Shown here piece after piece: positions 1 through 64,000 of a DNA stretch of 64,000 nt; within the stretch, counting starts at the first letter, position 1, and each line of letters opens with the position of its first letter. Position numbers and translations under genes: made by a program. The stretch is taken from contig NZ_PDWW01000021.1 in NCBI RefSeq assembly GCF_010093445.1, positions 1-64,000 of the forward strand, read 5' to 3'. The notes under the pieces were generated by a model. The model did no database searches. It worked only from the letters and a program-made list of their open reading frames with translations, and was not told the origin of the DNA. Origin of the DNA: Pseudoxanthomonas japonensis. GTDB lineage: Bacteria > Pseudomonadota > Gammaproteobacteria > Xanthomonadales > Xanthomonadaceae.

Positions 1-2515
1 TCTGCTGGGTCACTTCGTCCATCTGGGTGATGGTCTGGTTGACCTGCTCGATGCCGGCGGACTGTTCCTGCGAGGCGGCGGAGATCTCGGCCATGATGTC
101 GGTCACGCGCTGCACGCTGGCCACGATTTCGGCCATGGTCGCACCAGCCTGGTTCACCAGCGCGGAGCCATCGGACACCTTCTCCACCGACGTCTCGATC
201 AGGCCCTTGATCTCCTTGGCGGCGTTGGCCGAGCGCTGGGCCAGCGTGCGCACTTCCGAGGCGACCACGGCGAAGCCGCGACCCTGCTCGCCGGCACGCG
301 CGGCTTCCACCGCGGCGTTGAGCGCCAGGATATTGGTCTGGAAAGCGATGCCGTCGATGACCGAGATGATCTCGGCGATCTTCTTCGACGACTGTTCGAT
401 GTCGGTCATCGTGGTGACGACCTTGCCGACGACATCACCGCCCTGCGAGGCGACCGAGGCCGCGCCGATGGCGAGCTGGTTGGCTTGGCGTGCCGATTCG
501 GCGTTCTGGCGCACGGTGGAGGTCAGTTCCTCCATCGAGGCGGCGGTCTCTTCCAGGTTGGCGGCCTGCTGCTCGGTGCGGCGCGAGAGGTCGTTGTTGC
601 CGGAGGCGATCTCGCCGGCGGCGGTGTTGATGGAACCGGAGGCGTCCTGGATGCGGCCGACGATGTCGGTCAGCTGTGCAACGGTGGCGTTGGCATCGTC
701 GCGCATGGTCGCGAACACGCCATGGAAGTCGCCTTCCATCCGCGCGGTCAGGTCGCCCTTGGACAGCGACTGCAGCACGCCGGAGACGGCCTCGACGCTG
801 CCGGCGATCGCGGACAGCAGGCCGTTGACCTGCTGCGACAGCATCAGCAGGAAGCCCTGCTTGCCGGTCTCGGCGATGCGTCCGCTCAGGTCGCCCTGTG
901 CGGCGGCCTGCACGATGCGGGTGACTTCCTGTTCGACCATGACCTCATGGGTACGGTCCGCCCACTCGACCACGTAGCCGATGCGCTGGCCGTCGCCATC
1001 GGTCACCGGGTTGATGATCAGCTGCATGATGCGGCCGCCGACGGTGATCTGGGCGCGATGGGTGCCCTGCAGCTGCGCCAGCATGCGCGCCTGATGCTCG
1101 GGCTTCCCGTGGAAGATGTCGATGCTGCTGCCGACCACGGTACGCACGTCGAACGCGGGCAGGTCGCGACGCAGGTCCTGTTCGACATCGGCCAGCATCT
1201 TCATCAGCGGGCGGTTGGCGTACACGATGGTGCGGTCGGCGTCGGCGATCATGACGTTGGTGGTCACGTCCTCCAGCGCGGTACGGATGCGCAGGCTTTC
1301 CTTCGCCACCACGGCGTCGCGCTCGATCCGTTCGCGCAGGTTGGCCTGCATGCTGCGCATGGCCTTCATCAGCGTGCCGATCTCGTCGTCGCCGCTGGCA
1401 TCGATGTCGCTGTCCAGCTTGCCGCGCGCGATGTCGTCGGCGACGCGCACCGCACCGGCCAGCGGCTTCGCGACCTGGCGGCGCAACAGCCAGAACACCG
1501 CGCCGCAGAGCAGGGCGGCGCCCAGCGCGCCAACCGCGATCACCGTCCACAGCACGGCACGGGCTTCCCGCATCAGCACGGCGCGCGGCACCACCACGCC
1601 GAGTGCGAAGCGCTCCTGCGCGTCGCCGATCTGCAGCGGCACGTAGGCTTCCATCACCGCTTCACCGCCTGCGTTGGTTGATTCGCGGAACACCGGCTCG
1701 CCGGCGGCGATCTGCTTCATCACCTCCGCGGCCTGTGCGCCGGCGAACGGCTTGCCGACCGAGGCGGCATCCTGGTCGGCGATGACCACGCCGGCCGGCG
1801 TCAGCAACCGCACGAAGCCCGCGTCCATCGGCGTGAGCTTGGCGATGCGCGCCTGCAGCGACTGCAGGGCGAAATCGACGGTCATGACGCCGACGTACTT
1901 GCCTTCGTCCAGCACGGGCGTGGACAGGGTCGTCATCAGCACGTCCTTGCCCGCGATCTTGTAGACATAAGGTTCGGCGACGACCTGGCGCTTCAGTTCG
2001 CGCGGCCGCAGGTACCAGTCGCCGGCACCGGGGACTTCGTAGTCGCGCAGGGCCTCTTCCAGCGGTGCGCCGTCGCTCCATGCCCAGTAGCTCATGAAGC
2101 GGCCGGTGTCGTCGTGGCCGGGAGCGGAGACGTAGTCCGCGTCCTTGCCGTCGAAGGCGTCGGGCTCCCACAACGTGCCCACGCCCACCCATTCCGGGTG
2201 GGCTTCCAGCTGGCGTTTGAAGATGGCGCTGGCGGCGGCGCGGCTGATGCCGTCGCCGCTGCGCTGTGCAAGCAGTGCGCCCGCGAGTGCGGCATTGGTG
2301 TCGAACGCGCCGGTCAGCTCGCCCGAGATGCGCTGCGCCTCCAGATTCGCCAAGCCCTCCATCGTGGTGCGCGCACCGGCGAGCAGCGACTGGCTGCTGC
2401 GGAGGTAGCTGGCGGCCGCGGCGACGCCGAAGGCGAGCAGGGCGACGATGGCGGTGCCGTACATCACACGCGTGGCGATGCTGCGGGAGGAGAAGCGCGT
2501 GGAAGCAGATGACAT
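1..2515 (-). CDS. Methyl-accepting chemotaxis protein (MCP 1), 3' end outside the window
   Basis: Transmembrane chemoreceptor that passes a periplasmic signal to a CheA/CheW array. The frame is open from an ATG at 2515 to the window edge, giving 838 codons; the last part of the protein lies outside. In order: an N-terminal membrane helix, a dCache-like sensor of about 280 residues ([10 protein letters not shown]..., [10 protein letters not shown]..., [10 protein letters not shown]), a second helix, a HAMP (RQVAKPLAG...DDEIGTLM), a PAS-like module ([16 protein letters not shown]), then the cytoplasmic signalling coiled coil with the hairpin tip ([21 protein letters not shown]). It differs from the other three MCPs in having PAS instead of a HAMP-like array. 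A sigma-28 site lies about 90 bases upstream. Its signalling region is almost the same DNA as 28441 onward. Ligand unknown. Confidence 0.95.
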
Positions 2516-2602
2516 GGAGACCTCGTTGACAGGTGTGGCGTCGCAACGCCCGCGATCCGGGGTGGGTGGAACCGGTCCGGTATCGCGGCCGTGGTACGAC
2601 TC

Positions 2603-2629
2603 CTATCGGCGGCACTGCGGCTTCATTGA
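2603..2629 (-). promoter_or_regulatory. Putative sigma-28 (FliA) promoter of MCP 1
   Basis: Read on the minus strand: TCAA, 15 bases, GCCGATAG. The FliA consensus is TAAA-N15-GCCGATAA. The implied transcript start lies about 80 bases before the MCP start codon at 2515. The same spacing and -10 core recur at six other chemotaxis or motility genes in the window. Confidence 0.75.
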
Positions 2630-2679
2630 GTCCGTGCCGGCCCGTACCCGACGAGTGGTGCGGGAAACAGCGATGCCGG

Positions 2680-3459
2680 TCACGCGGCGCCGCGTTCGCG
2701 GGCGCTGCGCTGGCGCTCCAGGCGGAAGATGTAGCGCTGGATCAGCGCGTCGCCACCGCGCGGCATGTCGGTGAACTGGCAGCCGGCACGCCAGCTTTCG
2801 CTGCCGTTCTGGTTGAGCTGGCGGTGCAGGCTCTTGACCATCAGGCGCACGCTCAGCGGGCCGCTGTCGGGCAGGTGAAGCTGGCAGCCGGTGAATTCCT
2901 TGTAGGGCTGCAGCGTCGGTTCCTCGGCCTGCACGGCCAGGGCGATGCCGCCGCCGCTGATGTCCAGCACGCGGTAGGTGCGGTAGGTCGTCTCGCCGTC
3001 GGGATGGCGGGTGGGAATCTCGCAGTCCATCGGCTGGGTGACCGGCACCTGTAGACGGTAGAACTCGCGCCGCTGCAGGCGCAGGACGCTTTCCGGCAAC
3101 GGCGCGCGGAAGGCGACCTGGCCGTCCTTCTGCACGCGTTGAAGGTCGTACAGCTTGAACTGCACGTGGATGCGTTCCAGCCGCGACACGCAGGTGACGT
3201 GGCTGGCTTCCTCGATGCTGCGGTTGATCGTCTCCGCGGCGCTGCCGTCGATCAGCACGCCGTCCTCATCCTCCAGCACCTCGATGACGGACGTCGGAAA
3301 GGTATGGTTGCGCGGCATGGCGCACCCGCTGACCAGCGCCCGCTTGTCGATCAGCGACTGCAGGATCTGGCGGATCGCGTACTCGCCGTGCACCAGGTAC
3401 TTTTCTTCGTCGTCGTACCCGACGGGATCGGCCAGGGGGGCGTCGCTGGACTCGGTCAT
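2680..3459 (-). CDS. ycgR: Flagellar brake protein YcgR (c-di-GMP-binding PilZ protein)
   Basis: Cytoplasmic c-di-GMP receptor. In the YcgR family, ligand binding lets the protein engage the flagellar motor and slow swimming. 259 residues, normal for the family. Residues ~15-125 form the YcgR N-terminal domain. The C-terminal PilZ domain has both ligand motifs: RxxxR (R131-R135 in RREFYR) and DxSxxG (D166-G171 in DISGGG). I chose the ATG at 3459 over an in-frame start at 3678: the extra 73 residues are low-complexity, and a strong sigma-28 promoter (3500-3526) lies inside that stretch. It stands alone between an MCP and a secreted protease, with a FliA promoter that places it in the late flagellar class. 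Confidence 0.93.
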   Translation of the reverse strand: MTESSDAPLADPVGYDDEEKYLVHGEYAIRQILQSLIDKRALVSGCAMPRNHTFPTSVIEVLEDEDGVLIDGSAAETINRSIEEASHVTCVSRLERIHVQFKLYDLQRVQKDGQVAFRAPLPESVLRLQRREFYRLQVPVTQPMDCEIPTRHPDGETTYRTYRVLDISGGGIALAVQAEEPTLQPYKEFTGCQLHLPDSGPLSVRLMVKSLHRQLNQNGSESWRAGCQFTDMPRGGDALIQRYIFRLERQRSARERGAA

Positions 3460-3499
3460 GCGGAGCGGAAACGTCAGGTCAGGGAAGGCGTCACAGGCT

Positions 3500-3526
3500 G
3501 TATCGGCGGGTGTCACAAACTCTTTA
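3500..3526 (-). promoter_or_regulatory. Putative sigma-28 (FliA) promoter of ycgR
   Basis: Minus strand: TAAA, 15 bases, GCCGATAC. It matches the enterobacterial FliA consensus at all four -35 bases and seven of eight -10 bases. It lies 41 bases upstream of the ycgR ATG at 3459, which supports that start. Confidence 0.8.
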
Positions 3527-3910
3527 ACCGGCGCATTCGCCGATGCGGGTGTCCTGGCATGAAGCCGACTGCCTGCAGGTACATGCGTGTAGCAGACGGA
3601 CGGCGCCCTCGAATCACATTTGTCCAACACATGCCGGCGCACGCTGCCCGTCACATCCCGGGAGCGCGTGGCCAGCATGGCGGCGACTCCCGGACGCGCG
3701 AGGGACCGCGCTGCTGGCGGACGCGGGCATGCGTGGCATGCACCGCCGCCGACATCCTCGATCCCTTACGCCGCCATGGGGCGTGCGCCGGGCTGCGCCC
3801 GCGATATGAGCGGCGCGACGGGAACCGCCGACCGGAATGCCTGACGCGGTCCGCGCCCACCGACGTTGCCGTGTTGCTCGGGCTGTCGTGGCACAGGGAA
3901 GGAGAGCGCC
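3527..3910. other. Gene-free spacer between ycgR and the secreted protease
   Basis: About 380 bases with only short overlapping frames of arginine- and alanine-rich composition on both strands, typical of chance frames in GC-rich DNA. I see no tRNA, repeat or clear terminator. It must hold the promoter of the protease gene that starts at 3911, but I cannot pick out a convincing -35/-10 pair. Confidence 0.5.
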
Positions 3911-5452
3911 ATGTATGGGAATGCGAACGTGCGCCGCGGCGGGCCGCTGCGGCGCCATGTCGTCTGGCTGGCATGGGCCTGCGCGGCAGCGTTGCCGACG
4001 GCATGGGCGGGCGAGATCGAGCAGGGCGTCCTGCTGCTGCGCTGGGGCGATGCGCGGCCTGCCGCGCCTGGGCAAGCCGGGCATCCCCCGCGCTTCACGG
4101 CGTGGCTGGACGCAGGGCCGGGTGCACACCGCCGGCTCGATGTCGCCCAGGCCACGCGCGCGGCAGGCGACCTCTATGCGCTGGCCAACCGCCGTGTGGC
4201 GGTGTCGCACGCCGCCGCCGGCAAGCGTGGGTCACGTCCGGTCATCGACGCCATCGTGCCTGTGGATCACGAGGCGCAACGGGCTCAGGTCGAGGGTGAC
4301 GACGGCCGCCCGCGGCTGGCGGCACCCGTTCACGGCAGCACGCGCTGGATCACGCTGATGTGCCGGTTCGCCGATATGCCGGCCGAACCGAAGTCGCGCG
4401 ATTTCTTCCAGTCCCAGTACGGCGATGCGCCAGGTCAGCTGGGCCACTACTGGTCGCAGGTGTCGCAGGGCGCCATCGACCTGGCCGGCAGCCAGGCCTA
4501 TGGCTGGTATGCGCTCCCGCGCCAGCGCAGCACCTACACGGGTGCGCAGGCCGATCTGTCGCTGCTGTTCGCCGATTGCGTCGCGGCCGCGGACGGGGAG
4601 GTCGACTTCACCGGCGCCATGGGCGTCAACCTGATGTTCAACGAGGAACTGGATGGCTATGCCTGGGGTGGCGGCGCATGCGCGAGTTTCGATGGCGCCT
4701 ACGGCTGTCTGCGTGCCACCTGGAATCCGCCCTGGGCGTTCTTGAACCTGGCTGCGCTGGCCCATGAAATGGGGCATGGCTACGGCCTGCCGCATTCGGA
4801 CAACAGCGACGGCGACGCCGACACCTACGACAATCCTTGGGACCTGATGAGCGATGCGTGGCGCCATGCCGGCAGCGATCCGGTGTACGGGCTGCTGCCC
4901 AAATACATCAACGCGTACCAGCGGGAGCGGTTGGGATGGGTGGCGCAGGCCGGCCGGCTCACCGTGCAGGCGGAGGACATCGGCACGCATGACGTCATGC
5001 TGGATGTCGTCGATGCACCCGTCGGTTCCGGCGTGCAGTTGCTGGTGCTGGCGTTGCCGACGCAACCCGATCCGTTCGCGACGGTCGTCTACATCGTGGA
5101 GGCGCGTCGGCGTACCACGCCCTACGAGTCGAACCTCGCCGGCGATGCGGTCATCATCCATGCGTTGCGTGCGTACGGAACCACCCAGAGCCTGGACAGC
5201 GATGTGCCGCCGGCGACGTATTCCGCCAACGAGGGCTCGATGCTCAGGCCGGGCGAACGCTTCCGCCTGCCGCAGGGCCAGCACCAGGTCGACGTGATCG
5301 CGGCAACGGCCACGGGCTTCCTGGTGCGCGTGGGGCCGGTGGCGCGCGTGATGAGTTCGCCGTTGCCGGCGCTGGTGCGCGCGGAAAGCGGCGCAGCCGT
5401 ACCGTCTCCATCGCGTCCGCTGCGGCATCCGCACGTGAATCGACACCGCTGA
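3911..5452 (+). CDS. Secreted zinc metalloprotease, M6-like/metzincin-type
   Basis: Predicted exported zinc endopeptidase of 513 residues. A signal peptide covers residues ~1-33 (hydrophobic WLAWACAAALPTAWAG). The zinc site is HExxHxxGxxH at H285, E286, H289, G292 and H295. A conserved DLMSD follows about 25 residues later and could be the Met-turn. The upstream half (QYGDAPGQLGHYWSQVSQG, YTGAQADLSLLF) resembles M6/immune-inhibitor-A-like peptidases; this assignment is by motif only. The C-terminal ~150 residues look like a beta-rich accessory domain. The start at 3911 follows GGAGAG and begins just before the signal peptide; an in-frame ATG at 3866 would add 15 polar residues. It converges on the CPBP gene. 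Substrate unknown; a toxin-like or nutritional role are both possible. Confidence 0.75.
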   Translation: MYGNANVRRGGPLRRHVVWLAWACAAALPTAWAGEIEQGVLLLRWGDARPAAPGQAGHPPRFTAWLDAGPGAHRRLDVAQATRAAGDLYALANRRVAVSHAAAGKRGSRPVIDAIVPVDHEAQRAQVEGDDGRPRLAAPVHGSTRWITLMCRFADMPAEPKSRDFFQSQYGDAPGQLGHYWSQVSQGAIDLAGSQAYGWYALPRQRSTYTGAQADLSLLFADCVAAADGEVDFTGAMGVNLMFNEELDGYAWGGGACASFDGAYGCLRATWNPPWAFLNLAALAHEMGHGYGLPHSDNSDGDADTYDNPWDLMSDAWRHAGSDPVYGLLPKYINAYQRERLGWVAQAGRLTVQAEDIGTHDVMLDVVDAPVGSGVQLLVLALPTQPDPFATVVYIVEARRRTTPYESNLAGDAVIIHALRAYGTTQSLDSDVPPATYSANEGSMLRPGERFRLPQGQHQVDVIAATATGFLVRVGPVARVMSSPLPALVRAESGAAVPSPSRPLRHPHVNRHR

Positions 5453-5499
5453 AAGCCCGCTCCGTTCCTGTCCGTGTCGTTGAGCGCGAGGCAAACGAC

Positions 5500-6243
5500 T
5501 CAGTGCGGCAGCGAACCCAGCATCAGGCTGATGCCGAACAGGGTCCAGTCGTTGAGTACATGCGCTCCGGTGGAGACCCACAGGTTGCGCGAGAACAGAT
5601 AGGCCAGACTCAGCACCAGCCGGGCGCTGCCGATGATCGCCAGGCACTGCACCAGGTCCCACTGGTAGGTGGGCAGGTGCGCCAGCGCGAACGGGATGGC
5701 CGACAGCAGCCACGCCAGCACCACGGCAGTGCGTTTCCGCAGCTTCATCCGGGTGTGCAGCCACCACAGCAGGGCGAGCAAGGGCAGGATGGTGAGCAGT
5801 TCCTCGCCCAGCAGCTGCGGCACCATCGCCGCGAAGGCCATGACACGGGTGGCGGTATCCGCTTCAGCGATCGACTTGAACGCGGGATTGGCCGACCCAT
5901 GGTCCAGGCCGTTCATCAGCAGCCCGATCAGCAGCGTGATCACCAGGTTCAATGCGGCGATGCCGACCATCAGCAACAGGTCGCGCCCCCGCAGCCGATG
6001 GAACAGCGCGGTCCAGTGTCGTCCTGCCACCACCGCCATTGCGGCCAGGGGCACCGTGCAGAACAGCAACGCCGGGATCCACATGCCCCACGCGGGCGCA
6101 GGGCGCGTCCACGGGGCGACCAGCAGCCAGAACGCCAACGCCACGCCGGCCAGCACCAGGAGCCACTGCGGTCCGGACAGTCCGATCGGCCGGTTGTCGT
6201 AGAAGGGGAAGTCGGGACGATCCTGCGAACCGGTCGGGGGCAT
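5500..6243 (-). CDS. CPBP-family intramembrane metalloprotease (CAAX protease-like)
   Basis: Polytopic inner-membrane protein of 247 residues with about seven hydrophobic helices. The three CPBP motifs appear in order: a glutamate pair (LLGEELLTILPLLALL), an FxxAH element (IPFALAHLPTYQWDLVQ) and a late histidine/asparagine element (STGAHVLNDW). The first motif lacks the arginine of the classical EExxxR form. Family members are CAAX-type prenyl proteases, bacteriocin-immunity proteins or of unknown role; no bacteriocin gene is visible nearby. I chose the ATG at 6243 rather than 6321, because the extra 26 residues are cysteine- and arginine-rich and unlike the family. Divergent from the L,D-transpeptidase gene, with 96 bases between starts. 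Confidence 0.8.
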   Translation of the reverse strand: MPPTGSQDRPDFPFYDNRPIGLSGPQWLLVLAGVALAFWLLVAPWTRPAPAWGMWIPALLFCTVPLAAMAVVAGRHWTALFHRLRGRDLLLMVGIAALNLVITLLIGLLMNGLDHGSANPAFKSIAEADTATRVMAFAAMVPQLLGEELLTILPLLALLWWLHTRMKLRKRTAVVLAWLLSAIPFALAHLPTYQWDLVQCLAIIGSARLVLSLAYLFSRNLWVSTGAHVLNDWTLFGISLMLGSLPH

Positions 6244-6339
6244 GGACGACTCCGGGGACGAACGGCGGCATTTAAGCACGCGGCCGTGCAATATGTGACA
6301 CGATCCTGGTGCTCGTGCCATCCCGACAAGGACACCGCG

Positions 6340-7353
6340 ATGATCCGGACCACACGGTTCGCATGGCTGCTACTGGCGCTGTTTTCCTTCGCTGCGCAGG
6401 CCGCGCCTTTCTGGGGTGCGAAGACCTCCAGCCCCGCCGGTACGCCGCCGGCCGGGCTCAAGCCCGGCGAATGGGTGTGGGGTGGTGATGCGAAGGACAT
6501 GGGGCCGATGGCGGTGGTGGTCAGCCTGACCGAGCAGCGCGCCTACGTGTACCGCAATGGCCTGCTGATCGCGGTGTCGACCGTCAGCACCGGCAAGCCC
6601 GGGCACGAAACGCCGACGGGGGTGTTCACCATCCTGCAGAAGGACAAGGACCACCACTCGAGCAAGTACAACGATGCCCCCATGCCCTATCAGGAGCGCC
6701 TGACCTGGGATGGCGTGGCGCTGCATGCCGGCGGCTTGCCTGGCTATCCCGAGTCGCACGGCTGCGTGCACTTGCCCACCGAGTTCGCGCGACTGTTGTT
6801 CGACGCCACCACCATGGGCATGGTGGTGGTGATCGCGAAGGAGGGCATGGCCCCTGAAGATCTTGTGCATCCGCCTGTCGCCAGCCCCATCGATCCCAGG
6901 ACCGGGGCCGAGGATGCTGCCCCGCTACTGGGCGCGGCCGAGTCCTTCCGCTGGGAGCCGCAGAAATCGACGACCGGTCCACTGTCGATGGTGATGAGTA
7001 CGGCGGACCGGCGCCTGTTCGTCTTCCGGAATGGCATCGAGATCGGACGGGCGCGCGTGGATTTCCGGGATGGTCCGGCGCCGCAAGGAACACATGCATA
7101 CCTGGTCTCGGCCGCCACGCCCGGGCAGCCGCCCGCGTGGCGCCGGATCGGCATTCCCGGCCGCGAAGACGAGGCTGGACAGGATGTCGCCGCACGGGAT
7201 GTGGCACGGGTCGTCGTGCCGCCTGCATTCACTGCAGCGGTTTCACCGCTGCTCCGGCCAGGCGTGGTGCTGCTGCAGACCGACCTGCACGTGTTGCCCG
7301 ACACCACGGGACCCGCGCTTCAGGTGCTCAATGCGGATGTTCCCGCCCTGTAG
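6340..7353 (+). CDS. L,D-transpeptidase-like (YkuD) envelope protein with a second degenerate domain
   Basis: Exported protein of 337 residues with a signal peptide (FAWLLLALFSFAAQAAPF). Residues ~45-175 form a YkuD domain with the catalytic signature H-x8-SHGCxxL (HAGG...ESHGCVHLP), as in enzymes that make 3-3 peptidoglycan cross-links or attach proteins to murein. Residues ~215-320 look like a second copy of the fold: MSTADRRLFVFRNGIEIGRARV parallels VSLTEQRAYVYRNGLLIAVSTV in domain one. The second copy has no SHGC motif, so it is presumably non-catalytic. The start at 6340 immediately precedes the signal peptide. No operon partner. The role as a transpeptidase, carboxypeptidase or binding protein is not resolved. 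Confidence 0.85.
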   Translation: MIRTTRFAWLLLALFSFAAQAAPFWGAKTSSPAGTPPAGLKPGEWVWGGDAKDMGPMAVVVSLTEQRAYVYRNGLLIAVSTVSTGKPGHETPTGVFTILQKDKDHHSSKYNDAPMPYQERLTWDGVALHAGGLPGYPESHGCVHLPTEFARLLFDATTMGMVVVIAKEGMAPEDLVHPPVASPIDPRTGAEDAAPLLGAAESFRWEPQKSTTGPLSMVMSTADRRLFVFRNGIEIGRARVDFRDGPAPQGTHAYLVSAATPGQPPAWRRIGIPGREDEAGQDVAARDVARVVVPPAFTAAVSPLLRPGVVLLQTDLHVLPDTTGPALQVLNADVPAL

Positions 7354-7563
7354 CTGCGTGATCGGAGGGCATTCTTCACGCCATCTTGGTGACGAGGAGG
7401 GGATGCTCCGCGCGCGACCATCACACGCTCCGCCCCGCAGTGCGCCGGGACGTGGCGTGAACCGCAGCAGACAGAAGTCCACCGCGGGCAGGGAATGCAC
7501 CGCACATCCGATCGTCGATCCAACCCGCTACAGCCGTCGTCGAAACCCACCAGGAGAGTCAAC

Positions 7564-8325
7564 ATGCGTCTTGCCCGCCGTGGTTCCGCCTGCCTTGTCA
7601 CACTGTTCGCCGCCTCCTTCGCCGCGTCCGCGCAGACGCCGCCCGATGTGGAGGATCTCGTCGGTGCGCGCGGGGCAGGGGGCGAAACCCAGCTGCAGTC
7701 GCGCGGCTACGAGCAGCGCGATTCCAACACCGTGCGCGACCAGCGCTTCACCTTCTGGTGGAACGCGAAGCGGAACCAGTGCATCTCCGTGTCCACCATG
7801 GACGGCCGCTACGCCTCGATCCAGTCCGTGCCGGCGGAAAACTGCGGTGCATCGGGGAGTGGAACGGGTGGCGCATCGCCGCGCCCATATCCTTCAAGCG
7901 AGCGCGATCCCAATTCGCTCGTGCTGGTCTGCTACGGCGCCGGTACCCGACCGACGGTGACCAGCGAGCCCAACTACAGCTGGGACGACAAGCGCAACAA
8001 GTGGCACGAAGCCGATACCGTGCGCGCCACTACCGAGGGCTTCAACAGCGACGTGCAGATCGAACTGTACGGCGACCACGGCCGCATCCATCTGGGTGCG
8101 CCGCTGATTCCGCCGATCAACTCGCATGGCGATCACGGCTGGTGGGACCTGGAGAACCTGCAGGTCGGTACGGACCGCATCACCGCCACCTATCGCCTCA
8201 ATGGCATGAACAAGCCGCGCCTGACCGTCGACCGCCGCTCCGGCCGCATCAACATCGAGGGCGGCACCACGTTCTCCGGCCAGTGCGACATCGGCAACTA
8301 CGGCGGTGGCCAGCGCCGGTTCTGA
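7564..8325 (+). CDS. Secreted protein of unknown function
   Basis: 253 residues. A signal peptide (ACLVTLFAASFAASAQTP) is followed by DVEDLVGARGAGGETQLQSRGYEQRD...FWWNAKRNQCI, a recurring ~60-residue module of exported proteobacterial proteins with no assigned function. After a Gly/Ser/Pro linker comes a ~120-residue beta-rich domain (YSWDDKRNKWHEADTV, HGDHGWWDLENLQVGTDRITATYRLNG) ending SGQCDIGNYGGGQRRF. The paired cysteines suggest a periplasmic or extracellular place. An AGGAGAG ribosome site sits just before the ATG at 7564. The gene stands alone and its 3' end runs into a decayed chemoreceptor fragment. I cannot assign a function. Confidence 0.8.
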   Translation: MRLARRGSACLVTLFAASFAASAQTPPDVEDLVGARGAGGETQLQSRGYEQRDSNTVRDQRFTFWWNAKRNQCISVSTMDGRYASIQSVPAENCGASGSGTGGASPRPYPSSERDPNSLVLVCYGAGTRPTVTSEPNYSWDDKRNKWHEADTVRATTEGFNSDVQIELYGDHGRIHLGAPLIPPINSHGDHGWWDLENLQVGTDRITATYRLNGMNKPRLTVDRRSGRINIEGGTTFSGQCDIGNYGGGQRRF

Positions 8326-8370
8326 CGACGGGGCGCGGCGCGGGAGCAACGGGCGCCGGCGTCCTGTGTG

Positions 8371-8500
8371 CGGTGGTGCGCTTGTTCGCGTGCAGCTTGA
8401 ACACCAAGACCGACGTGCTGGGCAGCTGCGCCTGTTCCTCCATCGCGCGCGGCAGCGGTGGCTTCCGCTCCACGCTGCCCGCGCTGCGCGCCTTCACCGA
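8371..8500 (-). pseudogene. Remnant of a chemoreceptor (MCP) C-terminus
   Basis: Read on the minus strand, this spacer encodes MEEQAQLPSTSVLVFKLHA followed by NKRT. The same region of MCP 3 reads [19 protein letters not shown] then DDRT. The DNA just upstream also aligns with the codons for [10 protein letters not shown], but with a two-base gain and a two-base loss that break the frame. Nothing recognisable as the rest of an MCP remains on either side. This is seen directly by comparison with the intact MCP genes; the original gene must have pointed the same way as the intact MCPs. Confidence 0.7.
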
Positions 8501-8599
8501 CTGCCTGCCGCATCGCGACCTTGGTGGCGAAAACGCATCGCTGTGGCCCGGTAGCCGCTGATCGATCGCCCGGCAGCCTGCGGCAGGTAGGTCAGCCCG

Positions 8600-9322
8600 T
8601 CAGGATTTCTTCCTGGCCGCCGCCTTCTTGCGCGGCGTCCTGGCCGTCGTGGCGACGGGTGGCGACAGCCTCGCCGCCGCCTTGCGCTGCTGCGCCGCGC
8701 TCTCTTCCCCATGCAGCGTCATCAGCGACTCCAACAGCTGCTCGTCCGAGCTGGAGCACACGCCGAGCAGCAGGACTTCGTCGCAGCCCTCCGCCGCGAT
8801 GTAGGCGTGCCCCATGTTCGAGTCGATGTAGACCGACTGGCCGGTCTCAAGCACGATCGGGTCGTAGAACTCCGTATGGACTTCCATGCGACCTTCGAGG
8901 ACGTGGATGTATTCCTCGCCGGAGTGGTGGACCAGCTCACCGAACTCCTCGATCGTCTTCGCGCGCACGCGGGTCAGTACCGGGATCATGCGCTTGCGGC
9001 GCAGTTCCGGGCACAGGTAGAAGTAGTCGTAGTTGGGCGTGGTGACGCGGATCGCGTCCTCGATCCGGCCGATGCTGCGGCGTGCGGTCACCGGCGGCTC
9101 CACGGCCTCCACGTCCTCGGCGAACAGTTCCGACATCCGCAACTGCAGGCGCTGCGCCAGTTGCAGCAGCTTGTCGTAGGTCAGCGTTAGGCGGTCGTGC
9201 TCGACCTTGGACAGTGTCGACAGCGGGATGCCGGCGTGCTCGCTCATCTGCTTGAGCGTCCATCCCTTGCGCGCGCGCAGGGAGCGCAGCAGGCCGCCGA
9301 TGGTGGGGTGTTGTGACGTCAT
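8600..9322 (-). CDS. XRE-cupin transcriptional regulator
   Basis: Cytoplasmic regulator of 240 residues. An N-terminal helix-turn-helix of the XRE type (residues ~8-62: LLRSLRARKGWTLKQMSEHAGIPLSTLSKVEHDRL) is joined to a C-terminal cupin (residues ~125-200: HHSGEEYIHVLEGRMEVH, DSNMGHAYIAAEGCDEVLLL) that in this family senses a small ligand. A lysine/arginine-rich tail (RTPRKKAAARKKS) is unusual and may add DNA affinity. It is divergent from the D-amino-acid locus; the 229-base gap holds a promoter with an inverted repeat that recurs ahead of the second unit, so this protein is the likely local regulator (inference). The ATG at 9322 starts the HTH domain. An upstream in-frame start at 9502 would read through that promoter. 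Confidence 0.88.
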   Translation of the reverse strand: MTSQHPTIGGLLRSLRARKGWTLKQMSEHAGIPLSTLSKVEHDRLTLTYDKLLQLAQRLQLRMSELFAEDVEAVEPPVTARRSIGRIEDAIRVTTPNYDYFYLCPELRRKRMIPVLTRVRAKTIEEFGELVHHSGEEYIHVLEGRMEVHTEFYDPIVLETGQSVYIDSNMGHAYIAAEGCDEVLLLGVCSSSDEQLLESLMTLHGEESAAQQRKAAARLSPPVATTARTPRKKAAARKKS

Positions 9323-9441
9323 CCTTGCGGGATCTCCTGGGACCCGATGCTTCTGCTGGCGTATCCGGTACGGCGGCATGATCGCCTTCCGGCTGGGTTG
9401 CGGGAAGGGGCAAGCGGTTCGGGCACGACTTTCGGCACGGG

Positions 9442-9480
9442 TTGACAATTCTCTGATTGGGATCATTATCGCCGAATCAG
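9442..9480 (+). promoter_or_regulatory. Promoter with overlapping operator, copy 1 (D-amino-acid locus)
   Basis: A consensus -35 TTGACA (9442-9447) is followed after 16 bases by CATTAT (9464-9469). An inverted repeat CTGATT...AATCAG spans 9453-9480 and covers the -10. Nearly the same sequence precedes the TonB-receptor gene at 15653. A regulator bound here would block RNA polymerase; the divergently encoded XRE-cupin protein is the obvious candidate (inference). Confidence 0.75.
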
Positions 9481-9551
9481 GATATATCCGCCAACGCGCC
9501 ATGAAGTCGCGCCGGCCCTCCGTTCCTTCGTTCCCGTCGGGAGATCGTTCG

Positions 9552-11570
9552 ATGCGTGCGATTCATCAAGTCCTGTGCGGCAGCATGCTGGCCGCGCTGG
9601 CGACCCTGCCGCTCCTGGCACAGGACGCCCCCGTGCCGCCCACGGCGATGCCGCCTGCGCCCACGGCCACCCTGCCGGCCGTGGCCGCGCCCATCGCTAC
9701 CGACGCTTCCGCAGGGACGCCAGTGCTCACCCGGGAAGACGTGGGTGCGTGGCTCGACGGGTTCATGCCCTATGCTCTGGCCAACGGCGACATCGCCGGC
9801 GCCGTGGTGGTGGTGGTGAAGGACGGCCAGGTGCTGGTGCAGAAGGGCTACGGCTATGCCGACCTGGCCACGCGCGCGCCGGTCGTGCCCGATGCCACGC
9901 TGTTCCGGCCGGGATCCGTGTCCAAGCTGTTCACCTGGACCGCGGTGATGCAACTGGTGCAGGCCGGCAAGCTGGACCTCGACGCCGACGTCAACCAGTA
10001 CATCGACTTCAAGCTTCCTGCCCGCGACGGCAAGCCGGTCACGCTGCGGCAGATCATGACGCACACCACCGGCATGGAAGAGCAGATCCGCGGCCTGATC
10101 ACCGCGAAGCAGGACGAGATCACCCCGCTCGGCGACGCCCTGAAGCACTGGACGCCGGAGCGCATCCACGTGCCGGGCGCCACGCCGGCGTACTCGAACT
10201 ACGCCACCGCGCTGGCGGGGTACATCGTCGAGCGCGTGTCGGGGCAGTCGTTCGACGACTATCTCGATGCGCACATCTTCAAGCCGCTCGGCATGGAGCA
10301 CGCCAGCTTCCGGCAGCCGCTGCCGCCGGCACTGCTGGCCGGCATGTCGAAGGGGTATGCGAAGGCTTCCGACGGCGAGGCCAAGGATTACGAATTCATC
10401 AGCCTGTCTCCCGCCGGCAGCCTGGCGGCCACCGGCACGGACATGGCGAAGTTCATGATCGCCCACCTGCAGGATGGCGCCTTCGGCGAGGCCCGCATCC
10501 TGGATGCTGCCACGGCGCAGAAGATGCACAGCACCGGGCAGGCGTCGGTGGGTCCGCTGAACCGCATGATGCTCGGGTTCTACGAGACCTCGGTGAACGG
10601 CCATCGCGCGATCTCGCACGGCGGCGACACCCAGTGGTTCCATAGCGACCTGCAGCTGTTCCTCGATGATGGCATCGGCCTGTTCGTGTCCATGAACAGC
10701 TCGGGCCGGGACGGTGCGACCGGCCATATCCGCTACGCGCTGTCGCGCGGCTTCGCGGACCGCTACCTGCCGGGTACGCCGCCCAAGCCAGCAGGCGTGT
10801 CGAAGGAAGACGCGAAGCAGCACGCGGCGCAGCTCGCCGGCACCTATACGAGCAGCCGGCGCCCCGACAGCAACTTCGTGTCGCTGGCCAACCTGCTGGG
10901 ACCGATCAAGGTGGTCGCCAACGAAGACGGCACCATCAGCGTGACGGCGGCGATGGGCGCCGGCGGCGCGCCGAAGAAGTGGCGCGAGGTCGCCCCGTAC
11001 CTGTGGCAGGACACGGACAGCACCGATCGTCTCGCCGCCGACGTGGTGGACGGCGAGGTCACGCGTTTCAGCATGGAGCCGTACGCGCCGATCATGGTGT
11101 TCGAGCGGCTGTCCACCTGGCGTGCGCTGTCGATGCCGCTGCTGGTCGCCAGCCTGGTCGTCGTGCTGCTGACCGTCATCGCCTGGCCAGTGTCGGCGCT
11201 GGTGCGTCGCTACTACGGGGTGCGGTATGCGCTGACCGGCGCCGACGCGCGCGCCCACCGCCTGGTGCGCATCGGCGCGCTGCTGTCGCTGCTGGCGACG
11301 TCGGCGGCGCTCGGCCTGGTGGTCGGCATGCTGAGCAGGCTGGAGATGACCAGCCCGGGCACCGACGGCCTGATCATCGCGATGCGCCTGTTCGCCACCG
11401 TCGCGCTGCCGCTCGGCGCCGGCATCGCCGTCTGGAATGCGTGGCACGTGCTGCGCGGCCGCCGCAAATGGCTGGCCAAGCTGTGGGCGCTGCTGCTCGC
11501 GATGGCCTGCCTGTTCCTGCTGTGGATCGGCGTCGCCCATCACGTCATCGGGTTCGGCGCGAACTACTGA
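9552..11570 (+). CDS. Membrane-anchored serine hydrolase (class C beta-lactamase/S12 family)
   Basis: Predicted periplasmic serine hydrolase of 672 residues; S12 relatives act on D-amino-acid peptides, esters or beta-lactams. A signal peptide (SMLAALATLPLLAQ) precedes the catalytic domain with SxxK at S122-K125 (GSVSK), YxN at Y214-N216 (YSN) and a late HGG (SHGGDTQWF). After residue ~500 come about four membrane helices (LVVVLLTVIAWPVSALV, LLSLLATSAALGLVVGML, ...), so the enzyme probably faces the periplasm and is held in the inner membrane. GGGAG lies nine bases before the ATG at 9552; an ATG at 9501 lacks a ribosome site. First gene of a unit continuing with the DgcA-like gene. Consistent with trimming D-residue peptides before import (inference). 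Confidence 0.85.
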   Translation: MRAIHQVLCGSMLAALATLPLLAQDAPVPPTAMPPAPTATLPAVAAPIATDASAGTPVLTREDVGAWLDGFMPYALANGDIAGAVVVVVKDGQVLVQKGYGYADLATRAPVVPDATLFRPGSVSKLFTWTAVMQLVQAGKLDLDADVNQYIDFKLPARDGKPVTLRQIMTHTTGMEEQIRGLITAKQDEITPLGDALKHWTPERIHVPGATPAYSNYATALAGYIVERVSGQSFDDYLDAHIFKPLGMEHASFRQPLPPALLAGMSKGYAKASDGEAKDYEFISLSPAGSLAATGTDMAKFMIAHLQDGAFGEARILDAATAQKMHSTGQASVGPLNRMMLGFYETSVNGHRAISHGGDTQWFHSDLQLFLDDGIGLFVSMNSSGRDGATGHIRYALSRGFADRYLPGTPPKPAGVSKEDAKQHAAQLAGTYTSSRRPDSNFVSLANLLGPIKVVANEDGTISVTAAMGAGGAPKKWREVAPYLWQDTDSTDRLAADVVDGEVTRFSMEPYAPIMVFERLSTWRALSMPLLVASLVVVLLTVIAWPVSALVRRYYGVRYALTGADARAHRLVRIGALLSLLATSAALGLVVGMLSRLEMTSPGTDGLIIAMRLFATVALPLGAGIAVWNAWHVLRGRRKWLAKLWALLLAMACLFLLWIGVAHHVIGFGANY

Positions 11571-11636
11571 TCCGCCACGGCCGGCGATGCGTATCGCCGG
11601 CCGTCCCCTGCGTCCTTCTTTCCGCACGAGGCCGGC

Positions 11637-12638
11637 GTGTCCCTTCGACTGGAACTGCACAACGAACCCTTGCCGATGTCGGCGCCCTTCCGCATCGCAG
11701 GCCATGTATTCGAGGCGATGCCGGCCACCGTGGTGACGCTGCGCGACGGCGATCTCATCGGTCGTGGAGAAGCGGCGGGTGTCTATTACAACGACGATCA
11801 TCCGGACACGATGATCGCCACCCTCGAAGCGCTGCGTCCGCGCATCGAAGCCGGTATCGACCGCGCATCGCTGCGCGACGTGCTGCCGCCCGGCGGAGCG
11901 CGCAATGCGCTCGACTGCGCGTTGTGGGAGCTCGAGGCGCAGCGCGCCGACGCACCGGTGTGGCAGTTGGCGGGGCTCGACGGCATCCACCCCCTGCTGA
12001 CCACGTTCACCGTCGGCGCCGACACGCCGGAGACGATGGCCGACAAGGCGGCGGCGTACACGCAGGCGCGCGCGCTGAAGCTCAAGCTGACCGGCGAGGC
12101 CGTGCTGGATGCGGCGCGCGTCCGGGCGGTGCGGGCGCGCTGCCCGGACGCGTGGCTCGGCGTTGACGCGAACCAGGGCTACGACGCCACGACGCTGCCC
12201 GCGCTGCTGCCTGCGCTGGTCGACGCACGCGTGTCGCTGCTGGAGCAGCCGTGCCGGCGCGGCCACGAGGGCGACCTGGACGGCATCGCGCGTCCGCTGC
12301 CGTTCGCGGCCGATGAGAGCATCCTCGATCTCGCCGAACTCGAGGCACGCCACCATCGCTTCGACGTCATCAACATCAAGCTCGACAAATGCGGCGGCCT
12401 GACCGAAGGCCTGATGATGGCGCGGCGCGCGCGGGAGCTCGGCAAGCAGGTGATGGTCGGCAACATGTGCGGCACCAGCCTGGCGGCGGCACCTGCGTTC
12501 GTGCTGGGGCAGTTCTGCGACATCGTCGACCTGGACGGTCCGACGTTCCTGGTGCAGGACCGCAGTCCCTCCGTCCACTACGACGACGGCTACATCCGCT
12601 GCGGCGACGAGGTCTGGGGGCCGCGGGTCGCCGCATGA
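11637..12638 (+). CDS. Enolase-superfamily racemase/epimerase, DgcA or dipeptide-epimerase type
   Basis: 333-residue cytoplasmic enzyme of the muconate-lactonizing subgroup. Expected residues are present: KxK on strand two (K148, K150 in LKLKLTG), metal ligands D177 (VDANQ), E203 (LLEQP) and D226 (ADES), and the general base in NIKLDK (K248). Relatives either epimerise L-Ala-D/L-Glu from peptidoglycan or, as DgcA, convert N-acetyl-D-glutamate to N-acetyl-L-glutamate. A DgcN-like gene 5.5 kb downstream in the same locus favours the DgcA role. This is established for the DgcN-DgcA pair but only inferred here. The start is GTG at 11637. The stop overlaps the next ATG (ATGA at 12635-12638), so translation is probably coupled to the transporter. 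Confidence 0.85.
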   Translation: MSLRLELHNEPLPMSAPFRIAGHVFEAMPATVVTLRDGDLIGRGEAAGVYYNDDHPDTMIATLEALRPRIEAGIDRASLRDVLPPGGARNALDCALWELEAQRADAPVWQLAGLDGIHPLLTTFTVGADTPETMADKAAAYTQARALKLKLTGEAVLDAARVRAVRARCPDAWLGVDANQGYDATTLPALLPALVDARVSLLEQPCRRGHEGDLDGIARPLPFAADESILDLAELEARHHRFDVINIKLDKCGGLTEGLMMARRARELGKQVMVGNMCGTSLAAAPAFVLGQFCDIVDLDGPTFLVQDRSPSVHYDDGYIRCGDEVWGPRVAA

Positions 12639-13909
12639 GTACCGTCGCCGGCATGTCGGACAAGACCTGGTTCGGCCAGCCGCGCGGGCTGACCATCCTG
12701 TTCCTGACCAACATGTGGGAGCTGTTCTCCTATTACGGCATGCGCACGCTGCTGGTCTATTACATGACCAAGCAGTTGCTGTTCGCGCAGGAGAAGGCGT
12801 CGTTCATCTACGGCACCTACACCGCGATGGCGTACTTCACGCCCATCATCGGCGGTGCCATCGCCGACCGCTGGCTCGGCAAGCGCAACGCGGTGATCCT
12901 CGGCGGCACCATCATGGCGTTCGGCCATTTCGTGATGGCGTTCGAGCCGATGTTCTACGTGGCGCTGGCCACCATCGCACTCGGCAACGGCCTGTTCCTG
13001 CCCAGCCTGCCCAGCCAGATCAACGACCTCTACGCCGCCGACGATCCACGCCGCGGCCGGGCCTACAACGTCTACTACGTCGGGCTCAACATCGGCGGCT
13101 TCCTCGCGCCGCTGGTCTGCGGCACGCTGGGCGAGCTGTACGGCTGGCACTACGGTTTCGGCGCGGCCGGCATCGGCATGTTCCTGGGACTGATGATCTA
13201 CGTCTTCGGTCGCAAGTACCTGCCGCCGGAGCCGTCGCGACTTGCGGTTCCGGCCGCCGAACTCACCGGTGCGCGCGCAACGCCGTCCTACACCGTGTGG
13301 TGGCTGCTGCTCGGCGTCGGCATCGCCGCCACGATCTTCCGCGGCGCCTACGAACAGGTCGGCAATACGTTGCCGTTGCTGATCGACACCGGCGTGGATC
13401 GGGTGGTCGCCGGCTTCACCCTTCCGATGACGTGGTTCCAGTCGCTCAATCCGCTACTGGTGATCAGCATGACGCCACTGTTGCTGCTGCACTGGCGACG
13501 TCGCGCCGATGCGGGCCATGACACGTCGCCTGCGCTGAAGATGGCGATCGGCGCACTGATCGTTGCCGCAGCCTACGTGCTGCTGGCGGCGCTGAGCGCG
13601 TGGGCCGGCGATGCGCGCATCGGCTGGGGATGGGTCGTGCTGTTCTTCGTCGTGCTGACGCTGGGCGAGCTGTACATCCTGCCGACGGGCCTGGGCCTGT
13701 TCGCGAAACTGGCGCCGCCGCGGTTGGGCGCGACGACGGTCGCGTCCTGGTTCCTTGCGGTCTTCAGCGGCAGCCTGCTCGCTGGTCTGGTCGGCACGCT
13801 GTGGTCGAAGACCAGCCACGCCGGTTTCTTCCTGTTGCTTGCGGGCCTGGCCATCGTCGCCGCGATCCTGCTGTGGCGGCTGGACCGCCCCATCCGCTCA
13901 CTGCACTGA
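12635..13909 (+). CDS. POT/PTR2-family proton-dependent oligopeptide transporter
   Basis: Inner-membrane MFS carrier of 424 residues with about 12 helices. It carries POT-family hallmarks: a first helix with ELFSYYGMRTLLVYYMT, an early GGAIADRWLGKRNAVILGG loop and NVYYVGLNIGGFLAPLVCG. POT carriers import di- and tripeptides with protons. It overlaps the DgcA-like gene by four bases, so it is co-translated with an enzyme acting on D-Glu derivatives or L-Ala-D-Glu. This fits import of small peptides made by the periplasmic hydrolases (inference). ATG at 12635 is used; ATG at 12653 is an alternative. The length is a little short for the family because there is no large extra helix pair. Confidence 0.88.
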   Translation: MSTVAGMSDKTWFGQPRGLTILFLTNMWELFSYYGMRTLLVYYMTKQLLFAQEKASFIYGTYTAMAYFTPIIGGAIADRWLGKRNAVILGGTIMAFGHFVMAFEPMFYVALATIALGNGLFLPSLPSQINDLYAADDPRRGRAYNVYYVGLNIGGFLAPLVCGTLGELYGWHYGFGAAGIGMFLGLMIYVFGRKYLPPEPSRLAVPAAELTGARATPSYTVWWLLLGVGIAATIFRGAYEQVGNTLPLLIDTGVDRVVAGFTLPMTWFQSLNPLLVISMTPLLLLHWRRRADAGHDTSPALKMAIGALIVAAAYVLLAALSAWAGDARIGWGWVVLFFVVLTLGELYILPTGLGLFAKLAPPRLGATTVASWFLAVFSGSLLAGLVGTLWSKTSHAGFFLLLAGLAIVAAILLWRLDRPIRSLH

Positions 13910-13926
13910 CCCGACGGAGATCCGCC

Positions 13927-15639
13927 ATGCCGCAACTCAAGCCAGCCCTGCTGTTCCTCGCGCTCTGTGCGTGCAGTCCGGCGATGGCGGCACCCGCCGA
14001 ACGTTACGACCTGCTGATCCGCAACGGCGTTGTCTACGACGGCAGCGGCGGTGCGCCGCAGCGCGTCGACGTGGCCGTGAGCGGCGACCGCATCGTGGCG
14101 CTGCTGCCGGCCGGGCAGAAAGCCGATGCCAAGGAGATACTGGATGCGAAGGGCATGGCGGTGGCGCCGGGCTTCATCAACGTCTTGAGCTGGGCGACCG
14201 AGTCGCTGATCGCCGATGGCCGTGGCGTCAGCGATACGAAGCAGGGCGTGACACTGGAGATCTTCGGCGAGGGCTGGTCGATGGGACCGGTCAATCCGCG
14301 CATGAGGGCGGATGCGCTGAAACAGCAGGTCGACATCCGCTACGACATTCCGTGGACCACGCTCGGCGGGTATCTCGAGCACCTCGAACAGCGTGGCGTC
14401 ACGCCCAACGTCGCCTCGTTCGTCGGCGCGACCACGGTGCGCATCCACGAACTGGGCGAGGACGACGTCGATCCGACACCCGAACAACTGGCGCGCATGC
14501 AGGACGTCGTGCGGCAGGCGATGCGTGAAGGTGCGCTGGGCGTCGGCAGTTCGCTGATCTATCCGCCCGCGGCCTTCGCCGAGACCGGTGAGCTGATCGC
14601 GCTTGCGAAAGCGGCGGGCGAATCGGGCGGCGGCTACATCTCGCACATGCGCAGCGAGGCGGACCGTTTCCTGGAAGCCATCGACGAAACCATCTCGATC
14701 GCCCGCGCCACCGGCCAGCGCGCCGAGGCCTATCACTTGAAGGCCGCCGGCGAAAAGAACTGGCCGAAGATGCAGCAGGCCATCGACCGGATCAACGCGG
14801 CGCGCGAGGCAGGCCTGCAGGTCAGTGCCGACATGTACGTCTATACCGCGGGCGCCACCGGCCTGACCGCCAGCCTGCCGCCTTGGGTGCAGGCCGGCGG
14901 TCACGACGCGATGATCCGGCGCCTCAAGGATCCCGCCACGCGTGCACGCGTGATCGCCGAGATGCGCGATCCCGACGTGTCGTGGGAGAACCTGCGCCTG
15001 CTTGCTGGTTCGGACGAGCGGCTGCTGCTGATCGAATTCAAGAGCGACGCATTGAAGCCGCTCGGCGGCAAAACACTGGCGGCCATCGCACGCGAACGCG
15101 GTACGTCTCCGGAAGACACGGCGATCGACCTGATCATCGAGGACGACCACCGCATCGGCACCGCCTACTTCCTGATGAGCGAGGAGAACATCGAGCTCGG
15201 CCTGAAGCAGCCCTGGGTCAGCCTGGGCTCGGATGCGGAGTCGTCGGCGCCGGAAGGCGTGTTCCTCAAGTCGAGCACGCATCCGCGCGCCTACGGCAAC
15301 GTCGCGCGCTTCCTCGGCCACTACGTTCGCGACCGCCGGCTGATGCCCTTGGAGGAGGGCATCCATCGCCTGACCGGACTGCCGGCCGCGAACTGGAAGC
15401 TCAAGGATCGCGGCTGCCTGCAGGCCGGCTGCTACGCGGACATCGTGGTGTTCGATCCGGCGACTATCGCCGACCGCGCGACCTACGACAAACCGCAGCA
15501 GTACGCGACCGGCGTCAGCGAGGTCTTCGTCAATGGCGTGCAGGTGCTGCGGGAGGGCGAGCACACCGGCGCGACGCCGGGCCGCGTGGTGCGCGGGCCG
15601 GGCTGGACGGGGAGGGCGGACGAGGCCGTCCGCCGGTGA
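13927..15639 (+). CDS. Exported N-acyl-D-amino-acid deacylase-like amidohydrolase
   Basis: 570 residues with an N-terminal export signal (LLFLALCACSPAMAAP; possibly a lipobox, LALC). The rest is a D-aminoacylase-type amidohydrolase: VAPGFIN at ~80-85, GALGVGSSLIYPP, ISHMRSEADRFLEAIDE, AYHLKAAG, WVSLGSDAESSAP, and the tail GCYADIVVFDP. In characterised D-aminoacylases the first of these is GFIDxHTH, giving two metal-binding histidines; here L87 and W89 replace them, and the cysteine-ligand region reads FGEGWS. The later histidines and aspartate remain. This may be a subfamily with one metal site or a changed substrate. It ends the first unit, 17 bases after the POT gene; the ATG at 13927 follows CGGAGA. 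Confidence 0.85.
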   Translation: MPQLKPALLFLALCACSPAMAAPAERYDLLIRNGVVYDGSGGAPQRVDVAVSGDRIVALLPAGQKADAKEILDAKGMAVAPGFINVLSWATESLIADGRGVSDTKQGVTLEIFGEGWSMGPVNPRMRADALKQQVDIRYDIPWTTLGGYLEHLEQRGVTPNVASFVGATTVRIHELGEDDVDPTPEQLARMQDVVRQAMREGALGVGSSLIYPPAAFAETGELIALAKAAGESGGGYISHMRSEADRFLEAIDETISIARATGQRAEAYHLKAAGEKNWPKMQQAIDRINAAREAGLQVSADMYVYTAGATGLTASLPPWVQAGGHDAMIRRLKDPATRARVIAEMRDPDVSWENLRLLAGSDERLLLIEFKSDALKPLGGKTLAAIARERGTSPEDTAIDLIIEDDHRIGTAYFLMSEENIELGLKQPWVSLGSDAESSAPEGVFLKSSTHPRAYGNVARFLGHYVRDRRLMPLEEGIHRLTGLPAANWKLKDRGCLQAGCYADIVVFDPATIADRATYDKPQQYATGVSEVFVNGVQVLREGEHTGATPGRVVRGPGWTGRADEAVRR

Positions 15640-15652
15640 TTCTCTGTTTGTG

Positions 15653-15690
15653 TTGACAATTCTCTGATTAGGATCATTATCCCTGATCAG
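15653..15690 (+). promoter_or_regulatory. Promoter with overlapping operator, copy 2 (D-amino-acid locus)
   Basis: TTGACA at 15653-15658, 16 bases, CATTAT at 15675-15680, with CTGATT...GATCAG (15664-15690) across the -10. From the -35 to ATTATC it differs from copy 1 at a single base. The right arm is one base closer than in copy 1. It drives the TonB-receptor unit and implies co-regulation with the first unit. Confidence 0.75.
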
Positions 15691-15767
15691 GATGTCGCTG
15701 CTATCCGGCCGGAGCCGGGCAGCGCCCCGACCATCGCAGCCCTTCAATGTCGCCCGGGAGAACAGGC

Positions 15768-18128
15768 ATGACCCAGTTCCATTCCGCACGCCCGTGGTAC
15801 CGCAAGCAACTCTTCCTGGCGATCGCCGGCGCACTGGCCTGTTCCGGCGCACCGGCCCTCGCGCAGGATTCCGTCGTGACCCAGCCTGATGGCGCAAGCG
15901 CCGAAGCGACGAACCTGGATACCGTCGTCGTCACCGCCAACAAGCGCGTGGAGAACGTGCGCGACGTCGGCGCGTCGATCAGCGTGATCGGCGAACGCCA
16001 GCTGGAGAACCTCGGCGCCGTGTCGCTGTCGGACTACGCCGCCTTCATTCCCGGCCTGCAGGTGCAGAACGACGGTGGACCGGGCCTGACCCGGGTATCG
16101 CTGCGCGGCATCGCCGCACTGTCTTCCGGCGCCACCGTCTCCACCTACATCGACGAAGTGCCGGTCGGCTCCAGCGGCATCTACCAGGGGGCGAGCACGC
16201 TGATGCTCGACCTGCTGCCCTACGACATCAGCCGCGTCGAGGTGCTGCGCGGGCCGCAGGGCACGCTGTACGGCGCCGGCGCTATCGGCGGCCTGCTCAA
16301 GTACGTGACCCGCGAGCCCGACCTGTCCACGACCGAGGCGCGCGTCGGTGTCGGCGTGCGCAGCGTGCAGGGCGGCGACCAGGCGCTGAACCTGCGCTTC
16401 GGCGCCAGCGTGCCGTTGAAGGACGACCGGCTGGGCCTGCGGATGAGCTTCGCGCGCAACGAGATCGCGGCGTTCACCGACAACGCGGTCGACGGCCGCG
16501 AGAACATCAACGGCGGCAGCCAGCTCGGCGCGCGTACGGCGCTGTCGTGGGACGGCGATGTCGTCGACATGGACTTCGGCGTGCTGCACCAACGCATCCG
16601 CAGCGACGACCGCGCCGGCGTGGCGCTGGATCCGGACACCCAGCGGCCGCTGTTCGGCGATGACGACGACCTGGCTTGGCAGCCGCGCCCGTTCTCGAAG
16701 GAGCTGACCCTGGTCTCGCTGGGCCTAGATTGGGAGCTGGGCTGGGGCAATTTCATTTCGGCGACCGGCTGGTCGCAGAGCGACACCCTCGACCAGATCG
16801 ATTCGACCGTGCAGTTCGGCGAAGTCGCGGACGGGATACTGGGTCTGCCCGAACCCGGCAGCTCGTTCGTGCGCTACCGCTACGACATGGACAAGATCAC
16901 ACAGGAGTTCCGCCTGCAGTCGAAGGGCGGCGGTACCTTCGAGTGGATGGTCGGCGCGTTCTACACCAAGGAGGACGCGCTGCAGAGCCAGTTCGCATGG
17001 CTGGGACAGCGCGATGGCACGCCGTTGCCGGCGCCGTACGACGACATGTTCGGCACGCTGGCGATCATCAACCTGCCCAGCACCTACAAGGAATACGCGC
17101 TGTTCGCCAACGGCTCGTGGCGCTTCGGTGAGCGCTTCAAGATCGATGCCGGCCTGCGGCAGGCGCGCAACGACCAGTGGTTCAGCCAGAACGTGCCCAC
17201 CGGCATCCTCGCGCCGATCGGCGACACGCCGGGCGAGTCCAGCGAAGACGTCTTCACCTGGAGCATCAGCCCGCAGTATCGGTTCTCGGACGACGTCATG
17301 GTCTATGCGCGCGTGGCGACGGGTTACCAGCCGGGTGGTCCGAACGTGGCCCTTGCCGGCATGCCGCCGCAGGTCGACTCGTCGATGCTCGACAGCTACG
17401 AGATCGGTCTGAAGTCGCAGTTCGCCGATCGTCGCGTCACGCTGGACGTGTCGGCGTTCCGGATCGACTGGGAGGACATCCAGGTGGCTTCGTCGTTCAA
17501 CGGTGTCGGCGGTCTGGTCAATGGCGGCGAAGCGACCAGCGAGGGCCTCGAGTTGTCCTCGCAGTTCCGCGTCACGGATGCCCTGATGCTGGGCCTGAGT
17601 GCGGCGTACACCGACGCCAGCATCAAGAACGATTTCGAGCCGACGGTGATCGCCCAGGCCGATGAGGACGGAAACCGGCTGTATGACGTCATCCTGTGGA
17701 CGGGCCTCGCCGGCGACCGCATGCCGTATTCGCCGAAGCTGTCGTGGACCGCGACCGCCGAGTACGCCTTCTCCACCGCCGGCGGCCTCAACGGCCAGGT
17801 TGGCGCCGCACTGCGCTGGGTAGGCAAGCGTCTCAACGACACGACCGAGCGTCAGCGCGTCACCGCGCCGGACGATCCGGACACGCTGCTGCTGCCGGAC
17901 GACATCAGCGTGCCGCTGGAGCTCGACAGCTACCGCGCGCTGGACCTGTACGCCGGCATCGGCAAGGGCAACTGGGAGCTGCGCGCCTACGCCAACAACG
18001 TCACGGGCGAGAAGGCGTGGTCGACGCTGGCGCCGATGGACGGCGCGCTGTCGGGCGTGCGCTCGCACCTGGTCGGGGTGCCGATCCAGCCGCGCACCTT
18101 CGGGCTGGAAATCGACTTCCGCTTCTGA
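15768..18128 (+). CDS. TonB-dependent outer-membrane receptor
   Basis: 786-residue outer-membrane active transporter. A signal peptide (QLFLAIAGALACSGAPALAQ) is followed by a TonB box-like DTVVVTA, a plug domain (VENVRDVGASISVIGERQLENL ... DISRVEVLRGPQGTLYGAGAIGG) and a 22-strand-type barrel ending with aromatic RTFGLEIDFRF. Substrate is not readable from the sequence. It opens the second transcription unit, whose promoter duplicates that of the peptidase/racemase unit. A peptide or acylated amino acid is therefore the likely cargo (inference). ATG at 15768 follows GGGAGA; an upstream in-frame ATG at 15747 has no ribosome site. No plug/FecR-type signalling extension is present. Confidence 0.93.
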   Translation: MTQFHSARPWYRKQLFLAIAGALACSGAPALAQDSVVTQPDGASAEATNLDTVVVTANKRVENVRDVGASISVIGERQLENLGAVSLSDYAAFIPGLQVQNDGGPGLTRVSLRGIAALSSGATVSTYIDEVPVGSSGIYQGASTLMLDLLPYDISRVEVLRGPQGTLYGAGAIGGLLKYVTREPDLSTTEARVGVGVRSVQGGDQALNLRFGASVPLKDDRLGLRMSFARNEIAAFTDNAVDGRENINGGSQLGARTALSWDGDVVDMDFGVLHQRIRSDDRAGVALDPDTQRPLFGDDDDLAWQPRPFSKELTLVSLGLDWELGWGNFISATGWSQSDTLDQIDSTVQFGEVADGILGLPEPGSSFVRYRYDMDKITQEFRLQSKGGGTFEWMVGAFYTKEDALQSQFAWLGQRDGTPLPAPYDDMFGTLAIINLPSTYKEYALFANGSWRFGERFKIDAGLRQARNDQWFSQNVPTGILAPIGDTPGESSEDVFTWSISPQYRFSDDVMVYARVATGYQPGGPNVALAGMPPQVDSSMLDSYEIGLKSQFADRRVTLDVSAFRIDWEDIQVASSFNGVGGLVNGGEATSEGLELSSQFRVTDALMLGLSAAYTDASIKNDFEPTVIAQADEDGNRLYDVILWTGLAGDRMPYSPKLSWTATAEYAFSTAGGLNGQVGAALRWVGKRLNDTTERQRVTAPDDPDTLLLPDDISVPLELDSYRALDLYAGIGKGNWELRAYANNVTGEKAWSTLAPMDGALSGVRSHLVGVPIQPRTFGLEIDFRF

Positions 18129-18186
18129 CCGTGCGCCATCCGCGCGAGCGGGTGGCGTCGTCCTCTCCCGGATCCGGGCACCGCGC

Positions 18187-19239
18187 ATGCAGACCGCCGT
18201 TCCGTCGTCGCTCGACGCCGACATGCTTCCGCAGCCGTACCTGCTGTTCCTCGGCGATACGGTCGAACCCAGCTATGCGAAGACCGCGTTCGGCCTGCGC
18301 GACTGGGCGCGCGACCGCTGCGTGGGCGAGTTCGCCTGCGATACCGCGCAGGTCACCACAGGATTGCCGTTCCTGTCGCCCGCACAGGCGCAGCAGGCGG
18401 GCGCACGCGCGATGGTGATCGGCGTCGCCAATCCGGGCGGACGTATTCCGGCGGCCTGGATTCCGCTGCTGATCCAGGCGCTGGAGTCGGGCCTGGACCT
18501 GATCGGCGGCATGCACATGCGGCTGTCGGGCATCGAGCCGCTGCGAAACGCCGCGCGTGCGCTGGGCCGGCGCTTGATCGACGTGCGCGATCCGCCCCCC
18601 CACATTCCCGTTGCCAGCGGTGCCAAACGCACCGGCAATCGCCTGCTGACCGTCGGTACCGATTGCGCGCTCGGCAAGAAGTACACGGCGCTCGCACTCA
18701 CGCGCGCGTTCCGCGCCCGCGGTATCGATGCCGATTTCCGCGCCACCGGCCAGACCGGGATCCTGATCGCCGGCGCCGGCATTCCGATGGACGCGGTGGT
18801 GGCCGACTTCGCCGCCGGTGCCGCCGAGACGCTGTCGCCCGATGCGGACGCCGCGCACTGGGATGTCATCGAAGGGCAGGGCTCGCTGTCGCACCCGGCC
18901 TACGCGGGCGTCTCGCTGGCGTTGCTCCACGGCAGCCAACCGGACGTGATCGTGGTCTGCCACGAATACGGTCGCGACCGCGTGCTCGGTTATCCGCACT
19001 ATCCGCTGCCGTCGATCGAGGACACGATCGCGCTTGCGCTGACGCTGGGTGCCCGCACCAATCCTGCCATCCGGTGCGCCGGCATCAGCGTCAACACCGC
19101 CGGCCTCGACCACGACACCGCGCAGCGCGTGCTGGCGGCGACGGCCGAACGGCTCGGCCTGCCCGTCGCCGATCCAATCCGCGGCGGCGACGCCTTCACG
19201 GCGCTGGTCGACGCCTGCCTCGCGCGTGGCGTACGTTGA
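18187..19239 (+). CDS. DUF1611 protein, DgcN-like N-acetyltransferase
   Basis: 350-residue cytoplasmic protein of the DUF1611 family. The first ~145 residues form a Rossmann-like domain (YLLFLGD, AMVIGVANPGGRIP). The second has a P-loop-like GTDCALGKKYT (residues 157-167), then RATGQTGILIAG and VIEGQGSLSHPAY, both typical of DUF1611. A member, DgcN, is reported to acetylate D-glutamate using acetyl-CoA, after which DgcA racemises the product. Both partners occur in this locus, though in separate transcription units under matching promoters. Which amino acid this protein takes is not known. Starts 58 bases after the receptor gene; the next gene begins four bases after its stop. Confidence 0.8.
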   Translation: MQTAVPSSLDADMLPQPYLLFLGDTVEPSYAKTAFGLRDWARDRCVGEFACDTAQVTTGLPFLSPAQAQQAGARAMVIGVANPGGRIPAAWIPLLIQALESGLDLIGGMHMRLSGIEPLRNAARALGRRLIDVRDPPPHIPVASGAKRTGNRLLTVGTDCALGKKYTALALTRAFRARGIDADFRATGQTGILIAGAGIPMDAVVADFAAGAAETLSPDADAAHWDVIEGQGSLSHPAYAGVSLALLHGSQPDVIVVCHEYGRDRVLGYPHYPLPSIEDTIALALTLGARTNPAIRCAGISVNTAGLDHDTAQRVLAATAERLGLPVADPIRGGDAFTALVDACLARGVR

Positions 19240-19243
19240 GCCG

Positions 19244-20383
19244 ATGACGACGACCTCGACGCGGTTCCAGCGCTGGGTGCTGCCCGGGCTCGCCTTCAAG
19301 GCGGCGGTGATCGGCGGCGGCTACGCGACCGGCCGGGAACTGGCGGAATACTTCATCCCCAGTGGGCCGCAGGGCGGCATGCTGGCGATCCTGGTGGCGA
19401 TGGCGTGCTGGAGCCTGGTCTGCGCGTTGACCTTCGTGCTGGCCCATGCCACGCGCAGCGTCGACTACCGCAGCTTCTTCGCCGTGCTGCTCGGGCGCTT
19501 CGCCTTCGTGTTCGAACTGGCCTACCTGGTCTTCATGGTCCTGATCCTTGCCGTGTTCGGCGCGGCCGCCGGCGAGATCTTCGCCGCAATGCTGGGTTGG
19601 CCGAAGCTGGTCGGCACGCTGCTGCTGATGGCGGGCATCGGTGCGTTCGCGGCGTACGGCAACGACCTCGTCGAAGCGCTGTTCAAGTGGGTGTCCGTGT
19701 TCCTCTATGGCATCTACGCGGTGTTCGTGCTGGTCGTGCTGGCCGGCTTCGGCGACCAGGCCCTGGCCACGCTGTCAGCGCCACAGCCGACGACGGGCTG
19801 GCTGCAGGGTGGCCTGACCTATGCCGGCTACAACATCGTCGGCGCGGTGATCGTGCTGCCGCTGGTGCGCCACTTTCTGGGCCGGCGCGACGCGGTGATC
19901 GCCGGCGTGCTGTCCGGTCCTCTGGCGATGCTGCCGGGGCTGCTGTTCTTCCTGTGCATGCTGGCGTGGTATCCGCAGATCGGCGCCCAGGCGTTGCCGT
20001 CGGACTTCATGCTGCGCCAGCTCGACATGCCGGTCTTCCACGTGCTGTTCCAGCTGATGATCTTCAGCGCGCTGCTGGAAAGCGGCACCGCCGTCGTGCA
20101 TGCCGCCAACGAGCGGATCGCGCATGCCTGGCGCAGTCGTCGGGGCGCCGGGATGGGCAAGCGCGTGCGCCTGGCCATCGCCAGCGTGCTGCTGGTCGGT
20201 TCGATCTTCATCGCCGACCGCGTCGGCCTGGTGGCGTTGATCGCCCAGGGCTACCGCGGGCTGGCCTATCTGTTCCTCGCGGTCTATGTCCTGCCGCTGC
20301 TGACCGTCGGTGTCTGGCGGCTGTGGCGCGGTCCTGCTGCGCTGGCCGTGCCCGCGCCCACCCTGTCCGGAGATCGTGGATGA
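19244..20383 (+). CDS. YkvI-like amino-acid permease (LeuT-fold membrane protein)
   Basis: Inner-membrane protein of 379 residues with ten to eleven hydrophobic helices. An unwound-helix-like glycine motif sits near the start (FKAAVIGGGYATGRELAEYF), followed by GLTYAGYNIVGAVIVLPLV. These resemble the YkvI group, distantly related to amino-acid/APC transporters. No substrate has been set for the group as far as I know. It sits four bases after the DgcN-like gene and overlaps the next start by four bases (ATGA), so it belongs to the same unit. Import of a free D-amino acid, or export of an L-product, are both plausible. ATG at 19244; frames opening earlier overlap the previous gene. Confidence 0.75.
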   Translation: MTTTSTRFQRWVLPGLAFKAAVIGGGYATGRELAEYFIPSGPQGGMLAILVAMACWSLVCALTFVLAHATRSVDYRSFFAVLLGRFAFVFELAYLVFMVLILAVFGAAAGEIFAAMLGWPKLVGTLLLMAGIGAFAAYGNDLVEALFKWVSVFLYGIYAVFVLVVLAGFGDQALATLSAPQPTTGWLQGGLTYAGYNIVGAVIVLPLVRHFLGRRDAVIAGVLSGPLAMLPGLLFFLCMLAWYPQIGAQALPSDFMLRQLDMPVFHVLFQLMIFSALLESGTAVVHAANERIAHAWRSRRGAGMGKRVRLAIASVLLVGSIFIADRVGLVALIAQGYRGLAYLFLAVYVLPLLTVGVWRLWRGPAALAVPAPTLSGDRG

Positions 20384-21972
20384 ACCTCTCCCTGAAAACC
20401 GTCTTCGCATCCACCGTGGTCGCGTTGCTGTGCGTCGCGTCACCGGTCCGTGCCCAGGTGCCTGCCGGATTCGACGCCCGGGTCGAGCAGGCGATGCGCT
20501 CGCGCGACGTACCGGGGATGGCGATTTCCATCGTCAAGGACGGGCAGATTGTGCACGCGAAAGGCTATGGCGTGCGCCGGCTGGGCGGCAGCGAGCCGGT
20601 GGATGCGGATACGATCTTCCCGACCGGCTCGACCGGCAAGGCGGTGACGGCAGCGGCGCTCGCCATCCTGATCGACGACGGCAAGCTGGCCTGGGACGAC
20701 AAGGTGGCCGACCACCTGCCAGATTTCCGCATGTACGACGCCTGGGTCACGCGCGAGATGACCGTCGCCGACCTGCTGCTCCATCGCAGTGGCCTCGGCC
20801 TCGGGGCCGGCGACCTGCTGTTCATTCCGCGCACCTCGCGCAGCCGCGCCGACATCGTGCGCGCGCTGCGGCACATCAAGCCCGCCACGAGTTTCCGCAG
20901 CGGCTACGCGTACGACAACATCCTCTACATCGTCGCCGGCGAGCTGGTCACCCAGGTCAGCGGACAACGGTGGGAAGACTTCGTGCGCACGCGCATCTTC
21001 CAGCCGCTCGGCATGACGACCGCCGTCAGCGACGAGAAGGACCGCTTCGCCAACCCGAACCGCGTGCAGCCGCACGCACGGCTCGACGCCCGCCTGCGCG
21101 GACTGGGGCCGCAGCAGGTGTTGCCCGAGCGCGAAGGTTTGGGGCAGGTCGGTGCGCCGGCCGGGGGCCTGTCGTGGAGCGCCAAGGACTTCGCACGCTG
21201 GATGCAGGTGCAGCTTGCGCTCGGCGCGCTGCCCGACGGCAAGGGACGCCTCTACAGCGAAGCCTCCGCGCGCGCCATGTGGACGCCGCAGGTGACGATT
21301 CCGATCCACCCGTATCCCGCACCGATCACCGATATGACCCCGCAGTTCTCCGGTTACGGCTATGGCTGGAACGTGCAGGACTACCGCGGCGTCAAGGTGG
21401 TGCAGCACGGCGGTGCGGTGTTCGGCGTGCTCGCCTTCGTGGTGATGGTGCCCGAGCGCAATCTCGGCATCGCGCTGCAGATCAATTCGGAGGACGTCGA
21501 GGTGATGCGCGGGCTGGGTTACGAACTGCTCGACCACTATCTGGGCTTCGAGGCGCGCGACTGGGTCGGGGCGTTCTCCACCTGGAACCAGGCGCGGTTG
21601 GCCGGCGGATTGGAGGCGCTGCAGGGCATGAAGGGCGCCGCGCGCAACGCCGCGTCGCGGCCCTCGCTGAAGCCCGCCGGCTACGCAGGCGACTACCGGG
21701 ACGCGTGGTACGGCCCGATCACCGTCGCGGAGCATGCCGGCAAGCTGCGCGTCGACTTCCGGCAGACGCCCAACATGGCGGGCACGCTGAGTCATTGGCA
21801 GTACGACACGTTCCGCGTGGACTGGGATGATGCATCGATCGAGCCGGCCTACATGACGTTCTCGCTCGATGCCGAAGGGCGGGCGCGGCGCATCACGATG
21901 AAGGCGGTGTCTCCGTTGGCGGACTTCAGCTACGACTACCACGATCTGCTTTTCGAGGCATCGGGGCCTTGA
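20380..21972 (+). CDS. Secreted serine hydrolase (S12/class C beta-lactamase family)
   Basis: 530 residues with a signal peptide (VFASTVVALLCVASPVRAQ). The S12 catalytic set is present: SxxK at S84-K87 (STGK), YxN at Y178-N180 (YDN) and HGG in QHGGAVFGV. The C-terminal ~110 residues (YAGDYRDAWYGPITVAEHAGKLRVDF) form a DUF3471-like beta domain common behind such enzymes. Unlike the first serine hydrolase of the locus it has no membrane tail, so it is probably soluble in the periplasm. Last gene of the second unit, translationally coupled to the permease. Probable D-peptidase or esterase; substrate not determined. Confidence 0.87.
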   Translation: MNLSLKTVFASTVVALLCVASPVRAQVPAGFDARVEQAMRSRDVPGMAISIVKDGQIVHAKGYGVRRLGGSEPVDADTIFPTGSTGKAVTAAALAILIDDGKLAWDDKVADHLPDFRMYDAWVTREMTVADLLLHRSGLGLGAGDLLFIPRTSRSRADIVRALRHIKPATSFRSGYAYDNILYIVAGELVTQVSGQRWEDFVRTRIFQPLGMTTAVSDEKDRFANPNRVQPHARLDARLRGLGPQQVLPEREGLGQVGAPAGGLSWSAKDFARWMQVQLALGALPDGKGRLYSEASARAMWTPQVTIPIHPYPAPITDMTPQFSGYGYGWNVQDYRGVKVVQHGGAVFGVLAFVVMVPERNLGIALQINSEDVEVMRGLGYELLDHYLGFEARDWVGAFSTWNQARLAGGLEALQGMKGAARNAASRPSLKPAGYAGDYRDAWYGPITVAEHAGKLRVDFRQTPNMAGTLSHWQYDTFRVDWDDASIEPAYMTFSLDAEGRARRITMKAVSPLADFSYDYHDLLFEASGP

Positions 21973-22053
21973 GCACCGCCGACCTGTCGCGGCCGGTGTG
22001 ACCCGCCGCGGGCGTGGCGTGTAGCGCGGAGGTAGCCCTCATCCCCGAACGCA

Positions 22054-22078
22054 CACGGCCCGCGAGCAGCGGGCCGTG
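22054..22078. terminator. Hairpin between convergent genes
   Basis: CACGGCCCGC, loop GAGCA, GCGGGCCGTG: a perfect ten-base-pair stem between the end of the serine-hydrolase gene (21972) and the end of MCP 2 (22101). It can end transcripts from both sides. No long T-run follows, so it may be only partly intrinsic. Confidence 0.6.
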
Positions 22079-22100
22079 GGGTGGAACGGAAGGCCGCCGA

Positions 22101-24347
22101 TCAGAACTCCTGCCACTCGCTGTCGTTGGCGAAGGTCGGATCGGTCTTGCCGGGTGCCGGCCTGCGGGCGGCGGCACTGGGTTTCGCGGCTGGCGCGGCG
22201 GGCGAGTCCTTGCCATGGGTGGCGGCTGCAATGGCGTGACGCACCGGTGCGCTGATGGTGGTGTCCAGCGTGAACACGGCGACCGACTCGGCGAGCGCGC
22301 GCGCCTGTTCCGCCATCGACGTGGCGGCAGCCGAGGCTTCTTCCACCAGTGCGGCGTTCTGCTGGGTCGCTTCATCCATGTGGGTGATGGTCTGGTTGAC
22401 CTGCTCGATCCCGGCGGATTGTTCCTGCGACGCGGCGGAGATCTCGGCCATGATGTCGGTCACGCGTTGCACCGAGGACACGATCTCGCTCATCGTCGTG
22501 CCGGCCTGGTCGACCAGTGTCGATCCTTCGGCCACCTTGTCCACCGAGGTTTCGATCAGGCCCTTGATCTCCTTGGCCGCATTGGCCGAGCGCTGGGCGA
22601 GCGTGCGCACTTCCGAGGCGACGACGGCGAAGCCGCGGCCCTGCTCGCCGGCGCGTGCCGCTTCCACGGCGGCATTCAGCGCCAGGATGTTGGTCTGGAA
22701 GGCGATGCCGTCGATCACCGAGATGATGTCGGCGATCCGTCGCGACGATTGCTGGATGTCGGACATGGTGGCGACGACCTTGCCGACGACATCGCCGCCC
22801 TGCGAGGCCACCGAAGCGGCGCCCATCGCCAACTGGTTGGCCTCGCGCGCGGACTCCGCGTTCTGGCGCACGGTGGAGGTCAGTTCCTCCATCGAGGCCG
22901 CGGTTTCTTCGAGATTCGCGGCCTGCTGTTCGGTACGGCGGGAGAGATCCAGGTTGCCGGAGGCGATCTCGCCGGCGGCGGTATTGATGGAGCCGGAGGC
23001 GTCCTGGATGCGGCCGACGATGTCGGTCAGCTGGGCGACGGTGGCATTGGCGTCGTCGCGCATGGTGGCGAACACGCCGTGGAAGTCGCCTTCCATCCGT
23101 GCGGTCAGGTCGCCGCGGGCGATCGCCTGCAGCAGCGCCGAGACCTCGCCCAGGTTGCCGTGGGTGCTCTCCATCAGCGAATTGACGCTGGCGACCATCT
23201 CGCGGAAGTCATGGCGGTACTGCGCCACGTCGCCGCGCTGGGAGAAGTCGCCTTCGGCCGCGGCTGCGGCGAGGCGCTTGATGTCGCCATTGATCGCCGA
23301 CAGGTTGGCCTTGCACATGTCCATCGCTTCGGTGATCACCGCCTTCTCGCCGGGCAGTCGATCCATGTCGGCCGAGAGGTCGCCGACGGCGTAGCGCTGC
23401 ATCAGGTCGACCAGCCGCATCTTCATGTCGACGTGCGCGGCCACCAGTGCATTGGTGTCGTGCACCATGCGTCCGTAGTCGCCGGGGAACGCGGCTTCGT
23501 CCATCCGGTAGCTGATCGTGCCCTGCTCGTGGCGTTCCGCCATGTGGCGCTGCGCCACGATCACCGCCTGCACCTGTTCCTGCACCTGCTGCATGCTGTG
23601 CGCCAGGCTGCCGCGATCGCCGTCCCGCAGCGCGACACTCCGGCTGAAGTCGCCGGCGGCGATGCGGCGTGCGATATCCGCCACGTCGGCGGGTTCGCCG
23701 CCGAGTTGACGGCGCAGTGCACGTGCGATCCAGCCACCCAGCGCCGACAGCGCCAGGATGGCGAGCACCGCGCTGAGCCATTGCCGGCGCGCGACGCCGG
23801 CGGCGCGGGTATCCGCCTCGGCATGCGCGACGCGGTCGGCGGCGGTGATGCCGTCGCTGATCGCCGCCATGCGCGTTTCGAGATCCTCGAAACTGGCGAT
23901 GAAGTCGGCATAGGTCCGGTCGACGGTGGCGGCGCCTTCCTCCACCTGGCCGATCACGGTGCCGGCGTGGCCGATGTAGCCATCCAGCGCCGGGCCGATC
24001 TCCTGCATCGTCCCGGCCGTGGCGGCATCGAGGTGCAGCTTCGCCTGTGCATTGGCGGCGATCGCCTCGCGGAACGTGGCCGCGTGTTCCTGCCAGGCCT
24101 GCCGTGCCGACGCGACGCCGGCGGTGTCGTCCTTGCCTCCGGCGAGCATCGCGGCCAGCACGTCGCCGCGCAGCGCGTCGTGTATCATGTCGGCCTGCAT
24201 GTGATGGCGCAGCGAGAGCGCACTGGCGCTCTGGTCTTCCAGCGACGCCAGCAGGTCGCGCTGGCCGAGATGGCCGATCACGCCCATCGCCACCAGCCCC
24301 AGGAGGGCGGCGGCGATCAGCGTGGCGAGCATGTGGGTGGTCTTCAT
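22101..24347 (-). CDS. Methyl-accepting chemotaxis protein (MCP 2)
   Basis: 748-residue chemoreceptor. An N-terminal helix and a helical periplasmic domain (~30-185; [32 protein letters not shown]) are followed by a second helix ([17 protein letters not shown]). Next comes a long cytoplasmic array of HAMP-like units ([53 protein letters not shown]), then the signalling hairpin. The C-terminal EWQEF matches the xWxxF tether that binds the CheR methyltransferase in other bacteria. 28 bases downstream of the barrel gene and without its own visible promoter, so it is probably read from the sigma-28 site at 25199. Ligand unknown. Confidence 0.93.
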
Positions 24348-24375
24348 GGTGGTTGTCCGGTCGGGGCGGTGACGG

Positions 24376-25143
24376 TCAGAAGCGTGCCGACACGCCGACG
24401 GTCACGGCGTGGTCGGGCGTGCGGCGATTGAGGCCTGCGCTGTACGCCAGGTCGAGTTGCACGTCGTCGTTGAGCAGCCAAGCGCCGCCCAGGTCCAGCG
24501 TGGCGATGGTGCCGCCGTCGTTCGCGCGTGCGATCTGCGGGAGCGCGACTTCGGCGAACGTGCGGAACCGGTCCGTCCACGCCTTGCCGACGACCACGCC
24601 GAGGATGCCGGCGGTGTAGCGGCGGCCCTCGTCGTCGCTTTCGCGTACCAGGCCGGGCATCACGCCGAGGGAATAGTCGTTGGCCAGTTCCCACTCGGCG
24701 ACGAAGCGCACCGACGGACGAACGCCGTGCCCGCGGAACGCGCGGTCGCCGCTGGGCAGGTCGGCGTGCACCAGCCAGGCCAGCGACGGCCCGCGTTCGC
24801 CGGAGCCGGCGACGTGGTACTTGGCACCGACCGAGACATCGGCCAAGCCGCTTTCGCGCTCGCCGTCCGTCGTGCTGCGCAGCCAGCCGTCGCCCTCCAG
24901 GCGGAGTTCCCAGTGGTCGGAAACACCGAGGCGCAGCAGCGTGGGGGTGGCGAACGTGCGCGCGTCGCCGTCCTGCTCCCATGCGACGCTGGTTTCGACT
25001 TGGACACGATGCGCGCCCACGGTCTGGCTGGATTCGACGAAGTCGGGGCGGTCGGTGGCGATGGGTTCGGCGGCCCGCGCATCGGCGATCGCGACGGCGA
25101 TGGCGAGCAGGATCAGGGGGAGGAAGCGGTGTGCGTGCGGCAT
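24376..25143 (-). CDS. Outer-membrane beta-barrel, MetA-pathway-of-phenol-degradation/transporter type
   Basis: 255 residues with a signal peptide ([20 protein letters not shown]). The mature start, [25 protein letters not shown], is the hallmark of the outer-membrane family named after the phenol meta-pathway. The rest is alternating beta-strand sequence ending VTVGVSARF with the C-terminal phenylalanine typical of barrel proteins. It may form a channel or sense envelope solutes. It lies directly upstream of MCP 2, and a sigma-28 promoter 56 bases before its ATG puts it among motility genes. The pairing suggests a porin feeding, or acting with, that chemoreceptor (inference). Confidence 0.75.
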
Positions 25144-25198
25144 GGGAAGTCACCAGGTCGGGTGGATCCGGTCCGTCATCGGGCCGGTGGCTCCGTAG

Positions 25199-25225
25199 CT
25201 ATCGGCCCGACCGGCAGGCGCTTGA
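25199..25225 (-). promoter_or_regulatory. Putative sigma-28 promoter of the barrel-MCP 2 operon
   Basis: Minus strand: TCAA, 15 bases, GCCGATAG, 56 bases upstream of the barrel ATG at 25143. Identical at the -35 and -10 cores to the MCP 1 promoter. Confidence 0.75.
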
Positions 25226-25284
25226 ATCACATATTTCCCTGTTTATCAGTAACTTGCATAACGTCTGGCGACGCCATAATCGCG

Positions 25285-25316
25285 AAAAAGCAGATGGCCC
25301 GGACAATGCCGGGCCG
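25285..25316 (-). terminator. Rho-independent terminator of MCP 3
   Basis: On the minus strand a GGCCCGG stem with a six-base loop is followed within ten bases by TTTTT. It lies 40 bases after the MCP 3 stop and just before the barrel-MCP 2 promoter. Confidence 0.75.
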
Positions 25317-25356
25317 TCGTGGAGGCGATGCCTGCGGCGGGGCGCGAGGCCTGGGG

Positions 25357-28005
25357 TCAGAACTCCCGCCCGCCGTTGTCGTCGCCGTCGGCGAGTACGG
25401 GCGCCGGCACGCGCACCGGGATGGCGCGGACCTGCTTCTGTTCGACACTGCGCCGCGCCGCGGGTGGGACGTGCGTGGACGTCCTGCGGACAGTGCGGTC
25501 GTCCGCATGCAGCTTGAACACCGCGACGGACGTGCTGAGCGCCTGTGCCTGCTGCTCCATCGAGCGCGCGGCGGCGGTGGCTTCTTCCACCAGCGCAGCG
25601 TTCTGCTGGGTGGTCTCGTCCATCTGCACGATGGTCTGGTTGACCTGCTCGATGCCCGACGACTGCTCCTGCGACGCCGCCGAAATCTCGGCCATGATGT
25701 CGGTCACGCGCTGCACGCTGGCCACGATCTCGGCCATCGTCGCGCCGGCCTGGTTCACCAGCGCGGAACCGTCGGTAACCTTGTCGACCGAGGTTTCGAT
25801 CAGGCCCTTGATCTCCTTGGCGGCGTTGGCAGAACGCTGGGCCAGCGTGCGCACTTCGCTCGCCACGACGGCGAAGCCGCGGCCCTGTTCACCGGCACGT
25901 GCGGCTTCAACGGCCGCGTTGAGCGCCAGGATGTTGGTCTGGAAGGCGATGCCGTCGATGACCGAGATGATCTCGGCGATCTTCTTCGACGACTGTTCGA
26001 TGTCGGTCATGGTCGTGACGACCTTGCCGACCACGTCACCGCCCTGCGAGGCCACCGACGCCGCACCGATGGCCAACTGGTTGGCCTGACGCGCCGACTC
26101 GGCGTTCTGGCGCACGGTCGAGGTCAGTTCCTCCATGGAGGCGGCGGTCTCTTCCAGGTTCGCCGCCTGCTGCTCGGTGCGGCGCGAGAGGTCGTTGTTG
26201 CCGCTGGCGATCTCGCCGGCCGCGGTGTTGATGGAGCCGGAGGCATCCTGGATGCGGCCGACGATGTCGGTCAGCTGGACGACGGTGGCATTGGCATCGT
26301 CGCGCATGGTCGCGAACACGCCATGGAAGTCGCCTTCCATCCGCGTGGTCAGGTCGCCGCGGGCGATGTCCTTCAGCAGTCGGGAGACCTCGGCCAGGTT
26401 GTCATCGGTGGTCTCCATCAGGTGATTCAGTCCGCCGACCATGTCGCGGAAGTCGTGCCGGTATTTTTCGACCTCTCCACGCTGGCTGAAGTCGCCGGCC
26501 GAAGCCGCCATGGCCAGGCGCTTGATCTCGCCGTTGATGGCCGAAAGTGTGGTCTTGCAGGCATCCAGCGTTTCGGTGATGAACGCTTTTTCACCTGGCA
26601 GGCGGTCCATGTCTTCCGACAGGTCGCCGTCGGCATAGCGTCGCATGATGCCGACCGCACGCATCTTCACCGCGATGTGCGCAGCGACCAGCGCGTTGGT
26701 ATCGCGCACCATGCGTCCGTACTCGCCCGGGAACGCGCTGTCGTCGATGCGGAAACTGATGTTGCCTTCGTCGTGGCGGTGCGTCATCTCGCTCTGCGCG
26801 GCGATCACCGACACCACCTGGGTCTGCACCTCGTGCATCGCGGACATCAGCTGGCCGACTTCGTCGGTACGCGAGGTCTCGATCCTGCCGTCCAGCCGGC
26901 CGGCGGCGACGTCCTTGGCGATGGCGACCGCCGAGCGCAGCGGACGCGAGACGACGCGACGCACGCCGACCGCCGTGAGCACGCCGATCACGACCAGTGC
27001 GAGCAGCGACAGCGCGAGGATCGCCACCGTCAGCGAGCGGCTGGCGGCCAGCACGTTGTCGCGCGGCTCCACGGCGACCAGCGCCCATTTCCACGGGGCG
27101 AAACGCTGGACCGCCACCAGAGCGGGCACGGCCGGTTCGCCGGCCCTGGGTGCGATGTCGAGGACCGCATGGCCCTTGTCCTGGTCGAGCAGCGCGTTCA
27201 TCGCCGGCACGGAGCCGGCGTCGACCACGTCGGTGTAGGGGGATTCCTGGCTGGCAGGATGCGCCGCAAGCGTGCCCTGGTGGTCGCCCTCGGCCAGATC
27301 GACGACGAAGAAGTAGCCGGCCTTGCCGAGTTGCGTCGTGCGCAGCTTGTCCTTCAGCGCCGCCAGTCCGTCACCGTAGTTCTGGCCGACGAACAGGATG
27401 CCGACGGTCCTGCCTCCGGCATCCTGCAGCGGCTGGTAATGGGTCATGTAGTCGCGGCCGAACAGCCGTGCGCGTCCGGTGTACGGCTTGTCTTCCAGCA
27501 TCAGCGCATACGCCGGGTGCTTATGGTCGAGCGCGGTACCGATGACGCGCTCGTCCTCGGTATTGCGTAGCGACGTGGTGGCGCGGATGAAGTCGTCGCC
27601 CTGGCGCACGAACAGCGTGGCGACCACGCCGGTGGCGTCGGTGAACCGGTCCACGTGGGTGAAGTCGAGGTTCATCGTCTGTTCGCCGAAACGCAGCGCG
27701 GGCACCTCGACATCGCCGATGGGCGCGCTGGCGGCCGTGTCCACCGACACGTCGCCCGAAGGCAGCGACGCGCGGAAGCTGCGCGCCATCCGCTGCGTGG
27801 CGTCGGTCAGCGTGCTGTCGTACAGCGCGACGGATTCCAGCATGACCTGCGCGGCCACATCCAGGTCGGCGAGCGCACGCTCCTGGATGGCGCCGCTGGA
27901 CTGCCGCTGCACCACGAACGCGAGCAGGGCGAGTACCACCGCGACGGCGACGGTGACCTGGAGGGAGAGTTTGCTGCCAAGGGAAAGACGCGCGAGTCGG
28001 GTCAT
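25357..28005 (-). CDS. Methyl-accepting chemotaxis protein (MCP 3), Cache_3-type sensor
   Basis: 882-residue chemoreceptor. After helix one ([18 protein letters not shown]) comes a ~290-residue periplasmic sensor of Cache_3/Cache_2-fusion type ([54 protein letters not shown]), the kind that often binds small organic acids. Helix two, a HAMP and a HAMP-like array follow, then the signalling hairpin. The C-terminus is NGGREF: it keeps the final EF but lacks the tryptophan of the CheR tether seen in MCP 2 and MCP 4. ATG at 28005 was chosen because a sigma-28 promoter lies 33-60 bases before it. A longer frame from 28314 would start upstream of that promoter. Confidence 0.93.
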
Positions 28006-28037
28006 GGGGCAGGGAGGTGGTTGAGGTATCCAGACCG

Positions 28038-28064
28038 GTATCGGCGTTACACCCACCAAATTGA
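28038..28064 (-). promoter_or_regulatory. Putative sigma-28 promoter of MCP 3
   Basis: Minus strand: TCAA, 15 bases, GCCGATAC, 33 bases upstream of the MCP 3 ATG at 28005. Confidence 0.75.
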
Positions 28065-28107
28065 GCGCTGCGTCAGAGTTTCCCCGACGAACGGTAAACG
28101 CGTGTAC

Positions 28108-28160
28108 GTTGAGCGGTGTCCTCCGCTCAACGCACACGGCCCGGACATGCCGGGCCGTGT
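28108..28160 (-). terminator. Double hairpin after MCP 4
   Basis: Two stems in the MCP 4 - MCP 3 gap. ACACGGCCCGG / CCGGGCCGTGT (28134-28160) has an eleven-base-pair perfect stem with a five-base loop. GTTGAGCGG / CCGCTCAAC (28108-28131) has nine base pairs. The first has the same GGCCCG core as the hairpins after MCP 2 and MCP 3. No clear T-run. Confidence 0.6.
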
Positions 28161-28195
28161 GCTTGACGCGAACGCTGGATGGCCTGGGGGCGAGC

Positions 28196-30442
28196 TCAGA
28201 ACTCCTGCCAGTCTCCGTCGGCCAGCGCAGGTTCCGGCGTGCGCGCGGGCTTGCGGGCGACGGCCTTGGCGGCGGGCTTCGCCTTGGGCGTGGCGACGAC
28301 CGCTGCCGCCGCAATGACCGTGCGTACCGGAGCGGTCACCGCGCCCCGCAGCTTGAACACCGAGACCGACTCCGTCAGCGCCTGCGCCTGCTCTTCCATC
28401 GAGCGGGCGGCGGCGGTGGCTTCCTCCACCAGCGCGGCGTTCTGCTGGGTCACTTCGTCCATCTGGGTGATGGTCTGGTTGACCTGCTCGATGCCGGCGG
28501 ACTGTTCCTGGGAGGCGGCGGAGATCTCGGCCATGATGTCGGTCACGCGCTGCACGCTGGCCACGATTTCGGCCATGGTCGCACCGGCCTGGTTCACCAG
28601 CGCCGAGCCATCGGAGACCTTCTCCACCGAATTCTCGATCAGGCCCTTGATCTCCTTGGCCGCATTGGCGGAGCGCTGGGCGAGGGTACGCACTTCGCTC
28701 GCCACGACGGCGAAGCCACGGCCCTGCTCGCCGGCACGCGCCGCTTCCACTGCGGCGTTGAGTGCCAGGATGTTGGTCTGGAAGGCGATGCCGTCGATGA
28801 CCGAGATGATCTCGGCGATCTTCTTGGACGACTGTTCGATGTCGGTCATGGTGGTGACGACCTTGCCCACGACATCACCGCCCTGCGAGGCCACGCTGGC
28901 GGCACCGATGGCGAGCTGGTTGGCCTGGCGCGCCGATTCGGCGTTCTGGCGCACGGTGGAGGTCAGTTCCTCCATCGAGGCGGCGGTCTCTTCCAGGTTG
29001 GCGGCCTGCTGTTCGGTACGACGCGAGAGGTCGTTGTTGCCGGAGGCGATCTCGCCGGCGGCGGTGTTGATGGAGCCGGAGGCGTCCTGGATGCGGCCGA
29101 CGATGTCGGTCAGCTGGGCGACGGTGGCATTGGCATCGTCGCGCATGGTCGCGAACACGCCATGGAAGTCGCCCTCCATGCGCGCGGTCAGGTCGCCGCG
29201 GGCGATCGCCTTCAGTATCTCGGAGACCTCGCCGAGATTGGTGTCGGTGGTCTCCATCAGGCGATTGACGCCGTCGACCATTTCGCGGAAATCGTACTCG
29301 TACTTCCCGGCGTCGCCGCGCTGGCTGAAGTCGCCCGCGGATGCGGCGGTGGCCAGACGCTTGATGTCGCCGTTGATCGCCGACAGGTTGGCCTTGCACA
29401 TGTCCATCGCCTCGGTGATGACGGCCTTCTCGCCAGGCAGGCGATCCATGTCCATCGACAGGTCGCCCACCGCATAGCGGCGCATCACGTCCACGGCGCG
29501 CATCTTCACGCCGATGTGCTGGGCGACCAGGGTGTTGGTGTCGCGCACCATGCGGCCATAGTCGCCGGGGAAGTCGCTGTCGTCGATGCGGAAACTGATG
29601 TTCCCTTCGTCGTGGCGGCGCGTCATCTCGGCCAGGGCCGCGATCAGCGCCACGACCTGGCGCTGCATGCGCTGCATGGCGGACAGCAGCTGGCCGACCT
29701 CGTCGGTGCGCGAGGTGTCGATCTTGCCGTCGAGCTTGCCGGCGGCCACGTCGTTGGCCGTGCGCAGCGCCTCGCCGACGGATCCCGAAATGGAGCGGCT
29801 GATGCTCCAGCCCAGCAGGCCCGCCAGCGCCAGTACCAGCACCAGGCCGCCGACCAGCGCCAACACGGTGCGGTCGTGCGCCTTGCGCGACGCTTCCACG
29901 TTCTTCGCCAGGTTGTCGACGTTGTATTGCGACAGCGTCTTCAGGTGGTCGAACAGCTCGCGACGCAGCTTGCGCGAATCGCTGCCGGAAATCGCCTTGG
30001 CGGTCTCGAAATCGTCCGCCGCGATGGCGGCGGCGATGCGGTCGTGGGCCTCGAAGTAGGCGGCACGCGCAACCTCGACGTTCTTGTACAGCGCCAGTTC
30101 TTCCGGCGAGGACTCGGCGGGGATCGCGTTGTAGCCGGCCTCTTCGGCGTCGATCTTGGCGCGGGTGTCCTTCAGCCGCTTGTCGTAGTCCGCGAGCTCG
30201 GCGGCATCGCCCTGCTTGGTCAGTTGCGCCTGTTCGAACGTGCGGAACTCGCCCAGCTGCGCGCGCATCTCGCCGAGATGCTGGACGGCGGGCATCCAGT
30301 TGTCGTTGACCGCGCGGATCTGCGCCTCGCCGGCATTCAGCCGCCACAATGAGAAGCCGCCGAGCAGCAGGGTCAGCGCGGTGGTGATGGTGAAGGCCAG
30401 CGCCAGCTTGCGGGCGATGGACAGGTTCTGGAACCAGGTCAT
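28196..30442 (-). CDS. Methyl-accepting chemotaxis protein (MCP 4), four-helix-bundle sensor
   Basis: 748-residue chemoreceptor. An N-terminal helix ([21 protein letters not shown]) leads into a ~170-residue four-helix-bundle ligand domain ([28 protein letters not shown] ... [11 protein letters not shown]). Helix two, a HAMP and the HAMP-like array shared with MCP 2 and 3 follow ([41 protein letters not shown]), then the signalling hairpin. It ends DGDWQEF, a CheR-tether-like pentapeptide. DNA of the signalling region is nearly the same as in MCP 1. I see no good sigma-28 site upstream, unlike the other receptors; it may be read from the porin side or from a diverged promoter. Confidence 0.93.
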
Positions 30443-30696
30443 CTGAAGTCTCTCCGGTAAAACATCAACGCCCAGCCAATGGCCGGTATCCACGACAGGG
30501 CAGGGCTGCGAAGGGCGTCGGAGAGAGGGGGTCTCGCGCCGGTGCAGCGCGGTATCGCACTGTCTGCACCCGGGGTAACGGCTTCATGTGACACTTCTTT
30601 ACGACCGTTCGGCGGCGTGGCCTGCGCGAACGCGGGGAAGTGCACCGCTTCCCGCGCCGACCGTGACCGGGTGCGCGGGACGCGGTGTCGTACGCC

Positions 30697-31890
30697 TCAG
30701 AAATGCATTTGGGCGCGCAGCTGGAACACGGTCGGATCGGCGGAGAACGCACCGCGCGAGGCATCCGTCTTCACGACGTTGGCCTGGAACTTGAAGTAGG
30801 GCGTCAGGTACCAGTTGGCGCCCAGCGTCCAGTTGTGCTCGCGCCCGCCGGCGATGCCGTCGCTGTCCAGGTCGATGCGGCTGTAGCGGGCCAACAGTTC
30901 CAGCGCGCCGTACGTGCCCTTTGGCTTGGGGTTGGCGACATTGCCGCCGCTGTAGCCACGCGACTCGCCGGTCGCCAGCCAGCTGGCGAACACGTAGCCG
31001 CCATCGGCCGAGTAGGACGGCAGGCCGAGCTCGCGCGTGGTCTTCTGTCGCAGGTACTCGCCCTGCAGCGACCATGGCCCGTGGATCCACAGCGCTTCCA
31101 GGCCGGTGCGGTCGATGCGGTCCACGCGGGTGAGCGTGCCCGAATCCACCAGGCGCACGCTGGTGAGTGCCGCCTCCGGTCGCGCACGCCAGCGCACGCT
31201 GGGATGCACGGTCACGCCGAGTCCGTTGACCTCGCTGTCCGGACGTTCCTGCGACCCGGCGATGCCCAGGTGCAGTACATCACCGGTGGCCTTGCGCGGC
31301 GTCCATGCCAGGCGCACCGCCGCGGTGTCGCCCTTGTTGTTGCCGAGCAGGTCGGATTCGAAGAAGTAACCGGCGTTGGCGAGGTAGCGCTCGCGCTCGA
31401 AGGCCCAATCGATGCCGCTGCGGCGGTTCTCGTAGAAGGCCTGCGTGGGCAGCGCCGCTTCCAGGAAGCTCACTGCACGCGTGGCGGTATTGCCTTCGAA
31501 GCCGAGCGGCACCTTCATCTGGCCGAGGCGGACCTTGCCGACGTCGCGGCCGAACAATGCCTTGGTCTCCACCCGCAGCGCCACGTCGTTCCAGCTCTTG
31601 GCGTGGAAGTCGTAGGTGACGCCGAGGTCGTACACGCCCTTCCGGCGCAGGGTGATGCCGAGCTCCTGACGGCGCCAGGCGTCGTCGTCGTCCAGCGCGG
31701 CGCCGTTGTAGCCCTCGCCGGAGAAGCGGTTGAGGTCGTACTGCAGGTTGCCGCCCAGGCTCAGCTCGGTGCCGCCGGCGAAGGTGATCTTCGGCGGCCA
31801 CGCGCTGGCGCTGGCCTTGCCGTCGTCGGCAAGCGCACCGGCGTGTACGGCCAGCAGTGAGAGCGCGAGGATGGAGAGGGCGTACTTCAT
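30697..31890 (-). CDS. OprO/OprP-family (phosphate-selective type) porin
   Basis: 397-residue outer-membrane porin. A signal peptide ([20 protein letters not shown]) is followed by a 16-strand-type barrel with family features: GGTELSLGGNLQYDLNRF near the start, VRLGQMKVPLGFEG, RSGIDWAFERERYLANAGYFF, GALELLARYSRIDLDSDGIAGG, and the aromatic end FQLRAQMHF. Characterised members pass phosphate or polyphosphate, but the family is wider, so phosphate is not certain. It sits 85 bases after cheA and 254 bases before MCP 4. ATG at 31890 precedes the signal peptide; a start at 31950 would add 20 basic residues. Confidence 0.88.
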   Translation of the reverse strand: MKYALSILALSLLAVHAGALADDGKASASAWPPKITFAGGTELSLGGNLQYDLNRFSGEGYNGAALDDDDAWRRQELGITLRRKGVYDLGVTYDFHAKSWNDVALRVETKALFGRDVGKVRLGQMKVPLGFEGNTATRAVSFLEAALPTQAFYENRRSGIDWAFERERYLANAGYFFESDLLGNNKGDTAAVRLAWTPRKATGDVLHLGIAGSQERPDSEVNGLGVTVHPSVRWRARPEAALTSVRLVDSGTLTRVDRIDRTGLEALWIHGPWSLQGEYLRQKTTRELGLPSYSADGGYVFASWLATGESRGYSGGNVANPKPKGTYGALELLARYSRIDLDSDGIAGGREHNWTLGANWYLTPYFKFQANVVKTDASRGAFSADPTVFQLRAQMHF

Positions 31891-31975
31891 GCGGTTACCG
31901 ATAGTGTAGGCGCGTGCGCCAGCGGGCGTCGCCCGGCGCGGGCGACGCATGCGAAGGCAACGCGGGGGAATGGGC

Positions 31976-33973
31976 TCAGGCGGCCTGCTGCATCCGGCGC
32001 GTGCGCACCAGGCCGCCGACGTCGACGATCAGGGCGACGCGGCCATCGCCGAGGATGGTGGCGCCGGAGATACCGTCGATGCGGCGGTAGTTGTTCTCGA
32101 GGTTCTTCACCACGACCTGCTGCTGGCCGATCAGTTCGTCGACTTCCAGAGCCAGCTTCTGGCCATCGGCTTCCACCACCACCACCAGTTGGTCGGCGTT
32201 GCGGTGGTCGCCGTAGCGGTAGTACTCGTTCAACGCGACGATCGGCAGATACTCGCCGCGCACGCGCAGCACGCGTCCGTCGCCGGCCACCGTGCGCACG
32301 TCTTCGTCCTTGGGCTGGAGCGCTTCCAGCACGTAGGTCAGGGGCAGGATCAGGGTTTCGTCGCCGACCGACACGGCCATGCCGTCGAGGATGGCCAGCG
32401 TCAGCGGCAGGCGGATCACCACACGGGTGCCGTGGCCGGCGGCGCTCTCGAGCTGCACTTCGCCACCGAGCGCCTGGATGTTGCGGCGGACCACGTCCAT
32501 GCCGACGCCACGACCGGACAGGTCGGTGACGGCTTCGGCAGTGGAGAACCCCGGCTGGAAGATCAGGTCCCAGACCTGCGCGTCGGTCGGGTTCTCCGGT
32601 ACGGCGAGGCCGCGTTCGGCCGCCTTGGCGAGGATGCGGTCGCGGTTGAGGCCGCGGCCGTCGTCGCTGACTTCGATGACGATATGGCCGCCCTGGTGCG
32701 AGGCTGCCAGCGTGATGGTGCCTGTCTCGTCCTTGCCCGCCTGCGCACGCACGTCGGGCATCTCGAGACCATGGTCGATCGAGTTGCGCACCAGGTGCAC
32801 CAGCGGATCGGCGATGCGTTCGATCAGGCCCTTGTCCAGTTCGGTGCCTTCGCCGACGGTGCGCAGACGCACCTGTTTGCCGAGGCGCGCGGACAGGTCG
32901 CGGACCAGGCGCGGGAAGCGGCGGAACACCGCGTCCACCGGCAGCATGCGCACGCCGATGACGGCTTCCTGCAGGTCGCGGGTGTTGCGTTCCAGCAGAT
33001 CCAGGCCGGCGAACAGGCGCTCGCACTGGGCCTGGTCGAGCAGGCCGGAGACCTGCTTCAGCATGGCCTGGGTGATGACGAGTTCGCCGACCAGGTTGAT
33101 CAGTCCGTCGATCTTGTCGACGCTGACGCGGATGGAGGTTTCGGCGGCATCGTTGGCGGCCGGCGTGGCAGCTGCGGCAGGCGCCTGTGCGCCACTCGCG
33201 GCGACGGCGGTCACCGGTTGCGCGGCGACGGCAACGGCCTCGCCCGGCACGGCGGTGCGCTGCATCGGCTGGATGTCGAGTTCGCAGTCGTCGACGACCC
33301 AGGCGAACACGTCATCCACCGCGCTGCGCGGCACCTTGCCGATCAGGCCGAGATCCCACGCCAGGTAGGCTTCCAGCGGATCGATCTGCTCGAAGCCGGG
33401 CAGGCGTTCCATGCGGCACGCGATCTCCAGCGGGCCGAGGTGTTCCAGTTCGCGCAGGATGCGCAGCGGATCGTTGCCGCTCATGAACAGCGACGGCGCC
33501 GGGGTGAAGCCGATCTTCCAGCCGTCGGGTTCGGCATCGGCGACCGCTGCGGTGGCGGGTGAGGCGGCGGCAGCTGGCGCATCCTGGCCGGACAGCACCG
33601 CGTTGAGGCGGTCCTTCATGGCCTGCACGGCAGCGGGATCGGCCGGCGTACCGTGTTCGGCTTCGGCCAGCAGGGTGCGCAGCACGTCGACGGAGGCGAG
33701 CATGGCGTCGACGGCGGGCGGGCTGACCGCACGCTGGCCGGCACGCAGTTCATCCAGCAGCGTTTCCAGCACGTGGGTCATGCCGGCGATGGCATCGAAG
33801 CCGAACGTCGCCGAGCCGCCCTTGATGGAGTGCGCGGCGCGGAAGATGGAGTTGATCAGGTCGCCGTCGCGGTTGCCCTGTTCCAGCGACAGCAGGCCGG
33901 CTTCCATGGCTTCCAGTCCTTCGCGGCTTTCCTCGAAGAACGTGGCGTGGAAGCGCTGCATGTCCATGTTCAT
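31976..33973 (-). CDS. cheA: Chemotaxis histidine kinase CheA (STAS-cheY-cheA operon)
   Basis: 665-residue cytoplasmic kinase that receives MCP signals and phosphorylates CheY. An N-terminal Hpt domain has the phospho-histidine in AAHSIKGGSATFG (about residue 48). Residues ~150-235 are a regulator-binding domain (GWKIGFTPAPSLFMSGNDPLRILREL). A dimerisation helix pair follows (INLVGELVITQAML), then the ATPase with N box (HLVRNSIDHGLE), G1 (DDGRGLNRD) and G2 (GRGVGMDVVRRN), and a CheW-like domain at the C-terminus. Compared with the second CheA here it has a real P2-like module. Last gene of a unit with STAS and cheY under a sigma-28 promoter, pointing toward the MCP cluster. Confidence 0.95.
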   Translation of the reverse strand: MNMDMQRFHATFFEESREGLEAMEAGLLSLEQGNRDGDLINSIFRAAHSIKGGSATFGFDAIAGMTHVLETLLDELRAGQRAVSPPAVDAMLASVDVLRTLLAEAEHGTPADPAAVQAMKDRLNAVLSGQDAPAAAASPATAAVADAEPDGWKIGFTPAPSLFMSGNDPLRILRELEHLGPLEIACRMERLPGFEQIDPLEAYLAWDLGLIGKVPRSAVDDVFAWVVDDCELDIQPMQRTAVPGEAVAVAAQPVTAVAASGAQAPAAAATPAANDAAETSIRVSVDKIDGLINLVGELVITQAMLKQVSGLLDQAQCERLFAGLDLLERNTRDLQEAVIGVRMLPVDAVFRRFPRLVRDLSARLGKQVRLRTVGEGTELDKGLIERIADPLVHLVRNSIDHGLEMPDVRAQAGKDETGTITLAASHQGGHIVIEVSDDGRGLNRDRILAKAAERGLAVPENPTDAQVWDLIFQPGFSTAEAVTDLSGRGVGMDVVRRNIQALGGEVQLESAAGHGTRVVIRLPLTLAILDGMAVSVGDETLILPLTYVLEALQPKDEDVRTVAGDGRVLRVRGEYLPIVALNEYYRYGDHRNADQLVVVVEADGQKLALEVDELIGQQQVVVKNLENNYRRIDGISGATILGDGRVALIVDVGGLVRTRRMQQAA

Positions 33974-34021
33974 TGCGACGGTGCCCTGGTGCGGTCGGAA
34001 GGGAAGCGGAGGAGGGTGGGA

Positions 34022-34387
34022 TCAGCCCAGGACTTTCTGGACGGTGGCGACCAGCTGTTCCGGGTTGAACGGCTTGACCAGCCAGCCGGTGGCGCCGGCG
34101 GCCTTGCCTTCGGCCTTCTTGTCGGCAGCCGACTCGGTGGTCAGCATCAGCATCGGCGTGAACTTGTAGTCCGGCAGGCCGCGCAGCGCACGGATCAGCG
34201 AGATGCCGTCCATGTTGGGCATGTTGACGTCGGTGACGACGGCATTGAATTTCTGTCCCTGCGCGCGCCCCAGCGCCACCTGGCCGTCTTCGGCTTCATC
34301 CACCGCGAAACCCGCCGAGCTCAGGGCGAAGGCGACCATCTGTCGCATCGAGGCCGAATCGTCCACTACCAGAATGCGTGCGCTCAT
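34022..34387 (-). CDS. cheY: CheY-like response regulator (STAS-cheY-cheA operon)
   Basis: 121-residue single receiver domain. The acidic pair is D-D in VVDDSAS, the phospho-acceptor aspartate is in VVTDVNMPNMDG (about residue 53), the conserved threonine is in MLTTES and the lysine in LVKPFN. No output domain, so it acts by protein contact. Overlaps the STAS gene by four bases (ATGA) and precedes cheA by 48 bases, so the three are co-expressed. The other CheY (41246-41641) sits with CheZ and looks like the motor-binding one; this copy may be a phosphate sink or serve a second pathway (inference). Confidence 0.93.
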   Translation of the reverse strand: MSARILVVDDSASMRQMVAFALSSAGFAVDEAEDGQVALGRAQGQKFNAVVTDVNMPNMDGISLIRALRGLPDYKFTPMLMLTTESAADKKAEGKAAGATGWLVKPFNPEQLVATVQKVLG

Positions 34388-34695
34388 GCGGCGTTCTCCA
34401 CTTGTTGCGTGTTGTGTTCGTTGTCGTTGGCCAGCCCGAGCTGGGGCGCGAGGCCGAGCAGGCGCGCGGCGTCGCGGAAGTTCTGGCTGACCGCACTGAA
34501 ATCGGTGGCCAGGCCGGCCTGCTCGCGCTGGCGCACGAAGCTGCACAGCACCTGCAGGCTGGCGGTATGCACGCGCTGCACGGTGCCGGCGTCCAGCGCC
34601 AGCGGTTCCGGCTGCGCGACGTGCGGGGCCAGGTGCTGCTTGAGGTCGGTGGCGGCCTCGATACCGAGGTCGTCACCCAATGGCACAGCGCTCAT
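34384..34695 (-). CDS. STAS-domain protein
   Basis: 103 residues forming one STAS (anti-sigma-factor-antagonist-like) domain: LGIEAATDLKQHL, LALDAGTVQRVHTASLQVLCSFVRQ. The serine in TASLQVL is at the usual phospho-site position. Single STAS proteins like this are found next to cheY-cheA in several proteobacterial chemotaxis operons; no role there has been clearly shown that I know of. First gene of the unit, 30 bases after a sigma-28 promoter, and overlapping cheY by four bases. Confidence 0.8.
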   Translation of the reverse strand: MSAVPLGDDLGIEAATDLKQHLAPHVAQPEPLALDAGTVQRVHTASLQVLCSFVRQREQAGLATDFSAVSQNFRDAARLLGLAPQLGLANDNEHNTQQVENAA

Positions 34696-34724
34696 CGTGT
34701 CTCCGGAAAGGCGGCTCTAACGAG

Positions 34725-34751
34725 GTATCGGCGCGGCAGAGCCGCTCTTGA
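34725..34751 (-). promoter_or_regulatory. Putative sigma-28 promoter of the STAS-cheY-cheA operon
   Basis: Minus strand: TCAA, 15 bases, GCCGATAC, 30 bases upstream of the STAS ATG at 34695. Confidence 0.75.
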
Positions 34752-34868
34752 GGGATGGGTGTGAATGTGTGACGGAGTTGGATAAAGCGGGGAATGAGGG
34801 AGAGGAGCGAGGAGGGGCTGGGCGTCTGCTTTTCCTCACTTCCCACTCCTCTCCACTCGTTGCTCGCT

Positions 34869-35969
34869 TCACTGCAGTATCCGCGAGGCGTCCAGCAGGA
34901 TCACCGCGCACTCGTTGAGCCGTGCGACGCCGCGGAACAGCGGATTGGACATGCGGCCGACGCGTGCGTTGTCGGGCGATTCGATCTGCTGGTCGGTGAG
35001 GTTGGCGACGTCCTCGACCGCAGTCACGCGCAGGCCCAGGGTCTCGCCGTGTTCTTCCAGCACCACGATGCGGGTGATGGTGTCGGGCTCGATCGCACGC
35101 CGGCCCAGGTACAGGCCCAGGTCGATCACCGGCACCACCTGGCCGCGCAGGTTCATCACGCCCAGCATGTGCGGGGCGGCGCCGCGCAGCGGCAGCAGGG
35201 TGGCGGGACGCACGACTTCCTGCACCTTCAGCAGTTCCAGCGCGTAGTGCTGCTGGTCGCAGCGCAGCCGCAGCCAGCGGGTCTTGCGTTCGGTCGCGCG
35301 GCGACGCTCGCCGGTGTCGATCGGCGTCTGCATGAAGGGCTTGGCCGGCAGCGGCACGGCCGCATAGGGCACGGGTGCGGCGGGCCTGGCCGGCGATGGA
35401 GCCGGCGCAGACACCGCTGCCGGTGCTGCGACACGCGAGGTCGGCGCGGCGCCGCCGTGCAGGTCGTCGAGCAGGGCTTCGAACTCGTCGTCGTCGATCA
35501 TGTCCGCGCCTGCGCGGACCGGCGTCACGGCAAGCGCGGGAGCGGTGGCCGCCGCTGCGACGGGCGCGGCCACGACGGCCGTCGGCACACCGTCGCCATG
35601 CAGTTCGTCGAGCAGGGCTTCGAACTCATCGTCGCTGATCAGATCGGCTTCGCTGCCGGCGCGCACGGGCGCGACCGCGAGCGATGGCGCGGGAGCAGGC
35701 GCAGAGGCTGGCGGCGCCGGATCGGCGATCGTCGCGCCCGGTGCGGCGTCGCCATGCAGGGTGTCGAGCAGGGCCTCGAATTCGTCGTCGGTGATCAGGT
35801 CGGCTTCGCTGCCGGCGCGTACCGGTGCAACGGCCAGTGCGGGCGCAGCGACCGGTCCGGGATCGACGGCAGGCGCAGCGGCCACCGGCTCGGCGGCCTG
35901 TGCCGGCGGCGCGGCGACGTCGCCGAGCAGGTCGAGCAGGTAGTCGTCGAGGACGGCGGGGGTGGTCAT
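34869..35969 (-). CDS. parP: ParP-like CheW-domain protein with three LHG repeats
   Basis: 366 residues. The C-terminal ~150 form a CheW domain (WLRLRCDQQHYALELLKVQEVV, LGVMNLRGQVVPVIDLGLYLG). The N-terminal ~200 are Ala/Pro-rich and carry three near-identical blocks at ~44-77, ~97-129 and ~146-177 with core DDEFEALLD-x-LHG, plus a weaker start (LDDYLLDLLGDVAAP). The same block occurs once in the CheA encoded at 38684. ParP proteins link CheA arrays to the polar ParA-type protein ParC; parC lies immediately upstream with a four-base overlap. The repeats resemble CheY-binding peptides of FliM and CheZ (see findings). Start ATG at 35969. The longer frame read upstream is an artefact over parC. 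Confidence 0.85.
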   Translation of the reverse strand: MTTPAVLDDYLLDLLGDVAAPPAQAAEPVAAAPAVDPGPVAAPALAVAPVRAGSEADLITDDEFEALLDTLHGDAAPGATIADPAPPASAPAPAPSLAVAPVRAGSEADLISDDEFEALLDELHGDGVPTAVVAAPVAAAATAPALAVTPVRAGADMIDDDEFEALLDDLHGGAAPTSRVAAPAAVSAPAPSPARPAAPVPYAAVPLPAKPFMQTPIDTGERRRATERKTRWLRLRCDQQHYALELLKVQEVVRPATLLPLRGAAPHMLGVMNLRGQVVPVIDLGLYLGRRAIEPDTITRIVVLEEHGETLGLRVTAVEDVANLTDQQIESPDNARVGRMSNPLFRGVARLNECAVILLDASRILQ

Positions 35970-36748
35970 GCGGCCTGTTCCGTGTCGCGGGCTTCGGTCA
36001 GCAGCAGCCAGTCGAGCGCGCGCCGGTAGGCCGACAGTCCACGGCCCGGGTAGGCCGCGGCGGGGCTGGAGCGCGTCAGCACGTCGACGCTGCAGATGCG
36101 GGTGTCGTTGGGGATGGCGTCGTTCCAGACGCGTTCGCCGTATTCGTCCTGCATGGCCTTCAGCGTGTCGGCGCCGGTGCGCGTGCGCTTGTCGTACAGG
36201 GTGGGCAGGATCGAGACCGGCAGTTCGCGGTGACGCGAGCGCTGGATCATCTCCGCCGTGCGGCACATGCCCTTGAGGCCGTGCAGCGCGAGCGGCTCGG
36301 TCTGTGTCGGGATGATGACGTGGTCGGCCGCGGCCAGCGCGTTGACCATCAGCAGGCCGAGTGTGGGCGGGCAGTCGAACAGCACGTGGTCCCAGGCATG
36401 ACCGCCGCGCGCCAGTGCATTGGACAGTGCCAGGCCGAGGCCCGGCTGGGTCGCGCTGCGGCGTTCCAGCGTCGCCAGCGGCGTCTGCGCGGCGACGAAG
36501 GAGAGGTTCTCGATCTCGGTGCTGCGCGCCACGCTGGCCAGCGTCGGCGGCTGTTCGTCGAACAGGTCCAGCACGCCGGTCGGCTGCGGGTCGGTGGCGA
36601 CACCGAAGGCGCGCGTCAGCGACGCATGCGGATCGAGGTCGACGAGCAGCACGCGATGGCCGCGCATGGCCAGGCCGCGGCCGAGGGCGAGGGTGGTGGT
36701 GGTCTTGCCGACGCCGCCTTTCTGGTTGGCGATTGCCCACACGCGCAT
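35966..36748 (-). CDS. parC: ParC, ParA-family ATPase of chemotaxis arrays
   Basis: 260-residue cytoplasmic ATPase. Deviant Walker A KGGVGKTTTTLALG (residues ~10-23) with the signature lysine, Walker A' region LLVDLDPHASLT, and Walker B-like HVLFDCPPTLG. Next to motCD and a CheW-domain protein, this is the ParC type that places chemotaxis clusters at the cell pole rather than a plasmid partition protein. No ParB gene adjoins. The start is ATG at 36748, overlapping the motD stop (TGATG); a GTG one codon earlier is possible. Co-expressed with motC, motD and parP from the sigma-28 promoter at 38475. Confidence 0.88.
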   Translation of the reverse strand: MRVWAIANQKGGVGKTTTTLALGRGLAMRGHRVLLVDLDPHASLTRAFGVATDPQPTGVLDLFDEQPPTLASVARSTEIENLSFVAAQTPLATLERRSATQPGLGLALSNALARGGHAWDHVLFDCPPTLGLLMVNALAAADHVIIPTQTEPLALHGLKGMCRTAEMIQRSRHRELPVSILPTLYDKRTRTGADTLKAMQDEYGERVWNDAIPNDTRICSVDVLTRSSPAAAYPGRGLSAYRRALDWLLLTEARDTEQAA

Positions 36749-37707
36749 CACTGGACTCCTTCATGGACCTGGGGCGCCGGCGGCGCTCCGGGCATGGGCG
36801 ACGCGGCGTGGGCCGGCAGCGGCGGCAGCGAGATCACCGACGGCGGCGGGACCTGTTGCTGTGCATGCAAGTCCGGTGCCGGACCGGTGGGACTGGCCAG
36901 GATGATCAGCAGCACGCGGCGGTTGGCATTGCGGCCTTCCTGGGTGGCGTTGTCGGCGATGGGGCGGAACTCGCCGTAGCCGATCATCGCCAGCCGCTCC
37001 GGCGGAATTCCGTCGCGCACGAACAGGTGCACCACGCTGGCCGCGCGTGCGGACGACAGCTCCCAGTTGGAAGGGAACTGCGAGGTGCGGATCGGGCGAT
37101 CGTCGGTATAGCCCTCCACCCGCACCGAGTTGGGCACGTTGCCGAGCACCGCGGCGAGCTTGCCGACGGTCTGCTGGGCCTGGGGGTCCAGCGCGGCGGA
37201 GCCGGTGGCGAACAGGATGTCGCTGTTGATCTGCACTTCCAGCCACAGTGCCGAGCGCTTGATGGTGACCAGCTTCTCGTCGATCAGCGGCGCCAGCGCG
37301 CGCTCGAGATCGTCGGCGATGCGCTTGAGTTCGCCCTGTGCGGCCTGCAGGCCCTTGGCGTCGAGCGACATGTTCATCTGCGACGCCATCGCCGCCAGCA
37401 GGGTGACGTTGGGCGACGGCGAGGGCGCGGACGGCCCCTTCTTGGCGCCGGACTTGATCGGCGACGGCCGGTCGTAGTCCGCGCCCTGCAACTGGTGGTT
37501 GCCCACCTGCACCGGATTGATCGTGCGCGGTGCACCGCCGAAGGCGGCGGTCAGCGAATCGGCCACCACCCGGTACTTGCCCTCGTTGACGGTGGAGATG
37601 GCGTACATCACCACGAAGAAGGCCAGCAGCAGCGTCATCAGGTCGGCATAGGGAATCGCCCAGGCCTCGTGGTTGGCGTGCTCTTCGTGCTTCTTCCTGC
37701 GTGCCAT
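36748..37707 (-). CDS. motD: Flagellar motor stator protein MotD
   Basis: 319 residues. One membrane helix near the N-terminus (AIPYADLMTLLLAFFVVMYAIS) holds the proton-path aspartate in PYADL (about residue 22). A linker and an OmpA-like peptidoglycan-binding domain follow (LFATGSAALDPQAQQ, VEGYTDDRPI, NWELSSARAASVV, RRVLLIIL). The tail is Pro/Ala-rich. MotD anchors the MotC-MotD proton-driven stator to the wall; in Pseudomonas this is the second stator set, suited to swarming. It follows motC by 18 bases. No motAB pair is seen in the window. Confidence 0.93.
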   Translation of the reverse strand: MARRKKHEEHANHEAWAIPYADLMTLLLAFFVVMYAISTVNEGKYRVVADSLTAAFGGAPRTINPVQVGNHQLQGADYDRPSPIKSGAKKGPSAPSPSPNVTLLAAMASQMNMSLDAKGLQAAQGELKRIADDLERALAPLIDEKLVTIKRSALWLEVQINSDILFATGSAALDPQAQQTVGKLAAVLGNVPNSVRVEGYTDDRPIRTSQFPSNWELSSARAASVVHLFVRDGIPPERLAMIGYGEFRPIADNATQEGRNANRRVLLIILASPTGPAPDLHAQQQVPPPSVISLPPLPAHAASPMPGAPPAPQVHEGVQ

Positions 37708-37725
37708 CGCCGTCGTCCCGCCGGC

Positions 37726-38466
37726 TCAGTGCAGGAAGCCGGCCAGCTTGGCCTCGATGTTGCGCGGGTTCTCGCCCTGCGCGATGGCGATCAGGCCCTC
37801 GATGATCATTTCCTGCTCGCGGCTGCGGCCGCCGATCACGCTCTTGAGCTTGCTGGCGATGGGCAGGAAGAACAGGTTGGCCGAGGCGATGCCGTAGATG
37901 GTCGCAGTGAACGCAGCGGCGATGCCGTGGCCCAGCTTGCTGGGGTCGGCCAGGTTCTTCATCACCGCGATCAGGCCGAACACCGCGCCGATGATGCCCA
38001 GCGTGGGCGCATACACGCCCATCGCCTCGAAGACCTTGGCGGCGGCCAGGTCCTGGTGTTCCTGGCCGTTGAGGTCGATTTCCATCATGTGGCGGATCGC
38101 CTCCGGCTCCACGCCGTCGACCAGCATCTGGAGGCCCTTCTTGAGGAACGGATCGTCGAGCTGGTTCACGACCGGCTCGAGTCCCAGCAGGCCCTGCTTG
38201 CGGGCGATGTTGCTCCATTCGACGATCTGCGCGACCAGCGCGTCGCCTTCGGTGCCGGGCGGACGGATGATCCAGCGCACGATCGCCAGGGCGCGCTTGA
38301 ACACCGGCGGCGGCGTGTGCACCAGGATCGCGGCGATGGTGCCGAGGATGACGATGACGAATGCCGCCGACGACCACAGCGACGACAGGCCCGCGCCCTT
38401 GAGGATGCTGCCGCCCACCAGGGCGACCAGCGCCAGCAGGAGTCCGATGAGGCTGAAGATGTCCAT
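37726..38466 (-). CDS. motC: Flagellar motor stator protein MotC
   Basis: 246-residue inner-membrane protein with four helices (IGLLLALVALVGGSIL, SSAAFVIVILGTIAAILV, TLGIIGAVFGLIAVM, AAFTATIYGIASANLFFLPIA) and a large cytoplasmic loop between helices two and three, as in MotA/MotC. It makes the stator pore with MotD and transmits torque to FliG. The motC-motD-parC-parP order is that of Pseudomonas chemotaxis cluster I, although cheB and cheW are absent here. A sigma-28 promoter lies eight bases before the ATG at 38466, so the leader is extremely short. Confidence 0.93.
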   Translation of the reverse strand: MDIFSLIGLLLALVALVGGSILKGAGLSSLWSSAAFVIVILGTIAAILVHTPPPVFKRALAIVRWIIRPPGTEGDALVAQIVEWSNIARKQGLLGLEPVVNQLDDPFLKKGLQMLVDGVEPEAIRHMMEIDLNGQEHQDLAAAKVFEAMGVYAPTLGIIGAVFGLIAVMKNLADPSKLGHGIAAAFTATIYGIASANLFFLPIASKLKSVIGGRSREQEMIIEGLIAIAQGENPRNIEAKLAGFLH

Positions 38467-38474
38467 GTAGCGAT

Positions 38475-38501
38475 CTATCGGCCCGGTTCAGGTGGACTTG
38501 A
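38475..38501 (-). promoter_or_regulatory. Putative sigma-28 promoter of motC-motD-parC-parP
   Basis: Minus strand: TCAA, 15 bases, GCCGATAG. The -10 is only eight bases from the ATG at 38466, so the transcript would be nearly leaderless. It separates motC from the second cheA transcriptionally. Confidence 0.7.
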
Positions 38502-38558
38502 GGTGGCGCGGGTGTGAGGCGACGCGACTCGCGACCCGCATCACACCCGGATCTCTGC

Positions 38559-38653
38559 TGTGGGAGCGACGTAAGTCGCGATGGCCGCGAGACGACGTGG
38601 AGCAGGGTCTGGATGGCTGAAGGAAAGAGCTCGCGACTTACGTCGCTCCCACA
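38559..38653. repeat. REP-like inverted repeat (TGTGGGAGCGACG type)
   Basis: The 23-base arm TGTGGGAGCGACGTAAGTCG(CGA) at 38559-38581 recurs as a perfect reverse complement at 38631-38653, separated by 49 bases. A relative lies at 61741-61868. The spacer also holds no gene. Such GTAGGAGCGAC-type elements are common between genes in Xanthomonadaceae. Confidence 0.85.
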
Positions 38654-38683
38654 ACAGCCCGGGTTCCACAGACCGCCAGCGGG

Positions 38684-40426
38684 TCACGCCGTCGCGCGCA
38701 GCCCGTCTACATCGAGGATCAGCGCCATGCGGCCGTCGCCGATCAGGGTGGCGCCGGCGTAGCCGGGCAGGCCGCGCACGGCGCGCGGCAGGGGCTTGAT
38801 GACGACTTCCTCGCGCCCGCGCACCTGGTCGACGATCAGGCCGAAGCGCTGTTCGCCCATCTGCAGCACCACGATGGTGAGCAGCGGCGCCATCACCGGG
38901 TCCACGCGCAACCATTGGCGCAGGTCCACCAGCGGCAGCGTGTGGCTCTGGCGGTCGAGTACGGCCTGGCCGTCGAACCAGCGCAGGCTTTCGGACGGCG
39001 CGTGCAGCACTTCCATCACCCGCGCCAGTGGCAGCGCGTAGACCGGGTCGCCGGCCTGCACCAGCAGCGTGGGCAGGATGGCCAGCGTCAACGGCACGCG
39101 GATGACGAAGCGGCTGCCGCGACCCACGTCGGAATGGATGGTGATCTGCCCGCTGAGTTCGCGGATGCGCGATTGCACTACGTCCATGCCGACGCCGCGG
39201 CCGGAGATGTCGGTGACCACGGCCTTGGTCGAGAAGCCGGCCATGAAGACCAGTTGCAGGCATTCGTCGTGGGTCAGGCGGGCGGCGGCCTCCGGGTCGA
39301 TCAGCCCCTTCTCCAGCGCCTTCGCGCGCAGGCGTTCGGGGTCGATGCCGGCGCCGTCGTCGCGGATCTCGATGGTGACGAAGTCGCCTTCCTGCTGGGC
39401 CGACAGGCGCACGTGGCCCTGTCGCGGCTTGCCGCAGGCCTCGCGCAGCGAGGGCACTTCGATGCCGTGGTCGATGGCGTTACGCACCAGGTGCACCAGC
39501 GGATCGGCCAGCGCCTCCACCAGGTTGCGGTCGAGCTCGGTGTCGGCGCCGACCAGTTCCAGGTCGACTTCCTTCTGCAACTGGCGGGCGACGTCGCGCG
39601 CGACCTTGGGAAAGCGCGAGAACACCTTGCCGACCGGTTGCATGCGCGTGCGCATGACCGCGGTCTGCAGGCGTGCGGTGGCGATGTCCAGGCTGCTGAC
39701 GGCGCGGTCGAGTTCCTCGTCGCGGATGCGCGCGCGCAGGGTCTTCAGGCGGTTGCGCGACAGCACCAACTCACCCACGAGATTGACGATGGCATCCAGC
39801 CGCTTGGTGTCCACGCGGATGGTCTGTTCGGCTTCGCCGCCGGCTTTGGTCGCTGGCTTGGGCGTCGCGGGTTTCGCCGGCGCCGGGACGGCCGCGACGG
39901 GTGCGGATGGCACGACGCTGGTCGGTGCGCCGCCGCCATGCAACTGGTCGAGCAGGGCCTCGAACTCGTCGTCGCCGATCAGGTCGCCGCCGGCCTGCGG
40001 TGACGGTGCGGCTGCCGCCGCGGGTTTCGGCGCCGGTGCGGGTGTGCTGCCGTGCACGTCGAACTGCTCGATCAGCGCCTGCGGCGCGTGCGGCGGTTCC
40101 TCGCCGGCGCCGACGGCGTCCAACATCTGCTGCAGCCAGTCCAGCGATTGCTGGGCGGCGTCGAAGTGTTGCGCTTCCAGCGTCGCCTGTCCCGCGCGCA
40201 CGAGCCCCAGTGTTTCCTCGGCGGCATGGCAGAGGTTGACCATGGCCTGGATGCCGAGGAAGCCGGCGCCGCCCTTCAGCGTGTGGAAGCCGCGGAACAC
40301 CGCATTGAGCTGGCCGCTGTCGGAAGGGTCGTGTTCCAGCGTCACCAACTGTTCGCCCAGCCGGTCGAGGATCTCCTGTGCTTCGATCAGGAAGTCGGCG
40401 GCGATTTCGGGCGTGACGGCGGACAT
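38684..40426 (-). CDS. cheA: Chemotaxis histidine kinase CheA (cheYZ-linked), without a recognisable P2 domain
   Basis: 580 residues. An Hpt domain has the phospho-histidine at H48 (GFHTLKGGAGFLG). Then comes an Ala/Pro-rich linker that holds no globular P2 domain but one block DDEFEALLDQLHG at ~151-164, matching the three blocks in ParP. The dimerisation region (VNLVGELVLSRNRL), ATPase (HLVRNAIDHGIE, DDGAGIDPE, GRGVGMDVVQSR) and CheW-like C-terminus follow. It lies downstream of cheY, cheZ and a small membrane-protein gene, and upstream of motC-parC-parP, so it is the likely kinase of the polar flagellar array. The block may replace P2 as CheY-docking site (inference). Confidence 0.94.
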   Translation of the reverse strand: MSAVTPEIAADFLIEAQEILDRLGEQLVTLEHDPSDSGQLNAVFRGFHTLKGGAGFLGIQAMVNLCHAAEETLGLVRAGQATLEAQHFDAAQQSLDWLQQMLDAVGAGEEPPHAPQALIEQFDVHGSTPAPAPKPAAAAAPSPQAGGDLIGDDEFEALLDQLHGGGAPTSVVPSAPVAAVPAPAKPATPKPATKAGGEAEQTIRVDTKRLDAIVNLVGELVLSRNRLKTLRARIRDEELDRAVSSLDIATARLQTAVMRTRMQPVGKVFSRFPKVARDVARQLQKEVDLELVGADTELDRNLVEALADPLVHLVRNAIDHGIEVPSLREACGKPRQGHVRLSAQQEGDFVTIEIRDDGAGIDPERLRAKALEKGLIDPEAAARLTHDECLQLVFMAGFSTKAVVTDISGRGVGMDVVQSRIRELSGQITIHSDVGRGSRFVIRVPLTLAILPTLLVQAGDPVYALPLARVMEVLHAPSESLRWFDGQAVLDRQSHTLPLVDLRQWLRVDPVMAPLLTIVVLQMGEQRFGLIVDQVRGREEVVIKPLPRAVRGLPGYAGATLIGDGRMALILDVDGLRATA

Positions 40427-40453
40427 GGGCGGGGCGGTTACCGGTGCGGACGA

Positions 40454-40591
40454 TCAGCGGGAGGAATCGAGCAGGGGCATCGCGTTGCCGTGGCGGCGGC
40501 GCAGGAAGCGCGCGACCACGACATCGCAGACCAGCAGCAATCCCACGAACAGCAGGACGACGGGGTGGCGGGAACGACGGGCGGCGGGCAT
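40454..40591 (-). CDS. Small single-pass membrane protein (45 residues)
   Basis: A 45-residue frame between cheZ and cheA: MPAARRSRHP, one hydrophobic stretch (VVLLFVGLLLVCDVVVARFL) and a short RRRHGNAMPLLDSSR tail. GGAG lies seven bases before the ATG at 40591. The frame fits the gap between the end of cheZ (40629) and the start of cheA (40426). No family recognised. It could be a real small protein of the chemotaxis operon or chance; the ribosome site and clean membrane segment favour real. Confidence 0.5.
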   Translation of the reverse strand: MPAARRSRHPVVLLFVGLLLVCDVVVARFLRRRHGNAMPLLDSSR

Positions 40592-40628
40592 GGCAGGTCT
40601 CCGGTTCCGCAGCGCGCGTCCCCCGGGG

Positions 40629-41246
40629 CTACAACCCCAGGCCGGACAGCAGGTCGTCGGCGTCGTCCTGCGAGAACGCGTTGCGGTCAAGACCAGCAAC
40701 GGCCGGGCCGGCGAGTTCTGAAGGCTTGTCGCGGTTTTTTTCCGGCGGCGGCAGGCCGAGCGCGCCGAAACCCTCGTGCACGCGGCGCACGATGCCGGCG
40801 ACGCGGCGGATGATCTGGCCGGTCAGGTCCTGGTAACTCTGCGCCAGCGCCATCTCGGACAGCCCCTTGCCGATGCGGTCCACCAGCGCGGCCTGTTCGG
40901 CCGACAGCGCGGTGCCTTTCAGCTCGGTGGCATAGCCACGGCATTGTTCGGCCAGGTCGAGGGTCTTGTGGCTGGCCTGCTCGGTCATCTCGACCACATG
41001 GTCCAGGCGCGCGCAGGCATCGTCGAGCTCGCCGGCTTCCGGCGGCGGCAGTTCGCCCAGCGTCTGCGCCAGTTCGCGGGCCAGGCGGCCCAGGCCCTGC
41101 ATCATCGGCTGCGTGCGCCAGGCGGCGATGGCATCCAGTTCGCGGCGCCAGCCGGCTTCGTCGCCGTGTTCCAGCGCGTCGAGCGCGCTCTGAAGTTTCT
41201 CCACCAACGCCGCGCGGGCACTGGTGGCGTCGGCGACGGCGTTCAT
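40629..41246 (-). CDS. cheZ: Protein phosphatase CheZ
   Basis: 205 residues, mostly helical, typical of CheZ. It speeds loss of phosphate from CheY. The active-site glutamine lies in AQSYQDLTGQIIRRV (about residue 145), matching the family QDLTGQ. The C-terminal helix SQDDADDLLSGLGL is the CheY-P-binding tail. Its start overlaps the cheY stop by one base (TGATG). Ala/Pro linker between core and tail as in other CheZ. Operon order cheY-cheZ-small protein-cheA. Confidence 0.94.
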   Translation of the reverse strand: MNAVADATSARAALVEKLQSALDALEHGDEAGWRRELDAIAAWRTQPMMQGLGRLARELAQTLGELPPPEAGELDDACARLDHVVEMTEQASHKTLDLAEQCRGYATELKGTALSAEQAALVDRIGKGLSEMALAQSYQDLTGQIIRRVAGIVRRVHEGFGALGLPPPEKNRDKPSELAGPAVAGLDRNAFSQDDADDLLSGLGL

Positions 41247-41641
41247 CAGGCGGCCGCTCCCAGGCGTTCGAAGATCTTGCCCAGCTTCTCTTCCAGCGTC
41301 TGCGCGGTGAACGGCTTGATGATGTAGCCGTTCACGCCGTTCTGCGCGGCCTCGATGATCTGTTCGCGCTTGGCCTCGGCGGTCACCATCAGCACCGGCA
41401 ACGTCTTGAAGCGGTCGTCGGCGCGGATCGCCTTGAGCAGCTCGATGCCGGTCATGCCGGGCATGTTCCAGTCGGTGACCACGAAATCGAAACTGCCCTG
41501 GCCCAGCGCGGTCAGCGCGGTGGTGCCGTCGTCGGCCTCGGCGGTGTTGGTGTAGCCGAGGTCGTTGAGCAGGTTCTTGATGATGCGGCGCATGGTGGAG
41601 AAGTCGTCCACGATCAGGATGCGCATGTTCTTGTTGGTCAC
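41246..41641 (-). CDS. cheY: Chemotaxis response regulator CheY (cheZ-linked)
   Basis: 131-residue receiver: acidic pair in [11 protein letters not shown], phospho-acceptor aspartate in [12 protein letters not shown] (about residue 59), threonine in MVTAEA, and lysine in YIIKPFTA. The DFSTMRRI and TDWNMP signatures are those of motor-binding CheY. Phospho-CheY binds FliM to change rotation. Start at 41641; an internal ATG at 41626 is possible. A sigma-28 promoter lies 40 bases upstream, separating this unit from fliA. Confidence 0.95.
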
Positions 41642-41680
41642 GGAGGCTCCGGTGTTGCGTGGACGGTGGGACTGGTGGGG

Positions 41681-41707
41681 ATATCGGCCGGGGGCGGGAA
41701 AGGTTTA
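41681..41707 (-). promoter_or_regulatory. Putative sigma-28 promoter of cheY-cheZ-cheA
   Basis: Minus strand: TAAA, 15 bases, GCCGATAT, 40 bases upstream of the cheY ATG at 41641. The -35 ends four bases from an inverted-repeat element (41711-41832), so that element sits immediately upstream of the promoter. Confidence 0.75.
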
Positions 41708-41710
41708 GGG

Positions 41711-41832
41711 AGCGGGGAATCGGGAATAGGGAATAGGGAATGGGAAGGTGGGCGGTGTTGTCGCGTCCGGAGCAACGCTGACCTGCAGACGACGCAGGGC
41801 TCCGTTCCCCATTCCCCATTCCCGATTCCCCG
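41711..41832. repeat. GGGAAT-type inverted-repeat element between fliA and cheY
   Basis: Left arm (41711-41742) is GCGGGGAATCGGGAATAGGG and more GGGAATA units. The right arm (41805-41832) is its near reverse complement (TTCCCCATTCCCC..., CCCGATTCCCCG). Loop of about 60 bases, no gene. Same family as 45137-45277 and 58377-58494. Confidence 0.85.
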
Positions 41833-41837
41833 CCTCT

Positions 41838-42590
41838 TCACTCATCGTCTTCGAGACCGGCGTCGGCCTTCTCGAACACCTGCAGGCGACCGCGCAGGCG
41901 CACCATCGCCTGGCCGTGGATCTGGCACACGCGCGACTCGCTGACGCCGAGCACCGCACCGATCTCCTTCAGGTTGAGTTCCTGCTCGTAGTACATCGAC
42001 AGCACCAGTTGCTCGCGCTCGGGCAGCTGGCCGATGCACTTGACCAGCTGCTGGCGGAACTCGCTGCGTTCGAGGTTCTGCTGCGGCGAGGGGCCGCCGG
42101 TACGCGAGGTGTTCGGTTCGCCGTGGTCGTCGATGTGCGACTCCAGGCTCAGCACCTGGCCGCGCGCGGCATCTTCCATCAGGCGCAGGTATTCGGGCAG
42201 CGGCATCTCCATCGCGCTGGCGACTTCGGTGGCGATGGCGGCGCGGCCGGTGCGCTGTTCGATCTCGCGCACGGTGGCGGCAGCCTGGCGCGCGCGACGG
42301 TGCACCGAGCGCGGCACCCAGTCGCCACGGCGGATCTCGTCGATCATCGAACCGCGGATGCGGATGGACGCATAGGTCTCGAACGACGCGCCCTGTTCGG
42401 CGTCGTAACTGCGCGAGGCCTCCAGCAGGCCGATCATGCCGGCCTGCACCAGGTCGTCGATTTCCACGCTGGCCGGCAGGCGCGCCGCCAGGTGGTGGGC
42501 GATGCGGCGCACGAGGTCGGCGTGCTGGGTGACGAAGTCGTTCGCGCTGGCGCGTTGCACGGCGCGGTACTGGGCGGCGGCGGTGTTCAT
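41838..42590 (-). CDS. fliA: Sigma-28 factor FliA
   Basis: 250-residue flagellar sigma factor. Region 2 (IDDLVQAGMIGLLEASRSYD, FETYASIRIRGSMIDEIRRGDWVPRSV) and region 4 helix-turn-helix (LNLKEIGAVLGVSESRVCQIHGQAMVRLR) are complete. It directs RNA polymerase to late flagellar and chemotaxis promoters; seven candidate sites occur in this window. The ATG overlaps the flhG stop by four bases, and the gene is the last of flhB-flhA-flhF-flhG-fliA. An inverted-repeat element follows the stop. No anti-sigma flgM gene is in the window. Confidence 0.97.
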   Translation of the reverse strand: MNTAAAQYRAVQRASANDFVTQHADLVRRIAHHLAARLPASVEIDDLVQAGMIGLLEASRSYDAEQGASFETYASIRIRGSMIDEIRRGDWVPRSVHRRARQAAATVREIEQRTGRAAIATEVASAMEMPLPEYLRLMEDAARGQVLSLESHIDDHGEPNTSRTGGPSPQQNLERSEFRQQLVKCIGQLPEREQLVLSMYYEQELNLKEIGAVLGVSESRVCQIHGQAMVRLRGRLQVFEKADAGLEDDE

Positions 42591-43465
42591 GCGGCCACCC
42601 CGCGCTGGATCAGGCGTTCGACGAAGAACTCCACGTTGCCACGCGCACCCACCGGCGGCTGCCAGCGCGCGGTGGTGCGCGCGATGTCGGTGATGGCGCG
42701 GGCGGACGGGCTGCCAGGGTAGGCCTTCACGACGGGCTGCTGGCGCTGCACGGCGCGGCGCAGCCAGTCGTCCTGCGGCACCGCACCCAGGTAATGCAGG
42801 GCGACATCGCCGAGGAAGCGTTCGCAGACGCGGGCGAGCTTCTCGTACAGCTTCCGGCCCTCGTTGGGGTCGCGGACCATGTTGGCGATGACGTGCACGC
42901 GGTCCAGGCCGCGCTCGCGCGCCAGTACCTTGATCAGGGCGTAGGCGTCGGTGATCGAGGCCGGCTCGTCGCAGACCACCACCACGGTGTCCTGCGCGGC
43001 CTGGCAGAACGTCAGCACGCTGTCGCTGATGCCGGCGGCGGTGTCCACCACCATGAAATCGAGCGCGCGCTGCAGTTCGGAGAACACGTTGACCAGGCCG
43101 ACATGCTCGGCCGGAGTCAGTTCGGCCATGTGGCGGAAGCCCGACGAAGCCGGCACCACCAGCACGCCCTCGGGGCCTTCCAGCAGCACGTCCTCCAGGC
43201 CGCAACGGCCGGCGATCAGGTCGGCCAGGGTGAACTTCGGCGACAGGCCGAGCAGTACGTCCACGTTGGCCAGGCCGAGGTCGGCGTCCATCAGCAGCGT
43301 GCGCTTGCCCATTTCGGCCAGCGACACGGCGAGGTTGACCGACACATTGGTCTTGCCCACGCCGCCCTTGCCGCCGGTGACGGCGACGACGCGCACGGGA
43401 TGGAAGGCGCCGGGCAACGGCGGGGTGCTGCGGGGGTTGGTCTGCAGCGGGTGATCAGGCGACAT
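42587..43465 (-). CDS. flhG: Flagellar number regulator FlhG (FleN), MinD-like ATPase
   Basis: 292 residues. Deviant Walker A GGKGGVGKTNVSVNLA (residues ~31-46), LLMDADLGLANVDVLLGL and Walker B-like FMVVDTAAGISDSVLTF, plus the C-terminal helical region of MinD-like proteins. FlhG limits flagellar number and restrains FlhF, and in polar flagellates also inhibits the master regulator FleQ. An N-terminal ~25-residue extension (PLQTNPRSTPPLPG) resembles the DQAxxLR-type activating peptide region only weakly. Overlaps flhF by 11 bases and fliA by four. Confidence 0.95.
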   Translation of the reverse strand: MSPDHPLQTNPRSTPPLPGAFHPVRVVAVTGGKGGVGKTNVSVNLAVSLAEMGKRTLLMDADLGLANVDVLLGLSPKFTLADLIAGRCGLEDVLLEGPEGVLVVPASSGFRHMAELTPAEHVGLVNVFSELQRALDFMVVDTAAGISDSVLTFCQAAQDTVVVVCDEPASITDAYALIKVLARERGLDRVHVIANMVRDPNEGRKLYEKLARVCERFLGDVALHYLGAVPQDDWLRRAVQRQQPVVKAYPGSPSARAITDIARTTARWQPPVGARGNVEFFVERLIQRGVAA

Positions 43466-45125
43466 GGGTGGCCTCGGTGGAGCAGGGTTCGTCGGCTTCG
43501 CGGCGCAGCTGGTCCAGCCGCAGCACGAGGTGGGCGCTGTTGGCGCGGTGGAGGTCGTCGGGGACGCGCTGGCCGTCGGTCACCCAGGTCATCGGCAGCT
43601 GGTGGTCGACGACCACGCTCAGTGCGCTGCCCAGGCGACCGGTCTCGTCCAGCTTGGTCAGCACCACGCCTTGCGGCTGCACGGTGCTGAAGCGGCGGAC
43701 CACTTCGTCCAGGTCGGAGAAGTGCGAATTCGCCGGCAGGCACAGCAGCGTCTTGACCTGGCCCGACGCGCGCAGCCAGTTGAGCTGGCCGACCAGGTTG
43801 CGGTCGCGCTGGCCCAGGCCGGCGGTGTCGATCAGCACCAGCTTGTAGTCGCGCAGGCGTTCCAGCACCAGCGCCAGGGTCTGCGCGCTGTCGGCCTCGT
43901 GCACGGCGATGCCGAGCTGGCGGCCGTAGCCGTGCAGCTGTTCGCGGCCACCGACGCGCACGGTGTCGGTGGTGACCAGCGCCACGTCGCGGGCGTTGTG
44001 GCGCTGCGCGAAGCACGCTGCCAGCTTGGCGATGGTGGTGGTCTTGCCGGCGCCGGTCGGGCCGACCAGGGCGATGACGCCGCCGGTCTCCAGCAGGTCG
44101 GTGTCGAGCACCGGCAGCTTCTTCGACAGCAGGCCCAGCATCAGGCCGCGGCCGCGGTGCAGTTCGGTGTCGGCGGGGATCTGCAGGGCGATGTCGCGGG
44201 TGATGCCGGCGTCGAAGCCGTAATCCTCCATCAGTTCCATCGCCTGCATGCGCACCGGCGAGCCGCGCAGGCGCTCGTCGGTGAGGCGGTGCATTTCGCG
44301 CTCGATCATCTCGCGCATGGCGGACAGCTCGCCGCGCATCTGCACCAGCTGCTCGTCGCTCTCGCGCGCATCGGCGGCGTTGTCGGTGACGACCGTCAGC
44401 GTCGGCACGGTGACGGCGGCGGGCGCCGGCGTGGGGGCGGCGGCCGTGACGCGCGTGGCGTGCAGCGCCGCGACCGGGGCCGGCTCCGGTTCGGGCAGCG
44501 ACAGCGGCGGTGCGATCGACGGCAGCAGCGCATCGAGGTCGAGCGTGTCGTCGATCTCGCCGCGCGGGGCAGCAGGGCGGCGCGGGGTCGCGGCGGGTTC
44601 GATGGCGGGCGCGGCCGGCAGGCAGGCGGCAAGCTTGGCCGCGAAGGATTCGGGTTCGATCAGCAGCGGCGCGATGTCGCGCACGACCGGTGCCGGAATC
44701 TCGGCGGCCTGCGCAGGCGCGGCGATCACCGGTGCGCGCGGCGGCGCAATCGGGGCAGGCGCCGCGGCGATAGGGGCGATGGGGGCGGGCTTCGTCGCCT
44801 CGGCGCGCGGCGCGGTCGATGCGGCGGGCTGGCGACGGGAGAAATAGCTTGCCGCGGCTTCGGCCGGCGACAGGGTCGGCGCGTTGGCGGCCGGTGCCTG
44901 CGGCGTCGGATCGAGCAGCGGATGCAGCGGCGCAGCGGGCGCGGCCGGGCGCATCGCGTCCAGCGTGCGCTGCACCAGCGCTTCGTCGTAGTTGCTGGCG
45001 GCGACGATCTCGACACCGTCCTCGGTGACCCGGTTGGACAGGATCACCGCGTCCGGGCCATGTTCCTGCCGCACCATCGCGAAGGCGGTGCGCATGTCGG
45101 GGGCGACGAAGCGTTTGATTTTCAT
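43455..45125 (-). CDS. flhF: Flagellar SRP-like GTPase FlhF
   Basis: 556 residues. An N-terminal B domain (MKIKRFVAPDMRTAFAMVRQEHGPDAVILSN), then an Ala/Pro-rich linker of about 170 residues, then the NG GTPase: P-loop GPTGAGKTTT near residue 355, DTVRVGGREQL, LIDTAGLGQRD near 433 and TKLDETGRLG. FlhF sets the polar site of flagellar assembly. The linker is long and of low complexity, as often in Xanthomonadaceae. A GGGAAT-type repeat (45137-45277) separates it from flhA, although both point the same way and probably share the RpoN promoter before flhB. Confidence 0.95.
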   Translation of the reverse strand: MKIKRFVAPDMRTAFAMVRQEHGPDAVILSNRVTEDGVEIVAASNYDEALVQRTLDAMRPAAPAAPLHPLLDPTPQAPAANAPTLSPAEAAASYFSRRQPAASTAPRAEATKPAPIAPIAAAPAPIAPPRAPVIAAPAQAAEIPAPVVRDIAPLLIEPESFAAKLAACLPAAPAIEPAATPRRPAAPRGEIDDTLDLDALLPSIAPPLSLPEPEPAPVAALHATRVTAAAPTPAPAAVTVPTLTVVTDNAADARESDEQLVQMRGELSAMREMIEREMHRLTDERLRGSPVRMQAMELMEDYGFDAGITRDIALQIPADTELHRGRGLMLGLLSKKLPVLDTDLLETGGVIALVGPTGAGKTTTIAKLAACFAQRHNARDVALVTTDTVRVGGREQLHGYGRQLGIAVHEADSAQTLALVLERLRDYKLVLIDTAGLGQRDRNLVGQLNWLRASGQVKTLLCLPANSHFSDLDEVVRRFSTVQPQGVVLTKLDETGRLGSALSVVVDHQLPMTWVTDGQRVPDDLHRANSAHLVLRLDQLRREADEPCSTEATHVA

Positions 45126-45136
45126 GGCTGGCTGCC

Positions 45137-45277
45137 GGGAGTAGGGAATAGGGAATGGGGAATAGGGGTGGAGCAGAGCTTTCGTCGGTGCGCTTCGCCA
45201 GATTTGTTCGTTCTCATCGGTCCTCCTCCGGGTAGGTCATCGCCTTCGATTCCCCACTCCCTATTCCCCATTCCCGG
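45137..45277. repeat. GGGAAT-type inverted-repeat element between flhF and flhA
   Basis: Left arm 45137-45168 (GGGAGTAGGGAATAGGGAAT and so on). Right arm 45250-45277 reads as its near reverse complement (CCCCACTCCCTATTCCCC...). The loop of ~80 bases holds no gene. It lies inside what is otherwise a continuous flagellar operon. Confidence 0.85.
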
Positions 45278-45279
45278 CC

Positions 45280-47364
45280 TCAGCTGATCGTCCCGACCAG
45301 CTTCAACCGCTTGTCCTCGGGAACCTCGCTGTAGGCCAGCACCGACAGCGAGGGGACGCTGTGGCGGACCAGGCGGGCGAGGGCGGCGCGGACCGTTCCC
45401 GGTACCAGCACCACCGCAGGCTCGCTGCGGGCTTCCTGCTTGGTCACCACATCGGCGAGGCTCTGGTGCAGGCGTTCCGCCAGTCCCGGTTCCAGCGCCG
45501 CGCCGGTTCCCTGGGTGCTGTCCTGCAAGACGCGTTCCAGATTCGGCGCCAAGGTATAGACGGGCAGTTCCGGCGCCATCCCGGAGATCTCCTGCACGAT
45601 GAAACGGCCCAGCGAGGTGCGCACGGCGGCGGTGAGCGCGGCGGGGTCAGTGTTCTGCGGGGCGAACTCCACCAGCGACTCGGCGATGCGGCGCAGCTGG
45701 CGGATCGGCACGCGCTCGATCAGCAGGTTCTGCAGCACGCGCACCACGGTGGCCAGCGGCAGCGCCTTCGGAGTGAGGTCCTCGACCAGCTTCGGCGCGC
45801 TGCGGCCCAGCTGGGCCAGCAACTGCTGCACTTCCTCGTGGCCGAGCAGTTCCGGTGCGTGTTCGCGCACCAGGTGAGAGAGGTGGGTGGCCATCACCGT
45901 GGCCGGATCGACCACGGTGTAGCCCAGTGACTCGGCGGTGGCCTTCTGGTGCGACTGGATCCACACCGCATCCAGCCCGAAGGCGGGATCCTTGCCGGGG
46001 ATGCCGTCGATGGTGCCGAAGGCGCCACCCGGGTCGAGCGCCAGCTCGCGGTCGGGATGGATTTCCGCCGAGGCCACCGGCACGCCGTGCACCAGCAGGC
46101 GGTAGCCATTCGACGGCAGTTCCAGGTTGTCGCGGATATGCACCGGCGGCACCAGGAAGCCCAGGTCCTGGGTCAGCTTGCGGCGCACCGCCTTGATGCG
46201 CGACATCAGCTCGCCGCCCTGGTTCTTGTCGACCAGCGGAATCAGTCGGTAGCCGACCTCCAGGCCCAGCGGATCGACCGGACGCAGCTCGTCCCAGGTC
46301 AGTTCGGCATTGCGGTCGGGCGCGGCGCCCGGTCCGGCCAGCGCGGGCACGTCGCCGGTTGCGGCCTCGGGTCCTTCCTGGGTGCGCTTCCACATTTTCC
46401 AGGCCAGGTAGCCGATGCCGGCGGCCAGCGTCAAAAAGGCGACGTTGGGCATGCCAGGCACCAGCCCGACCAGGCCCAGCACGCCGGCGGCCACCGCCAG
46501 CGCCTTGTGCTGGCCGAAGGCCTGGCCCATCACGGCCTGGCCCATGTCTTCCGAGCGCGAGGCGCGGGTAACCAGCATGGCCACGGCCGACGACACCAGC
46601 AGCGCCGGCAGCTGGGCGACCAGGCCGTCGCCGATCGACAGCAGCGTATAGGTCGAGGCGGCTTCTGCCGCCGGCATGCCGTGCTGGAACATGCCCACGG
46701 CGAACCCGCCCAGCAGGTTGATGAACAGGATCAGGATGCCGGCGATGGCGTCGCCGCGGATGAACTTGTTGGCGCCGTCCATGGAACCGTAGAAGTCGGC
46801 TTCCGCGCGGACTTCCTCGCGGCGGGCCTTGGCTTCCTCGCGGGTCAGGATGCCGGCGTTGAGGTCGGCGTCGATGGCCATCTGCTTGCCGGGCATCGCG
46901 TCCAGGATGAAACGCGCCGACACTTCGGCGATGCGGCCCGCGCCCTTGGTGATGACCACGAAGTTGATGATGGTCAGGATGGCGAACACCACGATGCCGA
47001 CCGCGTAGTTGCCGCCCACCACGAACTCGCCGAACGCGGCGATGACCTTGCCGGCGGCGTCGTGGCCGTTCTGGCCGTTGAGCAGGATCACGCGCGTGGA
47101 CGCCACGTTCAGCGCCAGGCGCAGCATCGTGGTCATCAGCAGGATGATCGGGAAGATGGTGAAGTCCAGCGGCCGCTTCACGTAGATCACCGCCAGCAGC
47201 ACCACCAGCGAAATGGCGATGTTGAAGCTGAAGAGCGCGTCGAGCACCGGCGCCGCCAGCGGCACCACGATCATGGCCAGCAGCGCCAGCACGACCAGCG
47301 GCGCGCCGAGGCCGTTCTTCAACATCTCCATCCAGCGCAGGCCGCCGGCCGGTTGTGCGCTCAT
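45280..47364 (-). CDS. flhA: Flagellar export gate protein FlhA
   Basis: 694 residues. The N-terminal half has about eight membrane helices, and the family signature RLALNVASTRVILLNGQ and the FHIPEP-type loop (GRIAEVSARFILDAMPGKQMAIDADLNAGI) are present. The C-terminal ~330 residues form the cytosolic domain that docks export substrates and chaperones as a nonameric ring. It uses the proton gradient to drive export together with FlhB, FliP, FliQ and FliR. Overlaps flhB by four bases. The full family length is kept. Confidence 0.97.
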   Translation of the reverse strand: MSAQPAGGLRWMEMLKNGLGAPLVVLALLAMIVVPLAAPVLDALFSFNIAISLVVLLAVIYVKRPLDFTIFPIILLMTTMLRLALNVASTRVILLNGQNGHDAAGKVIAAFGEFVVGGNYAVGIVVFAILTIINFVVITKGAGRIAEVSARFILDAMPGKQMAIDADLNAGILTREEAKARREEVRAEADFYGSMDGANKFIRGDAIAGILILFINLLGGFAVGMFQHGMPAAEAASTYTLLSIGDGLVAQLPALLVSSAVAMLVTRASRSEDMGQAVMGQAFGQHKALAVAAGVLGLVGLVPGMPNVAFLTLAAGIGYLAWKMWKRTQEGPEAATGDVPALAGPGAAPDRNAELTWDELRPVDPLGLEVGYRLIPLVDKNQGGELMSRIKAVRRKLTQDLGFLVPPVHIRDNLELPSNGYRLLVHGVPVASAEIHPDRELALDPGGAFGTIDGIPGKDPAFGLDAVWIQSHQKATAESLGYTVVDPATVMATHLSHLVREHAPELLGHEEVQQLLAQLGRSAPKLVEDLTPKALPLATVVRVLQNLLIERVPIRQLRRIAESLVEFAPQNTDPAALTAAVRTSLGRFIVQEISGMAPELPVYTLAPNLERVLQDSTQGTGAALEPGLAERLHQSLADVVTKQEARSEPAVVLVPGTVRAALARLVRHSVPSLSVLAYSEVPEDKRLKLVGTIS

Positions 47365-48491
47365 GCCTTGCCTCCGTGCTCGTCGATGTCGACGGCGGGC
47401 AGGTCGGGCAGGGGGGCTTCGCCCACGCGCCAGGCACGCAGTTGATAGACGTAGGAGAGGATCTGGGCGACGGCGGCGTACATTCTCACGGGGATTTCCC
47501 GGCCAAGCTGACCTTCGCGATACAAGGCGCGTGCCAAAGGCGGCGCCGACACGATGGCGATGCGGTGGGCGTCGGCGACCTCGCGGATGCGCATGGCCAG
47601 TTCGTCCACGCCCTTGGCCACCACCGTGGGGGCGCCCATCTGGCCGGCCTGGTACTTCAGCGCCACCGCGTAGTGGGTCGGGTTGACCACGATCACGTCG
47701 GCGGTGGGCACGTCCTCCATCATCCGGCGCTGCGACATCTGGTGCTGCATCTGGCGGATGCGGCCCTTCACCTCGGGGCTGCCCTCGCTCTCCTTCATCT
47801 CCTTGCGCAGCTCTTCGCGGGTCATCTTCAGCTTCCGCAGCCAGTTCCACTTCTGGTACGGCGCGTCGATGGCGGCCAGCAGGATCAGCCCACCGGTGGT
47901 CGCCAGCAGCAGGGTGCTGGTGAACGACAGGCCGCTGCGCACCGCCTGTTCCAGCGGCATGGTCAGCAGCTCACGCAGGGGGTTCAGGCCCAGCTTCAGG
48001 CAGATGGTCGCCGCGCCGCCGATCAGGGCCACGCGTAGCAGGGATTTCAGCAGTTCGGCCAGGCCCTCGGGGCCGTACAGGCGCTTGAGGCCGGAGGCGG
48101 GATTGAGCCGCTTGAAATCGGGCATCAGCGATTTCTGCGAGAACCGCAGGCCGCTCATCGCCACCGGCGCGGCCAGGCCGGCGACCACGCAGATCGCGGC
48201 GACCGGGGCGATGGCGGCCAGCAGCTTCAGCATCATCAGGCCGACGTAGCCGAACAGCTGGTCGGGCTGGCGCATCAGCAGCGGGTCCGGGGTGAGGGCG
48301 ACCTTCATCCAGCCCAGCGCGTTGCGCGCCAGCCCCGGCCCCATGGCGATGATCGCCAGCACGCCCGCACCGAACACCGCCGCCGTCGCCAGCTCGCGCG
48401 AACGCGGGATGTTGCCCTGTTCACGTGCTTCGCGAAGTCGTTTCTCGGTGGGTAATTCAGTGCGTTCGCCGCTTTCGTCCTGCTCAGACAT
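47361..48491 (-). CDS. flhB: Flagellar export switch protein FlhB
   Basis: 376 residues. N-terminal ERTELPTEKRLREAREQGNIPRS is the family start. Four membrane helices follow, then the cytosolic domain with the self-cleaving NPTH motif (VVNPTHYAVALKY), whose cleavage switches export from hook to filament substrates. A short C-terminal tail is acidic (DLPAVDIDEHGGKA). First gene of flhB-A-F-G-fliA; a sigma-54 promoter lies about 30 bases upstream. In the gene order it is separated from fliR by an 8 kb segment with metal-efflux and regulatory genes. Confidence 0.97.
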   Translation of the reverse strand: MSEQDESGERTELPTEKRLREAREQGNIPRSRELATAAVFGAGVLAIIAMGPGLARNALGWMKVALTPDPLLMRQPDQLFGYVGLMMLKLLAAIAPVAAICVVAGLAAPVAMSGLRFSQKSLMPDFKRLNPASGLKRLYGPEGLAELLKSLLRVALIGGAATICLKLGLNPLRELLTMPLEQAVRSGLSFTSTLLLATTGGLILLAAIDAPYQKWNWLRKLKMTREELRKEMKESEGSPEVKGRIRQMQHQMSQRRMMEDVPTADVIVVNPTHYAVALKYQAGQMGAPTVVAKGVDELAMRIREVADAHRIAIVSAPPLARALYREGQLGREIPVRMYAAVAQILSYVYQLRAWRVGEAPLPDLPAVDIDEHGGKA

Positions 48492-48522
48492 GGCGTGGTT
48501 CCGACGGGGTCGGTTGCCTCGC

Positions 48523-48538
48523 TGCAAGACCCGTTCCA
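48523..48538 (-). promoter_or_regulatory. Putative sigma-54 (RpoN) promoter of flhB
   Basis: Minus strand TGGAACGGGTCTTGCA: consensus TGGCACG, four bases, TTGCA with one mismatch; the GG and GC are correctly spaced. It lies 32 bases before the flhB ATG, in the 111-base gap shared with the divergent metal-efflux operon. Confidence 0.75.
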
Positions 48539-48602
48539 GTCCGGGACGGGAAAACGGCGTGGAATTGTCTAACGCAGCGAGGCGCGGCTACGATGTCGCC
48601 CG

Positions 48603-48989
48603 ATGTTCCGTCTGCTTCGCCACCGCCGTTGCTTGCTGCTGCGCCTGCCTGCGCTGGCGGTGCTGTTGCTGGCGGTGCTGGCCAATCCGGTGTTCGCCTC
48701 GCTGGGAGACCTGCACGAGCTGGGCAGCGGCGCCGCCCATCTGCATGTGGTGGGCGAGCACGAAGGCAATGCGGCCGGTCATGAGCACGATCACGACGAG
48801 GCGGATCCGGGCGACCTGCTGCATGCCTTGATGCATGCCAGCCATTGCTGCGGCCACCTGACGGCCATCATGCCGGCGCCCATGCGCGTGCCGGCGTTGA
48901 TCCTGCCCATCGCGGCCCCCGTCATGGCGACGGTGCCGGTGGCCTACGCCCCCCGCGCTTCGCTGCTGCGTCCTCCGATCTCCGCGTGA
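48603..48989 (+). CDS. CzcI-like histidine-rich exported protein
   Basis: 128 residues. A signal segment (LPALAVLLLAVLANPVFAS) is followed by a metal-ligand-rich middle (HLHVVGEHEGNAAGHEHDHDEAD) and LHALMHASHCCGHL, a pattern of the CzcI family found at the head of czc operons. CzcI-type proteins are thought to modulate heavy-metal efflux in the periplasm. First gene of the operon; 62 bases before the TolC-type gene. Divergent from flhB, so a metal-responsive promoter and the RpoN promoter share about 110 bases. Confidence 0.7.
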   Translation: MFRLLRHRRCLLLRLPALAVLLLAVLANPVFASLGDLHELGSGAAHLHVVGEHEGNAAGHEHDHDEADPGDLLHALMHASHCCGHLTAIMPAPMRVPALILPIAAPVMATVPVAYAPRASLLRPPISA

Positions 48990-49051
48990 TGCCGCGGCCG
49001 GCCTGACTTCGCGTCGCGCCGGCGTTCCATCACCGATTCCGGAGACTTCCC

Positions 49052-50337
49052 ATGTGGTTGCGACTGGCGGCAGTGGCCGCCTTCGCGATCGCGCCGTGCG
49101 TGCACGCACAGGCGCCATCGCCTGCTGTTCCCCCTGAAACCCTGACGCTGGACGATGCCATCGCGCGCGTCGCCCGCGTCCATCCCGATCTGCGCCTGTT
49201 CGGCGCGCGCACCGGAATCCTGCTGGCCGAGCGGGACGTCGCGATGCTGCGTCCCGCGCTGCGCGCCGGTCTGGACATCGAGAACGTGCTGGGCACCGGC
49301 GACGCCAGCGGCGTCCGCCAGGCCGAAGTCACGCTGACGCTCGCCGGTGTGCTCGAACGTGGCGGCAAGCTCGATGCGCGCCGCGCGCTGGCGCAATCGC
49401 GCATCGATGCCCTGGCCATGCAGCGCGAGACGCAGCGCCTGGACCTGCTGGCCGATGTCGCCCGCCGCTACGTCGCCGTCGCCGGCGCACGGGCGCAGCA
49501 GCGCATCGCCGAGCAGGACATCGCGCAGCGCAGGCGCACCGTTGCCGGCGCCCGTCAGCGTCTGCAGGCCGGTGCTTCGCCCGAGTCGGTCGTGCTGACT
49601 GCGCAGGCGGCGCTGGCACGCGCCGAACTGGCCCTGGCGCGTGCCGACCAGCAGCACGCCGCCGCGCGCCAGCATCTCGCCGCGCTGTGGGGCGAGCGTG
49701 CTCCGCGTTTCGAGGTGGTCGTCGGCGATCCGCTGGGATTGCCGGCGATCGACGACGTGGAGGTGCTGGCATCGTTGCTCGAAGGCACGCCCGAACTGGC
49801 CCAGTTCGCCGACGAGCGCCGGATCCGGGAAGCGCGGGTCCGGCTGGCACGGAGCGCGTCCACGCCCGATCTCGACTGGCAGGTCGGCGTCCGTCGGATG
49901 CAGGACAGCGGCGACACCGCCCTGGTCGGCGGCGTGTCGCTGGCACTGGGCGGTGCCCGTCGCGCCGCACCCGACATCCGCGCGGCCGAAGCGGACCTGG
50001 CAGCTTTGGAGATCGAGCGCGAATCCCGCGATATCGCGCTGTACTCCACGCTGACCGATGCGCACGGCCGCTACCGCGTCGCCCAGCTCGAGGTCCAGCG
50101 CACGCGCGACGATGTGCTGCCGCGCCTGTTGCGCGCGGAGCAGGCCGCCGAGCGCGCCTACCGCGGCGGCGCCATCAGCTACCTGGAATGGGCCCAGCTG
50201 CAATCCGAGACCACGGCGACGCGTCGCCAGCAACTGGACGCCGCGCTCGATGCGCAGGCGGCCCTGATCGAACTCCAGCGGCTCACGGGGCAGGCGTTCG
50301 TCGCTGCGCCTGCCGCCCAAGAAGAAGGAATGATTCC

Positions 50338-50341
<4 letters not shown>
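49052..50341 (+). CDS. czcC: CzcC-like outer-membrane efflux protein (TolC family)
   Basis: 429 residues with a signal peptide (LAAVAAFAIAPCVHAQ). Two long helical outer-membrane efflux repeats (TLDDAIARVARVHPDL ..., ARLRLARSASTPDLDWQVGVRRMQ) mark it as a TolC-type trimeric duct. It connects the RND pump to the outside. The stop overlaps the start of the adaptor gene (ATGA). Assignment to the metal-efflux branch comes from the neighbours CzcB- and CzcA-like. GGAG just before the ATG at 49052. Confidence 0.85.
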
Positions 50342-54802
<4,461 letters not shown>

Positions 54803-54810
54803 TCCCGATA

Positions 54811-55140
54811 CCGTCATTCCAGCGAACGCTGGAATCCATTGCCCGTGACTGCCGGTACGTCCGGATCAGAAGCAGATGGGTCCCAGCTTTCGCTGGGACG
54901 ACAGCGGAGATCGACATCGCCTGGGTCCCGTCATTCCAGCGAAGGCTGGAATCCATTGCCCGTGACTGCCGGTACGTCCGGATCAGAAGCAAATGGGTCC
55001 CAGCTTTCGCTGGGACGACGGCCGAGATCGACAGCGCCTGGTCCCGTCATTCCAGCGAACGCTGGAATCCATTGCCCCTGACTGCCGAGGTGTCCGGATC
55101 AGGAGCAAAAGGGCCCCGGCTTTCGCCGGGACGACGGAGG
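54811..55140. repeat. Three tandem REP-like units after czcA
   Basis: Units begin at 54811, 54928 and 55043, spaced 117 and 115 bases. Each has two palindromes: CATTCCAGCGAACGCTGGAA-type and GTCCCAGCTTTCGCTGGGAC-type (the last unit with CCCCGGC variants). No gene is in the stretch. It lies between convergent genes czcA and the diguanylate cyclase and could act as terminator or mRNA-stabilising block. Confidence 0.88.
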
Positions 55141-55176
55141 CGCTACGGCGGGAGATGGAGGCGACGCCCCGTGGGC

Positions 55177-56205
55177 CTAGAACAGGTCGTCCGCGATGAC
55201 GTAGCTGTCGCGGCCGGCCATCTTCGCGCGGTACAGCGCGGCGTCCGCGCGCGAGAACCAGTCGTGCCAGGTCTTTTCCTGTTCGCGCAGCAGCGCCGCG
55301 CCCAGCGAGATGGTGATGCGGCCGCCCGGTCCGCGCAGGGAGCCCCTTACCGACTTGCGGATGCGTTCGGTGGCGGACTCGAGTGCGTCGCGGCTGTCCA
55401 GTTCCAGCAGCGCCACGAACTCTTCGCCGCCGAAGCGGAACACCTGGTCGTTGCGGCGCATCTCGAACCGCAGGATCGAGGCCAGGTCGGCGATGGCGGC
55501 ATCGCCCGCCGCATGGCCGTACTGGTCGTTGACGTCCTTGAAGTGGTCCAGGTCCAGCACGACCAGCCCGAAACAGCACTCGCCGCGCTGGAACCGGTCC
55601 ACGGCTTCGCTCAGTGCGCGCTCCATGCTGCGCCGGTTGGGTACACCGGTCAGCGCATCGATGGCCGCCAACCGCTCCAGTTGTACACGGTCGTCCTGCG
55701 TGCGGGCGGCGAAGATCAGCGAGAACACCGTCACCAGCACCGCGCTGACCGCCATCGACAGCGCATGCACGCCGTCGTGGAAGAACCCCGGCAGCAATTG
55801 CATGGCGACGATCAGCAGCAGGTTGCAGATCACTGCCGTCCAGCGATGGGCGATGAAGAAGTTGGTGAGCAGCACCAGATAGGTCCAACCGAGTGCGGTG
55901 TGGCCCAGCATCACGCAGGCGCCGAACGAAGCAGCGGTATTGAGCACCGCCAGCACGTTGCCGGCGCGGGCATCGCCGGTCCGCCAGGCGTAGGCGACCG
56001 GCGAGGCCACCGCGAGCACGACGCCCAGGTCGAACACCGCCATCGCCCATTGACCTTGCCAGCCGCGGTAGAGGCCGAACGACGCGATCGTCACCGCCGT
56101 GATGGTGCCCAGCAGGACGATGATGTCCAGGCGGAAGTCGCGGCGTTTCGGCTTCATCGAGAGGGCCGGTTGCGGACGCTCGGGGTCGGAGGGTGGCGTG
56201 TTCAA
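55177..56205 (-). CDS. Membrane-bound GGDEF diguanylate cyclase
   Basis: 342 residues. About six membrane helices (residues ~25-165; [21 protein letters not shown] ... [18 protein letters not shown]) form an unnamed sensor. The GGDEF domain follows: [35 protein letters not shown] and the active GGEEF. An RxxD I-site (RRND) lies five residues before GGEEF, so product inhibition is likely. It makes c-di-GMP, the ligand of YcgR encoded at 2680. It is in the gap between fliR and flhB with a TetR regulator gene; the two are separated by a hairpin. Signal unknown. Confidence 0.92.
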
Positions 56206-56430
56206 GGGAATCGGGTAAACGGACGGAACAGCGCCGCGAAGGCCCGCGCAGTGTAGGGCGTCGCGTGATCTCCGGGGTGATGGAGATCACGCTTGGCGCG
56301 AGCACGGCGCGTGCGGCGTGCACGTTCCGCGCGATGCCGTCGCGCGTTCGCGGTGGACGCAGACCCCTCGTCCGCTTTGTCGGAAGACCTCATCGTGCGA
56401 GGACATCGAAGGCGGTGGTCGACAACGCAA

Positions 56431-56452
56431 ACGGCCTCCCGAAGGAGGCCGT
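56431..56452 (-). terminator. Terminator of the TetR gene
   Basis: ACGGCCTCC / GGAGGCCGT stem of nine base pairs with a four-base loop, 37 bases after the TetR stop; followed on the minus strand by TTTGCGTT, a weak T-run. Confidence 0.65.
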
Positions 56453-56488
56453 CCGCAGGGGGTGCATGCGCGCCCGGTGGGCGCCGCC

Positions 56489-57079
56489 TCAGGCCGACAG
56501 CGCTTCCAGCGTCTTGAACACCTGCGGCACCGCCATCGCCGGCGTGCCGCCGTTCACCGACACGGCACGCAGGCCATGCTGGTAGCTCTGCCAGATCATC
56601 TCGTCGGCATGCTGGATGTCCAGGCCGCGGAACTCGCCCGCACCCATGCCGCGGCTCAGCTCCAGGCGGACCGGTTCGCGCATGCGGCGCAGTGCGGTGT
56701 TCATTTCGGTTTCCACCGCCGGCGACCAGCGCGCCGACACGCTCCAGAGCGCGGGGAAGGCGATGAAGTTGGCCGCGTCTTCGCGGGCCATCCAGAAGTA
56801 GAAGTCGAGGATGCGCTGCGCATGCGTCGATCCCTGCGGACGCTCGACCATCGGCGCCTTGCGCGCCGTGTAGTCGCGGATCAGCAGCGTGGCGATGATG
56901 TCGGCCTTGGTCTCGAAATGCAGGATGACGCCGCGCGCGCTGAGCCCGGTTTCCTCGCCCAGGTCCATCAGCGTGGTCTGGTCGAATCCCTTGGTGAAGA
57001 AGAGCCGGCGTGCGGCGGCGAGCACGGCCTCCCGCGTTTCCTGGCTGGTGCGTCGCTTGTGGGTAGGGCTGTGGCTCAC
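56489..57079 (-). CDS. TetR-family transcriptional regulator
   Basis: 196 residues. An N-terminal helix-turn-helix (ETREAVLAAARRLFFTKGFDQTTLMDLGEETGLSARGVILHFETKADI) with a helical ligand/dimer domain behind. I chose the GTG at 57079 because GGAG lies seven bases before it; an in-frame ATG at 57139 lacks a ribosome site and adds 20 basic residues. No obvious target gene is adjacent, since fliR and the diguanylate cyclase flank it on the same strand. Ligand and targets unknown. Confidence 0.85.
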   Translation of the reverse strand: MSHSPTHKRRTSQETREAVLAAARRLFFTKGFDQTTLMDLGEETGLSARGVILHFETKADIIATLLIRDYTARKAPMVERPQGSTHAQRILDFYFWMAREDAANFIAFPALWSVSARWSPAVETEMNTALRRMREPVRLELSRGMGAGEFRGLDIQHADEMIWQSYQHGLRAVSVNGGTPAMAVPQVFKTLEALSA

Positions 57080-57291
57080 AGGCAATCTCCGTTTCGCGGG
57101 GGAGCGCTGCTGTCTGGGGCTGGATCCTTTCCAGTCCATGCGCTTGCGTACGTTGCAGCTCCCTCGTCCCCATTCTGCACAACTTCGTGCATTTTGTGGA
57201 ACAGCCGACGCAAATGAGATGTGAAACCAGCCATCGGCCCGCCGTCAAACGTGCGTTCCGACACCTTTTCACGTCGATGACGCGCGTTCCG

Positions 57292-58083
57292 TCAGCCGGT
57301 GATCTGCCGCGCTGCGTCAAACGACAGGTCGAAGACGCGCTGCACCGGTGGCCCCAGTTCGCCGGCCAGCAGCGCCAGCAGGAACAGGCCCAGCAGCAGG
57401 GCCGTGGGCAAGCCGAGCTGGATCGGATTCAGCGCTGGCGCGGCGCGGCCCAGCACGCCGAACGCGAGGTTCACCGCCAGCATCGCCACCATGACGGGCA
57501 GCGCCAGGCCGACGGCGGCCCGCAGGATGTGGGTGAACAGCATCGGTGCGATCTCCAGCACCTGCTGCACGTCGGGCAGCGCCGTGCCGATCGGCAGCGA
57601 GCGGTAGCTGTCCACCAGCAGCGACACCAGCGCGAGGTGGCCGTTGGCGGTGAAGAACAGCAGGCCGAAGGCGAGGTAGAACCACTGGCCGACGACGCCC
57701 GAGTTCACGCCGCGCAACGGATCGGACATCTGCGCGAATGCCAGGCCGGTGCCCTGCGAGATCAGTTCGCCCGCCATCGCGCCGGCTTCGAAGGCGAGCC
57801 GCAGCATGAAGCCCATGCTGGCGCCGACCGCGAGTTCGCGCGCGACGTTGAGCACGGTGCTGGCGTCGAAGGCGATGCGGTCCGGCGTGCCCGGCAGCAG
57901 CGGTGCCAGCGCCATCGCCAGCGCACCGGCGATGATCACGCGCACGCGCACCGAGACCGCGCGCGTGCCGATCAGCGGTGCGGCCATCAGCAGTGCGCCG
58001 GTGCGCAGCATGGTCCACAGGATGGCGTTGATCATGCCGAAGGCCTGCTGGCCGTCGATCACCATCTGGGTGGCGGCATCCAT
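57292..58083 (-). CDS. fliR: Flagellar export protein FliR
   Basis: 263-residue inner-membrane protein with six helices and family motifs (FMLRLAFEAGAMAGELISQGTGLAFAQMSDP, MLFTHILRAAVGLALPVMVAMLAVNLAFGVLGRAAP). With FliP and FliQ it forms the helical export gate above the membrane. Last gene of the fliL-R run, 18 bases after fliQ. Normal length. Confidence 0.96.
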   Translation of the reverse strand: MDAATQMVIDGQQAFGMINAILWTMLRTGALLMAAPLIGTRAVSVRVRVIIAGALAMALAPLLPGTPDRIAFDASTVLNVARELAVGASMGFMLRLAFEAGAMAGELISQGTGLAFAQMSDPLRGVNSGVVGQWFYLAFGLLFFTANGHLALVSLLVDSYRSLPIGTALPDVQQVLEIAPMLFTHILRAAVGLALPVMVAMLAVNLAFGVLGRAAPALNPIQLGLPTALLLGLFLLALLAGELGPPVQRVFDLSFDAARQITG

Positions 58084-58101
58084 CGCGTCGCGTCCGCGCC
58101 G

Positions 58102-58371
58102 TCAGCCGATCAGGTGCGGCAATCGCTGGAACAGCGTCGTCGTGTATTCCACGAGCACGCCGAGCAGGTAGCTGCCGGTGGCGAACAGCGCGGCGGTCAG
58201 CGCGATGGCCTTGGCGACGAACGCGATGGTCGGCTCGTTGAGCTGGGTGGCTGCCTGGATCACGCCGATGACCACACCGACGACCAGGACGACGAGCAGC
58301 AGCGGGCCACCGACCCAGAGGGCGATCTCGAGGCCACCGCGGAGTTCGGTGAGGGCGGTTTCGGGGCTCAT
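58102..58371 (-). CDS. fliQ: Flagellar export protein FliQ
   Basis: 89 residues with two membrane helices (GGPLLLVVLVVGVVIGVI, AIALTAALFATGSYLLGVLV) and the family core QAATQLNEPTIAFVAKA. Component of the FliPQR export gate. A GGGAAT-type repeat (58377-58494) sits just before its start codon, so its ribosome site must lie in the last few bases of the element. Confidence 0.96.
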   Translation of the reverse strand: MSPETALTELRGGLEIALWVGGPLLLVVLVVGVVIGVIQAATQLNEPTIAFVAKAIALTAALFATGSYLLGVLVEYTTTLFQRLPHLIG

Positions 58372-58376
58372 GGGAA

Positions 58377-58494
58377 GGCCGGGAACAGGGAATAGGGAAT
58401 GGGGAATGGGAGAGCGCGAAGGTGATGGGCCATAAGGGGTAGGAGACGGGTCATGCGAATGGCCACTCCCGATTCCCCATTCCCGATTCCCGGC
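58377..58494. repeat. GGGAAT-type inverted-repeat element between fliP and fliQ
   Basis: Left arm 58377-58412 (GGCCGGGAACAGGGAATAGG and so on) and right arm 58466-58494 (CTCCCGATTCCCCATTCCCG...) are near reverse complements. The element fills nearly all of the 133-base gap in an operon where these two genes usually adjoin. Confidence 0.87.
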
Positions 58495-58504
58495 TTCAAC
58501 GCGG

Positions 58505-59314
58505 TCATACCGCGTTGAAGCTGGCGGCCAGCGAACCGACGATCAGCACCCAGCCGTCCACCAGCACGAACAGCAGGATCTTGAACGGCGCGGACACCAG
58601 CATCGGCGACAGCATCATCATGCCCATCGACATCAGCACGCTGGCCACGACCAGGTCGATGATCACGAACGGGATGAAGATCAGGAAGCCGATCTCGAAC
58701 GCGGTCTTCAGTTCGCTGGTGATGAAGGACGCGACGACGATCGGGAATGGCACCGCGTCCGGGCCGGTGTAGCTGCCGTGGCCGGCCAGGCCGGCGAACG
58801 TCATCAGGTCGGTCTCGCGCACCTGCGCCAGCATGAAGTCACGCAGCGGGCCGGTGGTCAGCGTCCACGCGGTTGAGAAATCGATCTGGCCGTTGAGATA
58901 CGGCGCCATGCCTTCCGCCCAGGCCTTCTCGCCGACCGGCATCATCACCAGCATGGTAAGGAACAGCGCCAGGCCCACCAGCACCTGGTTGGAGGGCGTC
59001 TGGCCGGTGCCGAGCGCCTGCCGCAGCAGGCCGAGCACGATGATGATGCGGGTGAACGCCGTCATCGCCAGCAGCGCGGACGGGATCAGCGTGATCGCCG
59101 TCATCAGCAGCAGCGTCTGCAGCGGCAGGCTGACGGTGTTGTCGCCGACCTGGCCGACGTTAACCTTCGGCATCGATGGCAGGGTCGGTGCCGAAGGCGC
59201 GGCGGGTGCCGCAGCGGCCGGTGCGGCAGCGGGCGCCGTGGCGGCCTGCGCGAACGCCATCGTCGGCGCGGCGAGCCACAGCAGGCAGATCAGGGAAAGG
59301 AGGAAGCGACGCAT
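58505..59314 (-). CDS. fliP: Flagellar export protein FliP
   Basis: 269 residues with a cleavable signal peptide (SLICLLWLAAPTMAFAQA) and an Ala/Pro stretch before the core. Family motifs: LPLQTLLLMTAITLIPSALLAMTAFTRIIIVLGLLRQALGT and FIPFVIIDLVVASVLMSMGMMMLSP. Four mature helices. It forms a pentamer of the FliPQR gate. Its start is one base after the fliO stop. Confidence 0.97.
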   Translation of the reverse strand: MRRFLLSLICLLWLAAPTMAFAQAATAPAAAPAAAAPAAPSAPTLPSMPKVNVGQVGDNTVSLPLQTLLLMTAITLIPSALLAMTAFTRIIIVLGLLRQALGTGQTPSNQVLVGLALFLTMLVMMPVGEKAWAEGMAPYLNGQIDFSTAWTLTTGPLRDFMLAQVRETDLMTFAGLAGHGSYTGPDAVPFPIVVASFITSELKTAFEIGFLIFIPFVIIDLVVASVLMSMGMMMLSPMLVSAPFKILLFVLVDGWVLIVGSLAASFNAV

Positions 59315-59315
59315 C

Positions 59316-59708
59316 TCAGGACTCTTTGCGCAGGCGCTTGGCCAGCAGTTCGGCGAAGTTGGGCATCGTCGGCGCGGGCGCGACGACCAGCGGTTCGGGC
59401 AGTGTGTGCAGCGCGGTGATGCCGCCGGCGCTCACGCCGATCAGCAGCTGCTCCTTGCCGACTTCGATCACCATCACGCGCTCCTTGGCACCGACCGACA
59501 GCATCGACACCACGCGCAGCTGTTCGCTGGGGCGGATGCCGAGGCCGGCGCCGGGCAGGCGCTTCAGCAGCCAGGCCAGGCCGAGGATCAGGCCCAGCAC
59601 CAGGATCAGGCCGACGAGCGCGCCGCCGATGCCCGGCGTGGATGGTGCGTGCTGGCCGATCTTCTGGGCAGGTGCCGCGACGGTGGCGAGCAGGGTGAAG
59701 GCGTGCAT
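59316..59708 (-). CDS. fliO: Flagellar biosynthesis protein FliO
   Basis: 130 residues. An N-terminal signal-like helix, then one membrane helix (LVGLILVLGLILGLAWLLKRL), followed by a basic stretch and the cytosolic FliO domain (LRVVSMLSVGAKERVMVIEVGKEQLLIGV). FliO helps assemble the FliP pentamer. Position between fliN and fliP is canonical. Confidence 0.92.
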   Translation of the reverse strand: MHAFTLLATVAAPAQKIGQHAPSTPGIGGALVGLILVLGLILGLAWLLKRLPGAGLGIRPSEQLRVVSMLSVGAKERVMVIEVGKEQLLIGVSAGGITALHTLPEPLVVAPAPTMPNFAELLAKRLRKES

Positions 59709-59718
59709 GGCGATCGGC

Positions 59719-60066
59719 TCAGCGCAGGCGGCGGATGCGTTCGCTGGGGCTGACCACGTCGGTCAGGCGCACGCCGAAACGGTCGTTGACCACCACGACT
59801 TCGCCGTGCGCGATCAGCGTGCCGTTGACAAACACGTCCAGCGGTTCGCCGGCACCGCGCTCCAGTTCCACCACCGAGCCCTGGTTGAGCTGCAGCAGGT
59901 TGCGGATGGGCATGCGGGTGCGGCCGACTTCCAGCGACAGCGTCACCGGCACGTCGAGGATGACGTCCAGGCTCATGTCCGCGTCGTGGCCGGCGTGGGC
60001 GCCGTTGTCGGCAAGCTCGGTGTCGCCGAAGGCGGTGGCGAGGGCTTCTTCGTTCTCGGGAATCAT
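59719..60066 (-). CDS. fliN: Flagellar motor switch protein FliN
   Basis: 115 residues. The N-terminal ~40 are acidic. The SpoA domain follows: LDVPVTLSLEVGRTRMPIRNLLQLNQGSVVEL ... LIAHGEVVVVNDRFGVRLTDVV. FliN builds the base of the C-ring and receives export complexes and CheY-P. Start at 60066 overlaps fliM by four bases. Longer open frames upstream belong to fliM in another frame. Confidence 0.96.
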   Translation of the reverse strand: MIPENEEALATAFGDTELADNGAHAGHDADMSLDVILDVPVTLSLEVGRTRMPIRNLLQLNQGSVVELERGAGEPLDVFVNGTLIAHGEVVVVNDRFGVRLTDVVSPSERIRRLR

Positions 60067-61106
60067 GGCGTGGCGTCCTGGAAGGCGACGGGTGCGAGGG
60101 TGGGGCGGGCGTTCGCGGTTTGCTGGTGGCGGCCGCCGGGCGGATGGTGGGCGGTGATCTTCACGGCGTTCTGTCCGTTGGAAATGCCGAATTCGCCGGT
60201 GAAGACGGGCACCTGCTCGACGCAGACCGGCACGGACTTGGGCACGTCGATGGGCAGGATGTCGCCCACTTTCAGGCGGGTGAGTTCGCGCAGGTTGATG
60301 CGCTTCTCCGCCAGCACGCTGGAGACGGTGACTTCGGCGGTGCGCAGCTGTTCGTGCATGGTCACGCGGAAGCTGTCGTCGTCGTGCACGCGGTCGGACT
60401 GGATGCCGGCGTCGAGCAGTTCGCGGATCGGTTCCAGCATCGAGTAGGGCAGGGTGACGTGCAGGTCGCCGCCGCCGCCGTCCAGTTCCACATGGAAGCG
60501 GCTGACCACGACGTACTCGCGCGGGCTGACGATGTTGGCGAAGTGCGGGTTGACCTCGCTGGTGATGTACTCGAAGTCCACCGGCATCACCGGCGCCCAG
60601 GCGTCGATCAGGTCGGCGAAGGTCTGCTTCAGCAGCAGCTGGATCACCCGCATTTCGGTGGCGGTGAACTCGCGGCCTTCGATCTTGGCCGGGTAGCGAC
60701 CGTCGCCGCCGAAGAAGTTGTCCACCATGGTGAACACCAGCTTCGGCTCGAACACGATCAGGCCCACGCCGCGCAGCGGCTTGAACTTCACCAGATTGAG
60801 GTTGGTGGGCACGTAGAGCGAATGCAGGTAGTCGCTGAACTTGACGGTCTCGATGCCGCGCACCGACAGCTCGGCCGAGCGGCGCAGCAGGTTGAACAGG
60901 CCGATTCGCCACGTGCGCACGAAGCGCTCGTTGATCATCTCCAGTGTCGGCAGCCGGCCGCGCACGATGCGGTCCTGGCTGGCGAAATCGTAGGTCCGCG
61001 CGATGCTGGGATCGTGCGGCGGCTCTTCGGTCTCGATCGCACCCGTGTCGACGCCGTTGAGCAGGGCGTCGATCTCGTCTTGCGACAGCAGGTCACTGGT
61101 CATCAT
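60063..61106 (-). CDS. fliM: Flagellar motor switch protein FliM
   Basis: 347 residues. The N-terminal LSQDEIDALLNGV is the CheY-P-binding peptide. The middle CheC-like domain (RTYDFASQDRIVRGRLPTLEMINERFVRTW ... VFTMVDNFFGGDG) and C-terminal SpoA domain (VLAEKRINLRELTRLKVGDILPID) follow. It sets rotation direction when CheY-P binds. A C-terminal extra stretch of about 30 residues (HHPPGGRHQQTANARPT) is unusual. Start at 61106; a second ATG is the next codon. Confidence 0.97.
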   Translation of the reverse strand: MMTSDLLSQDEIDALLNGVDTGAIETEEPPHDPSIARTYDFASQDRIVRGRLPTLEMINERFVRTWRIGLFNLLRRSAELSVRGIETVKFSDYLHSLYVPTNLNLVKFKPLRGVGLIVFEPKLVFTMVDNFFGGDGRYPAKIEGREFTATEMRVIQLLLKQTFADLIDAWAPVMPVDFEYITSEVNPHFANIVSPREYVVVSRFHVELDGGGGDLHVTLPYSMLEPIRELLDAGIQSDRVHDDDSFRVTMHEQLRTAEVTVSSVLAEKRINLRELTRLKVGDILPIDVPKSVPVCVEQVPVFTGEFGISNGQNAVKITAHHPPGGRHQQTANARPTLAPVAFQDATP

Positions 61107-61121
61107 GGCGGCGGGGTTCCG

Positions 61122-61646
61122 TCACTGCATCACGAAGCTGGTGAACAGGAGCGACTCGGCGGCGGGCTTGCCGGTCTCGGCGACGAGCAGCGCCTTGACT
61201 TCGCCGAGGGCGGCGCTCTGCAGGCGCTCCTTGCCTTCGCGCGACATCAGGCTGGTGGCGTCCTGCTGCGCGAACAGCATCAGCAGGCGCGCGCGGATGG
61301 CGGGCGCATGCAGCTGGATGGCGGTCAGCGCTTCGGGATCGCGCGTCATCAGCTGCACTTCCACCTGCAGGTAGCGGGCACCGCCGGCTTCGCCGACGAG
61401 GTTGACGACGAAAGGCGGTTCCAGCGCGAAGTACTGGGCGGGCGCGGGCACCTGGCCCGGCTTCTTGGCCTTGGGCTCGCCCGCGTTCTCCTCCTTGGCG
61501 CCATGGCTGGTGAAGTACCAGGCGCCGCCGCCGGCGGCGCCGGCCGCGATCACGGCCACCAGTCCGATGGTCAGCAGCGACTTGCCACCCTTGGGCTTGT
61601 CGCCCTTCTCGGGCTTGGACTTGCTTGCGTTCTTGTCGGCTGCCAC
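61122..61646 (-). CDS. fliL: Flagellar basal body-associated protein FliL
   Basis: 174 residues. A basic N-terminus, one membrane helix (LLTIGLVAVIAAGAAGGGAWYF) and a periplasmic FliL domain (YFALEPPFVVNLVGEAGGARYLQVEVQLMTRD). FliL rings the stator and improves torque. The start is GTG at 61646 with GGAG 11 bases upstream; no in-frame ATG fits. First gene after a sigma-54 promoter, so fliL-M-N-O-P-Q-R likely form their own unit. Confidence 0.94.
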   Translation of the reverse strand: MAADKNASKSKPEKGDKPKGGKSLLTIGLVAVIAAGAAGGGAWYFTSHGAKEENAGEPKAKKPGQVPAPAQYFALEPPFVVNLVGEAGGARYLQVEVQLMTRDPEALTAIQLHAPAIRARLLMLFAQQDATSLMSREGKERLQSAALGEVKALLVAETGKPAAESLLFTSFVMQ

Positions 61647-61680
61647 GGCGGTGCATCTCCTGAGGGGTCAGCCCGGGTGA

Positions 61681-61696
61681 TGCAAGCGGTGTGCCG
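61681..61696 (-). promoter_or_regulatory. Putative sigma-54 (RpoN) promoter of fliL
   Basis: Minus strand CGGCACACCGCTTGCA: the -24 GG and -12 GC are ten bases apart; two mismatches to TGGCACG-N4-TTGCA. Lies 35 bases upstream of the fliL GTG. Confidence 0.65.
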
Positions 61697-61740
61697 TGGT
61701 GGTGTCAGAGTCCCGTCGGGGTTTTGACGGGGGCGCTTCC

Positions 61741-61868
61741 TGTAGGAGCGACGTGAGTGGCGAACGCACGTCATGGCGGTCCGGAAACATCATTCACGCA
61801 GGGATGGTCGCGTGGTGCGGCGTCCGCGGTGCCGAAAATCTACGGTCGCGACTCACGTCGCTCCTACA
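61741..61868. repeat. REP-like inverted repeat between fliK and fliL
   Basis: Arm TGTAGGAGCGACGTGAGT at 61741-61758 recurs as a perfect reverse complement at 61851-61868. Relative of the element at 38559-38653. The right arm ends 15 bases after the fliK stop, so it may form the fliK terminator. Confidence 0.85.
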
Positions 61869-61883
61869 GGAACAGCAGGCCCA

Positions 61884-63089
61884 TCAGGCGTAAGCGTCCA
61901 CCAGGCCACGCGCTGTCATGCGGACGGTGCGGGGAGTCTCGATGGCGGGCTCGGCACTGTCGCCATTGCCTTCGCCGATGCGGGCACCGCCGCCGCCCTG
62001 CGACGGCGGCGCATGCTGCTGACCCACGTCGGCATGGGCCAGCTGGAAGCCATGCTGGCCCAGCATGTCGCGCAGGCGGGGCAGGCTGCTTTCCAGGGCC
62101 TGGCGAACCTCGGCCTGCGCGCTGGTGAAGTCGGCGTGGACGCGGTCGCCTTCCAGGCGCAGGCGGATTTCCACCGTGCCCAGGTCGTTCGGGGTCACCT
62201 TGATATGGGCGTGTCCGATCTTCTGGTCGGCCATCCAGCGCACGGCGTCGCCGATGTCCTCGTCGAAGTGGCCGCCCTGCAGGTCGGCGCTCGGCGCTTC
62301 CATCGCGTTGACGGTCTCGTTGCGCGACAAGCCCAGCGCCTGGTTCGAGGCACCGACGCCGGCCAGCAGGTTGCCGGTGGGTGCGGGCGCGTCGCCGTCC
62401 TCGCTGCGGAAGGCGTCGACGAGGTCGCGACCCAGGTTGATCGCGTCCGGCACGGCGGCTGCCACCTGGCCGGTCGCCAGGTGCGCGGCGAAGGACAGCA
62501 GGTTCTGCAGGGGCGCCTTGGCCTCTGTCGTGGTGGCGGCTGGCGGTGTCGCGGTCGCGGTCGGCTCGGTGGCGACGGCCTGGCCGGTGTCGGCCGTCGT
62601 GATGGCACCCGGCAACGTGGCCGGGACCGCGGCGCGAGCGCCGGCCAGCAGGGTATCGGCAGACATGGGCGTGCTCGCCGCGGGCAGTGCGCCGGCGAGC
62701 AGGGGATTGGCGAGCGGATCGGTGGGCACGGCGGCCCTCGCATCCGCGGGCAGCGCCGCCTGGAACGGAGGCAGTTCCATCAGGAGCGGCGGTACCGCGG
62801 ATGCGACGGTGGCGTCTTCGGCCTTGTCGTCTTCGGCAGGTGCGCGTGTCGCCTCGTCCGGCTTGCCTGCGGTCGCCTTGTCTGGACGCTGCCGAACGGG
62901 TTCCTTCGCTTCCGCGTTGCGCGTGTGCGGTGCACGCGCCGCGTCGTCGCGCTTGCCGGAGCGACGCATCATGTCGTCGAACGCCGGCTTCTTCGGGGCG
63001 GCCTCGTTCGTGTCGACCTGGTTGGCCGGCGCCGTCGACGGCGTCGGCGACTTCACGGCCAAGTTCAACGCGGACGTCGGCGACGGCAT
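61884..63089 (-). CDS. fliK: Flagellar hook-length control protein FliK
   Basis: 401 residues. The first ~270 are Ala/Thr/Pro-rich and poorly conserved, as in all FliK. The C-terminal Flg_hook domain (WMADQKIGHAHIKVTPNDLGTVEIRLRLEGDRVHADFTSAQAEVRQALESSLPRLRDML) is clear. Secreted as a molecular ruler; it touches FlhB and switches export when the hook is long enough. Start at 63089 overlaps the fliJ stop (TGATG). Confidence 0.94.
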   Translation of the reverse strand: MPSPTSALNLAVKSPTPSTAPANQVDTNEAAPKKPAFDDMMRRSGKRDDAARAPHTRNAEAKEPVRQRPDKATAGKPDEATRAPAEDDKAEDATVASAVPPLLMELPPFQAALPADARAAVPTDPLANPLLAGALPAASTPMSADTLLAGARAAVPATLPGAITTADTGQAVATEPTATATPPAATTTEAKAPLQNLLSFAAHLATGQVAAAVPDAINLGRDLVDAFRSEDGDAPAPTGNLLAGVGASNQALGLSRNETVNAMEAPSADLQGGHFDEDIGDAVRWMADQKIGHAHIKVTPNDLGTVEIRLRLEGDRVHADFTSAQAEVRQALESSLPRLRDMLGQHGFQLAHADVGQQHAPPSQGGGGARIGEGNGDSAEPAIETPRTVRMTARGLVDAYA

Positions 63090-63541
63090 CAGGCGTCCTC
63101 GTTCTCTCGCGTGGTCGCGGCCAGGCGGGCGCGACGGGCGCCCACGTCGTCCATCTCGCGCTGGTCGCGGCGGTCGACGATCAGTTTTTCCTGCACGCGG
63201 TAGCTGGCGGCCAGTTGCTCCAGCACCTGCTTGTCGCGGCTGGCGAGCAGCAGGCGGTCGCGTTCGATGTCGACGCTGGCGCGGCTGCGGTCGACGTTCT
63301 GCAATTGCTGCTTGAGCGCCTGGTCGATGCGTTCGAGGAAGGCGCGGCGGTTGGCCAGTTGGGCCGGACTGGTGGCGGCCATCTGGCTGTTGGCGTAGTC
63401 CTCGGCGTACTGGCGCAGTTCCTCCAGCCGGGATTCGTGCTGGGCCAGCGTGTTCTGGCGCTCGGCCAGCTCGCGGGCGACGGAATCCTCGTGTTCCTGC
63501 GCCCGGCGCAGCAGGGGATCGATTCGGCGGGACTGCATCAT
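63089..63541 (-). CDS. fliJ: Flagellar export chaperone FliJ
   Basis: 150 residues, almost wholly a two-helix coiled coil (HEDSVARELAERQNTLAQHESRLEELRQYAEDYANSQ ... DRSRASVDIERDRLLLASRDKQVLEQLAASYR). FliJ is the stalk that links the FliI ATPase to FlhA. AAGGAA lies upstream of the first of two adjacent ATGs at 63541. Order fliI-fliJ-fliK is canonical. Confidence 0.94.
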   Translation of the reverse strand: MMQSRRIDPLLRRAQEHEDSVARELAERQNTLAQHESRLEELRQYAEDYANSQMAATSPAQLANRRAFLERIDQALKQQLQNVDRSRASVDIERDRLLLASRDKQVLEQLAASYRVQEKLIVDRRDQREMDDVGARRARLAATTRENEDA

Positions 63542-63559
63542 CGTGGGGGTTCCTTGGCG

Positions 63560-64000
63560 TTACTGCAGGCCGGGCGGCAGCGGAGCGCCGGCGGCGAGGT
63601 TGCGTTGGATCAGGGATTCCAGGGCGGCGCGGCTGCCCGGCAGGTCGGCAGCGTGCGCCACGTCCTGGCCGAGGAATTCGACGATCTCCGGCCAGCGTTC
63701 CAGCGCCTCGTCCACGGTCGGATCGTTGCCGCGCTGGTAGGCGCCGATGGCGATCAGGTCGCGGTTGCTGTTGTAGGCCGACAGCAGGCGCTTGAGCTTG
63801 CGGATGCGGTCGCGCCAGGTCTCGTCGGCGATCTCGGTGACCACGCGGCTGACCGACGATTCCACGTCGATGGCCGGGTACAGGCCGGCGTCGGCGACGC
63901 GGCGCGACAGCAGGATGTGGCCGTCGAGGATGGCGCGAGCGGCGTCGGCGATCGGATCCTGCGGATCGTCGCCTTCGGTCAGCACGGTGTAGAAGGCGGT
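63560..64000 (-). CDS. fliI: Flagellum-specific ATPase FliI, 5' part outside the window
   Basis: The C-terminal 146 residues are present: TAFYTVLTEGDDPQDPIADAARAILDGHILLSR, then the C-terminal helical domain (RIRKLKRLLSAYNSNRDLIAIGAYQRGNDP) ending AAGAPLPPGLQ. FliI energises flagellar export and resembles F1-ATPase beta. The open frame continues to the window edge, so the gene starts beyond 64000. It ends 18 bases before fliJ. Confidence 0.95.
   Translation of the reverse strand, partial: TAFYTVLTEGDDPQDPIADAARAILDGHILLSRRVADAGLYPAIDVESSVSRVVTEIADETWRDRIRKLKRLLSAYNSNRDLIAIGAYQRGNDPTVDEALERWPEIVEFLGQDVAHAADLPGSRAALESLIQRNLAAGAPLPPGLQ

Follow-up and report, generated by a model that had tools for sequence, protein, structure and literature searches.

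The linker between the P1 and P3 domains in a clade of CheA kinases carries a short acidic motif that resembles the CheY-binding peptides of FliM and CheZ. From sequence comparison, we think it probable that such peptides, set on a disordered linker, stand in for the P2 domain and hold CheY, and that copies of the motif in ParP add further seats. The window analysed is a stretch of 64,000 nucleotides from Pseudoxanthomonas japonensis (Table 1). The original prediction had already read the motif as a FliM/CheZ-like CheY-docking peptide placed where P2 is missing. For CheA, this idea gained strong comparative support, because the motif matches FliM position by position, is near-universal in the CheA clade and is absent from the paralogues examined, and because the FliM-contact face of the cognate CheY is conserved; co-folding with CheY lent it none. 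The proposal draws on a sequence match, its distribution, an undetected P2, a lone helix predicted within a disordered linker and the conservation of a CheY face.

Table 1. Features of the window that bear on the motif.
Feature	Position	Strand	Basis
Second CheA (contrast): linker holds a 'GNDP' region, P2-like by eye, with no motif and no Pfam P2 match	31976..33973	-	
Second CheY-like regulator (contrast), most FliM-contact residues lost: A91, A92, K95, K99, W106, T119	34022..34390	-	
ParP: conserved N-terminus, Pro/Ala-rich linker holding the motif copies, C-terminal CheW-like (AIF) domain	34869..35969	-	PF01584 1.3e-31
ParP motif copy 3, DDEFEALLDDLHG, residues 160-172	35454..35492	-	sequence match
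ParP motif copy 2, DDEFEALLDELHG, residues 113-125	35595..35633	-	sequence match
ParP motif copy 1, DDEFEALLDTLHG, residues 61-73	35751..35789	-	sequence match
ParC-type ParA-family ATPase adjoining ParP	35966..36751	-	PF13614 1.6e-42
CheA: Hpt (P1), H-kinase_dim (P3), HATPase_c (P4), CheW (P5); P2 not found	38684..40426	-	Pfam, AlphaFold2
CheA linker motif, DDEFEALLDQLHG, residues 152-164, between P1 and P3	39935..39973	-	sequence match and predicted helix
CheZ C-terminal tail, SQDDADDLLSGLGL	40632..40673	-	PF04344
CheY, proposed partner	41246..41641	-	PF00072; best PDB match 3to5
FliM N-terminal CheY-binding peptide, LLSQDEIDALLN	61056..61091	-	

As first reported, DDEFEALLDxLHG occurs three times in ParP (starting at residues 61, 113 and 160) and once in the CheA linker (residue 152), exactly and at those residues when ParP and CheA are numbered from 35969 and 40426 on the minus strand. 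A search of the window with GAYGAYGARTTYGARGC, allowing up to two mismatches, returned four matches, all exact and all on the minus strand (35476, 35617, 35773 and 39957), against a mean of 0.26 expected; none of 100 shuffles reached four. At the DNA level all four belong to a single repeat family, in which three are 64-83% identical to the reference copy over 100 nt. In the 4.08 Mb genome, the pattern [DE]E[FI][DE]A[LF][LF] falls in five places only, namely the three ParP copies, the CheA copy and the N-terminus of FliM, and its reversed form in none. FliM could match by design, as the pattern permits F or I; that no further protein matched was not built in. Across 33 genomes the pattern gave 84 matches versus 1 from the backward control. 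Twenty-one of its matches were scored as 'other'; three of these come from genomes without a tabulated FliM position, and the one in G379 is FliM by sequence. A text search of the papers examined did not find the motif.

The main home of the motif is CheA, not ParP. In fact, 98 of 102 orthologous CheAs from the window and the comparison loci carry it, as do all 80 from loci of named genera (Vibrio, Shewanella, Pseudomonas, Alteromonas and others), with one to five copies per protein, all between P1 and P3. None of the 19 paralogous CheAs examined has it. The counts of 98 of 102 orthologues and of 19 paralogues leave out matches shorter than 250 residues or with linkers below 30. In one genus (L048, L078) the motif is absent from CheA and from the ParPs examined, and it is also absent from two class members (L373, L374). 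The notion that it always sits in one protein or the other had to be dropped, because genus g229 has it in neither.

The claim that this CheA lacks a recognisable P2 domain held up. Pfam detects no P2 in the window's CheA, nor in any of 46 sampled motif-bearing CheAs, and finds PF09078 in E. coli CheA, the positive control, at 8.2e-17. The Pfam P2 models are insensitive, according to the available text of a 2023 survey (PMC10782961), and in the window's second CheA the P2-like region escapes them as well; the AlphaFold2 model of the window's CheA, in which a P2 fold is absent, therefore carries weight too. In this model the linker stays below a pLDDT of 50 and the sole island to rise is a helix at residues 152-162, the motif. 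In alignments of CheAs its residues are near-invariant inside an otherwise poorly conserved linker. Other CheAs without a detected P2 have repeated or conserved linker peptides of their own (GFGFFDDE; PGEVSLDDLERAF).

The CheA motif aligns without gaps with the N-terminal peptide of FliM, in the register of the FliM-CheY contacts given in Table 3 of PMC3774744 (L6, Q8, I11, D12-K119, L14, L15 and residue 16). We compared 455 CheA copies with FliM from 28 of 30 loci (our script did not catch the N-terminus in two) and with 150 of 165 CheZ tails (15 fall off the register pattern, and matches at or below 60 bits were left out). At position L6, CheA copies have I in 87% and FliM has L in 100%; at E10, E stands in 96% and 100%; at D12, CheA has E (84%) or D (14%) and FliM D (100%); at L14 and L15, L stands in 93% and 98% of CheA copies and in 100% of FliM at both. 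In this register the CheA copies share with FliM an E-hydrophobic-[DE]-x-L-L core. They lack the Q that is invariant at position 8 in FliM and in the counted CheZ tails (100%), having D (66%) or E (28%) instead. A profile built from 154 CheA copies only places FliM third among the 494 ORFs of the window, after only ParP and CheA, and the CheZ ORF tenth, by its tail. An unsmoothed profile was uninformative on the window gene set without FliM, and peptides of 28 and 30 residues, searched against the PDB, gave FliM at E 1.9 and one unrelated chain at E 0.21.

Could this likeness be compositional convergence, the motif being a SHOCT-like module or an acidic amphipathic helix that has no particular partner? 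Six of 9,921 six-frame ORFs from the loci (103 F-core ORFs left out), all unrelated or unidentified, do reach the profile score of FliM; Pfam SHOCT matches 36 of the 46 CheAs at E <0.01, and one of the two CheAs whose scores were inspected passes the SHOCT cutoff. We nevertheless hold this reading to be very improbable, given the near-invariance of the motif in a poorly conserved linker and its excess over the backward control.

The CheY of the window keeps the residues contacted by FliM, namely A90, K91, R92, I95, A99, Y106, I108, K119 and K122 (E. coli numbering), and I95, Y106 and K119 are kept in all 179 of 179 cognate CheYs. This conserved face is not specific to CheA, because the same face serves FliM and CheZ. 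Structure prediction with CheY, another check proposed at the outset, brought no clear gain. In a CheY-CheA read-through co-fold (alignment A6), judged by per-residue confidence only, the block at CheA residues 146-165 has means of 64 and 71 and a helix at 152-164, versus a mean of 71 (residues 151-160) and a helix at 152-162 for CheA alone. Alignments A4 and A5 were left out because their CheA rows were misplaced. The co-fold is a poor test of docking, since CheY and CheA are joined by 273 out-of-frame, Arg-rich residues.

The ParP of the window has the features of its class, a C-terminal CheW-like AIF domain beside a ParA-family ATPase. The emphasis initially placed on ParP as a multivalent carrier is not borne out: in CheA the motif is common and usually present in several copies, and its presence in 6 of 37 ParPs of the window's family (those below 42% identity or 90 bits left out) and in none of 114 outside it (0/39 class-level ORFs, 0/75 ParPs of named genera) rules out ParP as the main carrier. 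The class-level set excludes L091 and L117 (2 of 41 picks, not ParP-like) and six further candidates that were read only in part. The ParP copies are best read as a lineage-specific extra. LDDYLLDLLGD, the ParP opener once taken for a looser copy, is not one, because it belongs to a separate conserved ParP N-terminus in which Y19 and L23 are invariant (10/10, alignment A1). In the ParP of L296 the E-F-E-x-L-L core is matched only at the first strand of the CheW-like domain (PEFEALLFDVKGL), and the ParPs of L294 and L297 carry only part of the motif, DEFEAAVLEE.

The original prediction left out a published element in the same part of CheA. Published work (PMC5706961, PMC7534058) places CheA-LID between P2 and P3, reports it only from CheAs with a ParC/ParP system and describes its binding to ParP-AIF via W305. 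The CheA motif might then be LID, or part of it, binding the AIF domain of ParP and tying CheA to ParC at the pole, with the ParP copies acting in ParP self-association or in competition with CheA. The motif copies are indeed the conserved elements of that region in our alignments, and ParC and ParP are also present in most motif loci examined. We consider this main rival unlikely. Against it, CheAs with the motif also occur in L113 and L132, where CheW directly follows ParC, and in L126 and L134, where ParC was not seen. In these four genomes a ParP profile gave CheW-level matches only, though the absence of ParP is provisional, since the profile gave no more in G189, G289, G301 and G330, which hold ParP-like ORFs. 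In addition, CheA keeps the motif though the last 45 residues lack W in 35 of 37 ParPs of the window's family; in the window, ParP ends in NPLFRGVARLN, without the CheA-contact tryptophan (W305 in V. cholerae), and R-[PRK]-[WF]-[LM]-x-G is kept in 72 of 75 ParPs of named genera. Finally, a LID role leaves the FliM register unexplained.

Less likely again, the motif docks another shared partner (the CheB receiver, CheV, CheZ, CheW or a polar hub), or its copies differ in partner, for example CheY for the first and ParP for the last. Most CheAs examined do have two to five copies with differing tails, copy 1 often lacking HG, and cheA is presumably followed by CheB in many motif loci. Yet the likeness to FliM and CheZ points to CheY, and copies are near-identical within many proteins.

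To explain these results, we propose that CheY docking is the role of the motif. It would be a short linear motif like those of FliM and CheZ, forming an amphipathic, acidic helix for docking to CheY at its alpha4-beta5-alpha5 face. In this CheA clade the disordered P1-P3 linker, with one to five copies, would replace the folded P2 domain and keep CheY beside the phosphorylated P1 histidine, which may affect phosphotransfer or the local concentration of CheY. P2 is reported to be dispensable for phosphotransfer (available text of PMC10782961), so a replacement is not required. ParP appears to have gained copies in the window's lineage (in L079, ParP has four and CheA none), so that this array-inserted polar scaffold would provide extra places for CheY next to the kinase. 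More tentatively, and with slightly less than even confidence, we envision that the large P2-less clade, which includes Vibrio, Shewanella, Pseudomonas and Alteromonas, uses arrays of FliM/CheZ mimics in place of P2, that motor, phosphatase, kinase and some ParPs compete for one CheY face, that a polar reservoir of CheY is tuned by the number of copies, and that the linker peptides of other CheAs are pathway-specific docking codes.

The 2023 survey found P2 missing from over half of CheAs, the region looking unstructured; a search of its available text for the words 'motif' and 'FliM' returned neither (PMC10782961). For one large clade, a FliM-like linker peptide would supply a concrete answer that experiments can test. 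Docking predicts that point mutations slow phosphotransfer and that kinase, motor and phosphatase compete for one CheY surface. It would also allow CheY docking to be told apart from positioning by ParP within what is now called LID.

Among known systems, the P2 domain (PF09078, P2 clan) shares the place between P1 and P3 and probably the job, but P2 is folded, and in its place the model shows a lone helix on an otherwise disordered linker. CheA-LID shares the CheA region and the ParC/ParP setting, compared by region rather than residue boundaries, whereas the motif also occurs in loci where ParP was not found. Vibrio ParP likewise combines a CheW-like C-terminus with a conserved N-terminus and a long linker, and likewise adjoins ParC; the window's ParP differs by its linker copies and by NPLFRGV in the W305 segment. 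The C-terminal CheY-binding helix of CheZ shares D-D/E-hydrophobic-D-x-L-L-x-x-L, its LLSSLGF resembling LLDQLHG, but it is C-terminal and single-copy, with V/A instead of F and a conserved Q. Compared with the N-terminal peptide of FliM, the CheA motif is internal and mostly multi-copy, has F where FliM has I11 and E where it has D12, D at residue 16, mostly E/D for I5 and no Q8, and adds a conserved LHG tail without FliM counterpart. Hydrophobic and acidic positions match over a 12-residue register, and the partner face on CheY is conserved.

The four exact DDEFEALLDxLHG blocks (hereafter the motif) lie where the original prediction had placed them in ParP and in the CheA linker, counted from the two start codons. 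The looser pattern [DE]E[FI][DE]A[LF][LF] has five matches in the 4.08 Mb genome, namely these four and the FliM N-terminus, LLSQDEIDALLNGV. In 33 genomes it matched 84 times, against once for a backward control, and our script assigned 31 matches to CheA, 26 to FliM, 6 to ParP and 21 elsewhere. Of these 21, one can be recognised as FliM from its letters, and another two might be FliM as well; five others, on inspection, presumably belong to unrelated families.

Features and ParP motif copies, by locus (residues counted from start codons)
Locus	Feature	Position	Motif copies
Window	ParP	start codon 35969; motif at residues 61, 113, 160	3
Window	CheA	38684..40426, start codon 40426; motif at residue 152	1
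Window	Cognate CheY	41246..41641	
Window	Second regulator	34022	
Window	Paralogous CheA	31976..33973	
L040	ParP		2
L049	ParP		1
L067	ParP		1
L076	ParP		3
L079	ParP		4
L149	CheAs with DDGFGFFDDE-type repeat	2626-4851, 12637-14574	

The window CheA was predicted to lack a recognisable P2, the usual CheY-binding domain, and both Pfam and an AlphaFold2 model agree. Pfam found no P2 or CheY-binding domain in 46/46 motif-bearing CheAs, with E. coli CheA positive as control, but this is a weak test because, according to the account in PMC10782961, HMMER detects P2 in <20% of CheAs, far fewer than are recovered by profile-profile search. The model, built from the window CheA and 45 relatives, is the better evidence, for this one protein: it predicts P1, P3, P4 and P5 mostly with confidence, contains no P2 fold, and gives a linker of pLDDT <50 at 127-148 and 164-204. 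The sole island within it is a helix at 152-162, the motif itself (block 151-160, mean 71). This agrees with the unstructured linkers that the same account reports for P2-less CheAs. A read-through chain joined CheY, by way of an out-of-frame connector, to CheA 1-176. Both domains folded, as did the motif helix, whose confidence was not clearly raised; with neither coordinates nor interface scores in the output, this speaks neither for nor against CheY docking.

A check proposed beforehand was whether the motif co-occurs in ParP and P2-less CheA proteins. We inspected the P1-P3 linkers of orthologous CheAs, defined by an identity of 50% or more across P3-P5, from the window and from the family and class to which it belongs. 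The motif is present in 98/102, with 1, 2, 3 or 4 copies in 33, 29, 31 and 5 proteins; it is missing from L079, from L048 and L078, which belong to the same genus, and from L136, where the linker is masked. It was absent from all 19 paralogous CheAs, 18 of which have a GNDP region that is P2-like by eye (Pfam makes no call in the window's copy). As non-orthologous controls, 21 further CheAs from 20 loci were inspected: a real copy is present in L146 alone, and regex matches in L152 and L157 are apparently spurious. Named loci, including Alteromonas, Shewanella, Pseudoalteromonas, Vibrio, Photobacterium, Aeromonas and Pseudomonas, carried it in 80/80 (the top-ranking 80 among at least 582 confirmed matches), with 2, 3, 4 or 5 copies in 1, 69, 8 and 2 CheAs. 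A phylum-wide draw added 30 of 31 orthologue loci (eight from genomes already inspected, the window's included), the sole miss, L343, being split between contigs. Two CheAs at 46% identity (L373, L374) and the 17 at the top of the list from outside the class lack it. The clade of the motif-bearing CheAs is presumably the F6 class, and the window's family is probably Lysobacteraceae.

ParP is another matter: only 6/37 ParPs of the family carry the motif (table), as do 0/39 class-level ParP ORFs and 0/75 named ParPs. The named ParP of L296 was rejected as a carrier, its only core match lying inside the CheW-like domain; those of L294 and L297 contain DEFEAAVLEE, a partial match. At the DNA level, all four copies in the window belong to a single repeat family, and CheA and ParP also have flanks in common (GGxAPTS, for example); thus sequence was likely copied between cheA and parP. 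The L079 CheA has no copy. A simple trade between the proteins is, however, disfavoured by genus g229, where neither the CheAs (L048, L078) nor the ParPs from four genomes (two incomplete) have the motif; wherever their linkers were read, these ParPs repeat IAADFLAEMDADPAF several times. Lineage-specific repeats seem to accumulate in ParP linkers. Those of L037, L039, L057 and L058 carry one to four copies of PTWDDLPDEVIYET replacing EFEALL blocks, and several genera have (L)LAExDxDPxF-type repeats (L041-L044, L047, L051, L054, L301-L303). In L272 (Vibrio fortis) the ParP ORF contains ~40 consecutive glycines early in its sequence, probably owing to a simple repeat or to assembly.

A ParP contact could explain the motif instead. 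LID, the CheA region between P2 and P3, is bound by ParP-AIF and restricted to species with ParC/ParP, in the descriptions of PMC5706961 and PMC7534058, and it may overlap the motif, since motif copies form its conserved part. Three points weaken the case that the two are identical. Four motif-bearing CheAs occur in loci without visible ParP, a provisional count given an insensitive ParP profile (it also failed in G189, G289, G301 and G330, each with ParP-like ORFs). The CheA motif is kept even though 35/37 family ParPs lack the tryptophan through which V. cholerae ParP contacts CheA, and LID leaves the FliM register unexplained.

For CheY docking, the partner's face is conserved. The closest PDB entry to the window CheY is 3to5, labelled CheY homolog, which we take to be V. 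cholerae CheY3. PMC3774744 gives the same identification. The FliM contacts I95, Y106 and K119 are retained in 179/179 cognate CheYs, K91 and A99 in 178/179 and K122 in 175/179. This is no proof of docking to CheA, because FliM and CheZ use the same face. The second regulator, near the P2-like CheA, has A91, A92, K95, K99, W106 and T119.

Other linkers carry other peptides. The L149 CheAs, of a separate group without Pfam P2, have three to five copies of a DDGFGFFDDE-type repeat; 11/13 matches to its DNA pattern in 10 genomes (G626, G634 and G586 included) lie immediately upstream of a CheA P3-P5 match, at the position of the linker, which suggests a second docking code. Six of the 17 CheAs from outside the class (L377, L378, L382, L384, L386, L389) have a common LRPGEVSLDDLERAFxET-type peptide, possibly another docking motif. 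In the Pseudomonas loci L294 and L297, ParC and ParP homologues adjoin cheA; P. aeruginosa, by contrast, is stated in PMC12410967 to have no related genes. Pfam SHOCT matches 36/46 CheAs at E <0.01 and exceeds its own cutoff in L294; in the two CheAs for which the match position was inspected (L294, L266), it falls on the motif. Motif-bearing CheAs may therefore be mislabelled as SHOCT proteins in databases.

FliM-N, CheZ-C, P2, ParP and LID are already known. Full-text search returned only unrelated papers, and the nearest papers on P2-less CheA and linear motifs gave no description of the motif, a scope outside which most subscription literature lies. The new element is an array of FliM/CheZ-like peptides inside the kinase that likely substitutes for P2. 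A BLOSUM-smoothed profile of 154 class-level CheA copies, with FliM and CheZ excluded, scored ParP 33.3, CheA 31.2 and FliM 14.7 among 494 window ORFs, the others from 11.3 downward; the CheZ ORF came 10th, its tail scoring 8.4. Among 10,024 six-frame locus ORFs, 103 with the F-core and 6 others reached at least 14.7. The margin over chance is clear for FliM and modest for CheZ. In a register built on the FliM-CheY contacts tabulated in PMC3774744, LI-S/T-DDEFEALLD aligns gaplessly with ILSQAEIDALLN. Across 455 CheA copies, 28 FliM and 150 CheZ tails, positions Q8, I11 and 16 of FliM differ in kind, the CheA motif having D/E, F and D there; the character of L6 is retained between FliM and CheA, the two compared at this position, and that of E10, D12, L14 and L15 is shared by FliM, CheZ and the CheA motif alike.
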